DNA of 64,000 bases from Mycoplana azooxidifex (GTDB taxonomy: Bacteria; Pseudomonadota; Alphaproteobacteria; Rhizobiales; Rhizobiaceae): NCBI RefSeq assembly GCF_014196765.1, contig NZ_JACIEE010000015.1, forward strand, positions 1-64,000, in the 5' to 3' direction. Positions within the stretch are counted from its first letter, which is position 1. Each line of letters opens with the position of its first letter. Of the stretch, positions 1 through 64,000 are shown piece after piece. A program made the translations under genes and the position numbers. The notes beneath the pieces were generated by a model. It had not been told where the DNA came from, searched no databases, and saw only the letters and a program-made list of their open reading frames with translations.

Positions 1-284
1 AACCCCGACCAGCCGCATGCTCGGGCGCTGATCGGCAGAGCCAGTGTCGCGTTTCTAACTGGCTGGCGACGTCGCACTGCTAACCGGCTTTGACATTGTT
101 TGTAGCCGCAAAGTTAGAATGTCCTGATCCTGCAAAGTTGGAATGTCACTCTCCCCGGGTTTTGATGACCTGGGAGATTGTGGATGGGATTGATTGTGAT
201 GAGCAACCGCGATCTGCAACGCATCGTGCCCTTTCGTTCCAAGCGCCGGACAGGATAGCATGTCGTCGGCGACCGGGAGGCATC
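1..284. other. Intergenic leader with an 18 bp imperfect direct repeat
   Basis: No coding region is convincing here. Two near-identical 18-mers (GCAAAGTTAGAATGTCCT at 108-125 and GCAAAGTTGGAATGTCAC at 132-149) lie in direct orientation with a 24 bp period. Such short repeats in an otherwise empty leader resemble the multiple terminal repeats of some insertion sequences, for example IS21-like ends, but no transposase is present. The IS origin is an inference. Confidence 0.4.
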
Positions 285-1463
285 ATGGCGGACGACAGAC
301 GGTATTGGCTGCGCAAGGACGATGCGGAGGCTTCCAGGGCGAGCTTTCCTGAGCTCTTTTTCGATCTCGTCTTCGTCTTCGCGCTGATCCAGCTGTCGGA
401 GACGCTGGCGGAAGACTTCACGTACGGCATCGCAATCGAATCCCTCCTTTTCATCCTGGCGCTCTGGTGGGTGTGGATCCATACGACCTGGGTCACCAAC
501 CTGCTGGATTCCGAGATCGTTCCGGTCAGGATATTTCTGTTCGCGCTGATGTTCCTCGGGATCGTCCTTGCGATCTCGCTTCCCAAAGCATTCACGGACA
601 TGGGGCTCGTCTTCGCCCTCGCCTATTGCGCGATGCAACTCAGCCGTTCGCTCTTTGCGCTCTACGCGTTCCGCGACGGCGATCCCGCAGCATTCACCAC
701 CTTCCTGCGGATCACCGCCTGGCTTATGGTGTCCGGCGCGCTGTGGGTTGCCGGCGGCCTGTCGGAACCGCATTTGCGCGTTCTTTTCTGGGTAGCCGCA
801 CTCGCGGTCGAATACATCGGCCCCGTGGTGCGCTACTGGCTGCCGTCGATCGGTGCTGCGCCGCCCGAGGCTCTCAACGTCGATGGCGAACACCTGGCCG
901 AGCGCTGTGCGCTATTCGTCATCATCGCGCTCGGCGAGACCATCCTGACCACGGGAAAGAACGCCTCGGCTCATCTGGAAAATGCCGGAACGGTACCGGT
1001 CCTCGTGCTCGCCTTTCTTACCACCGTGCTGATGTGGTGGCTCTACTTCCATCACGGACAGGAGAAGGCGGCCGAGAAGGCGGAACGGACGAGCAAGCCG
1101 CAGGAGACCGCCCAGCATCTCTTCACCTACTGCCACCTGCCGATCATCGCCGGCATCATCCTGACCGCCGTCGGCGAGGATTTCAGCCTCTCCCACCCGT
1201 TCGAGAGCGGTTCGGGCAGCAGCGCCGTGGCGCTTCTCGGCGGCCCTGCCCTCTACCTCGCCGGCCTCGGCTGGATGAGAGCGGCCTCGTCGCGCATGGT
1301 TCCCTATGCGCATATTGTCGGCACCGCCCTGCTCGGCATCGCCTACCTGCTGGTATCGAACACCACCAATTTTCTCATTCAGTTCACTGCGGCGGCAATC
1401 CTGCTCGGCGTGGCCGTCGGGGAAGCCGCAGCCGTGAAATGGTACGGCTCCCGCGCCGCCTGA
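285..1463 (+). CDS. Low temperature requirement protein A (LtrA) family membrane protein
   Basis: A 392-residue protein that begins with a hydrophilic stretch and the LtrA hallmark PELFFDLVF at residues 22-30, followed by many hydrophobic segments typical of this polytopic family. LtrA was named in Listeria for growth at low temperature; its biochemical role is unknown. I chose the ATG at 285 because GGGAGG lies 5 bases upstream and the family motif starts soon after; the open frame continues upstream to 90 but that part has no family resemblance. The gene stands alone, followed by an EF-G-like gene 146 bases downstream on the same strand. Family assignment is firm, function is not. Confidence 0.85.
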   Translation: MADDRRYWLRKDDAEASRASFPELFFDLVFVFALIQLSETLAEDFTYGIAIESLLFILALWWVWIHTTWVTNLLDSEIVPVRIFLFALMFLGIVLAISLPKAFTDMGLVFALAYCAMQLSRSLFALYAFRDGDPAAFTTFLRITAWLMVSGALWVAGGLSEPHLRVLFWVAALAVEYIGPVVRYWLPSIGAAPPEALNVDGEHLAERCALFVIIALGETILTTGKNASAHLENAGTVPVLVLAFLTTVLMWWLYFHHGQEKAAEKAERTSKPQETAQHLFTYCHLPIIAGIILTAVGEDFSLSHPFESGSGSSAVALLGGPALYLAGLGWMRAASSRMVPYAHIVGTALLGIAYLLVSNTTNFLIQFTAAAILLGVAVGEAAAVKWYGSRAA

Positions 1464-1609
1464 ACCTGGCCGCCTGATCCTGACGGCCGCCGATCGCAGC
1501 CGGAGCCAGGGTGGCGACCGGGCACGGCTTGTGCCTTGAAAGAAAATTCGATTCCCTCTCTGGCACTTCCCTCCGCTTCGCGTCATCCTATTTGAAGGAG
1601 AGAGTTGCG

Positions 1610-3586
1610 ATGCTGGCAGAGGGAGGAATGCCGATGCGCTGCTTTGCCGTAGTCGGCCCGTCGCAGACGGGCAAATCGACGCTCGTCGAAAAACTGGGCG
1701 CGCTGGAGGGTGGAGGGAAGAAGAACGCCTCGCCATCCGGATTGAACCTGTGCACCTTCGAATACGGGGGCGAGGCCTGGTGCGCGCTCGATACGCCCGG
1801 CTCGGTCGAAGCCATCGCGCATGCGCAGAACGCGCTTCTCGCCAGCGACGCCTGCATCCTGTGTGTTTCACCGGCGCCGGAAGAAGCCGTGCTGGCCGCG
1901 CCCTACCTGCGGGTCATAGAGGCGTCCGGGACCCCCTGCATCATCTTCGTCAACCGGATCGACGAGCCGCGCGGCCGCATCCGCGACGTGATCGCGGCGC
2001 TCCAGGATTATGCCGGCCATACGCTCGTGCTCCGGCAAGTGCCGATCCGCGAGGGCGAGACGATTGTCGGCAGCGTCGATCTCATTTCCGAGCGGGCCTG
2101 GCGCTACCGCGAAGGCCAGACTTCCAATCTCGTCGCCCTGCCGAAGGACGTCACGGAGCGCGAACAGGAGGCGCGCACCGAGCTTCTCGAGCATCTCTCG
2201 GAGTTCGACGACTGGCTGCTGGAGGAGTTGATCGAGGATCGCGAACCAGATGGCGCCGCCCTCTATTCCATCGCCACCCGCATCCTGAAGGAAAACCGCA
2301 TCACCCCCGTCTTCATCGGCTCGGCCGGCCACGGCAACGGCATGCAGCGGCTGATGAAGGCGCTCCGCCACGAGGCGCCGCCGGTCGAGGCCCTGCGCGA
2401 CAGGCTCGCCGCGGCAGCCGGCGCCGACATTGCCGCCATAACCTTCCACGCCTTCCACCGCCAGAACATCGGCAAGACGGTGCTGGGCCGCGCGCTCGGG
2501 GAGATCAAGCAGGCTGCCGCACTGGGCGAAGGCGGGCTCGGCACGCTGCAGGATCCGATCGCCTCCCGCCCGATCGCGAACGGCCTGCTTGCACCGGGCG
2601 AGGTGTTCGCCTCGGTCAAGTCGGATCGCCTGCCGATCCCTGCCCTGCTCGCGGTCGGCACAACATTCCCGCCGCCGGACTGGACGGCTCCGCCCTCGCC
2701 CATGCTCGAGCGAATCCTCGTGCCGAGCAACGAGCGCGACGAGACCAAGCTTTCCTCGGCGCTTGCCAAGATCGCAGAGACCGACCGCGGCCTGCGGCTG
2801 TCGCAGGAAGAGGGCACGGGCGCCTACCTCATCAGCATCCAGGGCCTCCTCCACCTGCGCGAGGTCGCAAGGACGCTCTCCGACGTCTTCCACATCGTCG
2901 TGGAGGACCAGCCCCCGAGCCCCGTCTACCGGGAAACCGTCTCACGGCCGTCCGAGGTCCATTACCGCCACCGCAAGCAGACGGGCGGCGCCGGCCAGTT
3001 CGCCGACGTGAAGCTCGGCGTCCATCCGAACGGCCGCGGCGACGGCTTTTCCTTTGCCGAGGTCGTCAAGGGCGGCGCGGTACCGCGCAACTTCATCCCG
3101 GCCGTGGAGGCCGGCGCGCGCGAGGCGATGGACAAGGGCCCGCTCGGCTTCGGCGTGATCGATGTCGGCGTGACCCTGACGGACGGCCAGCATCATGCCG
3201 TCGACAGTTCCGAATATGCCTTTCGCACCGCCGCCAAGATGGGGGCGCGGCAGGCCATGGCGCAAGCCGCTCCTGTCCTGATGCAGCCGATAGCCCGCGT
3301 CGAGATCCACATCCCCTCCGTCTATACCGGCGGGCTGGTGCAGATCGTCTCGGCGCTCAAGGGCCAGGTGCTCGGTTTCGATCGCGACGAGGCAGCCAAG
3401 GGCTGGGACACCTTCCGCGCCCTCATTCCGGCCAGCACGCTCGAGGACCTGGCCCGCTCGCTCCGCTCGGCCACCCAGGGCATCGGCTATTTCTCCAAGG
3501 CGTTCGACCACTTCGAGGAAGTCTACGGAAAGGAGGCGGACGCGATCGTCGCTGCACACGGGCAGCACATGGCGCACGGCCAATGA
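1610..3586 (+). CDS. Elongation factor G-like translational GTPase with degenerate G domain
   Basis: A 658-residue protein with EF-G layout: N-terminal G domain, then domains II to V, with a recognisable EF-G C-terminal half. The P-loop GPSQTGKST is at residues 16-24, DTPG at 61-64 and NRID (for NKxD) at 115-118. Two features depart from canonical EF-G: the catalytic histidine after DTPG is serine (Ser65), and the effector loop between P-loop and DTPG is shortened. The start at 1610 follows AAGGAGAG with good spacing. EF-G paralogues of about this length are common in Rhizobiales; whether this one translocates on ribosomes is unknown. It is not next to rpsL, rpsG or tuf, so it is not the housekeeping fusA. 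Confidence 0.85.
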   Translation: MLAEGGMPMRCFAVVGPSQTGKSTLVEKLGALEGGGKKNASPSGLNLCTFEYGGEAWCALDTPGSVEAIAHAQNALLASDACILCVSPAPEEAVLAAPYLRVIEASGTPCIIFVNRIDEPRGRIRDVIAALQDYAGHTLVLRQVPIREGETIVGSVDLISERAWRYREGQTSNLVALPKDVTEREQEARTELLEHLSEFDDWLLEELIEDREPDGAALYSIATRILKENRITPVFIGSAGHGNGMQRLMKALRHEAPPVEALRDRLAAAAGADIAAITFHAFHRQNIGKTVLGRALGEIKQAAALGEGGLGTLQDPIASRPIANGLLAPGEVFASVKSDRLPIPALLAVGTTFPPPDWTAPPSPMLERILVPSNERDETKLSSALAKIAETDRGLRLSQEEGTGAYLISIQGLLHLREVARTLSDVFHIVVEDQPPSPVYRETVSRPSEVHYRHRKQTGGAGQFADVKLGVHPNGRGDGFSFAEVVKGGAVPRNFIPAVEAGAREAMDKGPLGFGVIDVGVTLTDGQHHAVDSSEYAFRTAAKMGARQAMAQAAPVLMQPIARVEIHIPSVYTGGLVQIVSALKGQVLGFDRDEAAKGWDTFRALIPASTLEDLARSLRSATQGIGYFSKAFDHFEEVYGKEADAIVAAHGQHMAHGQ

Positions 3587-3803
3587 AGCGCCTCCGGCGG
3601 GCCTGCTGCGTACTGACGATCCACCCCATGCCGGCAACTTGGGCATGATAGCTGCCATGTACATGAACATAGTCTTTTAACATATGGAATATACGTCATT
3701 AAATGACTTCATAGCAACCGACGGACGGCCTCGCGTCCGTCCTCTGACCTCTTCCAAATCGCGCGATGTGCGCTAGTTTTGACAGGTGGGATCGGAACGC
3801 GCC

Positions 3804-4226
3804 ATGAAGATCGTCCGGGCAGCCTTTGCCATCTGCATGCTTCTATTGCCGCCGGCAGGGCCGGCTAATGCAGACGACCCGGTCGAGACCGTGCAGAACG
3901 TGATCGCGTCGCAGATCGAGGCTTTCCTGCGCGACGACGCGGCGGCGGCCTACGCCTTCGCCTCCCCGACCATCCGGCAGAAGTTTCCCGACGAGGCGTC
4001 CTTCTTCGACATGGTCAGGCGTGGCTATGCGCCCGTCTACCGTCCCGGCAATTTTGCCTTCGGCCGCAGCAAGGTCACAGGCGACACCGTCCTGCAGGAG
4101 GTGCTGATCAGTGGCAGCGACGGAAAGGACTGGACGGCCGTCTACCAGGTCGTCCGGCAGTCCGACGGCAGCTACAAGATCAACGGCGTGCACATGATAC
4201 GCGCGGCGCCAGGATCGGGCATCTGA
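3804..4226 (+). CDS. DUF4864 domain secreted protein
   Basis: A 140-residue protein starting with a Sec signal peptide (basic MKIVR, hydrophobic core, probable cleavage after ANA near residue 24). The mature part (two segments around IEAFLRDDAAAAYAFASP and WTAVYQVVRQSDGSYKI) fits the NTF2-like DUF4864 family found across alphaproteobacteria. No catalytic residues are known for the family. The ATG at 3804 is preferred over 3786 because it begins the signal peptide directly. It is convergent with tgt. Function unknown; periplasmic location inferred. Confidence 0.75.
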   Translation: MKIVRAAFAICMLLLPPAGPANADDPVETVQNVIASQIEAFLRDDAAAAYAFASPTIRQKFPDEASFFDMVRRGYAPVYRPGNFAFGRSKVTGDTVLQEVLISGSDGKDWTAVYQVVRQSDGSYKINGVHMIRAAPGSGI

Positions 4227-4307
4227 ACGGTCCTCGCGTTGATCTATATTGTCAGAAAAAGACGATATCGCCTTGATTAAATTTGTTATAGTGTGGGCTG
4301 ATCGGTT

Positions 4308-5447
4308 TCAGACGCCCTTCTTCGCTTCCGCCTCGCCGCGCGCCCAGCCCTCCTGCGTCTCCGCCATGAAGTCGGAGTAGCGGCCCCCTTCGATCGCCGC
4401 GCGAATGCCGGCCATCAGCTCCTGGTAATAGGCCAGGTTGCTCCAGGTCAGCAGCATGCCCCCGAGCGACTCGTTGGAGCGCACCAGATGATGCAGGTAG
4501 GCGCGCGAGTAGTCATGGCTCGCCGGGCAGGCCGACTGCTCGTCGAGCGGACGCATGTCCTCGGCATGGCGGGCGTTGCGGATGTTGATGCGGCCGTGAC
4601 GGGTGAACGCCAGCCCGTGGCGTCCGGAGCGGGTCGGCATCACGCAGTCGAACATGTCGATGCCGTGGGCGACCGATTTCAGGATGTCGTCCGGCGTGCC
4701 GACGCCCATCAGGTAGCGCGGCTTCTCGAACGGCAGGTGCGGACAGGTGGTGTCGATCATCTCCAGCATGACCGCCTGCGGCTCGCCGACGGCCAGGCCG
4801 CCGATGGCATAGCCCTTGAGGTCGAGGCCGGAAAGCGCCTGCGCCGAGCGCACGCGCAGGTCGGCGATGTCGCCGCCCTGGACGATGCCGAACATCGCCT
4901 TGCCCGGCTGGTCGCCAAACGCGATCTTGCAGCGCTCGGCCCAGCGGTAGGACATCTCCATCGCCCGCTCGATCTCTTTCGGTTCCGCAGGCAGCCGCAC
5001 GCATTCGTCGAGCTGCATCTGGATGTCGCTGTCGAGCAGGCCCTGGATCTCGATCGAGCGTTCCGGCGACATGTGGTGCAGCGAGCCGTCGACATGGCTC
5101 TTGAAGGTAACACCCTGCTCGTCGAGCTTGCGCAGGCCGGAGAGCGACATGACCTGGAAGCCGCCGGAATCGGTCAGGATCGGCCAGGGCCAGCGGATCA
5201 GCTCGTGCAGGCCGCCGAGCCGGGCGACACGCTCGGCGCCGGGACGCAGCATCAGGTGATAGGTATTGCCGAGGATGATGTCGGCGCCAAGGTCGCGCAC
5301 CTGGTTGAGATACATCGCCTTGACCGTACCGACCGTACCGACCGGCATGAAGGCCGGCGTGCGGATCGTGCCGCGCGGCATGGAGACTTCGCCGCGCCGC
5401 GCCTTGCCATCGGTCGCAAGCAGCTTGAATTCGAAGCGTTCGGTCAT
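4308..5447 (-). CDS. tgt: tRNA-guanine transglycosylase (queuine tRNA-ribosyltransferase)
   Basis: Bacterial Tgt of 379 residues, which exchanges the wobble guanine of GUN-anticodon tRNAs for preQ1. The protein shows the N-terminal [21 protein letters not shown] region, the active-site DSGGFQ segment and the GGLAVGEP region. The zinc site is partly unusual as read: the [15 protein letters not shown] region supplies the usual Cys and His ligands. The start codon overlaps the queA stop by 4 bases (ATGA), indicating translational coupling in a queA-tgt operon. Downstream it converges with the DUF4864 gene. Confidence 0.97.
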
Positions 5448-6529
5448 GGTTCTTTCCGGAAAAGCAGGCTGGCGTCGCCATAGGAGTAGAAGCGGTAGCC
5501 GGTCTCGATGGCGTGCTGATAGGCTGCCCGCATCGTCTCCAGCCCGCTGAAGGCCGAGACGAGCATGAACAGCGTCGACTTCGGCAGATGGAAATTGGTC
5601 ATCAGCACGTCGGCCGTGCGAAACCGGTATCCCGGCGTGATGAAGATGCCGGTGGCGCCCGACCAGGGCTCGATCGTGCCGTCCTCGCGTGCCGCACTCT
5701 CCAGCAGCCTCAGCGAGGTCGTGCCGACGCAGACGATCCGCCCGCCGCGCGCCCGCACGGCGTTCAGCGCCTCGGCCGTCCGCTTTCCGACGTTGCCGAT
5801 CTCCTGGTGCATGACATGGTCGTCGGTGTCGTCCGCCTTGACCGGCAGGAACGTCCCCGCCCCCACGTGCAGCGTCACGAAATGACGCTCGACACCCTTG
5901 CGATCGAGCGCGTCGAACAGCGTCTCGGTGAAATGCAGGCCGGCCGTCGGGGCAGCTACGGCGCCCTCCTCGCGGGCATAGATCGTCTGGTAGTCGCGGC
6001 GGTCGTCTGCGTCGTCCTCGCGCTTCGAGGCGATATAGGGCGGCAGCGGGATATGGCCGACTGCAGCGATCGCCTCGTCGAGGATCGGGCCCGAAACATC
6101 GAAGCGCAGCGTCACCTCACCGCCCTCGCCCTTTTCCTCCACGGTGGCGTCGAGCGAGCCGAGCAGGCAGGCATTGCCGCCATGGCCGAAGGCGATGCGG
6201 TCGCCGACCTTGATCCGCTTGCCGGGCCTGGCGAAGGCCTTCCAGCGATCGGCCGCCATCCGCATGTGCAGCGTGGCCGAGACCTGCTGCCCGCCCGCCC
6301 CTTCCCGGTGCCGGATGCCTTCCAGTTGCGCTGGGATCACGCGCGTATCGTTGAAAACGAGGGCGTCGCCCGCCTGCAGGAATCCCGGCAGGTCGCCGAC
6401 GTGGCGGTCCTCGAAGGGCTCGGCCTCGCCGGGGCGGACGACGAGCAGCCGCGCCGCCTCGCGCGGGGTCACCGGGCGTAGGGCGATCCGCTCCTCGGGG
6501 AGCTCGAAGTCGAAAAGGTCAATGCGCAT
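5444..6529 (-). CDS. queA: S-adenosylmethionine:tRNA ribosyltransferase-isomerase
   Basis: QueA transfers and isomerises the ribosyl part of S-adenosylmethionine to preQ1-tRNA to make epoxyqueuosine, the step after Tgt. The 361-residue protein starts [19 protein letters not shown], the conserved N-terminus, and contains [10 protein letters not shown] and [10 protein letters not shown], both signature segments. I place the start at 6529 rather than 6568 because the family begins at MRIDLFDF. The stop overlaps the tgt start by 4 bases. ppiB lies upstream on the same strand, separated by 110 bases that contain a hairpin. Confidence 0.97.
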
Positions 6530-6580
6530 CGGGACAAGGGTCTTCAGGTTCGCCGTGCGATAAACCATTTCGGCGGAAAA

Positions 6581-6624
6581 GGGAAACCCGCCCCGGCGCT
6601 TGCGCGCAAACGGAGCGGGTTCCC
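6581..6624 (-). terminator. Hairpin downstream of ppiB
   Basis: Inverted arms around GGGAAACCCGC and GCGGGTTCCC flank a GC-rich loop just after the ppiB stop. On the minus strand the hairpin is followed by TTTCCCTTTTCC. This is compatible with a factor-independent terminator or attenuator between ppiB and queA, though the U tract is interrupted and the stem has a mismatch. Confidence 0.45.
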
Positions 6625-6639
6625 GGCAGGTTACAGCGA

Positions 6640-7149
6640 TCAGGCGTCGGCTGCGACCTTCATGGAGACGATCGTGTCGGGATCCTTCACGGGCTCGCCG
6701 CGCTTGATCTTGTCGATGTTGTCCATGCCTTCGATGACCTGGCCCCAGACCGAATACTGCTTGTTCAGCCAGGGGGAGTCGGTGAAGCAGATGAAGAACT
6801 GCGAGTTCGCCGAGTTCGGCATCTGGCTGCGGGCCATCGAGCAGGTGCCGCGGACGTGGCTCATGTTCGAGAATTCGGCCTTCAGGTCCGGCTTGTCCGA
6901 GCCGCCCATGCCGGCGCGGGCGGGATTGAAGTCCTTGCCGGCGGTCTTGCCGTACTGGACGTCGCCGGTCTGGGCCATGAAGTCCTCGATGACGCGGTGG
7001 AACACGACGCCGTCATAGGCGCCCTCGCGCGTCAGCTCCTTGATGCGAGCGACGTGGCCGGGGGCGAGATCCGGCAGAAGCTGGATCACGACCTTGCCCT
7101 TCGAGGTCTCCATGATGATGGTGTTTTCCGGATCCTTGATCTCGGCCAT
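6640..7149 (-). CDS. ppiB: Cytoplasmic cyclophilin-type peptidyl-prolyl isomerase
   Basis: A 169-residue single-domain cyclophilin that speeds cis-trans isomerisation of peptidyl-prolyl bonds. The core motifs are visible: [16 protein letters not shown] (catalytic Arg in FHRV), [17 protein letters not shown], and a [17 protein letters not shown] segment. There is no signal peptide, so it should act in the cytoplasm, unlike the adjacent ppiA. The two cyclophilin genes are only 25 bases apart on the same strand and probably arose by duplication, an arrangement seen widely in Rhizobiaceae. Confidence 0.95.
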
Positions 7150-7174
7150 GGTCTTTCTCCTTGGTTTGGAAGGC

Positions 7175-7744
7175 TTACTTTCCGACGGTGACCTTGATCA
7201 TCCGGTCGGGGTCGGCGACGGCGCCGTTGTTGGCATCGTCGCCGCGCTTGATCTTGTCGACGTTCTCCATGCCTTCGACGACCTGGCCGACGACCGTGTA
7301 CTGGCCGTTCAGGAAGTCGCCGGGGGCGAACATGATGAAGAACTGCGAGTTGGCGGAATTGGGATCCTGGGAGCGTGCCATGCCGACCGTGCCGCGCACG
7401 AACGGCACGTCCGAGAACTCGGCCGGCAGGTTCTGTTCCGAAGAGCCACCAGTGCCGGCGGCCGATGCGTCGAAGCCCTGCTCCATGTCGCCGTACTGGA
7501 CGTCGCCGGTCTGCGCCATGAACCCGTCGATGACGCGGTGGAAGGCGACGTTGTCGTATTCGCCCTTTTCGGCCAGCGCCTTGATGCGCTCGACATGCTT
7601 GGGCGCGACATCCGGACGCAGCTCGATGACGACCGGGCCGTCCTTCAGCTGGATCGTCAGGTAGTCCTTCGCCTGGGCCCAGGCGCTGCCGCTGGCGGTA
7701 GCAAGAAGGAGGGCGCCGGCAAGGGCGTACTTGAAGAGTTTCAT
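7175..7744 (-). CDS. ppiA: Secreted cyclophilin-type peptidyl-prolyl isomerase
   Basis: A 189-residue cyclophilin with an N-terminal signal peptide (MKLFKYALAGALLLATASG, probable cleavage after SAWA), so the enzyme is expected in the periplasm. The domain carries VAFHRVIDGFMAQTGD and [19 protein letters not shown] at 7744 is preferred to the in-frame GTG at 7750 because a GGAG box lies 5 bases upstream of the ATG. It lies between coaD and ppiB in the same orientation, 25 bases from coaD's stop. Confidence 0.93.
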   Translation of the reverse strand: MKLFKYALAGALLLATASGSAWAQAKDYLTIQLKDGPVVIELRPDVAPKHVERIKALAEKGEYDNVAFHRVIDGFMAQTGDVQYGDMEQGFDASAAGTGGSSEQNLPAEFSDVPFVRGTVGMARSQDPNSANSQFFIMFAPGDFLNGQYTVVGQVVEGMENVDKIKRGDDANNGAVADPDRMIKVTVGK

Positions 7745-7769
7745 GGTCACTCCGTTTCGTTGAAAAGGG

Positions 7770-8264
7770 TCAGGTGCGCCTGCGCGCCTTCAACGCCGCA
7801 TCGACGACCCGGGGAACAAAGGCGCTGACGTCACCGCCCATCCCCGCGATCTGACGAACCAATGTGGCGGTTATGGGTCGCGATGCAACCCCCGCAGGCA
7901 GGAATACGGTCTGGACGTCCGGTGCCATCTGCTGGTTCATGCCGGCCATCTGCATCTCGTAGTCGAGATCGGTGCCGTCGCGCAGGCCCCGGATCAGGAG
8001 ATGTGCGGCATGCGACCGGGCCGCATCGACCACCAGCCTGTCGAAGGAGACGACGCTGACATCGGCGGCGCGCGCAGGCAGCGCCTCGGCGATTGCCTGC
8101 CGGATCAGCTCCGCACGCTCATCGAAGGAAAACAGCGGCGTCTTGCCGGGATGGATGCCGATCGCGACGACCACCTTCGGCGCAATGTTCAGCGCCTGCA
8201 CAAGCACATCGAGGTGCCCGTTGGTGATCGGGTCGAAGGAACCCGGATAGAAGGCGACGGCCAT
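7770..8264 (-). CDS. coaD: Phosphopantetheine adenylyltransferase
   Basis: CoaD makes dephospho-CoA from 4'-phosphopantetheine and ATP, the penultimate step of coenzyme A synthesis. The 164-residue protein shows the nucleotidyltransferase TxGH-type motif in [14 protein letters not shown] near the N-terminus, [14 protein letters not shown] in the centre and the family's late ISSRxxSS-like segment as [14 protein letters not shown]. Length is normal. It leads into ppiA on the same strand and lies downstream of gyrA, the conserved gyrA-coaD order in Rhizobiaceae, although here about 700 bases and two small opposite-strand frames separate them. Confidence 0.95.
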
Positions 8265-8491
8265 GGCGTTTTCCCGTTTTGGCGCGTTGTGTCACGCGGC
8301 AGAGCCATAAGCAAGAGAGCGGCCGGCCGAAGCCATCGGTGTCCCCGTCAAAGTGACCAGAGCACCGGTCCGCCGCCGCTCTTGCTTTGGTGCGCATATA
8401 GGTGGCCGGGAACAAATGCCGAAGCAGCGGCGTTCTGGTGGCAAGTTCAATCAAGGGAATGCGTTTTCCGATCGGAAAAAGGAAAAGCACC

Positions 8492-8632
8492 ATGGCACTC
8501 GCACTACTCTGCATGACGATGTTCGTCCTCCTCACCACGGCCAGCATGCGGGCCACCCGCCGCGAAGCGCGCCAGAGCGCCATCGCAGCCAGCCCGCGCG
8601 GCAAGTGGATCCGCACCCACCGGGAGGCCTGA
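8492..8632 (+). CDS. Small membrane protein, 46 residues (first of a pair)
   Basis: A short frame starting MALALLCMTMFVLLTTASM, one hydrophobic segment followed by a basic, Arg-rich tail. GGAAAAG lies 4 bases before the ATG. It ends two bases before the next small gene, and both are exactly 46 codons, run in the same direction and have the same plan (single membrane helix plus basic tail). A strong terminator follows the pair. No family is recognised. The ribosome sites and terminator argue for real genes, but the short length leaves doubt. Confidence 0.5.
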   Translation: MALALLCMTMFVLLTTASMRATRREARQSAIAASPRGKWIRTHREA

Positions 8633-8634
8633 GC

Positions 8635-8775
8635 ATGACCGTCGTGATGATGTTTTTCGCCATCCTGATCAGCACGATCTTCACCGTCGACTTCTCGCGG
8701 ACCATCCTGGCACTGCGCCAGGAACGGATCGCGATCAGGGCGATGAGACGGAAAGCAGGCGGCTTCGACGTGTAG
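8635..8775 (+). CDS. Small membrane protein, 46 residues (second of a pair)
   Basis: Begins MTVVMMFFAILISTIFTVDF, one predicted membrane helix, then a charged region rich in Arg (QERIAIRAMRRK). GGGAGG lies 8 bases upstream inside the end of the previous frame, and the start is 2 bases after its stop, so the two would be translated together. No known family is recognised. Convergent with gyrA across a bidirectional-looking hairpin. Confidence 0.5.
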   Translation: MTVVMMFFAILISTIFTVDFSRTILALRQERIAIRAMRRKAGGFDV

Positions 8776-8893
8776 TCAGCCGAGGCACGGGAGCCGGGAT
8801 GAAGGCAACACCGGATACCGATGCCAGACGCTGACACGTCCCCTTGCCGCCGTCCTTGCAGGCGCCCCCGTCAGGTGGCCGATCTGCATGAAG

Positions 8894-8920
8894 AAAGGCC
8901 GGCGCCATGCGCCGGCCTTT
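8894..8920 (+). terminator. Rho-independent terminator between the small-gene pair and gyrA
   Basis: A perfect 12 bp stem (AAAGGCCGGCGC with GCGCCGGCCTTT) closed by a CAT loop and followed on the plus strand by CCCTTTTTCT. On the minus strand it lies downstream of gyrA with TTTCTT at its base, so it may serve both directions. Confidence 0.85.
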
Positions 8921-8967
8921 CCCTTTTTCTAGCCCTGTTCGGCAATGGTGCCGCGGTGACGGTGTCC

Positions 8968-11793
<2,826 letters not shown>

Positions 11794-12030
11794 TGTCTGT
11801 CACGATCTTTGTTCAGAATCAGTGCGGATTTTATAGCCTAACGGCTTGAACTGCGCCAATTTTGCGGGAGGTTTTGAACAGTCTTTTGCCAGAAATCCGC
11901 CAATTGCCGCAATTTGATGGCGCCTGTGGACGGCGTCCGCCGCCTGCCCTTCCCTTCCCCCCGTCTCTCGCCTAACAATGGTGCAAAGCGCGTCGCCAGA
12001 ATGCGCGAGGCCGGCACAGGGGATCGCCGC

Positions 12031-12660
12031 ATGTACGATTGGAATCTGGTCGTCAATGCGATGGCGACCTTGCTGGTGACGCTGGACCCGCCCGGGCTCG
12101 CGCCGATCTTCCTGGGGCTCACCGTCGGCATGAACCGCGCCGAGCGGACACAGGTCGCGCTCCGTGGCTCCATCATAGCCTTTGCGATCCTCGCAGCCTT
12201 CGCGCTGCTGGGAGCCGGGATCCTCGGCGTGCTCGGCATATCGATGGCCGCCTTCCGCATCGCGGGCGGCCTTCTCCTCTTCTTCATCGCCTTCGAGATG
12301 GTGTTCGAACGCCGGCAGGAGCGCAAGAAGAAGTCCTCGGAGGTGGCCATTACCAAGGATCACATCCGCAACATCGCCGTCTTTCCCCTGGCCCTGCCGC
12401 TGATCGCGGGGCCTGGCGCCATCTCGGCAACGCTGCTTTTGGCGGGCTCGCTCTCTTCGCCGGTCGGACGCGCAGCGCTGATCGGCGTCATCGCGCTTTG
12501 CGTCGCGGCAGTCTTCGTGACCCTCTATGTCGCCGAGCGGATCGACCGCTACCTCGGCGTCACCGGACGGGCGATCCTGACACGACTCCTCGGCGTCATC
12601 CTCGCAGCCCTTGCCGTGCAGTTCGTGGTCGACGGCACCCGCGCCGCCTTCGTTATCTGA
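12031..12660 (+). CDS. MarC family integral membrane protein
   Basis: A 209-residue membrane protein with six hydrophobic segments and the MarC/UPF0056 features LLVTLDPPGLAPIFLGLT near the N-terminus and FPLALPLIAGPGAIS in the middle. The family was once linked to antibiotic resistance and to NhaP-like folds, but its function is unknown. I chose ATG 12031 (MYDWNLVVNAMATLLV) because the membrane domain starts there and AGGGGA lies upstream; the open frame reaches back to 11914. It is divergent from gyrA. Confidence 0.85.
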   Translation: MYDWNLVVNAMATLLVTLDPPGLAPIFLGLTVGMNRAERTQVALRGSIIAFAILAAFALLGAGILGVLGISMAAFRIAGGLLLFFIAFEMVFERRQERKKKSSEVAITKDHIRNIAVFPLALPLIAGPGAISATLLLAGSLSSPVGRAALIGVIALCVAAVFVTLYVAERIDRYLGVTGRAILTRLLGVILAALAVQFVVDGTRAAFVI

Positions 12661-12778
12661 CGGGCCGGGTCGCGACGAGCACCATCGCATCCCCGAAATA
12701 TGTGCGGAGCCAATGCCACCCCTGATTGCAAATCGATCTCTCCGTTGATACGGACGATCTGCGCAATCGGAGATAGCC

Positions 12779-13114
12779 ATGTATCGCACCCACATCCTTA
12801 CGCTTATGCTTTCCTTCGGAATCCTCGCGGGCTGTGCGCCCTCTGAAAAGGAGTACGAAGCCATCGTCACGACCCTGCAGGGCAGCGCAAAGGCACGGCA
12901 ATTCGCGATCAGTGAATGCGTGAAGGGCTTTTCAACCAGCCAAAGACGCGCAGCGGCCATCATCATCGACAGCACGGAAAAGAATGCAGCCCGGGTGGCG
13001 TGCACCCGGGCCGTCGAAGCCATGCGGTCCGGCCGGCTCACCTATGCCGATGCCGTCGACATGAAGAAGGGCAAGTTCACGCCAAAGCTGGTCAAGATCG
13101 TCCAGGGAAGATAG
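12779..13114 (+). CDS. Small putative lipoprotein
   Basis: A 111-residue protein with a lipoprotein signal: basic N-terminus, hydrophobic core and lipobox LAGC with the modified cysteine at about residue 19. The mature part holds two further cysteines (ISECVKGF and RVACTRAVEAM) that could form a disulfide, and a helical C-terminal half. No family is recognised. It is a single gene convergent with glcF, 33 bases apart. Confidence 0.65.
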   Translation: MYRTHILTLMLSFGILAGCAPSEKEYEAIVTTLQGSAKARQFAISECVKGFSTSQRRAAAIIIDSTEKNAARVACTRAVEAMRSGRLTYADAVDMKKGKFTPKLVKIVQGR

Positions 13115-13147
13115 TCGCTCTGGTCCCCAGCGGCGCCCCGGAACCAC

Positions 13148-14446
13148 TCACGCGAGCAGCGCCGGCTTCTCGCCGCCATAGGCCCAGTCCAGAAGCTCGA
13201 TCATGTGCAGGATCGGCACGTCCGTTCCCGTGGCGATCTGGGTGATGCAGCCGATGTTGCCGGTGGCGATCACGTCGGGCTTCGTTGCCTCCAGGTTTTT
13301 GACCTTGCGCGCCTTCAGCTTCGCCGAGATCTCCGTCTGCATGATGTTATAGGTACCGGCGGAGCCGCAGCAGAGGTGGCCCTCGGCCGGATCGCGGACG
13401 GTGAAGCCGGCGGTCTTCAGCAACGTCTTCGGCAGTTGCGTGATCTTCTGGCCGTGCTGCATCGAGCACGCGGAGTGATAGGTGACGGTGACCCGCTTCA
13501 TCTCCTGCTGCGGCAGGTCGAGGGTGGCGAGATATTCCGTGACGTCCTTCGCCAGTGCCGAAACGCGCGCCGCCTTCTCCGCATAGTTCGGATCGAGGCG
13601 CAGCATGAAGCCATAATCCTTGATGGTCGTGCCGCAGCCGGACGCAGTGACGATGATGGCGTCGAGCCCGCCGACTTCGACCTCGCGCAGCCAGACGTCG
13701 ACATTGCGGCGCGCCGACTGGAGCGCTTGCTCCTCGCGACCCATGTGGTGGACGAGCGAGCCGCAGCAGACCTCGCCGGCCGGCGCGATCACCTCGACGC
13801 CGAGGCGGGTCAGAAGCCTGATCGTCGCCTCGTTGATCTCGGGCCTCAGCACCGGCTGGGCGCAGCCGGACAGGATCGCCACGCGTCCGCGCCGGGTGCC
13901 TGTCTGCGGATGCGTGGCCGGCCGGGCGCTCGGTGAGGGCTTGGGGACGCGCCGCGGCGCCAGGTCCAGCATGGCGGCGAAGGGTTCGAGCCCCCTCACC
14001 TTCCGCAGCAGCCCGGCAAAGGGCCGGCCGAGGGAAGCCGCATGCAGGGCCAGCCGGAAGCGGCCGGGATACGGCAGGACCGCCGCGAGCAGGTTGCGGA
14101 TCATCCGCTCCCTGAAGGGCCGCCGGTAGGTGTTCTCGATGTGAACCCGCGCGTGGTCGACCAGATGCATGTAGTCGACGCCGGAGGGACAGGTCGTCGT
14201 GCAGGCGAGGCAGGAGAGACAGCGGTCGATGTGGGTGACCACCTGCTCGTCGGCCGCGCGACCGTTCTCCAGCATGTCCTTGATCAGGTAGATGCGCCCG
14301 CGCGGGCTGTCGAGCTCGTTGCCGAGGGTGACGTAGGTCGGACAGGTGGCCGTGCAGAAGCCGCAATGGACGCATTTGCGCAGGATCTTCTCCGACGTCG
14401 CGACATGCGGGTCGGCGAGTTGTTCGGCAGTGAAATTGGTCTGCAT
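13148..14446 (-). CDS. glcF: Glycolate oxidase iron-sulfur subunit
   Basis: GlcF carries electrons from the GlcD/GlcE flavoproteins of membrane glycolate dehydrogenase. The 432-residue protein has two 4Fe-4S ferredoxin clusters (CVHCGFCTATCP and CLSCLACTTTCP) followed by two CCG domains (EVCCGSLVHHMG and HLCCGSAGTYN). I start at 14446 (MQTNFTAEQLADP), the usual N-terminus; the longer open frame translates repeat DNA. It is the last gene of glcDEF, but a 252-base gap with a palindromic repeat separates it from glcE. Confidence 0.95.
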   Translation of the reverse strand: MQTNFTAEQLADPHVATSEKILRKCVHCGFCTATCPTYVTLGNELDSPRGRIYLIKDMLENGRAADEQVVTHIDRCLSCLACTTTCPSGVDYMHLVDHARVHIENTYRRPFRERMIRNLLAAVLPYPGRFRLALHAASLGRPFAGLLRKVRGLEPFAAMLDLAPRRVPKPSPSARPATHPQTGTRRGRVAILSGCAQPVLRPEINEATIRLLTRLGVEVIAPAGEVCCGSLVHHMGREEQALQSARRNVDVWLREVEVGGLDAIIVTASGCGTTIKDYGFMLRLDPNYAEKAARVSALAKDVTEYLATLDLPQQEMKRVTVTYHSACSMQHGQKITQLPKTLLKTAGFTVRDPAEGHLCCGSAGTYNIMQTEISAKLKARKVKNLEATKPDVIATGNIGCITQIATGTDVPILHMIELLDWAYGGEKPALLA

Positions 14447-14495
14447 CAGGCCGAACCCTTCGTCTGTGCCAGGCTGCCTGGATCGGCAAAGAAAG

Positions 14496-14650
14496 ACCCC
14501 TCCCCAACCCCTCCCCACAAGGGGGAGGGGCTAGACTGCCGAACGGCCTCGGCTAACCGGTCGTCGGCTCCCACCGCGACCTTGCTGCAGAAGGCAACGC
14601 GATGCGGCGCCTTCAGCCCCTCCCCCTTGTGGGGAGGGGTTGGGGAGGGG
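14496..14650. repeat. Palindromic GC-rich repeat pair between glcE and glcF
   Basis: Two inverted copies, each about 35 bp, at 14496-14530 and 14616-14650. Each copy holds CCCCTCCCC...GGGGAGGGG arms that fold into their own hairpin, and the two copies also pair with each other. This looks like a dispersed rhizobial palindromic element. It sits inside an operon where its hairpins could tune glcF expression. Confidence 0.75.
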
Positions 14651-14698
14651 TTCCTGTCCACCGACGAAGAGAAGAAGCTCCGGACCATCATCGCCACC

Positions 14699-15889
14699 TC
14701 ACCATCCCGCCGGGAACAGGCCGGCCGGATCGAGCTTTTCCTTGATCCGTGTGCTCAGCGCCGCGATCGCCTCGGCCTGCGGCTGCAGCACCGGCGTCGT
14801 CGCCATGGCGGCTGCCGACGCGCGCATCAATGTCGCGTGCCCGCCGCCGAGCGCCTTGATGTAGCGGCGGACGAGTTCGGCCTCCGGATTGGCCTCCATC
14901 CTCAGCCAGACAAGGCCGCCCTGCCAGTCGTAGTAGGCATCCACCCCCGTCTCCAGGCGCAGGGCGGCGACGAGCTGGTGGCCGACGGTCGGGGCAACGG
15001 AGACGCGCCAGAGCGGTCGCGCCGTGCCGTCGGCATAGGGCTGGACATCGCGGATTTCGCGCCAGAGCTGCGCGGTCGCACCGGCGTCGAGCACGGACAC
15101 CGCGCCGAACGACGCCATGGCGGCGGAAAGCTTCTCGGCGCGGACGGCCACCGACGCCGCAAGCCCCTCGAGCCGAAGCACGGTCGCGGCCCCGTCCGGC
15201 AGCCGCCCGCCGAGCACGCGGCCGCGGACGCTTTCGGGAAGATGGGCGGCGCCGGAGACCTCGACAGTCATAGACATCGCGGTGGCCATGGCGGCTGCGG
15301 CCTCCGCGTCGTTCAGGCCGGAGACGACGATCGTAGCCGCATCCTCCGGGACCGGAAGCAGCCGGAAGGTGACCTCGGTGAGAAAGGCGAGCGTACCGCG
15401 CGAGCCGGCGAGCAGCTTGGCAAGGTCGAGGCCGGTGACGTTCTTCATCACCCGTCCGCCCGCCTTGATGATCTCGCCCGCGCCGTTGACGAAACGGACG
15501 CCGAGGAGGCTGTCGCGCGCAGCACCCGCGACGAAGCGGCGGGCGCCGGAGGCGTTGGTGGCAAAGACGCCGCCGATCGTGGGGATGCCGCCGGTACCGA
15601 GCACGGGGCGAAGGTCGAGCGGCTCGAAGGCGAGCATCTGGCGGTGCTTTTCGAGCGCTGCGGCAATCTCCTCGAGAGGGGTGCCGGACCTGGCCGTCAT
15701 CGTCATCTCGGCGGGATTGTAGGCGACGATACCGGAGAGGTTGGCGGAGGACAGGATATCGCGGCCGCCGGCCTGCGCCAGCGTGCGCGTCCCGCCGCCG
15801 CGGATCTGCAGGGGGCTTCCGGCCGCCGCGGCGGAAAGGATGATCCGCGCGGCCGCCTCTTCCGAGAGAGGATCGTGGATGACGCTCAT
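14699..15889 (-). CDS. glcE: Glycolate oxidase FAD-binding subunit
   Basis: GlcE is the smaller FAD-linked-oxidase subunit of glycolate dehydrogenase. The 396-residue protein shows the PCMH-type FAD fold: LQIRGGGTRTLAQAGG near residues 28-43, TIGGVFATNASGARRF in the centre and GGRVMKNVTGLDLAKLLAGS. Its ATG overlaps the glcD stop by 4 bases, so translation is coupled. The C-terminus ends RIKEKLDPAGLFPAGW, typical of this family. Confidence 0.95.
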   Translation of the reverse strand: MSVIHDPLSEEAAARIILSAAAAGSPLQIRGGGTRTLAQAGGRDILSSANLSGIVAYNPAEMTMTARSGTPLEEIAAALEKHRQMLAFEPLDLRPVLGTGGIPTIGGVFATNASGARRFVAGAARDSLLGVRFVNGAGEIIKAGGRVMKNVTGLDLAKLLAGSRGTLAFLTEVTFRLLPVPEDAATIVVSGLNDAEAAAAMATAMSMTVEVSGAAHLPESVRGRVLGGRLPDGAATVLRLEGLAASVAVRAEKLSAAMASFGAVSVLDAGATAQLWREIRDVQPYADGTARPLWRVSVAPTVGHQLVAALRLETGVDAYYDWQGGLVWLRMEANPEAELVRRYIKALGGGHATLMRASAAAMATTPVLQPQAEAIAALSTRIKEKLDPAGLFPAGW

Positions 15890-17322
15890 GCCGCCGGACG
15901 CCCTTCCAGCGGGAACACCTTGGACGGGTTCAGGATCCACTGCGGATCGAAGGCGGCGCGCACCGCCATCTGCTGGGCGAGATCCGCCTCGGCATATTGG
16001 TGGCGCATCAGGTCGCGTTTCTCGATGCCGACGCCATGCTCGCCGGTGAGGCAGCCGCCGACGTCGACGCAGAGCTTGAGTATCTCGTTGCCGGCCTCTT
16101 CGGCGCGGGCGGCATCGTCCGGATCGTTGGCGTCGAAGAGGATCAGCGGGTGCATGTTGCCGTCGCCGGCGTGGAAGACGTTGGCGACGCGCAGGCCATG
16201 GCGCTCGATGATTTCGGCCGTGCCTCGCAGCACGTTCGGCAACTGGCTGAGCGGCACGGTGCCGTCCATGCAGATATAGTCGGCGATGCGGCCCGTCGCG
16301 CCGAAGGCGGATTTCCGGCCCTTCCAGATCAGCGCCGCCTGGGTGGCCGACTGGCTCTCCTTGACCACCCTCACCCCGTGGCGCCTGGCGATCTCGATGA
16401 TCGAACGCAGCATGTCGTCCATCTCGGCCTCGGAGCCCTCGACCTCGACGATCAGCAACGCCTCGACATCGCTCGGATATCCAGCCCCCGCAAAAGCCTC
16501 GCAGATGGCGATCGCCGGCTTGTCCATGAATTCGATCGCCACGGGAATGATACCGGCGGCGATGATGTCGGCGACGCAGGCTCCGGCTTCCTCCGAACTG
16601 TCGAAGCCGAACAGCACCGGGCGGGCGCCCTCCGGCTTGGCGATGAGGCGTACCGTCGCCTCGGTGACGATGCCGAGCTGGCCCTCGGAGCCGCAGACGA
16701 GGCCGAGCAGATCAAGCCCCGGCGCATCGAGCGCCTTGCCGCCGAGTTCGACCACCGTGCCGTCGACCAGCACCAGCTTCACGCCCAGCAGGTTGTTCGT
16801 CGTCACGCCGTATTTCAGGCAATGGGCACCGCCGGAATTCATGCCGATGTTGCCGCCGATCGTGCAGGCGAGCTGGGAGCTCGGGTCGGGCGCATAGAAA
16901 TAGCCGTCGGCGGAGACGGCATCCGAAATCGCAAGGTTGGTCACGCCGGCCTGCACGATGGCGGTCCGGTTGGCGTAGTCGACCTCGAGGATGCGCGACA
17001 TCTTGGAGAGGCCGAGGACGACGGCGTCCTCCTGCGGGATTGCGCCGCCGGAGAGCGAGGTGCCGGCGCCGCGGGGGACGACGGGGATGGCGTAGCGATG
17101 GCAGTACTTCAATACCGCTGCGACCTGCGCCGTTGTCTCGGGCAGAGCGACCGCCAGCGGAACCCGGCGGTAGGAAACGAAGGCATCGGTCTCGAACGGG
17201 ACGAGCTCGCGCGGCTCGTGCACCAGGCAGCCTTCGGGAAGGAGATCCGCCAGGTCGGCGACGATCTCGCGTCGTCGCGACAGTACCGCGGCCTTAGGCG
17301 GCAGAAAGCCGATCTGCTCCAT
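15886..17322 (-). CDS. glcD: Glycolate oxidase subunit GlcD
   Basis: GlcD is the catalytic FAD-linked subunit that oxidises glycolate to glyoxylate (some members use D-lactate). The 478-residue protein has PVVPRGAGTSLSGGAIP, IGGNIGMNSGGAHCLKYG, VCGSEGQLGIVTEAT and, near the end, GGCLTGEHGVGIEKRD, all signature segments. The start at 17322 (MEQIGFLPPK) is preceded by GGGGAGG. It is the first gene of glcDEF and is divergent from a LysR-type regulator, the common layout for local control. Confidence 0.95.
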   Translation of the reverse strand: MEQIGFLPPKAAVLSRRREIVADLADLLPEGCLVHEPRELVPFETDAFVSYRRVPLAVALPETTAQVAAVLKYCHRYAIPVVPRGAGTSLSGGAIPQEDAVVLGLSKMSRILEVDYANRTAIVQAGVTNLAISDAVSADGYFYAPDPSSQLACTIGGNIGMNSGGAHCLKYGVTTNNLLGVKLVLVDGTVVELGGKALDAPGLDLLGLVCGSEGQLGIVTEATVRLIAKPEGARPVLFGFDSSEEAGACVADIIAAGIIPVAIEFMDKPAIAICEAFAGAGYPSDVEALLIVEVEGSEAEMDDMLRSIIEIARRHGVRVVKESQSATQAALIWKGRKSAFGATGRIADYICMDGTVPLSQLPNVLRGTAEIIERHGLRVANVFHAGDGNMHPLILFDANDPDDAARAEEAGNEILKLCVDVGGCLTGEHGVGIEKRDLMRHQYAEADLAQQMAVRAAFDPQWILNPSKVFPLEGRPAA

Positions 17323-17367
17323 CCCGAAGCCTCCCCATTTCAAGAATTGGTCTTTTTTGTTTACCAC

Positions 17368-17387
17368 TTTGCACATGCCTAGGCAAA
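17368..17387. promoter_or_regulatory. Candidate LysR-type operator between glcD and its divergent regulator
   Basis: TTTGC-N10-GCAAA is a dyad of the T-N11-A class bound by LysR regulators, located about midway in the 107-base region between glcD and the regulator. The position suits control of both genes. The match is by eye only. Confidence 0.4.
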
Positions 17388-17429
17388 TGCTAAGCACCTT
17401 TTCCACTAGGGCGAAAATGGACCGCATTT

Positions 17430-18332
17430 GTGACGGACCTGGGTGATCTGGACATATTCTCGCGCGTCGTCACCACCGGCAGCATGTCTGCTGCGGGGCG
17501 GATGCTGGGCCTGTCGCCGGCGGTCGTCTCCAAGCGAATCAAGCGGCTGGAGGAACGGCTCGGCACGCGGCTTCTCCAGCGCACCACCCGGCAGATCTCG
17601 CTGACCGAGGCCGGACAGGGCTTTCACGAGCGCATCCTCGGCATCCTTGCCGGCATCGAGGACGCGGAAGCCTTCGTCTCTGGCCGCGCGTCGGCGATGA
17701 AGGGGATGTTGCGGATCTCGGCCCCCACCTCCTTCGGGCGGATGCACATCGCCCCGCATCTGAGCGGCTTCATGGAGGCCAATCCGGAACTGGTGGTCAA
17801 CCTCGTCCTGACCGACGACTTCTCCGACATCGTCGGCGAGGGTTTCGACCTCGCGATTCGGATCGGCGAACTGCAGGATTCCTCGCTGGTCGCCCGCAGG
17901 CTCGCCCCGGTCCGGCGCGTGCTCGCAGCCGCGCCCTCCTACCTGGAGCGCCGCGGCGCGCCGCAATCGATCGCCGACCTTGCCGGCCACGTCTGCATCC
18001 CGCCGCACAGCCAGGACGCCTGGCGGCTTGAGGGGCCGGAAGGAACGGTGATCTACCGGCCGCAGGGAATGCTCGTCACCAATTCCAGCGAGGTGGTCCG
18101 CGAGGCGGTGATCGCCGGCATGGGGATCGCGCTGCGCTCGACATGGGACATCGGCGCCGAACTCAGCGACGGCCGCCTCGTGCAGGTGCTGCCGCAATAC
18201 GAGAGTTCGCGCAACGTCGTGCTCTCGGCGATCTATGCCAGCCGCCAGTTCCTGCCCGCCAAGGTTCGCGTCTTCATCGACTATCTGGCCGAACTCTACG
18301 GCCCGACGCCGTACTGGGAACACGCACCCTGA
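17430..18332 (+). CDS. LysR-family transcriptional regulator divergent from glcDEF
   Basis: A 300-residue LysR-type regulator: winged-helix DNA-binding domain at residues 1-62 (TGSMSAAGRMLGLSPAVVSKRIKRLEERLG) and a substrate-binding domain that follows. The start is a GTG at 17430; no in-frame ATG comes earlier. By position it is a candidate regulator of the glycolate oxidase operon, but this subfamily (near DsdC/AaeR-like and unnamed rhizobial regulators) is large and its ligand cannot be read from sequence. It converges with the DUF3422 gene, whose end is 3 bases away. Confidence 0.85.
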   Translation: MTDLGDLDIFSRVVTTGSMSAAGRMLGLSPAVVSKRIKRLEERLGTRLLQRTTRQISLTEAGQGFHERILGILAGIEDAEAFVSGRASAMKGMLRISAPTSFGRMHIAPHLSGFMEANPELVVNLVLTDDFSDIVGEGFDLAIRIGELQDSSLVARRLAPVRRVLAAAPSYLERRGAPQSIADLAGHVCIPPHSQDAWRLEGPEGTVIYRPQGMLVTNSSEVVREAVIAGMGIALRSTWDIGAELSDGRLVQVLPQYESSRNVVLSAIYASRQFLPAKVRVFIDYLAELYGPTPYWEHAP

Positions 18333-18335
18333 GGT

Positions 18336-19613
18336 TCAATGTGCGTCCTCCTCCGCGTGCCGGCGCCGGATCGCGCGGACCAGCAGCCACATGCCGACGA
18401 CGACGACGGGGACCGACAGCCCCGTGAGCGTCTCCGGCTTGGCCGGCAGGCCGAGGTCGTGCAGGGCCTTGGCGACGTAGCCGAACAGGCCGACGACGTA
18501 ATAGGAAATCGCCGCGACCGACAGCCCCTCGACGGTCTGCTGCAGGCGCAGTTGCAGCTTCGCGCGGCGGTCCATCGAGTTCAGCAGCGTCGCATTGAGT
18601 TGCTCCAGTTCCACGTCGATCCAACTGCGCAGGAGTGCGGTCGCCCGGGCCAGCTTGCGCGACAGGTTGGCCTGGCGCTCCTCGACGGACTGGCAGGTGC
18701 GCATCGCCGGCGCGAGGCGGCGCTCAAGGAAGAAGCCGAGCGTCTCGTGGCCAGGGATCGCCACCTCCGCCAGCGTGCGGACGCGCTCCTGCACGATGCC
18801 GTAATAGGCGCGGCTGGCGCCGAAGCGGTAGAGGCTGAGCGCGGCATTGGCCTCCAGTTCGGCGGCGAGCCGGGTGATCTCGGCAAGCATCACGTCGGCC
18901 TCGTCGCGCGCATGCTGCTTCATCCGCTGGGTCACGGCTGTCAGCCCGTCCTCGATGCGACGGATCTCCGGCGAGAGCGACTGGGCCAGCGGCAGGCCCA
19001 TCATGGCGAGTGTGCGATAGGTCTCGATGTCGAGCAGGCGCTGGACCAGCGCGCCACGGCCGGCCGGTGTCATGCCGCGGTCGATGACGAGGATCTGCGT
19101 CAGCCCGTCGCCGTTCTGGCGGAAGTCTGTGACGATCGTCGCCTGCCCGTCCTTCACGTCGCTGTAGCAGAGGCTGGTGGGATCGAAGACGTCTATCGCC
19201 CCCCGGGTCTCGGGCGTGTCAGGGCGGAGCTCCAGGCGGATGCCCGCGATCAATGTGCCGGGGGGCGAGAAGCCGTCCCCGAAGGGATGGACGAGAACCG
19301 CCTCGCCGAATTTCGTTGGTGCCGGACAGTCCCAGAAATAAGTCGAGAACTCGGTATGGCGCTCCCAGCGCAGGGTCCCCTGCCCCCAGCCCATGGTGTG
19401 GTGGTTGGCGTCGCGCACCGGTGGCGACACGCCGCGCGAGCGCGACAGTTCCGACAGCACCGCATGGTCGACTGTCGTCCCGCCCTCGGTCAGGAAGGCC
19501 AGCTGGAATATGACACGCGGCGACGGCACCAGCGTATAGGGCCTTGCATGGATCTCGCCGAGCGCCTGGGCGCGTTGGGCTGCCGGCGGAAACGCGAAGC
19601 TTCCGTTCTTCAT
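18336..19613 (-). CDS. DUF3422 family membrane-anchored protein
   Basis: A 425-residue protein with the N-terminal hallmark ALGEIHARPYTLVPSPRVI, a long helical central part and two C-terminal membrane helices (around LSVAAISYYVVGLFGYVA and GLSVPVVVVGMWLLVRAI). DUF3422 proteins are widespread in alpha- and betaproteobacteria; the arrangement suggests a cytoplasmic domain tethered to the inner membrane. Function is unknown. Divergent from the FadR-type regulator gene. Confidence 0.85.
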   Translation of the reverse strand: MKNGSFAFPPAAQRAQALGEIHARPYTLVPSPRVIFQLAFLTEGGTTVDHAVLSELSRSRGVSPPVRDANHHTMGWGQGTLRWERHTEFSTYFWDCPAPTKFGEAVLVHPFGDGFSPPGTLIAGIRLELRPDTPETRGAIDVFDPTSLCYSDVKDGQATIVTDFRQNGDGLTQILVIDRGMTPAGRGALVQRLLDIETYRTLAMMGLPLAQSLSPEIRRIEDGLTAVTQRMKQHARDEADVMLAEITRLAAELEANAALSLYRFGASRAYYGIVQERVRTLAEVAIPGHETLGFFLERRLAPAMRTCQSVEERQANLSRKLARATALLRSWIDVELEQLNATLLNSMDRRAKLQLRLQQTVEGLSVAAISYYVVGLFGYVAKALHDLGLPAKPETLTGLSVPVVVVGMWLLVRAIRRRHAEEDAH

Positions 19614-19718
19614 GTCAGCATCGTCCCCTCCTGATGCATCCTTGTATCCTCAGTTTAGCAAATGACAATTCAGCCCGGCAAAGGGCGCATTGCCGCATCC
19701 CCTACCATTTTGTCGCCA

Positions 19719-19747
19719 ATCATTTCATGGCCCTATCATTTCATGGC
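19719..19747. repeat. Tandem 13 bp direct repeat upstream of the FadR-type regulator
   Basis: ATCATTTCATGGC occurs at 19719-19731 and again at 19735-19747. It is followed by CTGGACAAGTTTATTGACCAG, which has CTGG/CCAG ends like FadR/GntR dyads. The block ends about 30 bases before the regulator's start and could be an autoregulatory site. Function is inferred from position. Confidence 0.35.
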
Positions 19748-19793
19748 TGGACAAGTTTATTGACCAGTTGCTCGCTGCTGCTATCTTCGGGAC

Positions 19794-20603
19794 ATGGAAA
19801 GCGTCCCGGCCCGCCCCGACTTCGATCTCTTCGCGCGCGTCAGCCATAGTCGCACGGCGGACGAGATCGTGCGACAGATCGAGCTGCTGCTGCTCGAAGG
19901 CATCCTGCGCGACGGCGACCGCCTGCCGGGCGAGCGCGAGCTCTCGCAGCGCCTTGACGTTTCCCGCCCGATCCTGCGCGCGGCGCTGAAGGAGCTCGAG
20001 GCGCGCGGCCTGCTCGTCAGCCAGCACGGCGGCGGCACCTATGTCACCGACATCATCGGCCAGGTCTTTTCCAGGCCCGTGGTCGAACTCATCGCCCGCC
20101 ACCAGCGCGCCACCACCGACTATCTGGAGTATCGTCGCGCACTGGAGGGCATCACCGCCGAGCTTGCCGCGCAGCGGGCGACGGACTACGACCGGAAGAT
20201 GCTGGACGGCATCCTTCAGGACATGCGCCGGGCGCATGCGAGCGGCCGGTTCGAAGACGAGCTAGCGGCCGACGTCGACCTGCACAATGCCATCGGCGAG
20301 GCGGCGCACAACATCATCCTGCTGCACACGCTGCGCTCCTGCTACCGGCTGCTGGAACAGGGGATATTCTTTCACCGCCATCTCGTCTTCGCCTCCGAGG
20401 ATGCGCGATTGCAGCTCTTGTCGCAACACGAGGCGATCTGCGCAGCCATCGTCGGCGGCCATCCGGCGGCGGCAAAGGCGGCCGCGCAGGCGCATATCGA
20501 CCATATCAGCGGCGCGATCCGCGAGGCCGAGCGCACCGGCGAATGGCAGCGCATCTCCCAGCTTCGGATGCAACAACGCAACGCCTCGGTAAAAAGCGAG
20601 TAG
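19794..20603 (+). CDS. FadR-subfamily GntR transcriptional regulator
   Basis: A 269-residue regulator with a GntR winged helix at about residues 20-90 (GDRLPGERELSQRLDVSRP and GLLVSQHGGGTYV are the recognition-helix and wing signatures) and an all-helical FCD ligand-binding domain with conserved D...H...H metal residues (FEDELAADVDLHNAIGEAAHN). Members such as GlcC, LldR and PdhR sense small carboxylates. Glycolate genes lie 2 kb away, so a GlcC-like role is possible, but it is not adjacent to them. Its true targets are unknown. Confidence 0.85.
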   Translation: MESVPARPDFDLFARVSHSRTADEIVRQIELLLLEGILRDGDRLPGERELSQRLDVSRPILRAALKELEARGLLVSQHGGGTYVTDIIGQVFSRPVVELIARHQRATTDYLEYRRALEGITAELAAQRATDYDRKMLDGILQDMRRAHASGRFEDELAADVDLHNAIGEAAHNIILLHTLRSCYRLLEQGIFFHRHLVFASEDARLQLLSQHEAICAAIVGGHPAAAKAAAQAHIDHISGAIREAERTGEWQRISQLRMQQRNASVKSE

Positions 20604-20736
20604 CGCCACCGCCATTTGGCCCATCTTTGTCGCTATTGCAGCGGCGTCGCGCGATGCGGCCGGTTTACAGGTCTGCAAAAGCTTTCATACTTGGATCGAG
20701 ACAGAACCCGAATCAGCCCATGCGAGGCTGGAAGGA

Positions 20737-21258
20737 ATGAAGAAGAAATTGAACCTTGTGCACCGTATTGCCAGCGACGTGCGACTGATGTTCCGGCGGC
20801 CTGCGCGCCTGCAGTATGCAGCGCTGTGCTATCGCTACAGGAAGAGGCACGACGCCCTGGAGGTACTGCTGATCACCAGCCGCGACACCGGCCGGTGGGT
20901 CATCCCGAAAGGATGGCCGATGGAAGGCCGTCCGTCCTACGCGGTCGCCGAGCGCGAGGCCTACGAGGAGGCCGGCGTCAAGGGCAAGGTGCACAAGGAA
21001 CCGATCGGCTACTACATGTACCAGAAGGGACTGGCGAAGGGGCTGTCGGTTCCCTGCAAGGTGCACGTCTATGCGCTGGAGGTCGATGACCTCTGCAAGA
21101 ACTTTCCCGAAAAGGGCGAGCGTCGCCTGGAGTGGGTGAGCCTGACCGAGGCAGCCGAGCGCGTGGCGGAACCCGGCCTGAAGACGGTGCTTGCCAATTT
21201 CGAGCGGGATTGGAAGGCTCTGCACCAGGCTGCGCCCGCGAAAAATGCGCGGGCCTGA
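20737..21258 (+). CDS. Nudix hydrolase
   Basis: A 173-residue Nudix protein that should hydrolyse a nucleoside diphosphate linked to another group, with Mg2+. The Nudix box reads WVIPKGWPMEGRPSYAVAE followed by REAYEEAGV; the canonical Glu seven residues before REUxEE is Arg here, as in several DIPP-like alphaproteobacterial members with a PKGWPM start. The substrate is unknown; diphosphoinositol-polyphosphate or diadenosine-type activities are common in this branch. The gene lies upstream of pit in the same direction, 64 bases apart. Confidence 0.85.
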   Translation: MKKKLNLVHRIASDVRLMFRRPARLQYAALCYRYRKRHDALEVLLITSRDTGRWVIPKGWPMEGRPSYAVAEREAYEEAGVKGKVHKEPIGYYMYQKGLAKGLSVPCKVHVYALEVDDLCKNFPEKGERRLEWVSLTEAAERVAEPGLKTVLANFERDWKALHQAAPAKNARA

Positions 21259-21322
21259 CCGTCCCATCTTATTGCTCTCGCGGTCCTGAGGCATTAGTGC
21301 CACCGTGACGCTGGAGCATCGG

Positions 21323-22825
21323 ATGGAAAATACCCCCAAGCGGCTGGGCAAGCCGACACTCGACAAGGATCTCGACAAGTTGACGCGCGTCGAGGCGGCC
21401 ACGCTGTTCGTGTCGCGGGGGCTGATCACACCGGGGATTGGCTTCATCTTCCTGGCGCTCGCCATGATCGTCGCCGGCGCTTATGTGATCGACCAGCCCG
21501 GTGCCGCCATCGTCATCGCCGGTTCCGCGCTCGCAGCCTACATGGCCATGAACATCGGCGCCAACGACGTCGCCAACAACGTCAGCCCCGCCGTCGGTTC
21601 AGGCGCGCTGACGATGGCCGCAGCACTCGTCATCGCGGCGATCTTCGAGACGCTCGGGGCGATGCTCGCCGGCGGCGACGTCGTCTCCACCATCTCCGAG
21701 GGGATCGTCGCACCGTCCTCGATGCCTGCAGCGACGCTGGTCTGGGCGATGCTCGCCGCACTGCTTGCGGCCGCGGTCTGGATCAATGCCGCAACCTGGC
21801 TCGGGGCGCCGATCTCCACCACCCATGCCATCGTCGGGGCCGTCATGGGCGCGGGGATCGCGGCGGCCGGTCCGACATCGGTCGACTGGAAACTGATGTC
21901 GGGAATTGCGATGAGCTGGGTGCTCTCGCCGCTGCTCGGCGGCCTCGTGGCGGCCGGGGCGCTCTACTTCATCAAGGAAGCGATCATCTACCGCGATGAC
22001 AAGATCGAGGCGGCGCGGCGGTGGGTGCCGGTGCTAATCGCGATCATGAGCGGCAGCTTCGCCGCCTACCTGGTGATCAGCCCGCTCGACCATGTCCTCA
22101 ACCTCGGGCTCGGCGCATGCCTGCTGGTCGGGCTCGTCATCGGCGGACTGTCCTACGTGATCGGCGTCCCGGTGATCGCCCGCCAGTCGGTCGGGCTCGA
22201 AAACCGCAACCAGTCGCTGCGCAAGCTGTTCCGGGTGCCGCTAATCTTTTCCGCTGCCCTGCTGTCGTTTGCCCACGGTGCCAACGACGTGGCGAATGCG
22301 GTCGGGCCGCTCGCCGCGATCGTGCATGCCGCCCGCACCATGGAGACGGGCTTCGACAACGTGGTGCCGCAATGGATCATGCTGATCGGCGCGCTCGGCA
22401 TTTCGCTCGGGCTGCTGCTGTACGGGCCGAAACTGATCGACCTCGTCGGCAAGGAGATCACCAAGCTCAATCCGATGCGGGCCTATTGCGTGGCGCTGTC
22501 GGCCGCAGTCACGGTTCTTCTGGCCTCCGCTTTCGGGATGCCGGTCAGCTCGACGCATATCGCGGTGGGTTCGGTCTTCGGCGTCGGCTTCCTGCGCGAG
22601 TGGTACACGCAGAACTCCCCGCGCCGCCTCGAATACATCCGCCGGCGCGGCGGTATCGCCGATCCGGAGGCAATCGCGGATCGCAACCCCGACGAGATCA
22701 GGCGCCGCCGGCTGGTGCGTCGCTCCCATTTCATGACCATCGTCGCAGCCTGGATCATCACGGTGCCGGTCACGGCAATGGCGGCGGCCATCCTGTTCGC
22801 CATCCTCCACGCACTGTTCGGCTGA
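21323..22825 (+). CDS. pit: Low-affinity inorganic phosphate transporter
   Basis: A 500-residue PiT-family (PF01384) symporter. The two internal repeats carry the signature GANDVAN twice (AMNIGANDVANNVSPAVG near residue 75 and FAHGANDVANAVGPLA near residue 320) plus the paired STTHA/SSTHI segments. Start at ATG 21323 because GGAG lies 6 bases upstream; a GTG at 21305 also is in frame. Unlike many rhizobial pit genes there is no DUF47 (OrfA/PhoU-like) partner beside it. rsmE follows after 12 bases, probably in one transcript. Confidence 0.93.
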   Translation: MENTPKRLGKPTLDKDLDKLTRVEAATLFVSRGLITPGIGFIFLALAMIVAGAYVIDQPGAAIVIAGSALAAYMAMNIGANDVANNVSPAVGSGALTMAAALVIAAIFETLGAMLAGGDVVSTISEGIVAPSSMPAATLVWAMLAALLAAAVWINAATWLGAPISTTHAIVGAVMGAGIAAAGPTSVDWKLMSGIAMSWVLSPLLGGLVAAGALYFIKEAIIYRDDKIEAARRWVPVLIAIMSGSFAAYLVISPLDHVLNLGLGACLLVGLVIGGLSYVIGVPVIARQSVGLENRNQSLRKLFRVPLIFSAALLSFAHGANDVANAVGPLAAIVHAARTMETGFDNVVPQWIMLIGALGISLGLLLYGPKLIDLVGKEITKLNPMRAYCVALSAAVTVLLASAFGMPVSSTHIAVGSVFGVGFLREWYTQNSPRRLEYIRRRGGIADPEAIADRNPDEIRRRRLVRRSHFMTIVAAWIITVPVTAMAAAILFAILHALFG

Positions 22826-22837
22826 CGGGAGAAGAAT

Positions 22838-23575
22838 ATGCGGGCCAACTATCGCATGCAGCGCCTGTTCGTGGATGCCGCCCTTTTTGCGGGAGCGTCG
22901 TTCGAGGCATCGAAGGAGCAGTTCCACTACCTTGCCAACGTGCTGCGGGCCGAGGAAGGCACGCGGCTGCTCGTCTTCAACGGACGCGACGGTGAATGGA
23001 CGGCCGACGTCTCGTATCCGACGCGAAAGCGCCTGCTTCTCACCGTGGCCGAACAGTCCCGCCCGCAGCCGGAGGCAAGCGACCTGCACTATCTCTTCGC
23101 GCCGCTCAAGGTCGGCCGTCTCGACTACCTCGTGCAGAAGGCCGTCGAGATGGGGGCCGGGCTGCTGCAGCCGGTCATGAGCCAGCACGTGCAGGGAAAG
23201 ATCGGCAGCCTCGAGCGGCTGGAGGCGAACGTGATCGAGGCGGCCGAGCAATGCGGCATCCTCGGCATTCCACAGGTCGCCCCGCCCCGCCGCCTCGACG
23301 AGCTTCTGCAGGACTGGCCGCAGGATCGCCGCATCGTCTACTGCGACGAGGGGCACGAGAGCCAGAATCCCCTGCCCGTTCTCCAGGCGATCGGCGAAAG
23401 AAAGCTCGCCCTTCTCGTCGGGCCGGAAGGCGGATTTTCCGATGCCGAACGCGCGCTGCTTCGAAGCCTGCCGTTCGTCACGCCGATCCCGCTCGGCCCC
23501 CGCATCCTGAGAGCCGACACCGCCGCGGTGGCGGCCATGGCGGTGATCCAGGCCACCATCGGCGACTGGCACTGA
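22838..23575 (+). CDS. rsmE: 16S rRNA m3U1498 methyltransferase
   Basis: RsmE methylates N3 of U1498 in helix 44 of 16S rRNA using S-adenosylmethionine. The 245-residue SPOUT protein has the N-terminal [14 protein letters not shown]-like part and the C-terminal knot motifs [17 protein letters not shown] and [26 protein letters not shown] precedes the ATG. Follows pit closely on the same strand. Confidence 0.95.
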
Positions 23576-23747
23576 ACCGCCGTCACCAAGTTGCGGGAAT
23601 TCTGCGCCAAAGGTTTGCGGCAAAACAGCTTTCTGTTTTTTTGAAGGCATCTTGAAAGAAATTTGCTTGCACCGCACATAATTACGGTCCAAGCACCTTC
23701 ACCCGCCTGGCCTTGCGGCCGGGTCCCACCTGCACAAGAAGACGCCC

Positions 23748-25121
23748 ATGGCCCGTGACACCACCGACCAGACGCCGCTCCGCTCGACAGCGGAATTGGC
23801 CGAATACCTCGCTGCCGGCTGCAAGCCGAAGGAGCAGTTCCGGATCGGCACGGAGCACGAGAAATTCGTCTTCTTCACTGCCGACAACAGCCCGGTGCCC
23901 TATTCCGGCGAACGCAGCATCTCCGCGCTTCTGAACGGCATGCAGCAGAAGACGGGGTGGGAGCCGATCGAAGACGGCGACAACATCATCGGGCTTTCCG
24001 GCCCTGCCGGCGCCGGGGCGATCTCGCTGGAACCCGGCGGCCAGTTCGAACTCTCCGGCGCGCCGCTGGAAAACCTGCACCAGACCTGCAAGGAATCGAA
24101 CCAGCACCTGGCGACGCTGCGCGAGGTCGCCGAGCCGCTCGGCATCCGCTTCCTCGGCATCGGCGGCAGTCCGAAATGGACGCTTGCCGAAACCCCGCGC
24201 ATGCCGAAGTCGCGCTACGACATCATGACCCGCTACATGCCCAAGGTCGGCACCAAGGGGCTGGACATGATGTACCGCACCTGCACGATCCAGGTGAACC
24301 TCGACTTTTCGTCGGAAGAGGACATGCGCCGCAAGATGCAGGTGTCGCTGAAGCTGCAGTCGCTCGCGACGGCGCTGTTTGCCTCCTCGCCCTTCACCGA
24401 CGGCCGGCCGAACGGCCTGCTCTCCTGGCGCGGCGACATCTGGCGCGACACCGACAACAACCGCGCCGGCCTCATCCCGTTCGCCTTCGCCCCGGATTTC
24501 GGCTTCGAGGCCTATGTCGAATGGGCGCTGGACGTGCCGATGTACTTCGTGGTCCGCGACGGCAAGTACCACGACTGCACGCACGTCACCTTCCGCCAGT
24601 TCATGGCCGGTGCGCTGAAGGGCGAGATCGCCGACTGGCAGCCCAACATGGGCGACTGGACCAACCATCTCTCCACCCTCTTCCCCGATGTCCGGCTCAA
24701 GCGCTTCCTGGAGATGCGCGGCGCCGACGGTGGCCCCTGGCGGCGGATCTGTGCGCTGCCGGCCTTCTGGGTCGGCCTGCTCTATGACCACACGGCCCTT
24801 GCGGCAGCCGAGGACCTCACGCGCGACTGGTCGGTCGAGGAGGTCTCGACGCTGCGCGATGCGGTGCCTGCGCAGGGCCTCGCTGCGATCCATCGCGGCA
24901 GGCCGCTGTGGGATCTCGCCCGCGAGGTGATCGCGATTTCGCGCGCCGGACTGGCCGCCCGCGCCTGCCTCAACGGAGACGGCGTGGACGAGACCGTCTT
25001 CCTGTCGCCGCTGGACGAGGTGCTGGCCAAGAAGGCGACGCTGGCCGAGGACATGCTGGCGCTCTACGACGGCCGCTGGCAGGGCTCTGTCGAGCCGGTC
25101 TTCTCCGATTACCAGTATTGA
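23748..25121 (+). CDS. gshA: Glutamate-cysteine ligase, class II (alphaproteobacterial/plant type)
   Basis: The first enzyme of glutathione synthesis, which joins L-glutamate and L-cysteine with ATP. The 457-residue protein has the GCS2-type motifs RIGTEHEKFVF near residue 33, ISLEPGGQFELSG in the middle and MYRTCTIQVNLDFSSEEDM. Length fits the plant/alphaproteobacterial class and not the E. coli class. The region 23651-23700 in front has a TTGAAA but no well-spaced -10, so I do not mark a promoter. It is a single gene followed by the DUF937 gene. Confidence 0.95.
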   Translation: MARDTTDQTPLRSTAELAEYLAAGCKPKEQFRIGTEHEKFVFFTADNSPVPYSGERSISALLNGMQQKTGWEPIEDGDNIIGLSGPAGAGAISLEPGGQFELSGAPLENLHQTCKESNQHLATLREVAEPLGIRFLGIGGSPKWTLAETPRMPKSRYDIMTRYMPKVGTKGLDMMYRTCTIQVNLDFSSEEDMRRKMQVSLKLQSLATALFASSPFTDGRPNGLLSWRGDIWRDTDNNRAGLIPFAFAPDFGFEAYVEWALDVPMYFVVRDGKYHDCTHVTFRQFMAGALKGEIADWQPNMGDWTNHLSTLFPDVRLKRFLEMRGADGGPWRRICALPAFWVGLLYDHTALAAAEDLTRDWSVEEVSTLRDAVPAQGLAAIHRGRPLWDLAREVIAISRAGLAARACLNGDGVDETVFLSPLDEVLAKKATLAEDMLALYDGRWQGSVEPVFSDYQY

Positions 25122-25266
25122 GCGTTAGACCTGAAGCGTTAGTCGCTGGCCACAGACCGGCCGCCGAAGAAACCGGTTTCCGCCGCCGTTATTGCCGTTA
25201 TAGTGCAAGGTCATGCAGCCGCATGCACCGGTGTTCAACGCCGGCACGACGACAAGGGGAACGGCG

Positions 25267-26136
25267 ATGATCGCACTGTACGACTTGATGCTGAAGGCCC
25301 AGAACGGCAGTGCTCTGGACGTGATGGCAAAGCAATTCGGGCTGGCCCAGCAGCAGGCGAACGAGGCGGTCTCGGCGCTGATGCCGGCCTTCTCGGAAGG
25401 CATGAAACGCAGCGCTGCCAACCCCTACGATTTCAGCAGCTTCCTCAAGGCGCTCTATTCCGGCGAGCATGCCAAGTACTTCGAGGACATGACCAAGGCG
25501 TTCACGCCCATGGGCATTAACGAAGGCAACGACCTGCTTTCGCAGTTCTTCGGATCGAAGGAGGTGTCGCGGGCGATTGCCGCGCAGGCCGCCCAGATGA
25601 CCGGGATCGGGCAGGAGATCTACAAACAGATGCTGCCCGTGGTCGCCAACACCCTGATGGGCGGCCTGTTCAAGCAATCGACGTCGCCCTTCTTCCCCGG
25701 CATGCCGCAGCAGAGTGGGGACAACCCCTTCCTCGCGGCCATGCAGCAGTGGATGGAGGCGACCGGAATGGCCCGGAAGCCGGAGCCGCAGACAAATCCC
25801 TTCAGCAATCCGTTCAACAATCCCTTCACCCAGGCCTTCTTCGGCACGACACCGAAGAAGGAGGCGCAGGACCTCTTCGCCGACAATCCCTTCGCAAAGG
25901 CGTTTGCCGACATGGTGGCGGGGATGTCGGGCAAGAAGCCCGAGACGGACGCCGCCCCCGAAAAGGCCGAGACGCCGGCCGATTCCTGGTCGAAGTTCGT
26001 CAACACCCTGTTCGACACCGGGCTCGAGATGCAGAAGGACTACCAGAAGAACATCGAGGACATCTTCGACACGATGACCAAGCAGGCCGAGACCGGAACG
26101 CAGAAGGCGCCAAAGGCACCGAAAGACGCCGGGTGA
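25267..26136 (+). CDS. DUF937 domain protein with NPF-rich middle
   Basis: A 289-residue cytoplasmic-looking protein. The N-terminal 130 residues fit DUF937 (LMLKAQNGSALDVMAKQFGL, EAVSALMPAFSEGM). The middle holds five NPF tripeptides, three of them nearly back to back in TNPFSNPFNNPFTQAFF, and the C-terminus is a charged helix with a Lys/Pro tail. ATG 25267 is preferred since AGGGGA lies just before it; the frame is open from 25213. Function is unknown. Related proteins in other bacteria (YidB-like) are uncharacterised. Confidence 0.75.
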   Translation: MIALYDLMLKAQNGSALDVMAKQFGLAQQQANEAVSALMPAFSEGMKRSAANPYDFSSFLKALYSGEHAKYFEDMTKAFTPMGINEGNDLLSQFFGSKEVSRAIAAQAAQMTGIGQEIYKQMLPVVANTLMGGLFKQSTSPFFPGMPQQSGDNPFLAAMQQWMEATGMARKPEPQTNPFSNPFNNPFTQAFFGTTPKKEAQDLFADNPFAKAFADMVAGMSGKKPETDAAPEKAETPADSWSKFVNTLFDTGLEMQKDYQKNIEDIFDTMTKQAETGTQKAPKAPKDAG

Positions 26137-26248
26137 AAGGCAGGGCCCGGCAGAATGAAAAGGCCCAGCGCGGACCATTCAAGGTCGCACGCCGGGCAAG
26201 CGGCAGGGTTATTGGCTCTCACCCTGCGGGGAAGCTTGGAGGGAGACC

Positions 26249-26545
26249 TCAGTCGGTCCGACCGCTCCGGATGTGCCTGCGCGCCCGCTCGCGCGCCGTT
26301 ATCGTCAGATGCAGGCCGGGATCGGCAAAGAAGGTCGAGGTCATCGCCTCGGCGATGTCTGCGCGCCGCAGCCCGATATCCAGCAACTGATGGTCGTCGA
26401 GTTCATTCAGATGGCCGATAACAGCCCGGTTGCGCCATGTGCGGACCATCCTGATCGCGGAACGGCGAAGGAAGGTGAAGAGCGTGGGAACAGGGCGGCG
26501 CGAATCGGCCAGGTCGAGGTCGATATGATGGTCATAGGTGCGCAT
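26249..26545 (-). CDS. DUF1127 small regulatory-type protein
   Basis: A 98-residue protein whose central part VIGHLNELDDHQLLDIGLRR is the Arg-rich DUF1127 (YjiS-like) domain. Short DUF1127 proteins in alphaproteobacteria act in RNA metabolism and in phosphate or stress responses; this one has an extra N-terminal 40 residues and a C-terminal basic tail. It stands alone and is divergent from the LysR gene downstream at 26821. Confidence 0.8.
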   Translation of the reverse strand: MRTYDHHIDLDLADSRRPVPTLFTFLRRSAIRMVRTWRNRAVIGHLNELDDHQLLDIGLRRADIAEAMTSTFFADPGLHLTITARERARRHIRSGRTD

Positions 26546-26760
26546 GGCATCTCTCCTTTCCGGTGCAGCGCGCCGCTACGGCAGAAATGCGCGCACCTGT
26601 GATCGTTTCGCCAACCGGGATCGGCGGGCGGCAAAGGTTTTCGGTCTTGCAAAAAAGTCCATCCCAGCTGGATGTCTGCCCCGGGCGGATTTGTACTCCT
26701 CCAAGGTGAAGTCCGGCGGACCGTCCGTTCACCCTGCATGCCCTTTTTCGCAAAATGACA

Positions 26761-26798
26761 TTGATCAGTCCAACGAATGTTTCTAATACTATTGATCA
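26761..26798. promoter_or_regulatory. Twin TTGATCA sites in front of a LysR gene
   Basis: TTGATCA occurs at 26761-26767 and 26792-26798, 31 bp apart (about three helical turns), within 60 bases of the LysR start. The TGATCA core is itself a dyad. A LysR autoregulatory operator is a reasonable reading but untested. Confidence 0.4.
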
Positions 26799-26820
26799 AA
26801 CCCTCTGATGGAACATCGCC

Positions 26821-27774
26821 ATGTCCGCTCCGCTGGATATCGATCAGCTGCATACCTTCGTCGCGATCGCCGACACCGGCTCCTTCACCAAGGCTGCCGA
26901 CCGCGTGTTCAAGACCCAGTCCGCCGTCTCGATGCAGATGCGCCGGCTGGAGGAGCGCATCGGCAAGCAGCTGTTCATGAAGGACGGCCGCGGCAACCGG
27001 CTGACGGCCGAAGGCGACCGGCTGCTGAACTTCGCGCGGCGGATGATCCGGCTGAACAACGAGGCGATCGCGGCCTTCGACGACAACCGCCTGGAGGGCT
27101 CGCTGCGCATCGGCACGCCAGACGACTATGCCGATCGCTACATGCCCGAAATCATCATGCGTTTCGCCAAGACCCATCCGAACGTCGAGCTCTACATCGT
27201 CTGCGAGCCTTCGGTGGATCTCGCCGAGAAGATGAGCAAGGGCGAGCTCGACATCGCGCTCGTGACCCACAATCCGCGCGAACGCCAGTCGGACGTGGTG
27301 CGCACCGAGCCCTTGTGCTGGGTGATGTCGGCAAACCATCCCCTGCCCGAGAACGCGCCGGTGCCGCTCGCGGTCGGTCGGCGCGACTGCCAGTGGCGGC
27401 AGGTCGCCTGTGCGGCGCTCGATTCGGTCGGGCGCGACTACCAGGTGCTCTTTACCAGCTGGTCCTCGACCGTGGTCGCCGCGGCGGTGATGGCCGGCAT
27501 GGCCGTCTCCGTCCTGCCGGAATCCGCACTCAGGCCCGGCATGCGGGTGCTGACGCAGGCGGACGGCTTCCCGCCGCTCGCCCCGGTCCAGATCGGCATC
27601 ATGAAGCGGCCTGGGCTTTCGCCGTCGCTGATGAATGCGATCACCAGCCACATCACCGCCTGTCTCGACAACATCTCGCCGCTCGCCGTCAACGACGATC
27701 TGCCGGAAGCCGAGGTCAAGGCCTTTCCCCGCCTGCCGCGCCTGCGGCCGGGGCATGTGCTGCCGGGATGGTGA
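26821..27774 (+). CDS. LysR-family transcriptional regulator
   Basis: A 317-residue LysR-type regulator with an N-terminal winged helix (DIDQLHTFVAIADTGSFTKAA, QSAVSMQMRRLEERIGKQLF) and a substrate-binding domain. The sequence leans toward the LrhA/HexA-like group that includes several stress and envelope regulators in rhizobia; an LsrB-like role is possible since gshA lies near, but this cannot be proven here. Two TTGATCA sites precede it. No target gene is adjacent on the opposite strand except the DUF1127 gene. Confidence 0.83.
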   Translation: MSAPLDIDQLHTFVAIADTGSFTKAADRVFKTQSAVSMQMRRLEERIGKQLFMKDGRGNRLTAEGDRLLNFARRMIRLNNEAIAAFDDNRLEGSLRIGTPDDYADRYMPEIIMRFAKTHPNVELYIVCEPSVDLAEKMSKGELDIALVTHNPRERQSDVVRTEPLCWVMSANHPLPENAPVPLAVGRRDCQWRQVACAALDSVGRDYQVLFTSWSSTVVAAAVMAGMAVSVLPESALRPGMRVLTQADGFPPLAPVQIGIMKRPGLSPSLMNAITSHITACLDNISPLAVNDDLPEAEVKAFPRLPRLRPGHVLPGW

Positions 27775-27913
27775 GACTGCCACACGCCGATTCCTGAATC
27801 GTAGCTCGACGGCTTTTAAAGCCCGCCGGGCATGCATGGCGAACCTCCCGATTCGCAGACAGACGTTCCCGCCAGAGACGCTCCGGCTTTCCGGTCCGAA
27901 CAGCCCTCGGCCG

Positions 27914-28984
27914 CTAGCGCCCGGCGCGCGCCAGGCCGTGGGCCACCAGCCGGTCGATAACCTCGGCATAGCTCACACCGCTCGCCGCCATCGCCTTGGA
28001 ATACATGCTGATGTCGGTAAAGCCCGGAATGGTGTTGAGCTCATTGACGACGAAGCGCATGTCCTCCGTGACGAAGAAATCGACGCGGGCCATGCCGTCG
28101 CAGCCAACGGCGCGGAAGGCGCTTGCCGCGGTGTCGCGGATCCTGCCCTCGACCTCCGGCGGCAGCTCCGCCGGGACCTTCAGTGCAGCACCCGCCTCAT
28201 CGATGTACTTGGCGTCGTAGCTGTAGAAGCCGTGGCTTTCCGCCGGTACGATCTCGCCCGGACGGGAGACGAAGAGGCCGCCCTCGGTGTCCTCAAGGAC
28301 GCTGCATTCGATCTCGCGGCCGCGAACGAATTCTTCCGCCAGCAACTTGCGATCGTGGCGGAAGCCTTCGGCGAGCGCCGCCTCGTACTGTGCCGCGCTC
28401 GATACCTTGCTGACACCGACGGACGAGCCCTGCCGGGCCGGCTTGATGAAGACCGGCAGGCCGAGTGCGGCCTCGACATCCGCAAAGGTCGGGGCCGCAT
28501 CCTCCCGGATCGTGAGCGAGCGCGCAGCCGGCAGGCCCGCCTCCAGCAGCAGCCGCTTGGCGATGTCCTTGTCGAGCGCCGTCGCCGAACCGAGGATGCC
28601 GCAGCCGACGAGGGGGACGCGCGCGACTTCCGCCAGCCCCTGGACGGAGCCGTCTTCGCCAAAAAGACCGTGCAGGACGGGAAACAGCACGTCTATCTTG
28701 GTCAGTTCGTGCGGCGCGCCGTCGGCCGGGATCGCCACGATCCGTCCTTCCCCGCCCGCAACGAGGCACAGCTCCGTCCCCTCCGAAGGCCTGGCGAGCT
28801 CACCGCCATCGAAACGGCTCAGCAGCCAGCGTCCCTCGCGGGTGACGAAGACGGGCACCGCATCGTATTTCTTGGAGTCGAGTGCCCGCATGACGTTGGT
28901 CGCCGACATCACGGAGACGTCGTGCTCGCTGGAGCGGCCGCCGAAAAGCACGGCGATGCGCAATCTGCTGGATGTGTCTGGCAT
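27914..28984 (-). CDS. ddl: D-alanine--D-alanine ligase
   Basis: Ddl makes the D-Ala-D-Ala dipeptide for peptidoglycan. The 356-residue ATP-grasp enzyme shows VLFGGRSSEHDVSVMSA near the N-terminus, LHGLFGEDGSVQGLAE, VFIKPARQGSSVGVSKV, and the C-terminal VNELNTIPGFTDISMYS. This is the longer type 2-like form. ATG 28984 has GGGGGA upstream; the frame open to 29101 has no homology. The gene lies outside the usual mur-ddlB-ftsQAZ cluster, so it is likely a second ligase (ddlA-like). Confidence 0.93.
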   Translation of the reverse strand: MPDTSSRLRIAVLFGGRSSEHDVSVMSATNVMRALDSKKYDAVPVFVTREGRWLLSRFDGGELARPSEGTELCLVAGGEGRIVAIPADGAPHELTKIDVLFPVLHGLFGEDGSVQGLAEVARVPLVGCGILGSATALDKDIAKRLLLEAGLPAARSLTIREDAAPTFADVEAALGLPVFIKPARQGSSVGVSKVSSAAQYEAALAEGFRHDRKLLAEEFVRGREIECSVLEDTEGGLFVSRPGEIVPAESHGFYSYDAKYIDEAGAALKVPAELPPEVEGRIRDTAASAFRAVGCDGMARVDFFVTEDMRFVVNELNTIPGFTDISMYSKAMAASGVSYAEVIDRLVAHGLARAGR

Positions 28985-29136
28985 GCGGTCCCCCGATTGG
29001 TGCTGTTGCGATCGGATCGAGCAATTGCGTCGACGTGAGGGCAACCGCAAGTCGGGAGACGCTTTATACAGCGAAATCAGAGGCCGCGGAGATGACGACA
29101 AGCTGACGGATAGGGAGCTCGCCCGCTCGAGACTAC

Positions 29137-29163
29137 GATCCTGCCCGTCACCGGGGCAGGATC
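29137..29163. terminator. Perfect 10 bp hairpin between atpB paralogue and ddl
   Basis: GATCCTGCCC (29137-29146) pairs exactly with GGGCAGGATC (29154-29163) across a 7-base loop. It is about 110 bases past the end of the atpB paralogue. No U tract follows on either strand, so it may be a transcript-stabilising hairpin or a factor-dependent stop. Confidence 0.4.
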
Positions 29164-29273
29164 GCGTACTCTGTCAGGACCTTACCGCCCTCGCCCTTAC
29201 TCGGCGGCCGTACTGGCGTGCGTGGACGTGCCGGGTGGCTGATGCGCGGATGCGCTCGCCGCCACCGCTGTCC

Positions 29274-30020
29274 TCAATGGCCGGGATGGATCGCGTCGTT
29301 CAGGTACATGCAGGTCAGCATCGTGAAGACGTAGGCCTGGATCAGCGCCATCAGAAACTCCAGCGCCGTGATCGCTACCGTCATCAGGAGCGGCATGATC
29401 GCAGCAACGATCCCAAGGGTCCCCAACCCGCCGAGGCCGACCACGAAGCCGGCAAACACCTTCAGCGTGATGTGCCCCGCAAGCATGACGGCGAACAGGC
29501 GCACGGAGTGGCTGACGGGCCGGGACATGTAGGAAATGATCTCGATCGGCACGATGATCGGAATCAGGATCGCAGGCACGCCGGCCGGCTTGAAAAGCCG
29601 AAGAAAGCCGAGGCCGTGCTTGAAGAGCCCGTAGATGGTCACCGTCGCGAAGACGATGCCCGCCAGCGCGGCGGTGACGACGATCTGGCTGGTGACGGTG
29701 AACGCATAGGGAAACATGCCGATCAGGTTTGCCACGAGGATGAACATGAAGAGGGAGAACACCAGCGGGAAGAAGCGCATCCCGTGTTCTCCGGCATTGT
29801 CCCTCAGGGTCTTTGCGACGAACTCGTAGAGCATTTCGGCGCTGGACTGCCAGCGCCCCGGAACCAGTCGCCCATTCCCCGTCGCCAGAACCAGAAAGCC
29901 GCTGGCGATGGCGACCGTCGCCACCATGTATGCGGATGCGTTGGTAAAGCTCAGGTCGAGGCTTCCGATGCCGAGGGTCATCAGCGGGTTGACTTCAAAT
30001 TGCTCAATGGGGCCGGCCAT
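29274..30020 (-). CDS. atpB: ATP synthase F0 subunit a, orphan paralogue
   Basis: A 248-residue polytopic protein that reads end to end as the F0 a subunit: five to six membrane helices, the HSVRLF segment with the essential Arg at residue 174, and the C-terminal [16 protein letters not shown]. It stands alone: no atpI, atpE or atpF is beside it, whereas rhizobial genomes keep these together. The usual RLFANMLAGH is [10 protein letters not shown] here (Asn to Val at 178). It may be a second copy with altered function, or the only copy moved away from its operon; the rest of the genome would decide. Confidence 0.85.
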
Positions 30021-30283
30021 GACTTTCCTTCGACAGTCTGTGGCCGCGAGCGTGCATGCGCGCGACGACGCAAGCGCGCCACGGCGCGCACACGGGTCGC
30101 GAACCTGATGAAAATTCTGAAATGGGGAGCATATTCATTCCGGCGGCCCTTTGATCTCGATGGCGAGATGCAGGGCCGTCCCCGGAACGTTTCAAGGCGC
30201 AGGTCGTCCTGCGCGAGCGTTACTTAGCCGGACCGCCCCTGCATTGCAAGGATATCCTGGTCCCGCGTGTGCCCGGAAGGCGG

Positions 30284-31165
30284 CTATCCGTTCAGGTTCT
30301 TCTTCAGGAACTCCACCGTACGCTGCCAGGCGAGTTCGGCTGCGGCCTTGTCGTAGCGGGCAGCCGAGGTGTCGTTGTTGAAGGCGTGGTTGACGCCCTC
30401 GTAGACGAACAGCTCGTAGGTTGTGCCGGCGTCGTCCAGCGCCTTCTTGTAGCCGTCGATTCCGGCGTTGATACGCTCGTCGAGGCCGGCATAGTGCAGC
30501 ATCAACGCCGCCTTGATATTGGCCACGCCCTCGGCCGGCGGCTGGGCGCCGTAATAGGCGACGGCGGCCTTCAGGTTGGGATCGGCTACAGCCAGTTGGT
30601 TGGCGAGCCCGCCGCCCCAACAGAAGCCGATCGCGCCGACCTTGCCGTTCACCCAGTCGAGCTCGGACAGGTAGGCGACGGTGGCGACCGCGTTCTCAAC
30701 AGTCGCGGCACGGTCGAGCTTGCCGAACATCTCGCGCGCCTTGTCCTCGTCGGGCGGCGTGCCTCCCTCGAGCGATAGGAAGTCGGGAGCGAGCGCCACG
30801 AAGCCTTCGAGCGCCATGCGGCGGGCGACGTCGCGGGTGTGCGCATTGAGGCCGCGGTTCTCGTGGATGACGATGACGGCGCCGAGTTGGCCCTGCGCAT
30901 CCTTCGGGCGGGCGATATAGCCGCGCATCTGTCCCTTGGGTGCTGCCCAGGTCACCTCCTCGGCAATCAGCCGGCTATCGCTTTCGGCGACGATCTGGGC
31001 GCTGGCGCCGCTGGCAGCCAAAAGCGGCGCAATCGCTGCGGCACCGGCGGCCGAGCCTGCGAGCGCCGTCAGCCGCTCCATGAAGCGGCGGCGGTCGAGC
31101 GTCAGGTGGGTGTATTCGTCATAGGCGTCGATCATCGCCTGCGTGATCTTCGGCATGCGTTCCAT
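30284..31165 (-). CDS. Secreted dienelactone hydrolase family protein
   Basis: A 293-residue alpha/beta hydrolase of the carboxymethylenebutenolidase family with a twin-arginine-type leader (DRRRFMERLTALAGSAAGAAAI, cleavage near SASA at about residue 55). The triad is visible: Cys in GFCWGG, Asp in LDERIN and His in NHAFNNDTS. Such exported members occur in many rhizobia; the substrate is not known. It stands between the atpB paralogue and the alcohol dehydrogenase gene, both on the same strand with wide gaps. Confidence 0.85.
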   Translation of the reverse strand: MERMPKITQAMIDAYDEYTHLTLDRRRFMERLTALAGSAAGAAAIAPLLAASGASAQIVAESDSRLIAEEVTWAAPKGQMRGYIARPKDAQGQLGAVIVIHENRGLNAHTRDVARRMALEGFVALAPDFLSLEGGTPPDEDKAREMFGKLDRAATVENAVATVAYLSELDWVNGKVGAIGFCWGGGLANQLAVADPNLKAAVAYYGAQPPAEGVANIKAALMLHYAGLDERINAGIDGYKKALDDAGTTYELFVYEGVNHAFNNDTSAARYDKAAAELAWQRTVEFLKKNLNG

Positions 31166-31341
31166 GACCCCGTCCTCCCGTTCGTTGACGCCTGCTGTGC
31201 AGCAGGTTCCAGCGAGGGAGGATAAGTCAACGGGAGCCGCTTTTCGAAGGCAACCATATCACGAACGCGTGATCTTCGGTCGCGTGCGCCTTCCAGCACG
31301 CCGGCGCCGCCCGGACGCCGGCGTAGTGGACGATACTCGCC

Positions 31342-32370
31342 TCAGGAACCGAGCCCGAGGACGATGCGGCCGTCGATCTTTCCCTGCTCCATACGTTCGA
31401 AGATCGCATTGATGTTTTCGATCTTGTCCATGGAGTAGTGCGCTGCGACCTTGCCTTCACCCGCGAACTCCAGCGCCTCCTCCAGGTCCTGGCGGGTGCC
31501 GACGATCGAGCCGCGCACAGTGATCCGCTTCAGCACGGTATCGAACACAGGAAGGGAAATGAAGCCGGGCGGCAGGCCGACGAGGGCCATCGTGCCCTTC
31601 GAGCGCAGGAAGCCATAGGCCTGCTCCATGGCCTTGGGAGACACGGCGGTGACCAGCGCGCCATGGACGCCACCGGTCTCCTTCTGCACGGTTTGGACCG
31701 CATCGGGCTTGCGCGCGTCGACGACGAGGTCGGCGCCGAGCTTCTTGGCGAGCGCCAGCTTGTCCTCGAAGATGTCGGCAGCGACGACGTTCATGCCCAT
31801 GGCCTTGGCATATTGCACCGCCATGTGGCCGAGCCCGCCGATGCCGGAGACCACCACCCATTCGCCGGGCCTCACCTCCGCTTCCTTCAATCCCTTGTAG
31901 ACGGTGACCCCGGCGCAGAGCACGGGTGCCGCGGGAGCGAATTCGAGACTGGCCGGCAGGTGGCCGACGAAAGCGGGATCGGCCAGCCCATATTCGGCAA
32001 AGGTGCCGTTGACGGAGTAGCCGGTGTTCTGCTGTTCGGCGCACAGCGTCTCCCAGCCGGTATTGCAGTAGCTGCAGCAGCGGCAGGCCGTATGCAGCCA
32101 GGGCACGCCGACGCGGTCGCCCTCCTTCACGCGCTTGACCTTGGCGCCGACCTTGGCGACATAGCCAACGCCCTCGTGCCCGGGAATGAACGGTGGCTTG
32201 GGCTTCACCGGCCAGTCGCCATTTGCCGCATGGAGATCGGTGTGGCAGACGCCGGTGGCTTCGTACTTGACCAGGATCTGCTCCGGCGCCGGTTCGGGTA
32301 TGTCGACCTCCTCGATCGTCAGCGGCTTTCCGAACTCCCGCACGACCGCAGCCTTCATCATTCTTGCCAT
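31342..32370 (-). CDS. adhP: Zinc-dependent alcohol dehydrogenase (AdhP type)
   Basis: A 342-residue medium-chain dehydrogenase that oxidises primary alcohols with NAD+. Catalytic zinc ligands are in TGVCHTDLH and PGHEGVGYV; the structural zinc site is the cysteine cluster CRCCSYCNTGWETLC; the Rossmann motif is GIGGLGHMAVQYAKAMG. ATG 32370 has GGAGG 8 bases upstream; the frame runs further up without homology. The length and sequence match the AdhP/AdhA ethanol-active group. It is monocistronic. Confidence 0.92.
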   Translation of the reverse strand: MARMMKAAVVREFGKPLTIEEVDIPEPAPEQILVKYEATGVCHTDLHAANGDWPVKPKPPFIPGHEGVGYVAKVGAKVKRVKEGDRVGVPWLHTACRCCSYCNTGWETLCAEQQNTGYSVNGTFAEYGLADPAFVGHLPASLEFAPAAPVLCAGVTVYKGLKEAEVRPGEWVVVSGIGGLGHMAVQYAKAMGMNVVAADIFEDKLALAKKLGADLVVDARKPDAVQTVQKETGGVHGALVTAVSPKAMEQAYGFLRSKGTMALVGLPPGFISLPVFDTVLKRITVRGSIVGTRQDLEEALEFAGEGKVAAHYSMDKIENINAIFERMEQGKIDGRIVLGLGS

Positions 32371-32573
32371 GTCGATTGCCTCCGCTTGCGCGCCTGCCGG
32401 CTTCCGGCCCGGCACGGGTGCTTCCGTTGGTTCCGGCGGATCGGGGGGTGTTGTCCGCCTGTAGCTGGCGCCGCCGACCATGCCGGCGGGCAACGGAAAC
32501 ACTATGGGCAATGCGCGATGATGGGAAGTTGACCGAGGTCAAACGTCCCCGCGCGCATGTCGCAGAAATGCGA

Positions 32574-32604
32574 CGGCGGCCGTCGATCGGATCGACGGCC
32601 GCCG
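32574..32604 (-). terminator. Perfect 15 bp palindrome downstream of guaB
   Basis: CGGCGGCCGTCGATC (32574-32588) and its exact complement (32590-32604) are separated by one base. It begins 32 bases beyond the guaB stop. It lacks a U tract (GTCGCATTTCTGC follows on the minus strand), so it is best read as a strong 3' hairpin that ends or protects the guaB message. Confidence 0.55.
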
Positions 32605-32635
32605 GCCATTCCTCGCGGAGAACCCCGTCAGGCGA

Positions 32636-34135
32636 TCAGCCGGCGCCGCCGGGATAGTTCGGGCTCTCGCGGGTGATGGTCACGTCGTGGGCGTGGCTTT
32701 CGCGCAGACCCGCGCCGGAAATGCGCACGAAGGTGGCGCGGTCCTGGAACTCCTTGATATCGCGGCCGCCGACATAGCCCATCGAGGCCTTGAGGCCGCC
32801 GGCGAGCTGGTGCAGCACGCCCGAGACCGGGCCCTTGTAGGGCACCTGGCCCTCGATGCCCTCGGGAACAAGCTTCAGCGTGTCGCGGACTTCCGCCTGG
32901 AAGTAGCGGTCGGCCGAGCCGCGCGCCATCGCGCCGACCGACCCCATGCCGCGATAGGCCTTGAAGGAGCGGCCCTGGTAGAGAAAGACCTCGCCCGGGC
33001 TCTCGTCGGTGCCGGCCAGCAGCGAGCCGACCATGACGGCCGAGGCGCCGGCGGCGATCGCCTTGGCGAGGTCGCCGGAGAACTTGATGCCGCCGTCGGC
33101 GATGACGGGAACGTCCTGCGCCTGCCCGGCCTCGACCGCGGCCATGATGGCTGCGAGCTGCGGCACGCCGACGCCGGCGACGATGCGGGTGGTGCAGATC
33201 GAGCCCGGGCCGATGCCGACCTTGACCGAATCCGCGCCCGCGTCGATCAGCGCCCGGGTGCCGTCGGCAGTGGCGACGTTGCCGGCCATGATGCGCACCG
33301 AGTTGGAAAGCTTCTTGACGCGGCTGACGGCGTCGAGGACGCGCTGCGAATGGCCGTGAGCGGTATCCACCACGATCAGGTCGACGCCGGCGTCGATCAG
33401 GCGCTCGGCACGCTCGAAGCCGTCGTCACCGACGGAGATCGCGGCGGCGGCGCGCAGGCGGCCCTGCGCATCCTTGGATGCGTTCGGGTTCAACTGCGAC
33501 TTCTCGATGTCCTTCACCGTGATCAGGCCGACGCAGCGGCCGTCCGGGTCGACCACCAGTAGCTTCTCGATGCGGTGCTTGTGGAGCAGGCGCTTGGCTT
33601 CCTGCTGGTCGACGTTCTCCTTGACCGTGATCAGGTTTTCCCGCGTCATCAGCTCGTAGATCTTCTGCTTGGGATCGGAGGCGAAGCGCACGTCGCGGTT
33701 GGTCACGATACCGACGAGACGGCCGGCGACGCCGGCCTTGGCGTTCTCGACGACCGGGACGCCGGAGATGCCGTGCGCCTTCATCAGCGCCAGCGCGTCG
33801 GCGAGCGTGGCGTCGGGGCCGATGGTGACGGGGTTGACGACCATGCCGCTTTCGAACTTCTTGACCTGGCGGACCTCCTCGGCCTGCTCGGCCGGCGTCA
33901 GGTTGCGATGGATGACGCCGAGACCGCCGGCCTGGGCCATGGCGATCGCCAGCCGTGCCTCGGTGACGGTATCCATCGCAGACGAGAGAATCGGCAGGTT
34001 GAGTTCGAAATCCCTGGCGATGCGGGTGGCGATGTTCGTCTGCCCCGGCATGACCTCGGAGTGGCCGGGCTGCAGGAGCACGTCGTCGAACGTCAGTGCT
34101 TCCAGTCCGGTTGCGGTTTCAATGATGCGGGCCAT
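32636..34135 (-). CDS. guaB: Inosine-5'-monophosphate dehydrogenase
   Basis: IMPDH makes XMP from IMP with NAD+, the first step to guanine nucleotides. The 499-residue protein has the barrel split by two CBS domains (residues about 95-205), the catalytic loop [15 protein letters not shown] with the nucleophilic Cys, and the flap with [17 protein letters not shown]. The start at 34135 ([10 protein letters not shown]) is preferred over the in-frame TTG at 34141; AAGGGA is upstream. It is followed by a strong palindrome. Confidence 0.97.
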
Positions 34136-34264
34136 GGCCAAATCCCTTCGGTAAACAAGCTACTGTCCAGGGGACCTCTTGGGAATGGTCCCCTGGTGGC
34201 TTGCAAGATAAGTCTTGGAAGTTGGCGAGGGCTCGTAACACGTTCAAGACGGATTGGAAATAGC

Positions 34265-34291
34265 AAAAAGGCCCGGGATCGCTCCCGGGCC
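34265..34291 (-). terminator. Rho-independent terminator after the MBL-fold gene
   Basis: Read on the minus strand: stem GGCCCGGGA / TCCCGGGCC with a 4-base loop followed by TTTTTGC. It lies 25 bases beyond the stop of the MBL-fold gene and before guaB's promoter region. Confidence 0.85.
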
Positions 34292-34315
34292 GGTTCGCAT
34301 TGCATCGGCTGCGCG

Positions 34316-35302
34316 TCAGAGGTCGAACTGGTAGCTGGCCGGGACAAAGCGATATCCCTCGGCCGCCCTTTCGGCAAAGCCCACCGCCGGGAACGGCATG
34401 TGATAGCCGACGAAGGCGAGCCTGTCGGTGGCCACCATGTCGAACACTTTCTTGCGCGTCGCGGCAGCCGCGGCCTTGTCCATGTCGAAACGCACCTCCC
34501 AGTCGGGACGCTGCAGCGACAGCACGTAGTGGTTGGCGGTGTCGGCGGTCAGGATCAGCGGCTTGCCGTCCGATTCAATGCGGAAGATCATGTGGCCCGG
34601 CGAGTGGCCGAAGGCATCGATGCCGGTCACGCCCGGCACGACCTCGCCGCCATCCTCGATGAAGGTGATTTTCTCGGCCAGCGGCTTGACCTTGGCAAGC
34701 ACGCCCTTGTGGCCCTGCTCGGCGCCGGTGCCGACCCGGTCGGGGCTGACCCAGAAGTCATACTCGGTCCTGCCGGTGACGTAGCGGGCGTTCGGGAAGG
34801 CCGGGGCGTCCCCTTCGGTCAGGCCGCCGATATGGTCGCCGTGCATATGTGTGAGGACGACCACCGATATCTGCTCCGGCGTATAGCCCAGCGCCTTCAA
34901 GCCTTCCGCAAGCCGGCCCAGGCCCGCCTCGCGCCCGCCCTCGCCGAGGCCGGTGTCGAACAGCACGACCTCGGATCCGGTATCGACCAGGGTCGGCGCG
35001 AAGCTGTTGACGAAGTTGTCCGCCGGCAGGAAGTTCTCCGTCAGCAGGGCGGCGACCGCCTCGGGCGACTGGTTTGTGCCGAAGGTCTCGTTCGGCGCAC
35101 CGGACGCGCGCATGCCGTCGCGGATGACGGCGACGCGGAACGCGCCGAGCTTGAAGCTGCGGGTCTCGACCGGGGATGTTGTCATGTTCGCTTCCGTTTC
35201 CGCGGCCGCAAGGACCACGGAGCTGTTCAGGATGAAGGGGGCTGCCAGCGTGCCGATCCCGGCGGCTTGCAGGAGCGATCTGCGTGTGATGTCCGTTGCC
35301 AT
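34316..35302 (-). CDS. Exported MBL-fold metallo-hydrolase
   Basis: A 328-residue metallo-beta-lactamase-fold hydrolase with a Tat leader (MATDITRRSLLQAAG, cleavage near AAA at about residue 34). The zinc motif is HMHGDHIGG, with later ligands in GHSPGHMIF and LTADTANHY. Related periplasmic proteins include quorum-quenching lactonases and arylsulfatase-like enzymes, but the substrate cannot be told. ATG 35302 has GGGAGG upstream. Divergent from the MFS gene. Confidence 0.85.
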   Translation of the reverse strand: MATDITRRSLLQAAGIGTLAAPFILNSSVVLAAAETEANMTTSPVETRSFKLGAFRVAVIRDGMRASGAPNETFGTNQSPEAVAALLTENFLPADNFVNSFAPTLVDTGSEVVLFDTGLGEGGREAGLGRLAEGLKALGYTPEQISVVVLTHMHGDHIGGLTEGDAPAFPNARYVTGRTEYDFWVSPDRVGTGAEQGHKGVLAKVKPLAEKITFIEDGGEVVPGVTGIDAFGHSPGHMIFRIESDGKPLILTADTANHYVLSLQRPDWEVRFDMDKAAAAATRKKVFDMVATDRLAFVGYHMPFPAVGFAERAAEGYRFVPASYQFDL

Positions 35303-35569
35303 GTCAATCCTCCCGACAGCCCGGGCGTGCCCCGCCAAGCGCTGTGGCGCGGGATCATGGCACGAAACGAAATTCGCCTCCCCTCACGAATGGCAGCGGC
35401 ACAATCACGGGTTTGTGAAACTGCGATCCGGGCAGGTGTTTGACACCGCGGCGATGCAGGCGCACAAGCGTGCCGGTCGCAGGCGCGCCTGCCCCAACCG
35501 GTCGCTTGCCGTCATCGGCCGGGCCTTCTTCCGTTCCGTCAAGAACCCCGTCGCCCAAAACCCGTCGTC

Positions 35570-36976
35570 ATGAACCGCATCGTTCCCCTCATCCTCGCCG
35601 TCGCCCTTTTCATGGAGCAGATGGATTCGACCGTCATCGCGACGTCGCTTCCCGCCATCGCCCACGACCTCGGCGTCGGCCCGATCACGCTCAAGCTGGC
35701 GTTGACGACCTACATGGTGGCGCTGGCGATCTTCATTCCGCTCAGCGGCTGGATGGCCGATCGCTTCGGCGCCAAGCGCATCTTCCGGCTTGCGATGGTC
35801 GTCTTCATCGTCGGCTCCATCCTCTGCGCCGTTTCCGACAGCCTCATAGCCTTCGTCGTCTCGCGGTTCATCCAGGGCATGGGCGGGGCGATGATGACAC
35901 CGGTGGCCCGCCTCGTGCTGGTGCGCAGCACGTCGCGCAGCGAGCTCGTCTCGGCCATGGCGACGCTGACGATTCCTGCCCTTGTCGGCCCGCTGGCAGG
36001 CCCGCCGCTCGGCGGCTTCATCACCACCTACTTCTCCTGGCACTGGATCTTCCTCATCAACGTGCCGGTCGGCATTCTCGGTTACGTGCTGTCGGCCATC
36101 TACCTGCCCGACGTCGAATCCGCGCCGCCCGGCCCGCTCGATTTCAAAGGATTCCTGCTGGTCGCCGTAGCCGCCGCAGGCACCATGTTCGGCCTTTCCG
36201 TCATCAGCCTGCCGGCGCTGCCGCCTGCAATCGGCTTCGCCACCACCGCGCTCGGCCTCCTGTCCGGCTACCTCTACCTTCGCCATGCCCGGCGCCACCC
36301 GCGGCCCGTGCTGGATCTGAAGCTGTTCGAGGACAGCGCCTTCCGCGCGGCGGCGATCGGGGGAACGCTGTTTCGCATCTCGATCGGCGCCGTTCCGTTC
36401 CTGATGCCGCTGATGCTGCAGCTTGGCTTCGGCTTCACGCCGTTCGAGTCGGGCCTGATCACGTTTACGGGTGCGATCGGCGCCATCACCACCAAGTTTC
36501 TCGCCAGGCGCGTGCTCAGCCGCACCGGCTTCCGGACCATGCTGATCGTCGCCAGCATCACCGGCGCCATCCTCACCTTCGTCAACGGCTTCTTCACGCC
36601 GGCGACGCCTGTCGTGCTGATATCCTTCGTGCTGCTTCTCGCCGGCTTCGTGCGCTCGTTCTTCTTCACGAGCGTGAACGCGCTGTCCTTCGCCGACATT
36701 TCCGACAGGGACGCCAGCAAGGCGACCTCGATGAGCGCGGTCCTGCAGCAGATGAGCCTGGCGCTCGGCGTGGCGGTCGCCGGCACGATTCTGGAAGTCG
36801 AGACGGCGATCACCGGCACCGCGCTTCAGCTGCGCGACTTCCATATCGCCTTCATGATCATATCGGTGCTCACGCTGGCGGCGGTCATCCCGTTCCTGAC
36901 GATGGCGAAGAACGCGGGTGCAGCGGTCTCCGGGCATCGAATGGCGGCCAGGGAAGAGGTCGCGAGCGTCAAGTAG
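35570..36976 (+). CDS. MFS transporter of the DHA2 (EmrB/QacA) type
   Basis: A 468-residue major-facilitator permease with about 14 hydrophobic segments. The first helix MNRIVPLILAVALFMEQMDS is followed by TVIATSLPAIAHDLG, the DHA2 D1 motif LNVPVGIL-type segment is IFLINVPVGILGYV, and motif C-like GGAMMTPVARLVL is present. It should export drugs or metabolites with proton antiport. No ribosome site is visible before the ATG, and the start could be leaderless. The last 8 bases overlap the convergent VOC gene. Confidence 0.85.
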   Translation: MNRIVPLILAVALFMEQMDSTVIATSLPAIAHDLGVGPITLKLALTTYMVALAIFIPLSGWMADRFGAKRIFRLAMVVFIVGSILCAVSDSLIAFVVSRFIQGMGGAMMTPVARLVLVRSTSRSELVSAMATLTIPALVGPLAGPPLGGFITTYFSWHWIFLINVPVGILGYVLSAIYLPDVESAPPGPLDFKGFLLVAVAAAGTMFGLSVISLPALPPAIGFATTALGLLSGYLYLRHARRHPRPVLDLKLFEDSAFRAAAIGGTLFRISIGAVPFLMPLMLQLGFGFTPFESGLITFTGAIGAITTKFLARRVLSRTGFRTMLIVASITGAILTFVNGFFTPATPVVLISFVLLLAGFVRSFFFTSVNALSFADISDRDASKATSMSAVLQQMSLALGVAVAGTILEVETAITGTALQLRDFHIAFMIISVLTLAAVIPFLTMAKNAGAAVSGHRMAAREEVASVK

Positions 36977-37367
36977 CGTGGGCCTGTTCCGGCCGCTCGC
37001 AGACGATCGAAAGCTTGTTGCCGTCCAGGTCGCGCACGAAGGCCGCGTAGAAGTTCGGATGGAACGGCCGGATGCCCGGCCCGCCCTCGTCCGTCCCGCC
37101 ATTGGCAAGTGCGGCCGCATGGAAGGCGTCCACCGCCGCCCGGCTCGGCGCGTCGAGGGCGATCGTGACGCCGTTACCGAAGGTGGCGGGTTCGCGGTCG
37201 AACGGCTCGACGATCCAGAACCGGCAGCGCACGTCGTCGTCCGCGCCATAGCCGATCTCCCCTTCCGCCTGCTTCTGCCGGCGATAGCCCAGGAGCGGCA
37301 GAACCGCATCATAGAAGCGGCCGGACCGCTCGAGGTCGTTGGTTCCCACCGTGACGTAGAGCAGCAT
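36969..37367 (-). CDS. VOC family (glyoxalase/dioxygenase fold) protein
   Basis: A 132-residue single VOC-domain protein: two beta-alpha-beta-beta-beta modules beginning [20 protein letters not shown] and ending AAFVRDLDGNKLSIVCE. The metal residue at the usual start is not His (MLLYVTVG), so its chemistry is uncertain. ATG 37367 overlaps the rlmE stop by one base (TGATG), so it is translated with rlmE. Overlaps the convergent MFS gene by 8 bases. Confidence 0.8.
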   Translation of the reverse strand: MLLYVTVGTNDLERSGRFYDAVLPLLGYRRQKQAEGEIGYGADDDVRCRFWIVEPFDREPATFGNGVTIALDAPSRAAVDAFHAAALANGGTDEGGPGIRPFHPNFYAAFVRDLDGNKLSIVCERPEQAHAT

Positions 37368-38098
37368 CAAGCTTCCGCCTCCGCCGCATCGTCCGCCTGC
37401 ACCGGCTTGCGCCCCTTGAAGCCCTTGGCCAGCAGGAACATTTCGACCGATTCGGCGCGCGAGGCGCCGGGCTTGACGTGGATGACCTGGCGGAAATTCT
37501 GCTTGAGCATGGCGAGCAACTCGCGCTCGGTGCCTCCCTGGAAGGTCTTGGCGAGGAAATGCCCGCCTTCCGCCAGAACGTCGACGGCGAAATGGGCCGC
37601 GACCTCGCACAGGTGCATGGTGCGGATATGGTCGGTCTGCCTGTGGCCGGTCGTCGGTGCCGCCATATCGGACAGGACGAGTTGAGGCGCCCCGCCGATC
37701 GCCTCCTTCAGCTTTTCGGGCGCCAGCGGATCGAGAAAATCCATCTGCAGGATCGTCACGCCGGGCAGCGGGTCCACCTCGAGGAAGTCGATCGCGGCGA
37801 CGCGCGGGTCGGCATCGGTGGAATTGGTCACCTTGGCGGCGATCTGCGACCAGCTGCCGGGGGCTGCTCCCAGGTCGATGATGCGCTTCGCGCCGTCGAG
37901 GATCTTGTGCTTCTCGTCGATCTCCAGAAGCTTGAAAGCCGCGCGCGCGCGATAACCTTCGAGGCGGGCGCGCTGGACGTAGGGATCGTTGATATGGCGT
38001 TCGATCCAGCGTCGCGACGACGCCTTCAGCTTGCCCTTCTTGACCTTCTGGCCGAGCTTTCGTCCGGTCCGGCTGCCGCCGGCGGGTGGCTTCGTCAT
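37367..38098 (-). CDS. rlmE: 23S rRNA Um2552 2'-O-methyltransferase
   Basis: RlmE (FtsJ/RrmJ) methylates the ribose of U2552 in the A loop of 23S rRNA during 50S assembly. The 243-residue protein has [15 protein letters not shown] (S-adenosylmethionine motif I), [15 protein letters not shown] and [15 protein letters not shown], with the K-D-K-E methylation residues of the family. The N-terminus carries about 35 basic residues typical of alphaproteobacterial members. ATG 38098 lies 2 bases after the ppx stop, so the three genes ppx-rlmE-VOC are one operon. Confidence 0.93.
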
Positions 38099-38100
38099 TT

Positions 38101-39726
38101 CTATTGTCCCTCCGGCCGGCCGGGGTGGCGGAATCCGCTGCGGTTCTGGCGGCGGTGGCGGCCGCGACGCCATACGCCGTCGTCGGCCATCATGTCGGTG
38201 AGCAGGCCCTCGCGCAGGCCGCGATCGGCGACGCGCATGCGTGTCGACGGCCATCGGTTGCGGATCGCCTCCAGAATGGCGCAGCCCGCGAGCACCAGGT
38301 CGGCCCGGTCGGGACCGATGCAGGGATTGGCCGCGCGGGCGGAAAAGTCCCAGGACAAGAGCCTCGCCTGCATGGCGCTGACCTCCGCATCGAGCAGCCA
38401 GACGCCGTCGACCTGTCGACGGTCGTAGCGCGGCAGGTCGAGATGGACGCCGGCAAGGGTCGTCACTGTTCCCGACGTGCCGATCAGGTGAAAATCCTCA
38501 GGCGTCTCGAAGCCGCCATGAGCGGGGCAGTCGAAGCCCGCGAGCATGCCCTCGACCTCGCGCACCATGGCGGCGAAGCTTTCGGGAGTGACGTCGCGGC
38601 CGCCATGGCGTTCCGACAGTGTCACCACGCCGACAGGCAGCGAGGTCCAGTGGGTGATGTGGTTGGCGAGCCGGTTGGAGCGGTTGTCGTCGATGCGGAT
38701 CACCGCGATCTCCGACGAGCCGCCGCCGATGTCGAACAGCACCACCGACTTCGCCTCGCGGCCCACCAGCGACGAGCAGCCGGACACGGCCAGCCGCGCC
38801 TCGGTCTCGCGGTTGATGATCTCGAGCTCGAGCCCGGTCTCGGCCCTGACGCGGGCCAGGAACGCCTCGCCGTTCTCCGCCTGGCGGCAGGCCTCCGTGG
38901 CGATCAGGCGGCTGCGGCGGATATCGCGGCTCTTCAGCTTCGTGGCGCAGATCCTCAGCGCCTCGATCGAGCGGTCCATCGCGTCTTCCGACAGGCGCCC
39001 GCTTGCGGCGAGCCCCTCGCCCAGCCGAACGATGCGCGAAAAGGCGTCGATGACGCGGAACTGGCCGGGACGGGTCGGCTGGGCGACCAGCAGGCGGCAA
39101 TTGTTGGTGCCGAGATCGAGGGCCGCATAGAGCGGCGCGTCGTCGAGGCGCAGCTCGCTGCGCGGCATGCCACCCGCAGTATGGTCGACGCGGTCGCGTC
39201 CATTCGGCTGGCCGCCTCTCGGCGTGCCTGACGGGTGGCCGTAGCGTTGGCCCTGATTCTGACCTGGGTTCTGGCTCGGCTGCTGACCCTGCGCGTGCGC
39301 CGCCTTGCCAACCGGTGCCACGAACTCGGGCGTCTTTTCCGGTCCCTTGAGCGGTCGGCCCTGCAGGCCCCGGCCCTGGTGCCGCTTGCCGCGACCCGGA
39401 TGGCCCTGCCCTGCCCGTTCGGCAGCGGGGGCTGTTACGCGCTCGGTCTCGGAAGAAGGCTGCTGCGCGTTGGCCGCGCCGCCCTTGCCGCGGCGACGAC
39501 GCTTGCGCTTACGGACGGCGTCGCCGTCCTGCGTGCTCTGGTGGGGGCGTGGCTCCTGGCCGTTGCGGCCGGTGTCACCGTTGCTCGGGGTAAGGGAGAC
39601 GGAAGACGGATTTTGAGCCCGCTTTTCCTTTCCCTTGCGGCGGCGCGACCGCTTCGGCCTTGCCTCTCCGCCCGTGCCCTGCCCCCCTGATACGGACGGC
39701 CCAAGGCCGCGATCGGGGTCGTTCAC
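38101..39726 (-). CDS. Ppx/GppA family phosphatase with long disordered N-terminus
   Basis: A 541-residue protein. From about residue 199 ([15 protein letters not shown]) it is a sugar-kinase-fold exopolyphosphatase/guanosine pentaphosphatase with [12 protein letters not shown] and [14 protein letters not shown]. The first 198 residues are a low-complexity, Gln/Gly/Arg-rich tail with two basic blocks ([13 protein letters not shown] and [12 protein letters not shown]) and look unfolded and nucleic-acid-binding. Rhizobial homologues have similar tails. It leads rlmE by 2 bases, linking polyphosphate or (p)ppGpp metabolism with rRNA modification in one transcript. Confidence 0.85.
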
Positions 39727-40057
39727 GTGTTTCGCCTATCGTGCCGCGCAAGGCCCTTGCGGGCCGCAGCAGGCACTCTCTGATTTTCGTTGCCGCGACC
39801 TTAACAGCGGCTGTCACGTTCGACAAATTCTTTTTGCACGGCGGCATGGCTCGCCCGGGCCTGCCGACCGCAGCGGCTGCGACAGCGGGTCGTACCCGGA
39901 GATGCGTCGAGCCCGCCGGCATCGGGATGAACCGATCGACAACCGGCCCATCCGCCGCCGAACGTCCACTCGACGGTGTGCCGGGCACCCGTGAACGGAC
40001 GAAATCACCACGCCGAGAAATCCACAGCCGGCCGGCAAAAAAATGCAGCAGACCTAT
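39727..40057. other. Upstream region of ppx, no gene seen
   Basis: About 330 bases with no convincing coding sequence or repeat. It must contain the promoter of the ppx-rlmE-VOC operon (minus strand), but I see no clear -35/-10 pair. Confidence 0.5.
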
Positions 40058-40085
40058 TTGCATCCGCGAGGCTTTTGGTTATAAG
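40058..40085 (+). promoter_or_regulatory. tRNA-Gln promoter
   Basis: TTGCAT, a 16 bp spacer and TATAAG, ending 40 bases before the mature tRNA. It fits the TTGCNN-N16/17-TATAAN pattern shared by the tRNA-Glu promoters in this window. Confidence 0.6.
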
Positions 40086-40125
40086 CCGCCCACACCGACA
40101 GGGCGCCGCCTGCGCCGCCCGCAGT

Positions 40126-40199
40126 TGGGGAATAGTTCAATGGTAGAACGACGGACTCTGACTCCGTTAATCTTGGTTCGAATCCAGGTTCCCCAGCCA
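40126..40199 (+). tRNA. tRNA-Gln (CUG anticodon)
   Basis: A 74-base cloverleaf. The acceptor stem is TGGGGAA with TTCCCCA, the anticodon loop CTCTGAC gives CUG, the T arm holds GGTTCGAATCC, and CCA is encoded. It is a single tRNA gene downstream of a matching promoter. Confidence 0.95.
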
Positions 40200-40714
40200 A
40201 CCACTCTTTTCCGCAATAACAACAATCACTTATGAAACGTTGGCGAAAACTAGCCACAACGGTCTTCCTGTGCATGTTTCCGGCACATTCGTGTGCGTTT
40301 CATGGTCCGGCGCGCAATTCGCTCAATGCGCGTTCTGCCTTGTCAATTTGTAATGATACATTAGCTACTTGTAACTTTACCCGGTCGGGACCGACCTATT
40401 AATAGATTGCACCGTCCGCACATCCGGATGGTCGGGGCTTGTCGATAGAATTCTTCAAGAATAGGCCGGCGAGCCCCGCCAAAATTGACGGGTGATTTAT
40501 CACGCAAGCGGTTCTGCCCGGTATTGTGCGGAACGGCGTTCTGCTGCCCTCCTGGCGGTGATCCTCTTGCTTTCGGCTGTGAAGGCATGGAGGCACACAT
40601 AACTCACTCGCCAATGCGTCCGCCCCCCTCAGCCCGTTCTCGCGATGCCATTCGACCGACTTCCTCGCCACGACGCGCGCTGCAAGCATCCGGCAGCAGA
40701 GATCTTCCTCGCAA
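40200..40714. other. 514-base region without a supported gene
   Basis: AT-richer than its surroundings. A 56-codon frame at 40232-40402 starts MKRWRKLATTVFLCMF and looks signal-like but has no ribosome site. No tRNA, repeat or terminator was recognised. Confidence 0.5.
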
Positions 40715-41155
40715 TCATGTCCAGGGGCTGGTCGCCAGCGCCAGGGCAGCGTAACGGCCGACCTTGGCGACCGATACCAGCACCAGAAATGTCGCGAGCG
40801 GCACCCTGAGGATGCCGGCTGCGACCGTGATCGGGTCGCCGACGACCGGCAGCCAGCTCGCCAGCAGCGACCACTTGCCGTATCGCCCGTACCAGCTTTC
40901 GGCCACCTGCAGGCTCTTGGCGGAGACGGGAAACCAGCGCTTCGTCCGGAAGCGGGCTATGCCGCGCCCGAGCAACCAGTTGACGACGGAACCGAGGATG
41001 TTTCCGATGCTTGCGACGGCGACGAGGGCCGCGACCGGGTAGTCTCCGGTCAACTGCAGGACGACGAGCGCCGTCTCCGATTGGGCGGGAAAGATGGTTG
41101 CGGCCAGGAAGGCTGCGAAAAAGAGACCGAGATAGGCGCTGATGGCAGCGACCAT
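40715..41155 (-). CDS. YqaA/DedA-type small membrane protein
   Basis: A 146-residue protein of the YqaA branch of the SNARE-associated (DedA) family. It starts MVAAISAYLGLFFAAFLAAT, contains ATIFPAQSE and the conserved GNILGSVVNWLLGRG segment, and has a re-entrant-type stretch SWLPVVGDPITVAAGILR. DedA-like proteins help move lipids across membranes; the role of YqaA is not known. A 48-base gap separates it from the metal exporter gene upstream on the same strand. Confidence 0.85.
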   Translation of the reverse strand: MVAAISAYLGLFFAAFLAATIFPAQSETALVVLQLTGDYPVAALVAVASIGNILGSVVNWLLGRGIARFRTKRWFPVSAKSLQVAESWYGRYGKWSLLASWLPVVGDPITVAAGILRVPLATFLVLVSVAKVGRYAALALATSPWT

Positions 41156-41203
41156 GTCACTGGTCCCGATTCGCAGGACAACGGCACGGATCTCCGGCGC
41201 GCC

Positions 41204-42466
41204 TCATCCCTGCTCCGTCTTCACAGTCGCTCCCGCCTGCGCCGACAGGCCCTGGAGACCGTGGACCCCGACATAGAGACCGACCAGCACGATCAGCAGG
41301 CCGGAGACATAGGGAGCCCTGCGGGCAAGCGTGCCGAACCAACTCCAGCGCGTCGTCGCGTGGCGGACGCTGAGGGCGGCCAGCGCCCCGACCGTCACGA
41401 GCGTGATGGCAAGGCCGATCGAGAAGCACAGGACGAGGGCGAAGCCAAGGGTGAACTCCCGCAGTTGCAGGCACAGGAGAAGGACCGTGATCGCGGCGGG
41501 GCAAGGAATGAGGCCGCCGGTCAATCCGAACAGGGCGATCTGCCAGGTCGTCACCTTGCGGTCCGAAAACCTCCGGCGGATGTCGTTGGCATGGGCGCGC
41601 TCGTGCGGGTCCTGGTAGCCGTCCGCCCCGACATCCAGCCCGGTCGCCTCGTGCGCGTGGTCCTCGGCGAAGGAGACGTCATAGTCGTGGCTGTGGTTGC
41701 CGTGCCCCAGGCCGAGGCGAGCCGTGAACGCGTGCGGCTCGGGGATCCCCGTCGTCGATTCCAGATAGGCGCCGCTGTCGGCGAATGCGAAATCCTGCTT
41801 CGTTCCGTCCGGCCGCTCGATTGTGATGGTGACGTCGGCCGCGCGCCAGGCATGGCCGCCAAGGGTCCGCAGCCGGAAGACCGGAGGCACGCCATCCTCG
41901 AAGATCGCAAGTTCCGCGACACCGTGCCCGGTGTCGATCCGCCGCCCTCCGTCGTGCGCCGTTGTGCCTTGCGGGCCATGATCGTGGTGGTGCGCTTCAT
42001 GGTGATGGCGGCCATCGTGGTGGTGGCCGCGGTGGCCGTGCGGCTCATGGGCGTGAGCGTGGCCATGAGCGTGGGCATGATGATGATCGTGCGGCATCTC
42101 GGCGGCCGATTTCGCCAGCCTCTCGTCCTGCCATGTCCGCCACAGCATCCAGAGCGCGATCGCGATGATGATTGCGGCGGATACCAGCTGGAAATAGGGC
42201 TCGAAAACCTCCGCATCGACGTCCCGCCACAGGTACATGCCGGCAAAGGCAATGCCCCAGACGATGGCAGTATGCGAGATTGTCGCGGCAAGGCCGAGCA
42301 GGACGGCCTGCGCCACCGTTCCCCTGACGGCGACGATGAAGGCGGCCATCATCGTCTTCGAATGGCCGGGCTCGAGGCCATGCAGCGCGCCGAGCAGGAC
42401 GGCACTCGGAACGAACAGCCAGGCGTGCGTCGATCCCTGTCGGATCAACTCGGCGAAATCGGGCAT
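41204..42466 (-). CDS. NicO/RcnA-type nickel-cobalt exporter
   Basis: A 420-residue membrane protein of the NicO family (RcnA-like). N-terminal helices include GALHGLEPGHSKTMMAAFI, the family metal motif HGLEPGHSK; residues about 125-165 form a His-rich cytoplasmic loop with more than 15 His, followed by an inserted soluble domain and C-terminal helices with LTGGLIPCPAAITVLLLC. It should pump Ni2+ or Co2+ out of the cell. It starts 9 bases after the RcnR-type regulator, in one operon controlled by the operator at 42757. Confidence 0.88.
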   Translation of the reverse strand: MPDFAELIRQGSTHAWLFVPSAVLLGALHGLEPGHSKTMMAAFIVAVRGTVAQAVLLGLAATISHTAIVWGIAFAGMYLWRDVDAEVFEPYFQLVSAAIIIAIALWMLWRTWQDERLAKSAAEMPHDHHHAHAHGHAHAHEPHGHRGHHHDGRHHHEAHHHDHGPQGTTAHDGGRRIDTGHGVAELAIFEDGVPPVFRLRTLGGHAWRAADVTITIERPDGTKQDFAFADSGAYLESTTGIPEPHAFTARLGLGHGNHSHDYDVSFAEDHAHEATGLDVGADGYQDPHERAHANDIRRRFSDRKVTTWQIALFGLTGGLIPCPAAITVLLLCLQLREFTLGFALVLCFSIGLAITLVTVGALAALSVRHATTRWSWFGTLARRAPYVSGLLIVLVGLYVGVHGLQGLSAQAGATVKTEQG

Positions 42467-42475
42467 CTTCTGACC

Positions 42476-42751
42476 TCAGAGATATTTGGTGATGGCTTTG
42501 AACTCGTCGATAGACTGGCGCTGGTTGCGCGCAAGCGACCCGACGGCGTCTTCCAGACAATGATCGAGGTGATCCTGGATCAGCGTCCGCTTGGCGTTGA
42601 CGATCGCCTTTTCGACGGCGTGAAGCTGCTGCGCCAGATCGAGGCAGGGCTTGCCGCCCTCGATCATTGCGATCACGCTCTTCAGGTGTCCCTCGGCGCG
42701 CCGCAGCCGCTTGACGATCTCGGGATGGGTATCGTGCTTGTGTTCCGACAT
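42476..42751 (-). CDS. RcnR/CsoR/FrmR-family metal-sensing repressor
   Basis: A 91-residue all-helical repressor (DUF156). Metal-site residues line up with RcnR: His4 (or 6) near the N-terminus, Cys36, His61 and a Cys at position 65 where RcnR has His; this mix means Ni/Co or another divalent metal rather than Cu(I). When metal-free it should bind the operator at 42757-42780 and shut off itself and the exporter. First gene of a two-gene operon. A FrmR-type (formaldehyde) role is unlikely given the exporter partner. Confidence 0.88.
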   Translation of the reverse strand: MSEHKHDTHPEIVKRLRRAEGHLKSVIAMIEGGKPCLDLAQQLHAVEKAIVNAKRTLIQDHLDHCLEDAVGSLARNQRQSIDEFKAITKYL

Positions 42752-42756
42752 GTTTT

Positions 42757-42780
42757 TATCCTATCCCCCGGGATAGGATA
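42757..42780 (-). promoter_or_regulatory. Operator of the RcnR/CsoR-type repressor
   Basis: TATCCTATCCC-CC-GGGATAGGATA: an 11 bp inverted repeat around a C/G tract, the classic RcnR/CsoR operator form. It starts 6 bases upstream of the repressor ATG, and its inner AGGA is also the ribosome-binding site, so repressor binding would hide both transcription and translation start signals. Confidence 0.8.
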
Positions 42781-42921
42781 TGACAAGCGACGTTCGCATC
42801 CCACCTCCCGAGCCCGCGAACGACTGGCGACAACCGCTCCTCGTCGTGGCGCGAGACGCTTTCCGGAACTATCGATCCCCTGTACCGTTTCTGTTCCATC
42901 GAACCGAAAAGGACGATCGTC

Positions 42922-43134
42922 ATGGAACAGGCGACTGCAGTTGAACTGGCGAGGGAATACCTGCGCCTCGGCGGCCACAGGCTATCGAAAATCGACGACG
43001 ACCATGTCGCCACGCGGACATGGGAACACGAAACGCCCGAGGCCGAAGCATACTGGAACGCGAACATCGAGCCTCTCGACGAACGGCACAAGCGGGAGGT
43101 GATCACGCTCCTGCCCTCGATCAACCAGGTTTAG
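42922..43134 (+). CDS. Hypothetical 70-residue protein
   Basis: A small acidic protein (AREYLRLGGHRLSKIDDDHV, then EAEAYWNANIEPLDERHK) with an AAGGA box 8 bases before the ATG. No signal peptide, membrane helix or known domain is recognised. It stands between the metal operon (divergent) and the alginate-lyase-like gene (convergent). Confidence 0.55.
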   Translation: MEQATAVELAREYLRLGGHRLSKIDDDHVATRTWEHETPEAEAYWNANIEPLDERHKREVITLLPSINQV

Positions 43135-43219
43135 GCAAAACCTGAACTCGCGATGGCAGCCAGCCAGGCTGCCGACGACAAATGAGGCTGCCGCCGGCCC
43201 GCGCGAGATTCCTGCCCTG

Positions 43220-44347
43220 CTACTGCGAGCCGTCCTCGCCATGGGTGAACTCCGTCCCTTCGGGGAAGAGCCCGGACATGCGTTTCGGGGCGGCATCCAT
43301 CGCGCCGTTCAACTGCTTCAGCTGGACCTTGTTGTCGTTGGCGTAGAGGCGCTTTGCCATCGGCGCGTAGCCGTCGAGCAGCTTGCCGGTGCGGCAGTCG
43401 CGGGCATCGGAGCCGTTGGTCAGCGCCCGGGACATGTATTCGATGCCTTCCAGCAGGATCGGCTGGATGTCGCCCTTGTGCCGCATCGACAGCAGCGTGC
43501 TCCGGCCCGACTGGTTCATCTCGATCTGGGCAGCCTGGGTCAGCCCGATCAGCGAATACTGCGGATGGACGCAGTCCCTGTCGCGCAATTCCTTCACTTC
43601 GCCGTCATCGGATATGATCTCCGGCAACTGCCGCTGCGCCTGCCTCAGGCCGGCCTGATACAGCCGCTCGTCACTGTTGAAGACCCCGATCGACATGTCC
43701 GCCAGGGCTCCGGAAACGCCCTGATTGTCCGAGCGGTCGCGCCTCATCTCCTGGCGCTGCTCATGCAGGCGCGCCAGGAACGACCGGAACTTTCGGACGT
43801 CCTTTTCCTTCCACTCCGGTCCCGGAGCGCCGTAGGGATGCTTGTAATAGAGGATGATCTCGGCGGCATTGGCCCAGATCGGGATCGCCCAGGCAGCCTC
43901 CAGCGGGATCTGTCCGGGGCCGGTCTTGGTGCCTTTCTCGCGGGTCAGGGCAACGAATTTGCCTGCCCAGGCGTTCATGATCTCGATCGATTTCGCGCGG
44001 TAGCGGTTGTCGCCCGTCTTCACCCAGCGCAGGGCCGTGAAATAGGCGGCCGCCATGTCGTTGCGGAACCGCTTCTCCGAATCGTTGCTGACCCGCGCCA
44101 CCACGAGCACATAGTCCATGGCCTTCGGCTGGTAGTCGACCGAGAAGCGCCTGTCCTTGTCGAGAGACGCATAGTAGCTCTGCCGCCGATCCGACGAACG
44201 GGCAACCTTCTCCAGCCGCGACAACGCGTTGAGCCGCCCGGCGGAATTGATCAGCCCCGGGTGCTTGAATTCGGCTGCCAGGGCGTTCGCCGCAAGCAAC
44301 AGGGCTGCGACCAGCGTGAAGGCCGCGTGGGGAAGGCGAAGGTTCAT
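43220..44347 (-). CDS. Alginate-lyase family (PL5-like) secreted protein
   Basis: A 375-residue protein with a clear Sec signal peptide (MNLRLPHAAFTLVAALLLA, cleavage after ALA near residue 24). The mature part is helical (alpha/alpha toroid) with FKHPGLINSAGRL, WAIPIWANAAEIILYY and the segment SDNQGVSGALADMSIGVF where PL5 lyases have NNHxYW. His and Tyr catalytic positions of PL5 are therefore not all obvious, and the substrate may be a different acidic polysaccharide. Single gene. Confidence 0.75.
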   Translation of the reverse strand: MNLRLPHAAFTLVAALLLAANALAAEFKHPGLINSAGRLNALSRLEKVARSSDRRQSYYASLDKDRRFSVDYQPKAMDYVLVVARVSNDSEKRFRNDMAAAYFTALRWVKTGDNRYRAKSIEIMNAWAGKFVALTREKGTKTGPGQIPLEAAWAIPIWANAAEIILYYKHPYGAPGPEWKEKDVRKFRSFLARLHEQRQEMRRDRSDNQGVSGALADMSIGVFNSDERLYQAGLRQAQRQLPEIISDDGEVKELRDRDCVHPQYSLIGLTQAAQIEMNQSGRSTLLSMRHKGDIQPILLEGIEYMSRALTNGSDARDCRTGKLLDGYAPMAKRLYANDNKVQLKQLNGAMDAAPKRMSGLFPEGTEFTHGEDGSQ

Positions 44348-44409
44348 CTGTGTTTCCGCTCTCTACTGCCGCTCGTGTGCGAAATGCCGACCGATACGCT
44401 CATCGCGCG

Positions 44410-44670
44410 TCAATGGCCTCGGGCCGGTTCACCGCCCGGCGCATAATACGTCTTCTGCTTGAAGGCGAATACGTTGCCGCAGCGGCAGCGCACCATGTGC
44501 CGCGCCGGGTCGCTCGAGGCGCGCTCGGTGGAAAATCCCGCCGGCATCTCATCGATCCTGAAACCCGGGTTCTTGCGCCGCGGGTCGTCGTCCTCGGAGA
44601 CCTCCGCGAAGCCTGTGCGCCCGCATTTGGAGCATTCGAGCTTTCTCGAATATCGATCCCGTGCCGCCAT
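44410..44670 (-). CDS. Small zinc-ribbon-like protein
   Basis: An 86-residue protein with two CxxC pairs (LECSKCGRTG near residue 11 and VRCRCGNVF near residue 62), which suggests a single zinc ribbon. It is probably cytoplasmic. Start at 44670 (MAARDRYSRK) is chosen because GGAAGCGGAC precedes it and the frame upstream is not family-like. No homologue is recognised by name. Confidence 0.65.
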   Translation of the reverse strand: MAARDRYSRKLECSKCGRTGFAEVSEDDDPRRKNPGFRIDEMPAGFSTERASSDPARHMVRCRCGNVFAFKQKTYYAPGGEPARGH

Positions 44671-44769
44671 GTCCGCTTCCACCGTCCGTTCCTGCGGGGT
44701 CTCCTTACACGGATTCGGCGCCTGTCCCAATCCGCGTCGTTGACCGCGTCGAAAGTCCGGCCGTCGCCC

Positions 44770-45270
44770 TCACGGCTGCCCGCCGCTGCCCGATATCACC
44801 GGACTTTCGACGCGATCACCCGTGCGGATGCCGAGCTTGCGCGCCGCGCCGCCGTTGAGCTCGAGGACATAGGCCACCGGCACGCGCGAATCGATGATCG
44901 CCTCGGACAGCGGCTCGGCCTTCTCGCGGATGGTGCGGATCGCGCCGCCCTCGTCTATGAAGAGCATGTCCAGCGGCAGGTAGGTGTTCTTCATCCACAT
45001 CAGCACCTGGCGGGTCTCGCCGAAGGAGAACAGCATGCCGCGGTCGTCCGCCATCGTGCGGCGGTTCATCAGCCCCTGCGCGCGCTGGCGGGGCGTCAGC
45101 GCCAGCTCGACCGTGAAGGCATGGCGGGCGCCGCCTTGCGTGACGATCGAAAGCTGGCCCTCCTGGAAGGTCTCTTCCGCCAGCGCCGGCCCGAGGCCGG
45201 CAAGCAACAAAAAAAGCGCCACGAGGGCGCTGTAGATGCGACGGAGATTCGGGCGGACAGCCTTGGCCAT
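44770..45270 (-). CDS. DUF192 family secreted protein
   Basis: A 166-residue protein: signal peptide (RRIYSALVALFLLLAGLGPALA, cleavage near residue 32) and a DUF192 domain with RAQGLMNRRTMADDRGMLF, MWMKNTYLPLDMLFID and VAYVLELNGGAARKLGI. It is periplasmic by prediction; the family is of unknown function, though the beta-barrel fold suggests binding. The start overlaps the cold-shock gene stop by one base (TGATG), and this gene pair is conserved in rhizobia. Confidence 0.88.
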   Translation of the reverse strand: MAKAVRPNLRRIYSALVALFLLLAGLGPALAEETFQEGQLSIVTQGGARHAFTVELALTPRQRAQGLMNRRTMADDRGMLFSFGETRQVLMWMKNTYLPLDMLFIDEGGAIRTIREKAEPLSEAIIDSRVPVAYVLELNGGAARKLGIRTGDRVESPVISGSGGQP

Positions 45271-45848
45271 CAATGCGCCCGGTTGCCCGGCATCGGGTTG
45301 TCCGGGTGGATTTCGGCCGCCATCAGACCCTTCTCGCCGTCGCCGAAGCGCACCAGCACGACCTGGCCCGGGCGAAGCTCCGTCAGGCCGAAGCGGCGCA
45401 GCGTCTCCATGTGGATGAATATGTCCTCGGTCCCCTCCCCGCGGGTCAGGAATCCGAACCCCTTCGTGCGGTTGAACCACTTGACCAGCACCCGTTCGAG
45501 GCCGCTGGTCGCGGTGACCTGCACGTGGGTCTTGACCGGCGGCATCTGCGAGGGATGCACGGCGGTCGACTGGTCCATGGAAAGGATGCGGAAGGCCTGG
45601 AAGCCGCGGTCGCGGCGCTGGATCAGGGCCACCACGCGGGTGCCTTCCAGCACCGTCTGGTAGCCGTCCCGGCGAAGGCAGGTGACGTGGACCAGCACGT
45701 CCTGCATGCCGTTGTCCGGCACGATGAACCCGAAACCCTTGGCGACGTCGAACCATTTGATGACGCCGGTGATCTCGATCAGGTCGACCGCCTCGCCACC
45801 CTGGTCATCACGCTCTGTGATTTCCTTCGTAGACATCCTGTCCGCCAT
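45270..45848 (-). CDS. Double cold-shock-domain protein
   Basis: A 192-residue protein with two OB-fold cold-shock domains: the first has VIKWFDVAKGFGFIVPD and DVLVHV (RNP1/RNP2), the second has LVKWFNRTKGFGFLTRGE and DIFIHM. A Pro-containing linker joins them. It should bind single-stranded RNA or DNA. Start at 45848 or 45836 cannot be separated with certainty; I use 45848. It leads the DUF192 gene in one operon. Confidence 0.88.
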   Translation of the reverse strand: MADRMSTKEITERDDQGGEAVDLIEITGVIKWFDVAKGFGFIVPDNGMQDVLVHVTCLRRDGYQTVLEGTRVVALIQRRDRGFQAFRILSMDQSTAVHPSQMPPVKTHVQVTATSGLERVLVKWFNRTKGFGFLTRGEGTEDIFIHMETLRRFGLTELRPGQVVLVRFGDGEKGLMAAEIHPDNPMPGNRAH

Positions 45849-46051
45849 GATCTGCCCAGCCCCTCGATTACGCGTCACATGTTTTACGGTTAACTGATTC
45901 TTGCCAACCAGAATAACATCGTCCCAATGCGGTAGGGCAAGCCTTCACGAAAAGTTTTGCCCGCAACTCTCTATAGACCGCGAGGCTTGCCTCTGGCTGA
46001 CAAACTCCTATCTTCCCGCCCATTCGTTCATCCTATCTAAGGATTTCAGGC

Positions 46052-46492
46052 ATGCGCTACCTTCACACCATGGTCCGGGTCACCGACATCGAGCAGTCGC
46101 TTCGTTTTTACCGGGACCTGATGGGCTTCGTTGAAACCCGCAGGATCGAAAACGACAAGGGGCGCTTCACCCTGATCTTCCTCGCAGCCCCCGAGGACGT
46201 CGCCGCCGCAAGGGCCAATGCCGCCCCCTGCATCGAGCTCACCTACAACTGGGATCCAGAGACCTACGCCGGCGGGCGCAACTTCGGGCACCTCGCCTAT
46301 GAGGTAGATGACATCTACGGCTTCTGCCAGAAGCTGATGGATAACGGTGTTGCGATCAACCGACCGCCCCGCGACGGTCACATGGCCTTCGTGCGCTCGC
46401 CCGACGGCATCTCGTTCGAGATCCTCCAGAAGGGAGAGCGCCTGCCGCCGGCCGAACCCTGGTCCTCCATGGCGAACACCGGCAGTTGGTAA
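46052..46492 (+). CDS. gloA: Lactoylglutathione lyase (glyoxalase I)
   Basis: GloA converts the methylglyoxal-glutathione adduct to S-lactoylglutathione. The 146-residue protein starts MRYLHTMVRVTDIEQSLRFY with metal-site His5 and has CIELTYNWDPETY (Glu), RNFGHLAYEVDD (His) and GISFEILQKGERL (Glu), the four metal ligands. Length and order are standard for the nickel/cobalt-type bacterial enzyme. Monocistronic; glutathione is supplied by gshA at 23.7 kb. Confidence 0.95.
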   Translation: MRYLHTMVRVTDIEQSLRFYRDLMGFVETRRIENDKGRFTLIFLAAPEDVAAARANAAPCIELTYNWDPETYAGGRNFGHLAYEVDDIYGFCQKLMDNGVAINRPPRDGHMAFVRSPDGISFEILQKGERLPPAEPWSSMANTGSW

Positions 46493-46859
46493 GCCTCGCA
46501 CAACGCTTCCGCTCTAGCACTCCATACTGATCGCAGGCGCCTGCCTTCCGGTCGTCGCCCGGGCAATCGACCGGGCGCGGCCGACTGCAACGCCTGCGCG
46601 CAATTTCACCACGGTTTCGCCGTCTTTTGCCCGGAATATGCCGCGGCTGTCGGCGGGTGGATGATTCCCAGAGGGAGGAGAGCCCCGGCGCCGCCCCGAT
46701 GGCTTCGTTCCGGTGGAATTTAGAGCAAGCGGCCCGCATTGCCATGCGCGCCTGCGGGGGAGCCACGACGGGCCATTCCTTCCCGAAGAGCTTCCCAGGT
46801 GCGGACGAGCGCGGCCGATCCCTTCGGCCGACGCGGAAAATGCAGGGGATCCGAACCTC
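46493..46859. other. 367-base intergenic region
   Basis: Between gloA and the lipoprotein gene. No convincing coding sequence, tRNA or repeat is seen. It may hold the lipoprotein promoter, but I do not see a clear one. Confidence 0.5.
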
Positions 46860-46889
46860 ATGACGACGTGCGGAATTGGTAGAAATGCG

Positions 46890-48206
46890 ATGAGGCTGCG
46901 GAACGGGCTGCTGATGGCCGTCTCCGCGCTGGTGCTGAACGGTTGCGTATCGGCATCCGGCGACATGCAATCCGAGGACAACGCCGCGCTTGCGGAGACG
47001 ACCTCGGGGCAACAGGAACAGGCGCAAGGAGACGCAGGTGCGGACGGCTACCGCGATCCGATGGTCAATGCCGGCCGAGGCGACGGCCCGTCGGCGCAGT
47101 CCGGCACAGCCAACGATCCCTCCGAACCGCCGAACCTTGCGGATGCGATCATGCAGCCCGCCCAGGTGAACGCCAGCCAGACCAGCATCTTCGCTTCCGC
47201 CGCCCCCGCTGTCGCATCCGAGGATACGACCGCAGGCGCCGCTCCGGAACCAGCCGGTCGCGCGATCACCAATCTCTACCAGGCCAATCCGGGCGCTTCC
47301 CCTGCCGGCGGCGGCGAGACCACAGGCTCGATCCCCGCCACGCCGGGCTCACTGGTCACGCCCGGCGCCGTACCTGCGTCCGATGAGGAGGCATCCGTCG
47401 TTCCCGACCACGTTCCAGTCCCGACCAGCGTCCGCTCGGCGCTGGTGGCCGAAGGCGAAGGCAACGATGCCCAACGGGCGCTGGCGGCGACCGCGGCAGG
47501 TGGCACCACCGCCGCCACGGAAACGGAAACGGAAACGGCAGCAGCCTCCGGCACCGGGGATCGCGACGAGCCTGCCGGCAGCCCCGAAACGCGTTTGACG
47601 CTCGCAGCGCTGTTTGCCGCCAAGCGCAAGACGGCGAACGCCGACCAGGCCGAAAAGCCGGCGCCGGCGCGACAGGCGAGGCTCCTCACCCGCGAAACGG
47701 CCGCCGCCCGCCAGATGGCCTCGCTCGCTCCCTCCGCCCTGCCCGGCGTCACGTCGACCGTGGCACCCGGCGACCACTCCGAACTCGAGGAAGACGGTCC
47801 CGACAATGACGACAATGGCGGGGTAACCGAGGTCGCCTCGCTTGCGGGACTGGCACGCCTGTCGCCCAACGGCCTCTGGCTGCAGACGGAGAAGGTCAAC
47901 ACCGGCTGCTTCAAGCCGGAATTGCTGACCGTCCTGAAATCGATAGAGCAGCACTACGGCAAGCCGGTCATCGTCACCTCCGGCGTCCGTGCGATGAAAC
48001 GCAACCGGGCGAAGCAGTCGCTCCACACCCGCTGCGAAGCGGCAGACATCCAGATCGCCGGCGTCAGCCGGTGGGAACTCGCCGAATACCTGCGCGCCAT
48101 GCCGGGCCGCGGCGGCGTCGGCACCTACTGCCACACCGAATCCGTCCATATCGACATCGGCCCGGAACGCGACTGGAACTGGAGATGCCGCGGCAGGCGC
48201 AAGTAG
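46890..48206 (+). CDS. Lipoprotein with C-terminal M15/DUF882 peptidase-like domain
   Basis: A 438-residue protein. The first 19 residues form a lipoprotein signal ending at lipobox LVLNGC. A roughly 300-residue low-complexity linker (Ala, Thr, Glu, Pro rich; ETETETA) leads to a C-terminal domain of about 115 residues with HTRCEAADIQI and SVHIDIGPERDW, the metal His/Asp/His pattern of the DUF882 (YcbK-like M15A_3) family that trims peptidoglycan. Two extra cysteines (NTGCFKPE, GTYCHTES) may pair. The start at 46890 is preferred for the short signal, but 46860 is also in frame with a better-spaced AGGGGA. Confidence 0.8.
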   Translation: MRLRNGLLMAVSALVLNGCVSASGDMQSEDNAALAETTSGQQEQAQGDAGADGYRDPMVNAGRGDGPSAQSGTANDPSEPPNLADAIMQPAQVNASQTSIFASAAPAVASEDTTAGAAPEPAGRAITNLYQANPGASPAGGGETTGSIPATPGSLVTPGAVPASDEEASVVPDHVPVPTSVRSALVAEGEGNDAQRALAATAAGGTTAATETETETAAASGTGDRDEPAGSPETRLTLAALFAAKRKTANADQAEKPAPARQARLLTRETAAARQMASLAPSALPGVTSTVAPGDHSELEEDGPDNDDNGGVTEVASLAGLARLSPNGLWLQTEKVNTGCFKPELLTVLKSIEQHYGKPVIVTSGVRAMKRNRAKQSLHTRCEAADIQIAGVSRWELAEYLRAMPGRGGVGTYCHTESVHIDIGPERDWNWRCRGRRK

Positions 48207-48345
48207 GCATCGCCGTTACCGGCGGGCCGCGATTCTAGCGAATCTGCCGGACACCTCCGCAACGCATTGATAATAAATTGATTTCTCATCTTGGATATCC
48301 GCCCGGGACAGATGACGTTTTTTTGACATCCCGCCCGTTTGACGC

Positions 48346-48374
48346 TTGCGCAACCGCAAGACGCCCACTATAAA
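48346..48374 (+). promoter_or_regulatory. Promoter of tRNA-Glu copy 1
   Basis: TTGCGC, 17 bp spacer, TATAAA, ending 11 bases before the mature tRNA 5' end. Confidence 0.65.
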
Positions 48375-48385
48375 CCGCCCCGCAC

Positions 48386-48460
48386 GCGCCCTTCGTCTAT
48401 CGGTTAGGACGTCAGATTTTCATTCTGAAAAGAGGGGTTCGACTCCCCTAGGGCGTGCCA
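48386..48460 (+). tRNA. tRNA-Glu (UUC), copy 1
   Basis: A 75-base cloverleaf: acceptor GCGCCCT with AGGGCGT, anticodon loop TTTTCAT (anticodon TTC), T arm GGGTTCGACTCCC, encoded CCA. Identical in sequence to the copies at 48610 and 62062. Confidence 0.97.
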
Positions 48461-48569
48461 CCACCTTCCTTCCATCTCTCCGCACCCTCTGCGGCGCTGT
48501 CCCGCAAGTCAGCCTTCCCAGGTCCGTGCAGGCCTTGTGAATTATTTGCCGGAGCGCGCATTTTTCGCC

Positions 48570-48598
48570 TTGCACAAACCGGGTCGCCTGAGTAGAAG
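48570..48598 (+). promoter_or_regulatory. Promoter of tRNA-Glu copy 2
   Basis: TTGCAC, 17 bp spacer, TAGAAG, ending 11 bases before the tRNA, the same layout as copy 1. Confidence 0.6.
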
Positions 48599-48609
48599 TC
48601 GCCCCGCAC

Positions 48610-48684
48610 GCGCCCTTCGTCTATCGGTTAGGACGTCAGATTTTCATTCTGAAAAGAGGGGTTCGACTCCCCTAGGGCGTGCCA
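48610..48684 (+). tRNA. tRNA-Glu (UUC), copy 2, attachment site of the island
   Basis: Identical to copy 1. Its last 19 bases (48666-48684) are the left direct repeat of the integrated element; the island starts right after its CCA, so the tRNA itself stays intact. Confidence 0.97.
48666..48684 (+). repeat. attL core: 19 bp direct repeat (left)
   Basis: ACTCCCCTAGGGCGTGCCA, the 3' end of tRNA-Glu copy 2. The same 19 bases recur at 61845-61863. Typical duplication made by a tyrosine integrase that targets a tRNA 3' end. Confidence 0.9.
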
Positions 48685-48717
48685 AAACTCCAATAAATCA
48701 ATGGTACAGCACGGCGA

Positions 48718-48777
48718 GTGAGACAAAATCGTCTCATTGTTTTTCGATAGCTTTTTTTATTACTTGTCTCACCTTTT
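48718..48777. repeat. Left-end candidate integrase arm-type sites
   Basis: GTGAGACAAAA at 48718-48728 and TTGTCTCACCTTTT at 48764-48777; an inverted TGAGAC...GTCTCA pair (48719-48736) is also present. The same two motifs occur near the right end at 61759-61772 and 61788-61798 in mirrored order. Arm-site function is inferred. Confidence 0.65.
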
Positions 48778-48998
48778 CGTCCAAAGTCCGCGCCTTCGCT
48801 TGACCTCCTGCTTTGCCCTGCTGCTCGATGTCCTGATGCTGGTCGTCGTCGCCCCAATTTTTATTGGTCCGGGGAAAGGCGGCGCTCACGCCAGGAAGCT
48901 CGGTATCGACGCCCAGTTCCCGCTTCGCAGCGAAGGCGCTACACTTCGAACGCTGCATTTCGAGTAGACCTTCTGCCGCGGCTAACGGGATTGATAGA

Positions 48999-50864
48999 AT
49001 GGAGCATTCGACCGGCGACAGGCTGAAGACAGGTCTACTGCTGATTGCGGTCGGAGCCCTCGCCAGCGGTCTCGTTCTGGCATTTGGGATTGGGAGGACG
49101 GAGCTTGCCTCTAATGTCTGGCTCGTGGGCGTGGTCCCTGTTCTCGCCGCGCTCCTGATCGAAATCCTACGCAGCCTGCTTCGCGGTGAAGTCGGGCTCG
49201 ACATAGTGGCGGCGCTCTCGATGTCGGCAGCGCTTCTGTTCGGCGAGACACTTGCGGCCGCCGTCGTCGCGGTCATGTATTCCGGAGGCACCTTCCTCGA
49301 GAGCTTCGCCGAGGGCCGCGCGCGACGCGAGATGCGAGACCTGCTCTCGCGCGTCCCCAGGACGGCAACACGGCACTGCAACGGCGCCCTGGAAGACGTG
49401 CCGCTTGATGCAATCCTGCCCGGCGACCGGCTGCTAATACGGCGGGGCGACGTGGTCCCCGTCGACGGCACTGTCGCGTCCTCTGCCGCCTTTCTCGACA
49501 CGTCGGCACTGACGGGCGAGTCTCTTCCGCTGAAGACCGCGAGCGGGGGTGAGGCGATGAGCGGCTCGACGAATGCGGGAGAGGCATTCGACCTTGTTGC
49601 CATGCGACCTGCAAAGGACAGTACATATGCCGGCATCGTGCGCCTTGTTGAAGAGGCCCAGGCCTCGAAGGCGCCGATGTCGCGGCTCGCCGACCGATGG
49701 TCGCTGGCCTTCCTGCTGGTCACTTTGGCAATCGCCTTCTCGGCTTGGTGGTTAACCGGCGATCCGATTCGCGCTGTCGCCGTGCTTGTGGTGGCGACCC
49801 CGTGCCCGCTGATCTTGGCCGTGCCGGTGGCGCTGGTGGCCGGACTCTCTCGCGCCGCACGTTACGGGGTGCTGATCAAGGGAGCCGGACCACTTGAGGC
49901 GATGGCACGCGCGCGCACGCTGATCCTCGATAAGACTGGCACGCTCACCGACGGGCGGCCGCAGATTGTCTCGATCGGCACGTATGGGGGCATCCAGGAA
50001 GACGAGATGTTGAGCCTGGCGGCAGCGCTCGACCAGGCCACCAAGCACCCGGTAGCTCAGGCGATCGTCGCAGCGGCGGGCGAGCGTGGACTAGCACTAC
50101 CGGTTCCAACAGAGGTGACCGAGACTCCAGGCGAGGGTCTAGCGGGGCTGGTCGGTGGTCGCTCTGTCGTCGTGGGCGGGCACGGCTTCGTGATCAGGCA
50201 CGTTGGGGCGACTGCGGTGGAACCTCCGGCCCTGGCGGCGGGATCGGTTCTGGTGGCGGTCGGCATCGACGGCAAGCTCGCGGGCCACCTCGTCATGGCC
50301 GACCCCTTGCGCGACGACACCCATGGGATGCTTTCCGCCCTGCGCCGTCAGGGGGTCAGCCGCATCCTGCTGGCAACAGGGGACCGTCAAGACGTCGCCG
50401 AACGTGTTGCCGAGGGACTCGGGATCGACGGCATCCGCGCCGGCCTCACCCCAGACCAGAAGGTGCTACTGGTGCTCACGGAGCGCAAGCACGGCCCCCT
50501 GATGATGGTCGGCGACGGGGTGAACGATGCGCCGGCGCTGGCCGCGGCTGACATCGGCGTTGCCATGGGCGCGCGCGGGGCGGCGGCCTCAGCAGAGGCT
50601 GCGGACGTGGTCCTGCTTGTCGACCGTGTGGACCGAGTGGCAGTGGGCGTCGAGATTGCGCGCGGCGCGCGACGTATTGCCCTGGAAAGCGTGGTGGCGG
50701 GCATCGGGCTCTCCGTCATCGGCATGGTCGCTGCGGGCCTCGGCTATCTCACTCCCGTGCAGGGCGCGTTGATCCAGGAGGCAATCGACGTTGCCGTCAT
50801 CCTCAATGCGCTGCGTGCGCTCCGCATCTGTCCGGCTGCGACAGCCGCACAGCCTCCGCCATAG
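48999..50864 (+). CDS. P1B-type heavy-metal ATPase with TPC motif
   Basis: A 621-residue metal-translocating P-type ATPase with no N-terminal metal-binding domain. It has TGES at 172-175, the transmembrane-6 motif ATPCPLIL (TPC in place of CPC) at about 266-273, DKTGT phosphorylation site at 311-315, a KHP-type HP motif (TKHPVAQAI) and GDGVNDAP. TPC-type members are a minor P1B subgroup linked to Ni/Fe export in rhizobia, but the metal here is unknown. GGGA precedes the ATG at 48999; the frame is open upstream from 48864. First gene of the island. Confidence 0.85.
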   Translation: MEHSTGDRLKTGLLLIAVGALASGLVLAFGIGRTELASNVWLVGVVPVLAALLIEILRSLLRGEVGLDIVAALSMSAALLFGETLAAAVVAVMYSGGTFLESFAEGRARREMRDLLSRVPRTATRHCNGALEDVPLDAILPGDRLLIRRGDVVPVDGTVASSAAFLDTSALTGESLPLKTASGGEAMSGSTNAGEAFDLVAMRPAKDSTYAGIVRLVEEAQASKAPMSRLADRWSLAFLLVTLAIAFSAWWLTGDPIRAVAVLVVATPCPLILAVPVALVAGLSRAARYGVLIKGAGPLEAMARARTLILDKTGTLTDGRPQIVSIGTYGGIQEDEMLSLAAALDQATKHPVAQAIVAAAGERGLALPVPTEVTETPGEGLAGLVGGRSVVVGGHGFVIRHVGATAVEPPALAAGSVLVAVGIDGKLAGHLVMADPLRDDTHGMLSALRRQGVSRILLATGDRQDVAERVAEGLGIDGIRAGLTPDQKVLLVLTERKHGPLMMVGDGVNDAPALAAADIGVAMGARGAAASAEAADVVLLVDRVDRVAVGVEIARGARRIALESVVAGIGLSVIGMVAAGLGYLTPVQGALIQEAIDVAVILNALRALRICPAATAAQPPP

Positions 50865-50905
50865 AGAGCCGAACGTTTCAGAAAACGATTCAAACAGGAG
50901 TAGAC

Positions 50906-51100
50906 TTGGCATCCGTAGATCACTGTGGTCCGGCATTCCACGGCGCACTTGAAGCAGCGCAGACGGCACGGGCATCATACGCGGCGCGGTACCAGCGCAA
51001 CGCTGAGATCATCGCGGAGAGCTATGAGCAAGGCGTGACGGTCTGCGCTGTCGCGCGGCGTCACGGATTGCCCCCCGCAGAAATCAAGCCCGTGGCCTGA
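50906..51100 (+). pseudogene. Truncated IS66-type TnpA remnant
   Basis: A 64-codon frame (TTG start) whose core RYQRNAEIIAESYEQGVTV and VARRHGLPPAEI matches the helix-turn-helix of IS66 TnpA (OrfA) proteins, which read ESFEPGASVSEVARRHGL and so on. It ends soon after the helix, so the rest of the transposase and the other IS66 genes are gone. A relic between the ATPase and sigma genes. Confidence 0.55.
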
Positions 51101-51159
51101 GAGTACCGCTTAGATGAAGGCTGTGTGCGGCCGAGCGCTCGCAGGCCGCAGCGGCGATC

Positions 51160-52047
51160 TCAAACGTCAATATGCGTCAGCTTATCCGGGTTTTTGACGA
51201 TATAGATCGCGAAGATCTTACCGTCGCGAATGCCAAGAGCTGTAATTTGCAGCACACCATTTGGATCAAGGCTCACATACCCGGGCAGGCCGTCAATAGT
51301 TGCAGTCCGCAGCAAGGTGGGCGGAGTCGCGGTCTTTCGCTGAGCGGAAACGAAGAGTCGCAATGCACGTTCCAAGCCGCGGATGACTTCTCGGAACGCC
51401 AGCACCTTGCCGCCGCCGTCGCTGTGTATCTCGACATCGCGCGCGAGCAACGCCGAAAGCGCGGTGACATCGCCGTCACGCGATGCAGCAAAAAACGCGC
51501 GAGCGATTCCCTCGGCCTCTGCCGCCCCGACGCTATATCGCGGTCGAGCGTTCTGAACATTTTTGCGTGCTCGAGAAGCAAGTTGGCGAACGGCGGCGGG
51601 TTCACGTTCAAGCACGACCGCGATCTCAGTCAGCGCTACGTCGAACACTTCGTGGAGCAGGAAGGCCGCCCGTTCTAGCGGCGATAAACGCTCCAACGCT
51701 AACATTAGCGTCACAGTGACATCGTCAGCAATGGCTTCTTGCGTATCAACAGGCTCGACCAACGGCTCGGGCAGCCATGGGCCGACATAAACCTCGCGCC
51801 GCGCTCGCGCCGACTTCATCCGGTCGAGGCATAGTCGTGTGACAATGCGGGTGAGATAGGCGGTCGGAGTGCGGACTTCGTCTTCGACGCGTGCCCAACG
51901 CAACCACGCGTCCTGTACGACATCTTCCGCCTCGGTAATCGACCCTAGCATCCGATAGCTCAAGCGCAACAATCGTTTACGCTCCACGGTGAATTCTACA
52001 ATCCTCTGGTCGCTGAGCGATACGTCAGCGCTTGCTTCTTTGGCCAT
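51160..52047 (-). CDS. ECF41-family sigma factor with C-terminal SnoaL-like domain
   Basis: A 295-residue extracytoplasmic-function sigma factor. Region 2 is at about residues 16-85 (EAEDVVQDAWLRW at 39-51, LTRIVTRLCLDRMKSA), region 4 at about 108-165, and residues from about 175 form the SnoaL-type domain that regulates ECF41 factors. The conserved WLPEP linker is present at 91-95. The start at 52047 is preferred over 52089 because GAGGGGG precedes it. It is divergent from its likely target, the AhpD-like gene; this pairing is the ECF41 hallmark. Confidence 0.88.
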   Translation of the reverse strand: MAKEASADVSLSDQRIVEFTVERKRLLRLSYRMLGSITEAEDVVQDAWLRWARVEDEVRTPTAYLTRIVTRLCLDRMKSARARREVYVGPWLPEPLVEPVDTQEAIADDVTVTLMLALERLSPLERAAFLLHEVFDVALTEIAVVLEREPAAVRQLASRARKNVQNARPRYSVGAAEAEGIARAFFAASRDGDVTALSALLARDVEIHSDGGGKVLAFREVIRGLERALRLFVSAQRKTATPPTLLRTATIDGLPGYVSLDPNGVLQITALGIRDGKIFAIYIVKNPDKLTHIDV

Positions 52048-52191
52048 CGCCCCCTCACGGATGTTATGATCCCGGTCCGTCTCGTTCATGCCGTTTGTCT
52101 CATGCCACTTTCCTCGCGACCGCCTGACTAGTGGACGAGCGAGTTTGGGCAAGTGTGACATCGCACTGCAAAAAATAGAATCGGGTCGAGA

Positions 52192-52218
52192 TGTCACGCC
52201 TCCAATTGACGCGTCGTC
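52192..52218 (+). promoter_or_regulatory. Candidate ECF41 promoter of the AhpD-like gene
   Basis: TGTCACG (52192-52198), 16 bp, CGTC (52215-52218). ECF41 promoters are described as TGTCACA in the -35 box and CGTC in the -10 box; the exact spacing rule I recall less surely. The motif lies about 45 bases before the target ATG. Confidence 0.65.
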
Positions 52219-52261
52219 AACCGAGCAGCGCCGGCTGTGGCGCAAATTCAAGGAGACCATT

Positions 52262-52714
52262 ATGAATGAGACCACGCGCCTCAATTGGTACGAGGTAGCA
52301 CCCGCTGGAGCAAAAGCCCTGTTCGGCGTCCATCACTACGTCACCCACACGAATTTGCCTGAGGAGCTTATTCATCTAGTGTTCCTACGCGTATCCCAGA
52401 TCAATGGATGCGCACATTGTATCGACCTACACACCCGCGATCTACTAAAGACCATGGCGGCCGACAAGGTCGCTCTGATTCCGGTATGGGAAGAGGTGCC
52501 GTATCTTTTCTCCGAACAGTACCGCGCGGCGCTGGCCTGGGCCGAGGAGGTGACGCTAGTCAGCGAGACCCATGCTTCTGACCAGGCCTATGCTGCTGTT
52601 TCGGCAGTTTTCGAGCCTAAGGATCTGGTTGATCTTACAATCACGATCGCAGCTATGAACGCTTTCAACCGGCTAGGCGCACCATTCCGGCTTCCGGTGA
52701 AAGCGCAGCCGTGA
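52262..52714 (+). CDS. AhpD-like carboxymuconolactone decarboxylase family protein
   Basis: A 150-residue all-helical alkylhydroperoxidase D-type protein. The redox centre is Cys50-x-x-Cys53 with His57 in NGCAHCIDLHTRD, the same arrangement that catalyses peroxide or disulfide chemistry in AhpD. AAGGAG lies 7 bases before the ATG. It is the usual partner of ECF41 sigma factors, and the sigma gene is divergent; a matching promoter sits in between. Likely role is in oxidative or electrophile stress, but the substrate is unknown. Confidence 0.88.
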   Translation: MNETTRLNWYEVAPAGAKALFGVHHYVTHTNLPEELIHLVFLRVSQINGCAHCIDLHTRDLLKTMAADKVALIPVWEEVPYLFSEQYRAALAWAEEVTLVSETHASDQAYAAVSAVFEPKDLVDLTITIAAMNAFNRLGAPFRLPVKAQP

Positions 52715-53012
52715 AAACGCCCTGGAGCCGTTGCTTGGCCACGACGGCACCACTTGTGTTTATGAATCGCTAGCTTGCAGGCACCGCTTGCTTGCAGTGT
52801 TACGACCGGGATAGGGTCGAAACAGGACCTTCATCAATGGGTACAGGCTCCTCCCGGTCGGTGCATTCATGTCATAAAAGCAGCGATAGTGATCGGAACA
52901 GGCACTCGCGCTCAGTCCACTTCTCGTGGCCGAGCTACGCGTGCCAGTAGTTAGCATCATTGGCGCCACAACCAGCAAATTATACTTCTTGCGGAATAGG
53001 TCATCTTGCGCT
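52715..53012. other. Intergenic region before the second sigma gene
   Basis: About 300 bases with no supported gene. It precedes a general-stress-type promoter at 53013. Confidence 0.5.
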
Positions 53013-53037
53013 GGAACAATGTTCGCTTTGGTTCATT
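53013..53037 (+). promoter_or_regulatory. GGAAC-N18-TT promoter motif before the second sigma gene
   Basis: GGAAC (53013-53017), 18 bp, TT (53036-53037). This is the RpoE2/EcfG general-stress consensus described for Sinorhizobium. It lies 25 bases before the ECF gene start, so the gene may be under its own or the host's general-stress sigma. Confidence 0.55.
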
Positions 53038-53061
53038 CCTTTCCGCTAGCGGGAGGTAGCG

Positions 53062-53547
53062 ATGACCCCAGTGGAAGCAGAAACAGTCCGCGCTCAGATC
53101 GTTGCGCTGATACCAGTCCTGAAGCGGTTCGCCTTAAAGCTGCGATATCAGGAACCCGATGACCTAGTTCAGGAAACTCTCACAAAAGCACTCGCTCGAC
53201 TGGAGGGTTTCTCTCCAGGTAGCAATTTAAAGGGTTGGCTTTTCACCATCATGAGAAATGCGTTCTGCACCGGGTGCCTACGGGCGAAGCGCGAGTCGCC
53301 GGGGCGCGATTTCGACTTCGAGGAGATCGCAATAGTCGCTATGCCTACCCAGGAGTGGCATCTGCAAGGATGCGAACTCGAACGCGCCTTACGAGAGCTC
53401 CCCCGCGAACGGCAAGTGCTGTTTGACCTGATTTTTGTGCAAGGCGAGTCCTATAAGCGGGCGGCATTCGAGATGCATTGCGCAATCGGCACGATCAAGA
53501 GCCGGGTCAATCGGATGAGAAAGCAGCTGTCTAGCGAGTTGAACTAG
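53062..53547 (+). CDS. Small ECF sigma factor, EcfG/RpoE-like
   Basis: A 161-residue sigma-70 family protein with region 2 (DDLVQETLTKALARL at 33-47, NLKGWLFTIMRNAF) and region 4 (ALRELPRERQVLFDLIF, GTIKSRVNRMRKQL), and no extra domain. It resembles the EcfG (general stress) branch and its divergent paralogues in rhizobia. No anti-sigma NepR or PhyR gene is beside it. It lies directly upstream of ku1 on the same strand, and both have GGAAC-type promoters, so it may drive the NHEJ genes. Confidence 0.8.
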   Translation: MTPVEAETVRAQIVALIPVLKRFALKLRYQEPDDLVQETLTKALARLEGFSPGSNLKGWLFTIMRNAFCTGCLRAKRESPGRDFDFEEIAIVAMPTQEWHLQGCELERALRELPRERQVLFDLIFVQGESYKRAAFEMHCAIGTIKSRVNRMRKQLSSELN

Positions 53548-53635
53548 CCACGCTAGGCGTAGGTTTCCCTTCACGATTTAAGTAAACCTCCGATAGCAGT
53601 TTGCCTTCCGCTTCTAAGAATTTGCGCTTCGGGCT

Positions 53636-53660
53636 GGAACGATTCATCTTGACACGGCTT
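53636..53660 (+). promoter_or_regulatory. GGAAC-N18-TT promoter motif before ku1
   Basis: GGAAC (53636-53640), 18 bp, TT (53659-53660), 35 bases before the ku1 ATG. Same spacing as the motif before the sigma gene. Confidence 0.55.
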
Positions 53661-53694
53661 TGAATCTCATTCGGGGTGATTCGAGGTTTGTGTC

Positions 53695-54606
53695 ATGGCT
53701 GCAGCGCACCGTGCCCAGTGGAAGGGCTTCCTTAAGTTCGGCGAGGTTTCGTGCGGGGTCGCGCTCTATACGGCGGCCAGCACGTCCGAGCGCATTTCCT
53801 TCAACACGATCAATCAGTCGTCCGGCAACCGTGTGAACCGCATTTTCGTCGACAGCGAGACTGAGGACCCGGTACCGAAAGAACAACAGATTAAGGGCTT
53901 TGAGGTCGAGAACGGGCAGTATATCCAGATCGATCCTGAGGAGATCGCCGCCACTATTCCTGAGAGCGATAAGACGCTCGCCGTTGAAGTGTTCATTCCT
54001 TGCGACGAGATCGACGACGTCTACTTCGACAAGCCGTATTATCTGACACCTGACAAGATGGGAAGCGATGCGTTTGTGGCCCTGCGAGACGGCATGAAAA
54101 AGTCCAAGGTCGCCGCCATTGCCAAAGCCGTCCTTTTCCGCAGGATGCGCACGGTGCTGATACGCCCACACGGCAAGGGTCTGATCGCAACCACTCTTAA
54201 TTACGATTATGAGGTCCGCTCGCCTAAGGCCGCATTCGAGGAGATGCCAAAGCTGCGCATCAAAGGGGAGATGCTCGATCTCGCCAAGCACATTATCGCC
54301 ACCAAAAAGGGGGACTTCGATCCGGCAACATTTGATGACCGCTACGAGGCCGCCCTCGCCGAGCTGGTCAAGGCAAAGTTGGAAGGAAAGTCGTTGCCGA
54401 AGCCGAAGAAGGTGGAGGTATCAAAGCCCGACGACCTGTTGGCTGCCCTACGAAAAAGCGCTGCCTTGCTTAAGGAGGGGGCTGAGGACGGCGGGCCTAA
54501 GCGTACCACCGCCAATGCCAACAAGGGCACCAGACGGGAGCGGGCCGCACGTGGTGCCTCCAAAGCGGCCTCGTCTGGGGAATCTCCGCGCCGCAAGGCA
54601 AGCTAA
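53695..54606 (+). CDS. ku: Ku protein, first copy
   Basis: A 303-residue prokaryotic Ku, the ring-shaped DNA-end-binding protein of non-homologous end joining. The beta-barrel region includes WKGFLKFGEVSCGVALYTAA, LTPDKMGSDAFVALRDGM and KVAAIAKAVLFRRMRTVLI. A basic, Lys/Arg/Ser-rich tail follows at residues 265-303. The two Ku genes are adjacent (12 bases) and both precede the ligase; in Sinorhizobium meliloti such pairs (Ku3/Ku4) are reported to work together, so a heterodimer is plausible. Confidence 0.95.
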   Translation: MAAAHRAQWKGFLKFGEVSCGVALYTAASTSERISFNTINQSSGNRVNRIFVDSETEDPVPKEQQIKGFEVENGQYIQIDPEEIAATIPESDKTLAVEVFIPCDEIDDVYFDKPYYLTPDKMGSDAFVALRDGMKKSKVAAIAKAVLFRRMRTVLIRPHGKGLIATTLNYDYEVRSPKAAFEEMPKLRIKGEMLDLAKHIIATKKGDFDPATFDDRYEAALAELVKAKLEGKSLPKPKKVEVSKPDDLLAALRKSAALLKEGAEDGGPKRTTANANKGTRRERAARGASKAASSGESPRRKAS

Positions 54607-54618
54607 CAGGAGACTGTC

Positions 54619-55431
54619 ATGGCGCAGCGCTATTATTGGAAAGGCTATCTCAAACTGTCGCTGGTCACCTGCCCCGTCATCATGATGCCGGCAACCAGCG
54701 AGAGCGAAAAGGTCCGCTTCCATACCCTCAACCGCGAAACCGGGAACCGGGTGGTGTCTCAATACGTGGATTCCGTTTCTGGAGAGCCGGTCAAGGAAGA
54801 AGACGAGGCCAAGGGTTACGCCCGCGGGGAAAATGACTATGTGATCCTCACCGAGGACGACCTCGATCGGGTCGCACTCGATACTGTGAAGACGATCGAC
54901 ATCGATAAATTTGTTCAGGCGGAGACTATCGAGTGGGTTTACCTTGAGAAGCCCCATTATTTAATGCCCGGCGATGCCGTAGGGAATGAAGCATTTGCCG
55001 TTATCAGGGATGCAATGAAAGCCGACAAGGTCGTGGGTGTCTCCAGAGTGGTGATGGGACGCCGTGAACGAGCCGTCATTCTGGAACCCCGCGACGAAGG
55101 CATCGTCCTGTGGACACTTCGGTTCGGCAACGAGATAAGGCCTGAGGACAGTTACTTCGAGGACATTGAGAAGGAATCGGATCCTGATCTCGTTCCCCTC
55201 GTTCAAGAGCTTATAGAGAAGAAATCTGCGCACTGGTCACCAGACATGGTGAGGGACCCCATTCAGACCAGCCTGCTAAACCTGATTGAGGAAAAGAAGA
55301 AGACCTTGAAACCCAAGAAGTCGGCAAAGGGAAAGAATTCCAAGACAGAACCGAAGTCGAATGTCATCAACATCATGGATGCACTTCGGAGCAGCGTCGA
55401 CGCAGAACTCAAGGCCCGAAAAACTCGGTAA
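54619..55431 (+). CDS. ku: Ku protein, second copy
   Basis: A 270-residue prokaryotic Ku with YWKGYLKLSLVTCPVIMMPA at the N-terminus, YLEKPHYLMPGDAVGNEAFA in the barrel and KSAHWSPDMVRDPIQTSLLN near the C-terminal end. It is shorter than the first copy and lacks its long basic tail. AGGAG lies before the ATG. Start is 12 bases past the first copy, so they share one transcript. It converges with the ligase gene. Confidence 0.95.
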   Translation: MAQRYYWKGYLKLSLVTCPVIMMPATSESEKVRFHTLNRETGNRVVSQYVDSVSGEPVKEEDEAKGYARGENDYVILTEDDLDRVALDTVKTIDIDKFVQAETIEWVYLEKPHYLMPGDAVGNEAFAVIRDAMKADKVVGVSRVVMGRRERAVILEPRDEGIVLWTLRFGNEIRPEDSYFEDIEKESDPDLVPLVQELIEKKSAHWSPDMVRDPIQTSLLNLIEEKKKTLKPKKSAKGKNSKTEPKSNVINIMDALRSSVDAELKARKTR

Positions 55432-55515
55432 AAGGCGGCGGCAGGAACTACCTGCATTGTTCGGGAGGTTCTGGACGAGACCTCTATCTTGGCTTTGTGG
55501 TCCGTGTGTTCACGC

Positions 55516-56487
55516 TCAATCCGGTAACCGGTAGACCGAGGCTGCATCCGCCTCTTCCCGCAGTCCCTTGAATGACGCGTGCCGAAGCTTGCCGTCGTGG
55601 GTCCAGGCGCGGAACTCGATCTCGGCCACGACCACGGGTTTAACGAACACGCCCTTGCGCTTTCCCACGTCGATCGCAGCTTTTGGAACCGCGATCGCGT
55701 CGAGGTGGCGACGGAGCGCCGTTCCGGTTTTTGCAGTAAAGCCAGTCCCTACGCCGCCGACATAGACCAACTGATCGCCCTTCCGGGCTGCCAGCAGTAG
55801 ACGCCCGATACCTCCTAGGGCCACGCGCGAAGGCTCATAGCCGACGATAGCAAACCCCTCGCTCTGCACGCATTTGATCTTCACCCAATCTCCATTGCGG
55901 CCGGCTCGATAAGGCATATCGATATTCTTGCCGATGATCCCCTCAAGGCCCATTTGGCATGCGGCATCGATCAAGAGCGCGCCATCCGAGCCTATGTCTT
56001 CGGACAGGCGAATTACCCCCTCCTCTACGTGGAGCATTTTCTCCAGAAGGGAGCGACGGCCATGCAACGGCAATCGGGTCAGATCTTGGCCATTCAGATA
56101 GAGGAGATCGAACGCGAAGAATAACGCCTCCTCCGCGCTCCGCTTCCCGCCTCGCCCGCCAAGCGCCTGCTGGAGAGCGCCAAAATCCGACCGGTTTTGC
56201 TCATTGAGCACGACCGCCTCGCCATCGAGAATGGCCGTTTCAACTTCGAGATGGCGGGCCGCGCTGGCGATAGAGGGGAACCTCTCCGTCCAATCGTGAC
56301 CGCCGCGGGTTATCACACTGACCCGGCCAGGCTCTATGTGCACAGCGAGGCGATAACCATCCCACTTGACCTCGTACATCCATTGTCGGCCGACAGGAGG
56401 TTTGCTTTTTAGCAGCGCGAGGCAGGGCTCGATGCGTGCCGGCATCGGGTCATCGTGAGTGGGGCTAGAGGAATTACGTTTGGACAT
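55516..56487 (-). CDS. ligD: ATP-dependent DNA ligase, LigD-type ligase domain only
   Basis: A 323-residue ligase with nucleotidyltransferase and OB-fold domains. Adenylation motif I is EVKWDGYRLAV (Lys41); motif III AFDLLYLNG, motif IV EGIIGKNIDMPYRAGR and motif V DWVKIKCVQ follow. The polymerase and phosphoesterase domains of full LigD are absent, so this is a stand-alone ligase of the type that partners Ku in some rhizobia. ATG 56487 is preferred; the frame opens upstream without homology. Convergent with the ku pair. Confidence 0.9.
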   Translation of the reverse strand: MSKRNSSSPTHDDPMPARIEPCLALLKSKPPVGRQWMYEVKWDGYRLAVHIEPGRVSVITRGGHDWTERFPSIASAARHLEVETAILDGEAVVLNEQNRSDFGALQQALGGRGGKRSAEEALFFAFDLLYLNGQDLTRLPLHGRRSLLEKMLHVEEGVIRLSEDIGSDGALLIDAACQMGLEGIIGKNIDMPYRAGRNGDWVKIKCVQSEGFAIVGYEPSRVALGGIGRLLLAARKGDQLVYVGGVGTGFTAKTGTALRRHLDAIAVPKAAIDVGKRKGVFVKPVVVAEIEFRAWTHDGKLRHASFKGLREEADAASVYRLPD

Positions 56488-56746
56488 GCCCCATATTGCG
56501 TCACCCGCGTTTTTGTTCCCGTCTGGAACATTTCTCCCCGAACAAAGGTTCTGTGTGTGGGGCTGACCGCGGGCCCCAGGCGCCATTTAGCGCCGGTACG
56601 GGTAATGGCCCGGAAAGCCAGCGGAAGCTCACGCATGGGCCTCCGCTGGTCACCCCTCGCATCAGACGAGATTGCCCGGCGCAGGATACGTTTAGAACTG
56701 TAAAAACCGCTTGCGCGCCCTATCCTCCGTCATAATGGAGGACGCA

Positions 56747-56977
56747 ATGACTGACATCCCTTCGCCGCGAAAATCACTGAGCCTAGACCGCCTGACCGAT
56801 TGCGAAGAGGCGCTCGAGGCAAAACTGCAGCAACTTGTCTGGGAGGCCGTGAAGGCGGGGTGGGACGAGGTAGAAGCCTGTACTGCTATTGCCACGTTGG
56901 CCGATCATCATATCCTTGCTGTGCTGGATAATCGCAAAACGGACGCGGCCCTGTCGTGGGCCCGCAAGAGGCAATGA
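56747..56977 (+). CDS. Hypothetical 76-residue protein
   Basis: Starts MTDIPSPRKSLSLDRLTD and is mostly helical and acidic-polar (LVWEAVKAGWDEVEACTAIATLA). GGAG lies 6 bases before the ATG. It overlaps the next gene by 4 bases (ATGA). No known family. First of three overlapping small genes that form a compact operon in the middle of the island. Confidence 0.6.
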   Translation: MTDIPSPRKSLSLDRLTDCEEALEAKLQQLVWEAVKAGWDEVEACTAIATLADHHILAVLDNRKTDAALSWARKRQ

Positions 56978-57261
56978 CCTGGCAGAAAAAATTCCGATGG
57001 GTCCGGACGTGGGGCGACGAAACCGGCATCGACGGCAAACCGCATGAGGACTATCAGGGGTTCGATGGTGAGGTCAGCATCGGCCGGATCTACCTCGACC
57101 AGCAGCCCTTGAAGGCGGGGAAATGGTTCTGGGCGATCCAGTACCCAAAGGGTGCGAAGCCGTGGCTGCCGAATAGCGGCTGGGTGCCGACGGCAGCAGA
57201 TGCCGCCCGTATGGTCGAAGAGACGTGGGACCGTCAGAAGGAACGAGCCGAGAATGGCTGA
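56974..57261 (+). CDS. Hypothetical 95-residue protein
   Basis: A basic-aromatic protein (KKFRWVRTWGDETGID, KWFWAIQYPKGAKPWLP) with many Trp. It overlaps the previous gene by 4 bases and the next by 8. No known domain; Trp-rich small proteins of this kind are frequent in phage-derived islands of rhizobia. Confidence 0.6.
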   Translation: MTWQKKFRWVRTWGDETGIDGKPHEDYQGFDGEVSIGRIYLDQQPLKAGKWFWAIQYPKGAKPWLPNSGWVPTAADAARMVEETWDRQKERAENG

Positions 57262-57364
57262 CGGGGATCCACGCGATCTTGGGTGGCTCTACGCGCTGAT
57301 CGTCGGCGGCCTGCTGCTCGCGCTGGCGAGTATGGCAGGGCATGTATGGCAGGTGCTGGGGTGA
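57254..57364 (+). CDS. Small membrane protein, 36 residues
   Basis: MADGDPRDLGWLYALIVGGL starts a single predicted membrane helix followed by a short tail. It overlaps the previous gene by 8 bases. Third gene of the small operon; function unknown. The overlap is the main reason to call it real. Confidence 0.5.
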   Translation: MADGDPRDLGWLYALIVGGLLLALASMAGHVWQVLG

Positions 57365-57420
57365 GTTGGGACCGAGAGTGATCCCGACGAGACATGCACC
57401 GGGTGTTCGGCGCTTGGTGA

Positions 57421-57822
57421 TCAGTTTCTGATCGACGCCTCTTCCGGTTCGGCGAGAAGGAGGCGGATCGCATGGCTGACCTTTGCCGCATCCTCCCGGC
57501 TCAGTGCGATCGTCGTCTCACCGGTTTCCGTCTCGAATAGCAGGCCGAGACCGTATCCTTCCAGAGTCCCGATGTTGAAGTTGGTGGGCCGGATGGCCTT
57601 CACCACCTTGCGATCGGACTCAGCAAGGTGCGGGTCCGCCTCCCGGCGCCGCCGCTCCCATGTCACCGCGAGAGCTTGCAGCGTCTCGATCGTGCGATCC
57701 AGTTCTGCCGGCGTGAGGGCGACCGCCAAGCGGTCCCCGGCGAAGACTTCCAGCACAACCGCTGCCAGGTCGGCCGATAGGTGAACCTTGAGATCCTGCA
57801 AGTACGCGGCGTCGATCTGCAT
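57421..57822 (-). CDS. Hypothetical 133-residue protein
   Basis: Starts MQIDAAYLQDLKVHLSADLA after GGAGGG, with a helical N-terminal half (TPAELDRTIETLQALAVTWERR) and a beta-rich C-terminal half (GYGLGLLFETETGETTIAL). No domain is recognised. It lies just downstream of the phage lysis module on the same strand but after a terminator, so it is likely transcribed separately. Confidence 0.6.
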   Translation of the reverse strand: MQIDAAYLQDLKVHLSADLAAVVLEVFAGDRLAVALTPAELDRTIETLQALAVTWERRRREADPHLAESDRKVVKAIRPTNFNIGTLEGYGLGLLFETETGETTIALSREDAAKVSHAIRLLLAEPEEASIRN

Positions 57823-57880
57823 CAATCCCTCCGTGCATTCGCGGGGACGGTATCCCCGAAGGCGCAGAAAAACCAGCAAC

Positions 57881-57911
57881 AAAAAAGCCCCCGCAGCCGA
57901 AGCCGCGGGGG
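57881..57911 (-). terminator. Rho-independent terminator of the lysis module
   Basis: On the minus strand: stem CCCCCGC...GCGGGGG (57888-57911) followed by TTTTTT (57886-57881). It lies 28 bases past the holin gene. Confidence 0.85.
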
Positions 57912-57939
57912 AAAGATATAGATCTGGAATTGCTGAAGA

Positions 57940-58266
57940 TCACGCCTTGCCGATCCGACCGTTAAGCCATTTCGCAAGCAGGACCTCGGTGCCTCGAGGG
58001 CCTAAGTAGGCGAGGCCGCCTACGATAGCCGGCCGCAGCAAGGGGCCGGCCTCGATGTATGTCGCGACTCCCTCGCCTATCAGCCCCATGCCAACAGCGA
58101 AGGGCAACTCCCACAGGAGTTCCCGGCCGAAGAAGACGCGCTTGGATCGCCGAACCTCGGCGGTATGCCACATGAGCCGCCCGGTCAGAGCGGCGATGAG
58201 TGTCGTGACGCCGCCGCCAAACCAGGCTTGCAGCATCTCGGAAAGCGTCTGGTATTTGTCCGACAT
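57940..58266 (-). CDS. Phage holin (LydA/superfamily III type)
   Basis: A 108-residue protein with about two to three hydrophobic segments (LPFAVGMGLIGEGVATYI and RPAIVGGLAYLG) and an amphipathic N-terminus. It matches the small phage holins that form the lysis pore. It follows the peptidoglycan-binding gene on the minus strand, as in tail-lysis modules of P2-like phages of rhizobia. ATG 58266 is used; a TTG lies one codon before. Confidence 0.75.
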   Translation of the reverse strand: MSDKYQTLSEMLQAWFGGGVTTLIAALTGRLMWHTAEVRRSKRVFFGRELLWELPFAVGMGLIGEGVATYIEAGPLLRPAIVGGLAYLGPRGTEVLLAKWLNGRIGKA

Positions 58267-58280
58267 CAACCGCCCCGGAT

Positions 58281-58711
58281 CTAGTGTTCGACCGGAGGCT
58301 GGCGTTTCAACAGCCCGGCGAATCCGTCACGGGTGATGTTGATCGCGAGCTTCACGATCTTGTCGGCGACCAATACGCCGCCGGCGACATAGGCAGCCGT
58401 CGCGGCATCGAAGCACGATCGAGCAGGGTCGCGCTTGCCGGTGCGCTTCCGGCCATCGCGCTCTTGTCGGGTTCCGGCCGGCCCGGAACCACCGGCGCCG
58501 TCGCTCGCTTGAGCGCGGTAAGGGTCTGAGTCCCCACCCGCCCGTCGACAACAAGACCGGCTCTCTCCTGAAAGAGCCGCACGGCAGTTTCCGTCAGACC
58601 GCCGAAATCTCCGTCGGTCTTGAGTTTCGGTGAAGCGCCGGCGGCGTTCAGCATGGTCTGGAGATCACGGACAGCAGCGCCCCGTGAGCCGACAACCAAT
58701 AACGTCGACAT
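58281..58711 (-). pseudogene. Peptidoglycan-binding lysis protein, probably frameshifted
   Basis: The start (58711) gives a PG-binding type 1 domain (VGSRGAAVRDLQTMLNAAG, GDFGGLTETAVRLFQERAGL, DGRVGTQTLTAL) of about 70 residues. In that frame the protein runs into a Pro/Ser tail and stops at 58352. In another frame the next 45 codons read FDAATAAYVAGGVLVADK then a basic region and end at 58281, which looks like the natural membrane-anchor end. A single-base slip around 58420-58500 would explain this. Alternatively it is a short stand-alone protein. Confidence 0.6.
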
Positions 58712-58730
58712 GTGATAGCCCTCTCAATGC

Positions 58731-58758
58731 AAAAAGGCCCGGGGTGAGACCGGGCCTT
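58731..58758 (-). terminator. Rho-independent terminator after tail X
   Basis: On the minus strand: AAGGCCCGG / CCGGGCCTT stem with a 7-base loop, followed by TTTTT. It lies 33 bases past the tail X stop and before the lysis genes. Confidence 0.85.
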
Positions 58759-58791
58759 GGTGGAGATCAGTATGGAGGATGGTGCTGGCCT

Positions 58792-59043
58792 CTAGTCCCA
58801 GAGCCGGCGGAAGGGTGTCGGCGTCGGAGACGTGACGATCGGAGGGAGCTTAATCACGACGCCCGCTGGGAGCTTCGCGGGTCGATCGGCCAATCCGGGA
58901 TTGGCGTTGTAGATCAGCTCCGTCCTGCGGCGATGGAGGCCGTAGTAGCCGTAGGCAACCTCGTCGACCATGTCTCCGTCTATGGTCACGTAGGCGACCG
59001 TGCCGTCAGCCGCGGTCAGGTATCTGCGGGATCGGTCAATCAT
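58792..59043 (-). CDS. P2-like phage tail protein X
   Basis: An 83-residue protein (MIDRSRRYLTAADGTVAYVT, then ELIYNANPGLADRPAKLPAG and VVIKLPP) that matches the gpX/LysM-like tail completion protein of P2-type phages. Start at 59043 overlaps the stop of the gpD fragment by 4 bases. It shows that the element includes P2-like tail genes. Confidence 0.8.
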   Translation of the reverse strand: MIDRSRRYLTAADGTVAYVTIDGDMVDEVAYGYYGLHRRRTELIYNANPGLADRPAKLPAGVVIKLPPIVTSPTPTPFRRLWD

Positions 59044-59163
59044 GCCGAGGGTACCTCGCATTCGAGAGAGGTGATGTAGGGAGAGCTCGAGGAAAAGGTG
59101 TGCGTGACGGTCTTGATCCGCCACAGGCCATCAACGCCCTCGCGGCACCCTGTGACGCTCGCC
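59040..59163 (-). pseudogene. Late-control gene D (gpD), C-terminal fragment
   Basis: In frame on the minus strand the codons read SVTGCREGVDGLWRIKTV, then a THTFSSSSPYITSLECEV tail, closing at TGA 59040. This is the C-terminus of P2-like late-control protein D. The gene's middle part is found on the opposite strand next to it (59165-59686), so the gene is broken by an inversion. The TGA overlaps the tail X ATG. Confidence 0.75.
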
Positions 59164-59164
59164 C

Positions 59165-59686
59165 ACCTATGGAGACATCTTCGCGGATGTCGCCGGCCAG
59201 ATCGGTGTCGAACTTATCATGGCCGAGGAGCTCAAATCGATCCCGAACCCTTATGAAGCCCAGGCCGAGGAGGACGGCCTGGAGTTCTTGAACCGCATAG
59301 GGGAGAAGATAAATGCGGCCGTCTCCGTGAAGTCGCAGCGATTGGTCGTCGTCTTGAAAGGTGCTGGCCAGAGCGTCGGCGGCGTCCAGTTGGATCTCGT
59401 GGTGGTCACAAATGGGAAGAACATCCTCTCCTACGAGGTGACCCTGAAGGACGAGCCGAAGCACGGCGAAGTCGAGGCGTCCTACTACGACCGAAAGAAA
59501 AACAGCAGGGAAGTCACGACGGCCGGCACTGGGATGGAGGGGCCGAAGTTCGTGATCCCTACACCCTTCCAGAACAAAGAGGACGCACAGCGCGCGACCG
59601 ATGCGAAGGTGAAAGAGCTGGTGCGTGCCCAGGCCGATGCGAGCTTTGTCATCGACGGCGCGCCCTTTGCGCAGGCTGAAGCATGA
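59165..59686 (+). pseudogene. Late-control gene D (gpD), inverted middle part
   Basis: From 59165 the plus strand reads TYGDIFADVAGQIGVELIM, then PNPYEAQAEEDGLEFLNRIG, EVEASYYDRKKNSREVTTAG and ADASFVIDGAPFAQAEA, which lines up with the middle of gpD proteins, whose C-terminus continues V(T/A)GxRxGxDGxWRI. That next part lies on the minus strand at 59163-59040. An ATG at 59219 gives a 155-codon frame, and the piece upstream of it is in the same frame with no stop to 59156. So a 0.5 kb inversion has split the gene. Confidence 0.75.
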
Positions 59687-59771
59687 CGGCGGCCGCCAGC
59701 TGCCGAGCAATCGACAGTGCGTGCTCGAGGCGCCCGGTGTTCACGTCCGGATGCCCGGTCACTGTTAGGGC

Positions 59772-60362
59772 GTGCTCGATGTTCTGCCCTACCCCCTCAC
59801 CTGGCCGGCGAATATGCCGCGCACGAAAACCCAGCTGCGCTCGCAGTTCCGTACCGGTCTGCCCTCCGCCCTCAAGAATGTCCGGAAGTCGATCGCCGCC
59901 TTTTCAAGCGACAGTGGCAAAGCGATTGCCGACCTCGTCATTTCCTCCAACGTCACCCTCGGCGATGACCGCCCGCGCGATATCGGTGTGGCGGTATGGT
60001 TCACATGGGACGGCCTTTCCGTCTGCATCGCCGTCGATCGCTACCCGAACGTCGAGAGCAACCTCCAGGCTATCCATCTGATCCTCGAGGCGCGGCGCAC
60101 TGAGCTCCGGCACGGCGGGCTCAACATTGTCAGGGCGACTTTTACCGGCTTTCAGGCCCTGCCGGCGCCGGCGCAGCGAAGCTGGCGGGACGTGTTCGGC
60201 TTCAATAGTGAGGAGGCGGACCGGATCAACCGCGCCATGATCGACGGTCGCTATCGGCTGCTTGCGGCGGAACGACACCCGGACCGTGCCAGCGGATCAC
60301 ATGAGCTGATGGCCGAACTCAATCGCGCCCGCGCCGAAGCGCTGGCGGAGGTCGGGGCCTGA
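59772..60362 (+). CDS. Phage-type J-domain protein
   Basis: A 196-residue protein. Its C-terminus AERHPDRASGSHELMAELN is a J-domain (HPD at about 171-173) of the kind found in prophage-linked rhizobial proteins; the first two thirds (MPRTKTQLRSQFRTGLPSA, VAVWFTWDGLSVCIAVDRY) is a conserved unnamed part. It may recruit a host DnaK. Start is a GTG at 59772, but ATG 59814 is possible. It overlaps nothing and precedes the Xis-like gene by 1 base. Confidence 0.7.
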   Translation: MLDVLPYPLTWPANMPRTKTQLRSQFRTGLPSALKNVRKSIAAFSSDSGKAIADLVISSNVTLGDDRPRDIGVAVWFTWDGLSVCIAVDRYPNVESNLQAIHLILEARRTELRHGGLNIVRATFTGFQALPAPAQRSWRDVFGFNSEEADRINRAMIDGRYRLLAAERHPDRASGSHELMAELNRARAEALAEVGA

Positions 60363-60363
60363 G

Positions 60364-60651
60364 ATGAAGAAAGCGGAACGCCTCCACGTTTTGCCCCCCA
60401 GCCTGCCCCCTTTCGGGGTCGACCGTGTTCAGGCCGCGGCCTTGGTGGGTATAGGCGAAACCCTCTTCGACCGTTGTGTGGAGCTCGGGCTTCTACCGCA
60501 GCCTCGGGTTATCGGAGGTCGATTTATTTATGATGTAGGTGAGGTCTATGAAGCCTTTAAGAGAATCCCCCACCGCGCCGCCGATGGCAGCACTGACGGA
60601 GCGCCACTTGACGCAGGATACGGCAGCAGCAAGCCTTGGGACGATGCCTAG
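60364..60651 (+). CDS. Xis-like helix-turn-helix protein
   Basis: A 95-residue protein with a MerR/AlpA-like winged helix (QAAALVGIGETLFDRCVELG, then PQPRVIGGRFIYDVGEVYEA), the usual structure of recombination directionality factors. It overlaps the integrase gene by 8 bases, so it probably controls excision or regulates the integrase. No other function is visible. Confidence 0.7.
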   Translation: MKKAERLHVLPPSLPPFGVDRVQAAALVGIGETLFDRCVELGLLPQPRVIGGRFIYDVGEVYEAFKRIPHRAADGSTDGAPLDAGYGSSKPWDDA

Positions 60652-61750
60652 GCCCCGCAAGCACGACAAACTGCCGAAGGGTGTGACGTTTGACCCGGAC
60701 CGGCACAACAACCCGCGCTACTATTTTCGTACTGCGGGCAAGGCGAAGGTGCGTCTTCGCGAGACACCCGGAACAACTGCATTTGACGACGAAGTGGCAT
60801 GTGCACGACTCGGCCAGCCCTACAGCCGCCCGGGAGAAGTCCCGGCCCCGATCGGCGGCAAATCAAAGACGCCCGCGGAAGGCACTCTCGGATGGCTTGT
60901 AACAGAGTATAAGCGCCGGGCGGCAGGATCCGTCACCAATCGCACGATGGAGACCCGAGCAAGAATTCTTGAGGAGGTGTGCCAAAGTCTCACCCCCAAG
61001 AAGAAGCTGCCAAGGGGCCACCTTCCGTTCGCCTCCATGGAAAAGAAGCACATCACAGAGATTCGCGACGAGCTTCGCCCGACCCCAGGCGCCCGGAACG
61101 ATATCGTCAAGGCACTCAGCGCGATGTTCACCTGGGCCGTCGATACGGCCGATCTCTGCAAGATGAATCCTTGCAGCGGGATCAAGCGCCTCAAGTCTGG
61201 CGACGGCTTCCACACGTGGACCGAAGAAGAAGTCCGCCAGTTCGAAGCGAAGCATCCCGCCGGTAGCCGGGCCCGCCTCGCACTGAACATCGGTCTCTAC
61301 ACCGGGTTTCGTCTGCAGACGATGGCGATCTTCGGCCGCCAGCATGTCACCGCTGACGGATGGATCAAGATTCGTCCGGCGAAGACGGCAAGGTCAAGCG
61401 GAGTTGACGTCGATATCCCGATGCTGCCCGAACTGGAGACGGCGCTCGCCGATGGTCCGGTCGGCAACATGACCTTCCTTGTGACCGAGTACGGGAAACC
61501 GTTCTCCGTCAAGGGTCTCGGCAACAAAATGCGTGACTGGTGCGACGAGGCGAAGCTGTTCCATTGTTCCATGCATGGCTTGCGGAAAGCCGGTGCGACC
61601 CGGGCGGCCGAGAACGGCGCGACCGAGAAGCAGCTGATGGCGATTTTTGGTTGGACCACTATGGAACAGGCCAGCTACTACACCGAGAAAGCGAACCGAA
61701 AGAAGCTGGCCGGCGCAGGGATGAAGTTCCTGTCGAAGGAACAGAAGTAG
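60644..61750 (+). CDS. int: Tyrosine-type site-specific integrase of the island
   Basis: A 368-residue phage integrase. The N-terminal half holds an SAM-like core-binding domain; the catalytic domain has Arg223 (in YTGFRLQTM), His311-x-x-Arg314 (in HGLRKAGATR), Trp337 and Tyr345/346 (in QASYYTEKA). The start at 60644 (MPRPRKHDKLPK) overlaps the previous gene's stop. It sits about 95 bases from the attR repeat, the usual place for an integrase. It should catalyse recombination at the tRNA-Glu 3' end. Confidence 0.92.
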   Translation: MPRPRKHDKLPKGVTFDPDRHNNPRYYFRTAGKAKVRLRETPGTTAFDDEVACARLGQPYSRPGEVPAPIGGKSKTPAEGTLGWLVTEYKRRAAGSVTNRTMETRARILEEVCQSLTPKKKLPRGHLPFASMEKKHITEIRDELRPTPGARNDIVKALSAMFTWAVDTADLCKMNPCSGIKRLKSGDGFHTWTEEEVRQFEAKHPAGSRARLALNIGLYTGFRLQTMAIFGRQHVTADGWIKIRPAKTARSSGVDVDIPMLPELETALADGPVGNMTFLVTEYGKPFSVKGLGNKMRDWCDEAKLFHCSMHGLRKAGATRAAENGATEKQLMAIFGWTTMEQASYYTEKANRKKLAGAGMKFLSKEQK

Positions 61751-61758
61751 CACAGAGT

Positions 61759-61798
61759 TTGTCTCACCTTTTCCGGGGTGGCAAAAAGTGAGACAAAA
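61759..61798. repeat. Right-end candidate integrase arm-type sites
   Basis: TTGTCTCACCTTTT at 61759-61772 and GTGAGACAAAA at 61788-61798, mirroring the left end sites at 48718-48777. Located between the integrase stop and attR. Confidence 0.65.
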
Positions 61799-61844
61799 AC
61801 GTCGAAATTATCCAGCTATTTCAAGGTCCAATATTTCAGCTGGA

Positions 61845-61863
61845 ACTCCCCTAGGGCGTGCCA
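61845..61863 (+). repeat. attR core: 19 bp direct repeat (right)
   Basis: ACTCCCCTAGGGCGTGCCA, identical to 48666-48684. No full tRNA here, only the 3' end copy. Marks the right boundary of the island. Confidence 0.9.
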
Positions 61864-62019
61864 CTCCCCTCAAACAACCGTGTCCTTCCTTCGTACGCTC
61901 TTGCAAAGCTGGCGGCGATCTGTTCCGCGTTGCGCGGACGCCCGGCCTCCCACGCAACCTCCCCTCCGACAGCCGCCGGAAAATCCCCGGAAATTTGCGC
62001 CGAATCATCATTTTAGGGC

Positions 62020-62048
62020 TTGCGCGACACGGGGGCGCTGGCTAGAAG
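62020..62048 (+). promoter_or_regulatory. Promoter of tRNA-Glu copy 3
   Basis: TTGCGC, 17 bp spacer, TAGAAG, ending 13 bases before the tRNA. Confidence 0.6.
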
Positions 62049-62061
62049 ACGCCCACCGCAC

Positions 62062-62136
62062 GCGCCCTTCGTCTATCGGTTAGGACGTCAGATTTTCATT
62101 CTGAAAAGAGGGGTTCGACTCCCCTAGGGCGTGCCA
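62062..62136 (+). tRNA. tRNA-Glu (UUC), copy 3
   Basis: Identical to copies 1 and 2, with encoded CCA. In the ancestral chromosome it lay about 0.2 kb after copy 2, before the island entered. Confidence 0.97.
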
Positions 62137-62245
62137 CTTCTTCCCTCTCGATACCGCGATCTGCGGGCTGTTTCGTCCGGCCTTCCGACAGCGCATGTCG
62201 CGCCGCAGCGCATCGGCAGTGTCTGCGCCACGCCCCCAGCGCCGG

Positions 62246-62731
62246 TCAGCCCGCCTTCCGGTAGCGGTAACGGAACGTACAGCAGGGCGCGCCGGCCATG
62301 ATCGTCTCTTTGCGCTCCAGCTCGATGTTGGGATCGTATCCTTGGCAGAAGGTGCCGTCGCGATTGCACGACATCAGGTGGCCGATCTCCGCCAGACCCA
62401 TCTCCCGGTAGGTCTCGGCGTAGCGACATCGGGTGACGTTGAAGTCGTAGGTCTCCTCGGTCGCCTCCAGCACCTCGACCTCGAGCGCAGAGTCGGCAGT
62501 CCAGAGGTCATAGAGCTTGATGAAGCTCGCCATCGAGGTCACCCCGCCCGGCTCACGCGCCGCGAACGCCTTGCCCTCGGCGATCGCAGCCTTGCGCACC
62601 GCGCTGTCGATGATGGCGTCGGCGGTTTCCCGGCCCAGCACCGCCACCATCTCCGCATGGATCGGTCCGATCACCTGCGCCTGCAGCCGGCGCTTCACCA
62701 GAACCGGAATTTCCAGCGTATCCTTGGTCAT
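62246..62731 (-). CDS. L-2-amino-thiazoline-4-carboxylic acid hydrolase family protein
   Basis: A 161-residue protein with the family's conserved block VTRCRYAETYREMGLAEIGH, SCNRDGTFCQGYDPNIELER and GAPCCTFRYRYRK. The named reaction opens the thiazoline ring of L-ATC on the way to L-cysteine, but most members in rhizobia are of unknown substrate. It is a single gene between the tRNA-Glu copy 3 and the disrupted tRNA-Glu(CUC), on the minus strand. Confidence 0.85.
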   Translation of the reverse strand: MTKDTLEIPVLVKRRLQAQVIGPIHAEMVAVLGRETADAIIDSAVRKAAIAEGKAFAAREPGGVTSMASFIKLYDLWTADSALEVEVLEATEETYDFNVTRCRYAETYREMGLAEIGHLMSCNRDGTFCQGYDPNIELERKETIMAGAPCCTFRYRYRKAG

Positions 62732-62875
62732 GCGGCTATCCCCTGATCCTTCATCTCAACGCGTCCGCGGGAACGGACGGCAGCGCGGCAATATATCACG
62801 GCATCGACCGCGCCGCGCCGGGGAAAATCGTCGAGCCGGGAATGCGTGTGGCCGCAAGGCGGGTTGCAGGCGGCC

Positions 62876-62904
62876 TTGCCGGAGCAAACGGAAGCCCCTA
62901 TATT
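62876..62904 (+). promoter_or_regulatory. Promoter of the disrupted tRNA-Glu(CUC)
   Basis: TTGCCG, 17 bp spacer, TATATT, ending 16 bases before the tRNA 5' end. The promoter is intact though the gene is cut. Confidence 0.6.
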
Positions 62905-62919
62905 GCAGCAGACCCCGAT

Positions 62920-62960
62920 GCGCCCATCGTCTAGCGGTTAGGACATCGCCCTCTCACGGC
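62920..62960 (+). pseudogene. tRNA-Glu (CUC), 5' half, disrupted
   Basis: GCGCCCATCGTCTAGCGGTT begins the acceptor and D arm, and the anticodon loop CTCTCAC (anticodon CTC) is followed by GGC. After 62960 the expected stem GGCG and the rest of the tRNA are missing; unrelated sequence follows with AACGACAA repeats and an integrase. So the gene is cut in or just after the anticodon stem by a second integrative element. The 3' half should lie at the element's other end. Confidence 0.85.
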
Positions 62961-62977
62961 TCCGTAGGGGGCTGTCG

Positions 62978-63050
62978 AACGACAAACCGACATTGATTTT
63001 CAAGGAAAAAGCCGGTTTGTCGATCTACAAATAACGACAAAATTGTCGTT
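62978..63050. repeat. AACGACAA repeats and dyads near the element end
   Basis: AACGACAA occurs at 62978-62985 and 63033-63040 and inverted at 63043-63050, where it forms an 8 bp dyad. CGACAAACCG (62980-62989) is also inverted at 63013-63022. Likely integrase arm-type or Xis sites; function inferred. Confidence 0.55.
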
Positions 63051-63061
63051 CCAGTGGCCAG

Positions 63062-63451
63062 CTATCGCGCCGACCATCTGACCATGAAAAACGCGGTGTC
63101 TTTGCCTGCTTTGTCTGGATAGACGATGCGGATCGTGTCGTCTTCGTACTTGGAACGGACCAGCCTCATCCCGCAAAATTCGACCACATCCGCAGCTTTG
63201 CGCTCTGATGACCGGAGAGCCAAGGATAGGAGCATGGACTCGAGCGCATCGTAGCTTGCAGTGCCTGCGTGCAGCGCGGCGCGAATACGCTGTTCGGGCG
63301 ACAGCACCGGGGCCACGCGTTCGTTAAAAGCGGCAATGAGCTTCTGCGCCTGTGTGACGGTGTCGAACGCCTGCCCAAAAGGATCGGTCTTCGAAACCTC
63401 TGACGCCGCCTGTAGTCCTTCCGCGATCTGGTCAAAAACGTCCTTACTCAA
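63062..63451 (-). CDS. Hypothetical 129-residue protein of the second element
   Basis: A helical protein (MSKDVFDQIAEGLQAASEVS, RIRAALHAGTASYDALESM) with a short beta end (FFMVRWSAR). It starts 4 bases after the integrase stop on the minus strand, so they are one operon. No known family. Confidence 0.6.
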   Translation of the reverse strand: MSKDVFDQIAEGLQAASEVSKTDPFGQAFDTVTQAQKLIAAFNERVAPVLSPEQRIRAALHAGTASYDALESMLLSLALRSSERKAADVVEFCGMRLVRSKYEDDTIRIVYPDKAGKDTAFFMVRWSAR

Positions 63452-63454
63452 TGC

Positions 63455-64000
63455 TCAATCCTCCAAAGCGTCGGCCATGTGTGCGGCCGAGTGGTGCCCG
63501 TAGACGCGCTCGACCGTGGCGACGGTATCGCCGAGCAGCCTTGCCACATCGTAGATCGATTTGCCTGCCTGCAGAAGGTGCGTCGCGCGTGTGTGGCGCA
63601 TGCAGTGCGGGTGCGCCCGATCGGTGATGCCGAGGCTCTCCACCAGCTGCCGATAGGGATGGTGGTAGTCGGCGAGCCGGAACAGCCTGTCGCGATTGCT
63701 CGCGTCCCACACGGCCCGCAGCGGCGCATCCATGGCCTTCAAGATCGGCACGATCGGCTGGCGCTTGCTGGTCGCCCGCTTGCCCATCGGCTTCAACTTG
63801 ATGTGCCGCGCCCGCCAGTCGACCTGGCCGCGCCGCAACTCTTCGATCGATGCGCGGCGGGCGCCCGTATAGTAGAGCAGCCGCACTAGCCATTTCAGGT
63901 CGTGCTCGTCGGGCAGCGCATCAGCTGCCGCGAAGATCCGCTCGAGTTCATCGTGCGTGTAATACGGGGCCTCATCGCCCTCCGACCGGCCACCGTCGGC
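63455..64000 (-). CDS. Tyrosine-type recombinase/integrase, partial
   Basis: The frame is open to the window end, giving 181 C-terminal residues; the N-terminus lies outside. Catalytic residues are Arg in YYTGARRASIEEL, His-x-x-Arg in MRHTRATHLL and Tyr in VERVYGHHS. It reads toward the tRNA junction and should be the integrase of the second element. Confidence 0.9.
   Translation of the reverse strand, partial: ADGGRSEGDEAPYYTHDELERIFAAADALPDEHDLKWLVRLLYYTGARRASIEELRRGQVDWRARHIKLKPMGKRATSKRQPIVPILKAMDAPLRAVWDASNRDRLFRLADYHHPYRQLVESLGITDRAHPHCMRHTRATHLLQAGKSIYDVARLLGDTVATVERVYGHHSAAHMADALED

Follow-up and report, generated by a model that had tools for sequence, protein, structure and literature searches.

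An island in a tRNA-Glu gene

The window, i.e. the 64,000-nucleotide stretch of Mycoplana azooxidifex DNA that was analysed, carries two Ku genes and a stand-alone DNA ligase on an island of about 13 kb (48685–61863), the ends of which are set by a 19-bp repeat of the 3' end of a tRNA-Glu gene (Table 1). The G+C content of the island is 0.602, compared to 0.653 in the remaining window. Besides attL and attR, two more copies of the 19-mer occur in the 64 kb, each forming the end of a neighbouring tRNA-Glu gene. Two pairs of direct repeats just within both island ends are placed like integrase arm sites and may serve as putative binding sites.

Table 1 Features of the island and its borders
Feature	Position	Strand	Basis or remark
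tRNA-Glu(ttc), integration target	48610..48684	+	ARAGORN, Rfam; attL core 48666-48684
Left arm-like repeats	48717..48778 (48717-48733, 48764-48778)		direct repeats, paired with 61787-61803 and 61759-61773, respectively
Heavy-metal P-type ATPase, passenger	48864..50864	+	TIGR01512 450 bits, cut-off 313.5
ECF41/SigJ-type sigma factor, passenger	51160..52050	-	NF007214 'SigJ' 364 bits, cut-off 271
CMD/AhpD-type gene, divergent from ECF41-type sigma	52262..52714	+	PF02627
EcfG-like ECF sigma paralogue	53062..53547	+	profile matches
EcfG-type promoter box of Ku pair (GGAAC, 18 nt, TT)	53636..53661	+	motif search
KuA	53695..54606	+	PF02735, TIGR02772
KuB	54619..55431	+	PF02735, TIGR02772; tree
Stand-alone NHEJ-type ATP-dependent ligase, prophage lineage, convergent to ku	55516..56586	-	PF01068, PF04679, TIGR02779; tree
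Three small ORFs	56711..57882		two with relatives near phage ligases
LydA-type holin	57940..58269	-	PF16083, phrog_126
Peptidoglycan-binding piece of endolysin	58352..58711	-	PF01471; phrogs endolysins
Phage tail protein X	58792..59124	-	PF05489, phrog_46
Phage tail protein fragment	59219..59686	+	phrog_52, positions 324-474 of 677
Phage protein of unknown function	59772..60362	+	phrog_9210
Xis-like protein	60364..60651	+	placed ahead of related integrases
Tyrosine integrase	60539..61750	+	PF00589, phrog_1; start perhaps ATG at 60644
Right arm-like repeats	61759..61803 (61759-61773, 61787-61803)		direct repeats
attR core	61845..61863	+	exact second copy of 19-mer 48666-48684
Third tRNA-Glu(ttc), beyond island	62062..62136	+	tRNA search

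The empty tRNA-Glu site seen in three of six genus-mates rules out a core locus, and no island protein found a match at this site in the five genus-mates where it is readable (one genome per species was compared). Tyrosine integrase, att repeat at the tRNA 3' end and empty site together show integration into tRNA-Glu. The catalytic columns of the integrase are invariant across 10 relatives. The Xis-like ORF had no Pfam match; still, 29 of 63 viral loci (own record excluded) and 10 of 11 genome loci have a homologue of it ahead of the related integrase. On viral contigs, 23 loci carry integrase kin of 54–78% identity, and in 19 of them the integrase lies within 2.5 kb of a contig end. Related integrases in genomes adjoin tRNA-Leu, -Met or -Lys in 10 of 11 loci; among the other integrase loci examined, neither the 19-mer nor the same integrase in another tRNA-Glu was seen.

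Holin, endolysin piece, tail protein X and tail fragment identify the island as a decayed prophage. Capsid, terminase and portal were found neither among the 17 island ORFs (Pfam) nor among ten proteins (PHROGs), so that an intact temperate phage is not at hand. Relaxase and type IV secretion had no Pfam match in the 17 ORFs, and an integrative conjugative element was ruled out on the lack of any transfer family match there. Moreover, a defence system was discarded after zero PADLOC matches for the ten of 17 island proteins submitted. Relatives of two of the small ORFs occur near the ligase in 11 and 23 of 82 ligase loci, and of the third in none.

An earlier note, made from the letters alone, had proposed a tRNA-Glu-integrated island with 19-bp att repeats, an integrase and an Xis-like gene, and on all these points its description holds. 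The outcome it had named as refuting, the ku-ku-lig block in one and the same location in every relative, did not occur. Its inventory of two Ku genes, a ligase devoid of polymerase and phosphoesterase domains, an EcfG-like sigma gene, an ECF41/AhpD pair and a metal ATPase is likewise confirmed by family matches. The lysis and tail genes (57940–59686), the third tRNA-Glu and a second element beyond it had escaped that reading.

Separate origins of ligase and Ku pair

Both Ku proteins score well above the TIGR02772 cut-off of 150 bits (264 and 274 bits), as expected for Ku of bacterial NHEJ. The ligase reaches 322 bits with TIGR02779 (cut-off 228) and retains the adenylation motif, with KWDG and other columns invariant. 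At 356 aa it consists of the adenylation and C-terminal domains only; polymerase and phosphoesterase families found no match, and it is not a LigD. Ku, ligase and integrase all have intact reading frames, with pN of 0.11–0.16 and pS of 0.65–0.70, the latter near saturation.

The ligase tree (153 rows, 139 of them distinct; computed by a quick method without bootstrap and with a warning of long branches) places the island ligase in a six-row clade together with ligases from two viral contigs, two genus-mates and host contig C8 (support 100). Forty ku-adjacent rows, some of which duplicate one locus, form a separate clade (99), the sole one holding ku-neighbouring ligases in this sample, which leaves out 25 of the 35 LigD-type rows as well as every row that had stops or short cover. 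In the KuB tree, calculated by a careful method, island KuB groups with 11 ligase-less pairs (97/89), a set read from the summary lines of the tree; a KuA tree by a quick method gave a placement without strong support. The count of at least four changes read from the Ku trees is perhaps too high; the phage label of locus L399 is putative, and L252 and L253 resemble one phage. The island Ku pair is thus assigned, on sequence grounds, to the Rhizobium ku pairs without an adjoining ligase. As the Ku pair groups with ligase-less pairs and the inverted ligase with prophage ligases, the trees show separate origins and a composite ku-ku-lig block.

Of the 80 ku loci, 25 are Rhizobiaceae ku-ku-lig operons, and comparison with them illustrates the difference. 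The KuA-KuB order and the promoter box are as in the island, whereas the operon ligase lies on the same strand as ku, belongs to the other clade and is only 41–62% identical to the island ligase. A conserved ku-ku-lig-sigma block was ruled out by the ku-locus survey, the ligase and KuB trees and the neighbour counts.

Ligases of the island type are common in rhizobial phages. Excerpts of PMC5537653 describe ATP-dependent ligases of this type in rhizobial prophages (phiLM21, PPF1) and rank ligases with the best-conserved proteins of sinorhizobial phages; the term "end joining" is absent from its main text. Viral ligase loci (80 sampled of 194) lie near phage lysis or tail genes in 60 of 79 cases, as in the island, but have Ku beside the ligase in none of the 79. 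Conversely, of 16 further Ku-bearing viral contigs, 8 have Ku beside lysis or tail genes, as does locus L076; some of the lysis and tail seeds derived from loci later searched, and the gene names were supported by further searches. These 8 contigs suggest repeated capture of Ku by prophages. No ligase was present in the sampled DNA of 10 Ku-bearing phage-type loci. With neither search yielding an intact phage that carries both, the Ku pair may have arrived after phage decay. In the sampled flanks of the 80 genome ku loci, a tyrosine recombinase was detected in at most five (E 1e-4; a first HMM had given one of 80 but overlooked the genuine integrase of L145, and 42 seeds were added for a second search) and phage lysis genes in one, and no tRNA gene was found in the 53 of these loci examined for it.

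A stress-type promoter box and the sigma factors

A strict GGAAC/CGTT consensus is missing from the window and occurs in 15 of 81 ku loci, compared to 74 of 4000 random stretches. A looser form, GGAAC-N17-19-TT, precedes the Ku pair in 77 of 79 loci, among them the window, versus 31 of 1580 shuffles; it was picked after the strict-consensus result and then counted together with the spacing, and two loci (L129, L133) were omitted as the KuA query matched KuB there (79 of 81 with both). In this looser form, EcfG/RpoE2-type control is indicated by a GGAAC −35 element with TT about 18 nt on, kept in relatives. The conserved box supports predicted stress control of the Ku pair, and its use as a promoter is probable.

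The EcfG-like sigma gene ends 150 bp before kuA. Its product shares 42% identity with host EcfG (contig C11) and 53% with a paralogue on contig C17, lies far below the cut-off of the NCBIfam equivalogs and does not qualify as EcfG proper; NepR matches fall on host contigs C10 and C11 only. The other sigma factor is of the ECF41 type, and a TGTCAC-N17-CGTC box at 52192, by the CMD/AhpD-type gene, fits the consensus for such gene pairs. Among 80 named ku loci, the sampled flanks contained a relative (>50 bits) of the EcfG-like sigma once, of AhpD once, and of ECF41 and the ATPase never. As a nepR-ecfG pair is already present in the host, the island sigma factors need not control the Ku pair. The suggestion that the cassette is stress-controlled by its own sigma factors is therefore retained in its first half, while the second loses ground, the box being common to ku pairs anywhere.

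The host genome contains two ku pairs besides that of the island, so that the latter represents an extra, and a putative LigD (an 868-aa ORF on contig C1, named on its ligase match). The ligase of the ku operon on contig C17 lies in shifted frames.

A probable stress-switched end-joining extra on a prophage remnant

The Ku-Ku-ligase set looks like a stress-switched break-joining tool assembled on a mobile element, not inherited as one block. We consider it probable that the island is a prophage remnant in which a phage-lineage ligase and a captured Ku pair form a stress-switched end-joining extra. A temperate rhizobial phage would have used its tyrosine integrase to enter the middle one of three tandem tRNA-Glu genes, and later decay would have removed the genes for head and packaging and most of those for the tail. 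The NHEJ-type ligase of prophage lineage would have resided beside the lysis genes, and the adjoining Ku pair, of the Rhizobium-replicon kind without ligase, would have been captured with a promoter of its own, of the EcfG type (general stress response). Upon stress, host EcfG, possibly along with the island EcfG-like sigma, would turn on the Ku pair; the two Ku proteins, probably acting jointly, would bind DNA ends and recruit the island ligase or host LigD to seal the break, presumably to the benefit of host or phage. The element might even be mobile at present, through excision and transfer.

Several other readings were weighed. That the end-joining genes served the phage itself, by helping it to close or repair its ends or to survive nuclease cuts, appears rather unlikely: such ligases are common in rhizobial phages, some prophages hold Ku beside lysis genes, and mycobacteriophage Ku offers a precedent, but the phage here is defective and the Ku promoter is of host stress type, not early phage type. 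Slightly less credible still is a passive cargo without present role in a dead prophage. Redundancy with the host ku pairs and the reduction of endolysin and tail genes to pieces would fit, yet Ku, ligase and integrase kept open frames with low pN, in contrast to the frame-shifted ligase of the C17 ku operon.

The least probable reading is that of the earlier note, in which an integrative element with a self-contained ku-ku-lig operon and sigma factors of its own spreads break repair between strains. Although att repeats, integrase, intact genes and an EcfG-like sigma just ahead of kuA speak for it, ligase and Ku stem from different stocks according to the trees, the ligase is on the opposite strand and the sigma genes are not conserved ku neighbours. 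The kit is thus unlikely to have moved as one block; for spread between strains, none of the capsid, terminase, relaxase or type IV secretion families was matched in the 17 island ORFs, and the host has further ku pairs of its own.

Mycobacteriophage Ku works with host LigD, and extra stress-inducible Ku pairs reportedly exist in Sinorhizobium meliloti. The latter are the subject of remarks and citations (Kobayashi 2008; Dupuy 2017, 2019) in the accessible parts of PMC10932983 and PMC7719229; like the island they comprise a Ku gene pair and a stress-type promoter box, unlike them the island pair sits on an att-bounded prophage remnant with an adjoining phage-lineage ligase. Phage-borne Ku, i.e. 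that of mycobacteriophages and of the 11 phages given in the available portion of PMC8136500, is found on a phage genome like the island Ku, but is single and <31% identical to the island pair. As far as excerpts of PMC7719229 tell, plasmid NHEJ occurs in 60 genomes, notably Rhizobiales, and no NHEJ set was assigned by composition to chromosomal DNA gained horizontally.

A bolder, tentative extension is that, next to the lysis genes, temperate phages of rhizobia have an exchangeable end-joining locker with changing contents: NHEJ ligases, which are very common, Ku pairs with a stress promoter, captured on several occasions, and SRAP or Pol IV genes. Here, Ku pair and phage ligase could have met in a phage-derived mobile NHEJ kit, raising stress-time break repair and foreign-DNA capture in the host. 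The island itself represents an att-bounded NHEJ gain in a tRNA array common to the genus, the site being empty in relatives. It reveals a route for such gains, with Ku from one source and the ligase from phages, and the ligases of sinorhizobial phages may act as partners for a Ku of the host or for one carried along.

Integration site and phage genes of the island

The earlier note had described an att-bounded island in a tRNA-Glu gene, and the integration site bears this out. The final 19 bp of the second of three tRNA-Glu(ttc) genes (ARAGORN) are repeated exactly at the far end of the island, the two remaining window copies of the 19-mer being the ends of the first and third tRNA-Glu genes. 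Just within both island ends lie matching repeats with GTGAGACAAAA and TTGTCTCAC, which we infer to resemble integrase arm sites. Without the island, 198 bp would separate the second tRNA-Glu gene of the window from the third; the corresponding distance is 182 bp, 286 bp and 284 bp in the genus-mates G004, G006 and G002, respectively, and the joined window flanks are identical to G004 in 293 of 349 columns. A clear empty site is present in these three of six relatives (the genus sample comprises seven genomes, including the 5.88 Mb host genome). A core locus is rejected on these empty sites, and the island occupies this site in none of the six; G001 and G003 differ in tRNA spacing and carry no island protein at the tRNA-Glu site, and the G005 contig stops there.

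The right half of the island encodes a LydA-type holin, tail protein X, a tail-protein fragment (positions 324–474 of 677 in phrog_52), a peptidoglycan-binding domain without enzyme, the phage protein phrog_9210 (function unknown) and a small Xis-like protein. The tyrosine integrase retains its catalytic columns. Relatives of it occur in 64 viral contigs, including the window's own public record, which starts within the island at 54619. In 23 others, at 54–78% integrase identity, the integrase lies at most 2.5 kb from the contig end in 19 cases, and 18 of the 23 contigs are 31–48 kb long. At 11 genome loci (51–65% identity) a tRNA (Leu, Met or Lys) adjoins the integrase in ten, and an Xis-like gene likewise in ten. 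A conjugative island was considered and rejected, because none of the 17 island ORFs matched a relaxase or type IV secretion family; capsid and terminase families were equally without match among them. Based on the phage genes, the integrase kin in viral contigs and the lack of matched transfer families, we read the island as a defective prophage, a prophage remnant. Separately, part of a tRNA-Glu(ctc) gene stands 0.8 kb past the third tRNA-Glu: its first 41 nt are followed by an integrase and large ORFs, putative phage structural genes, and the entire gene lies about 47.5 kb on, indicating a second element in the same tRNA array.

Coordinates of features in the window (C15:1-64000), elsewhere in the host genome (C1, C6, C15, C17) and in compared loci
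Feature	Position	Strand
Guanidine-II riboswitch (above gathering score)	30171-30215	-
tRNA-Glu(ttc), first, start	48386	
tRNA-Glu(ttc), second, start	48610	
Island	48685-61863	
Presumed IS66-type transposase remnant	50964-51110	
EcfG-like sigma	53062-53547	+
GGAAC...TT box	53636	
KuA	53695-54606	+
KuB	54619-55431	+
Ligase	55516-56586	-
19-bp repeat	61845-61863	
tRNA-Glu(ttc), third, start	62062	
tRNA-Glu(ctc), first 41 nt	62920-62960	
Integrase of second element	C15:63482-63958	
tRNA-Glu(ctc), entire	C15:110436-110510 (L269:11436-11510)	
ECF sigma near chromosome-type Ku, host	C1:474814	
The same, G001	G001:C8:46279	
The same, G002	G002:C8:12528	
Ku fragment, host	C6:456966-459233 (L145)	
Stand-alone ligase, host	C17:29400-30500 (L144:9476-10438)	
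DNA polymerase IV-like ORF	L253:6839-8125	

Separate kinship of the Ku pair and the ligase

KuA and KuB both score far above the NHEJ Ku cut-off, and their order is kept in 78 of 80 named loci; the exceptions are L129 and L133, with an inverted KuA relative at a distance from KuB. KuB relatives of some degree occur in 666 plasmid records. The nearest to island KuB (~80%) are Rhizobium pairs without an adjoining ligase of at least 50% identity, and the KuB tree groups the window with 11 ligase-less pairs (support 97/89), a placement with which the KuA tree agrees, though without strong support.

The ligase lacks polymerase and phosphoesterase domains, as had been stated. It is 72–79% identical to ligases of two viral contigs, G005, G002 and host contig C8, with which it forms one clade in the 153-row tree (support 100); a separate clade (support 99) holds the 40 ku-adjacent rows, which include copies. 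A same-strand ligase follows ku within about 1 kb in 25 of the 80 ku loci (41–62% identical to the island ligase), many of which hold inverted, LigD-like ligases farther downstream (34–44%). An inverted ligase of at least 50% beside ku was found in the window only. Of the small ORFs by this ligase, two have kin in phage-lineage ligase loci (11 and 23 of 82) but rarely in ku loci (2 and 1 of 80). Because the ligase groups outside the ku-adjacent clade, the Ku pair groups with ligase-less pairs and kin of the small ORFs lie near phage ligases, the block is a meeting of two lineages, the ligase of another stock than Ku, and the proposed self-contained ku-ku-lig cassette is not sustained. Counter to its uniqueness, two other ku pairs have a ligase some kilobases away: in Rhizobium johnstonii pRL11 (L066) one of phage lineage at 6.5 kb, in L089 a 61% one, outside the tree, at 5 kb.

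Rhizobial phages very commonly carry ligases of the island type. Relatives occur in 194 viral-contig stretches, 80 of them taken into comparison, and in 50 phage records, 16 from Rhizobium or Sinorhizobium phages (e.g. phiLM21, PPF1); Bacillus records among the remainder are only ~25% identical. With the window's own left out, 79 viral ligase loci show lysis or tail matches in 60, within the DNA examined, a contig end within 5 kb in 46, and Ku in none. According to passages of the respective papers, phage ligases are already known (PMC5537653) and LigD is listed once (PMC12429752).

The host genome holds two further Ku pairs, on C1 and C17. The C17 pair is followed by a stand-alone ligase in shifted reading frames, so the island ligase is the intact one of two ku-adjacent stand-alone ligases in the genome, although the shifts may be an assembly error. 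A Ku fragment with a stop on C6, 1.7 kb from a tyrosine integrase, may represent a decayed ku, the second one linked to an integrase. In three genomes of the genus sample of seven, namely the host, G001 and G002, an ECF sigma gene is located 0.6–0.7 kb from a Ku gene of chromosome type.

Ku on other prophages

The aligned KuB query matched 17 viral-contig loci, one being the window's own. Ku adjoins lysis or tail genes in eight of the other 16 (L251–L254, L395–L398; L252 and L253 appear to be one phage). Among the 80 genome ku loci, lysis matches were confined to L076 of Rhizobium lusitanum (integrase, KuA, KuB, SRAP, holin), and a tyrosine recombinase occurs in at most five, within the flanks examined. 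None of ten Ku-bearing phage-type loci holds a ligase within the DNA examined. Phage-borne Ku is scattered over the KuB tree rather than forming one clade, strong branches forcing at least four changes as labelled, which suggests repeated uptake of Ku by phages. Relatives of SRAP (SOS-response-associated peptidase) lie near phage-borne Ku or ligase in L076, L251, L396, L398, L399, L271 and L304, and an ORF resembling DNA polymerase IV by eye lies upstream of the Ku pair in L253.

Work by Kobayashi in 2008 and Dupuy in 2017 and 2019 reportedly described stress-induced extra Ku in S. meliloti. Among phage-borne Ku records, 48 of 49 are mycobacterial. Ku is noted on 11 phages in the portion of PMC8136500 consulted, and none of the papers among the matches listed dealt with rhizobial prophages bearing Ku pairs or with a prophage island of ku-lig type (titles and abstract openings, most subscription journals being outside this scope).

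Proposed stress control and working

In 77 of 79 loci GGAAC, followed by TT after 17–19 nt, precedes KuA, 50–71 nt before its start; mononucleotide shuffles gave GGAAC-N17-19-TT in 31 of 1580. We take GGAAC to be the -35 and TT part of the -10 element of EcfG/RpoE2 promoters. GGAAC also precedes the phage-borne pairs L251–L253, L398 and L076; the window lacks the stricter form, which requires CGTT. An EcfG-like paralogue, the island sigma shares 42% identity with the host EcfG (beside nepR, C11) and 53% with a paralogue on C17. The stress control proposed earlier is supported by the EcfG-type box, but island sigma factors need not exert it: the host EcfG would suffice for ku control, and participation of the island sigma is possible. 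The ECF41/AhpD pair has its own TGTCAC...CGTC box, presumably the motif of such pairs. Both this pair and the metal ATPase, which the earlier note had placed next to the cassette, look like separate passengers. In the left half a frame reading AEIIAESYEQGVTVCAVARRHGL resembles an IS66-type transposase remnant, and the left cargo may therefore have arrived by transposition.

The sequences suggest the following working. Stress would, via EcfG, switch on kuA-kuB, and the two proteins would hold DNA ends and hand them to a ligase. The island ligase retains KWDG and other motifs invariant in ten aligned sequences. As this ligase is without polymerase and phosphoesterase parts, gaps would need the host LigD (868-aa ORF on C1). 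Compared with their nearest kin, Ku, ligase and integrase of the window show a pN of 0.11–0.16 vs. a pS of 0.65–0.70, which suggests that all three stayed under selection since the split.
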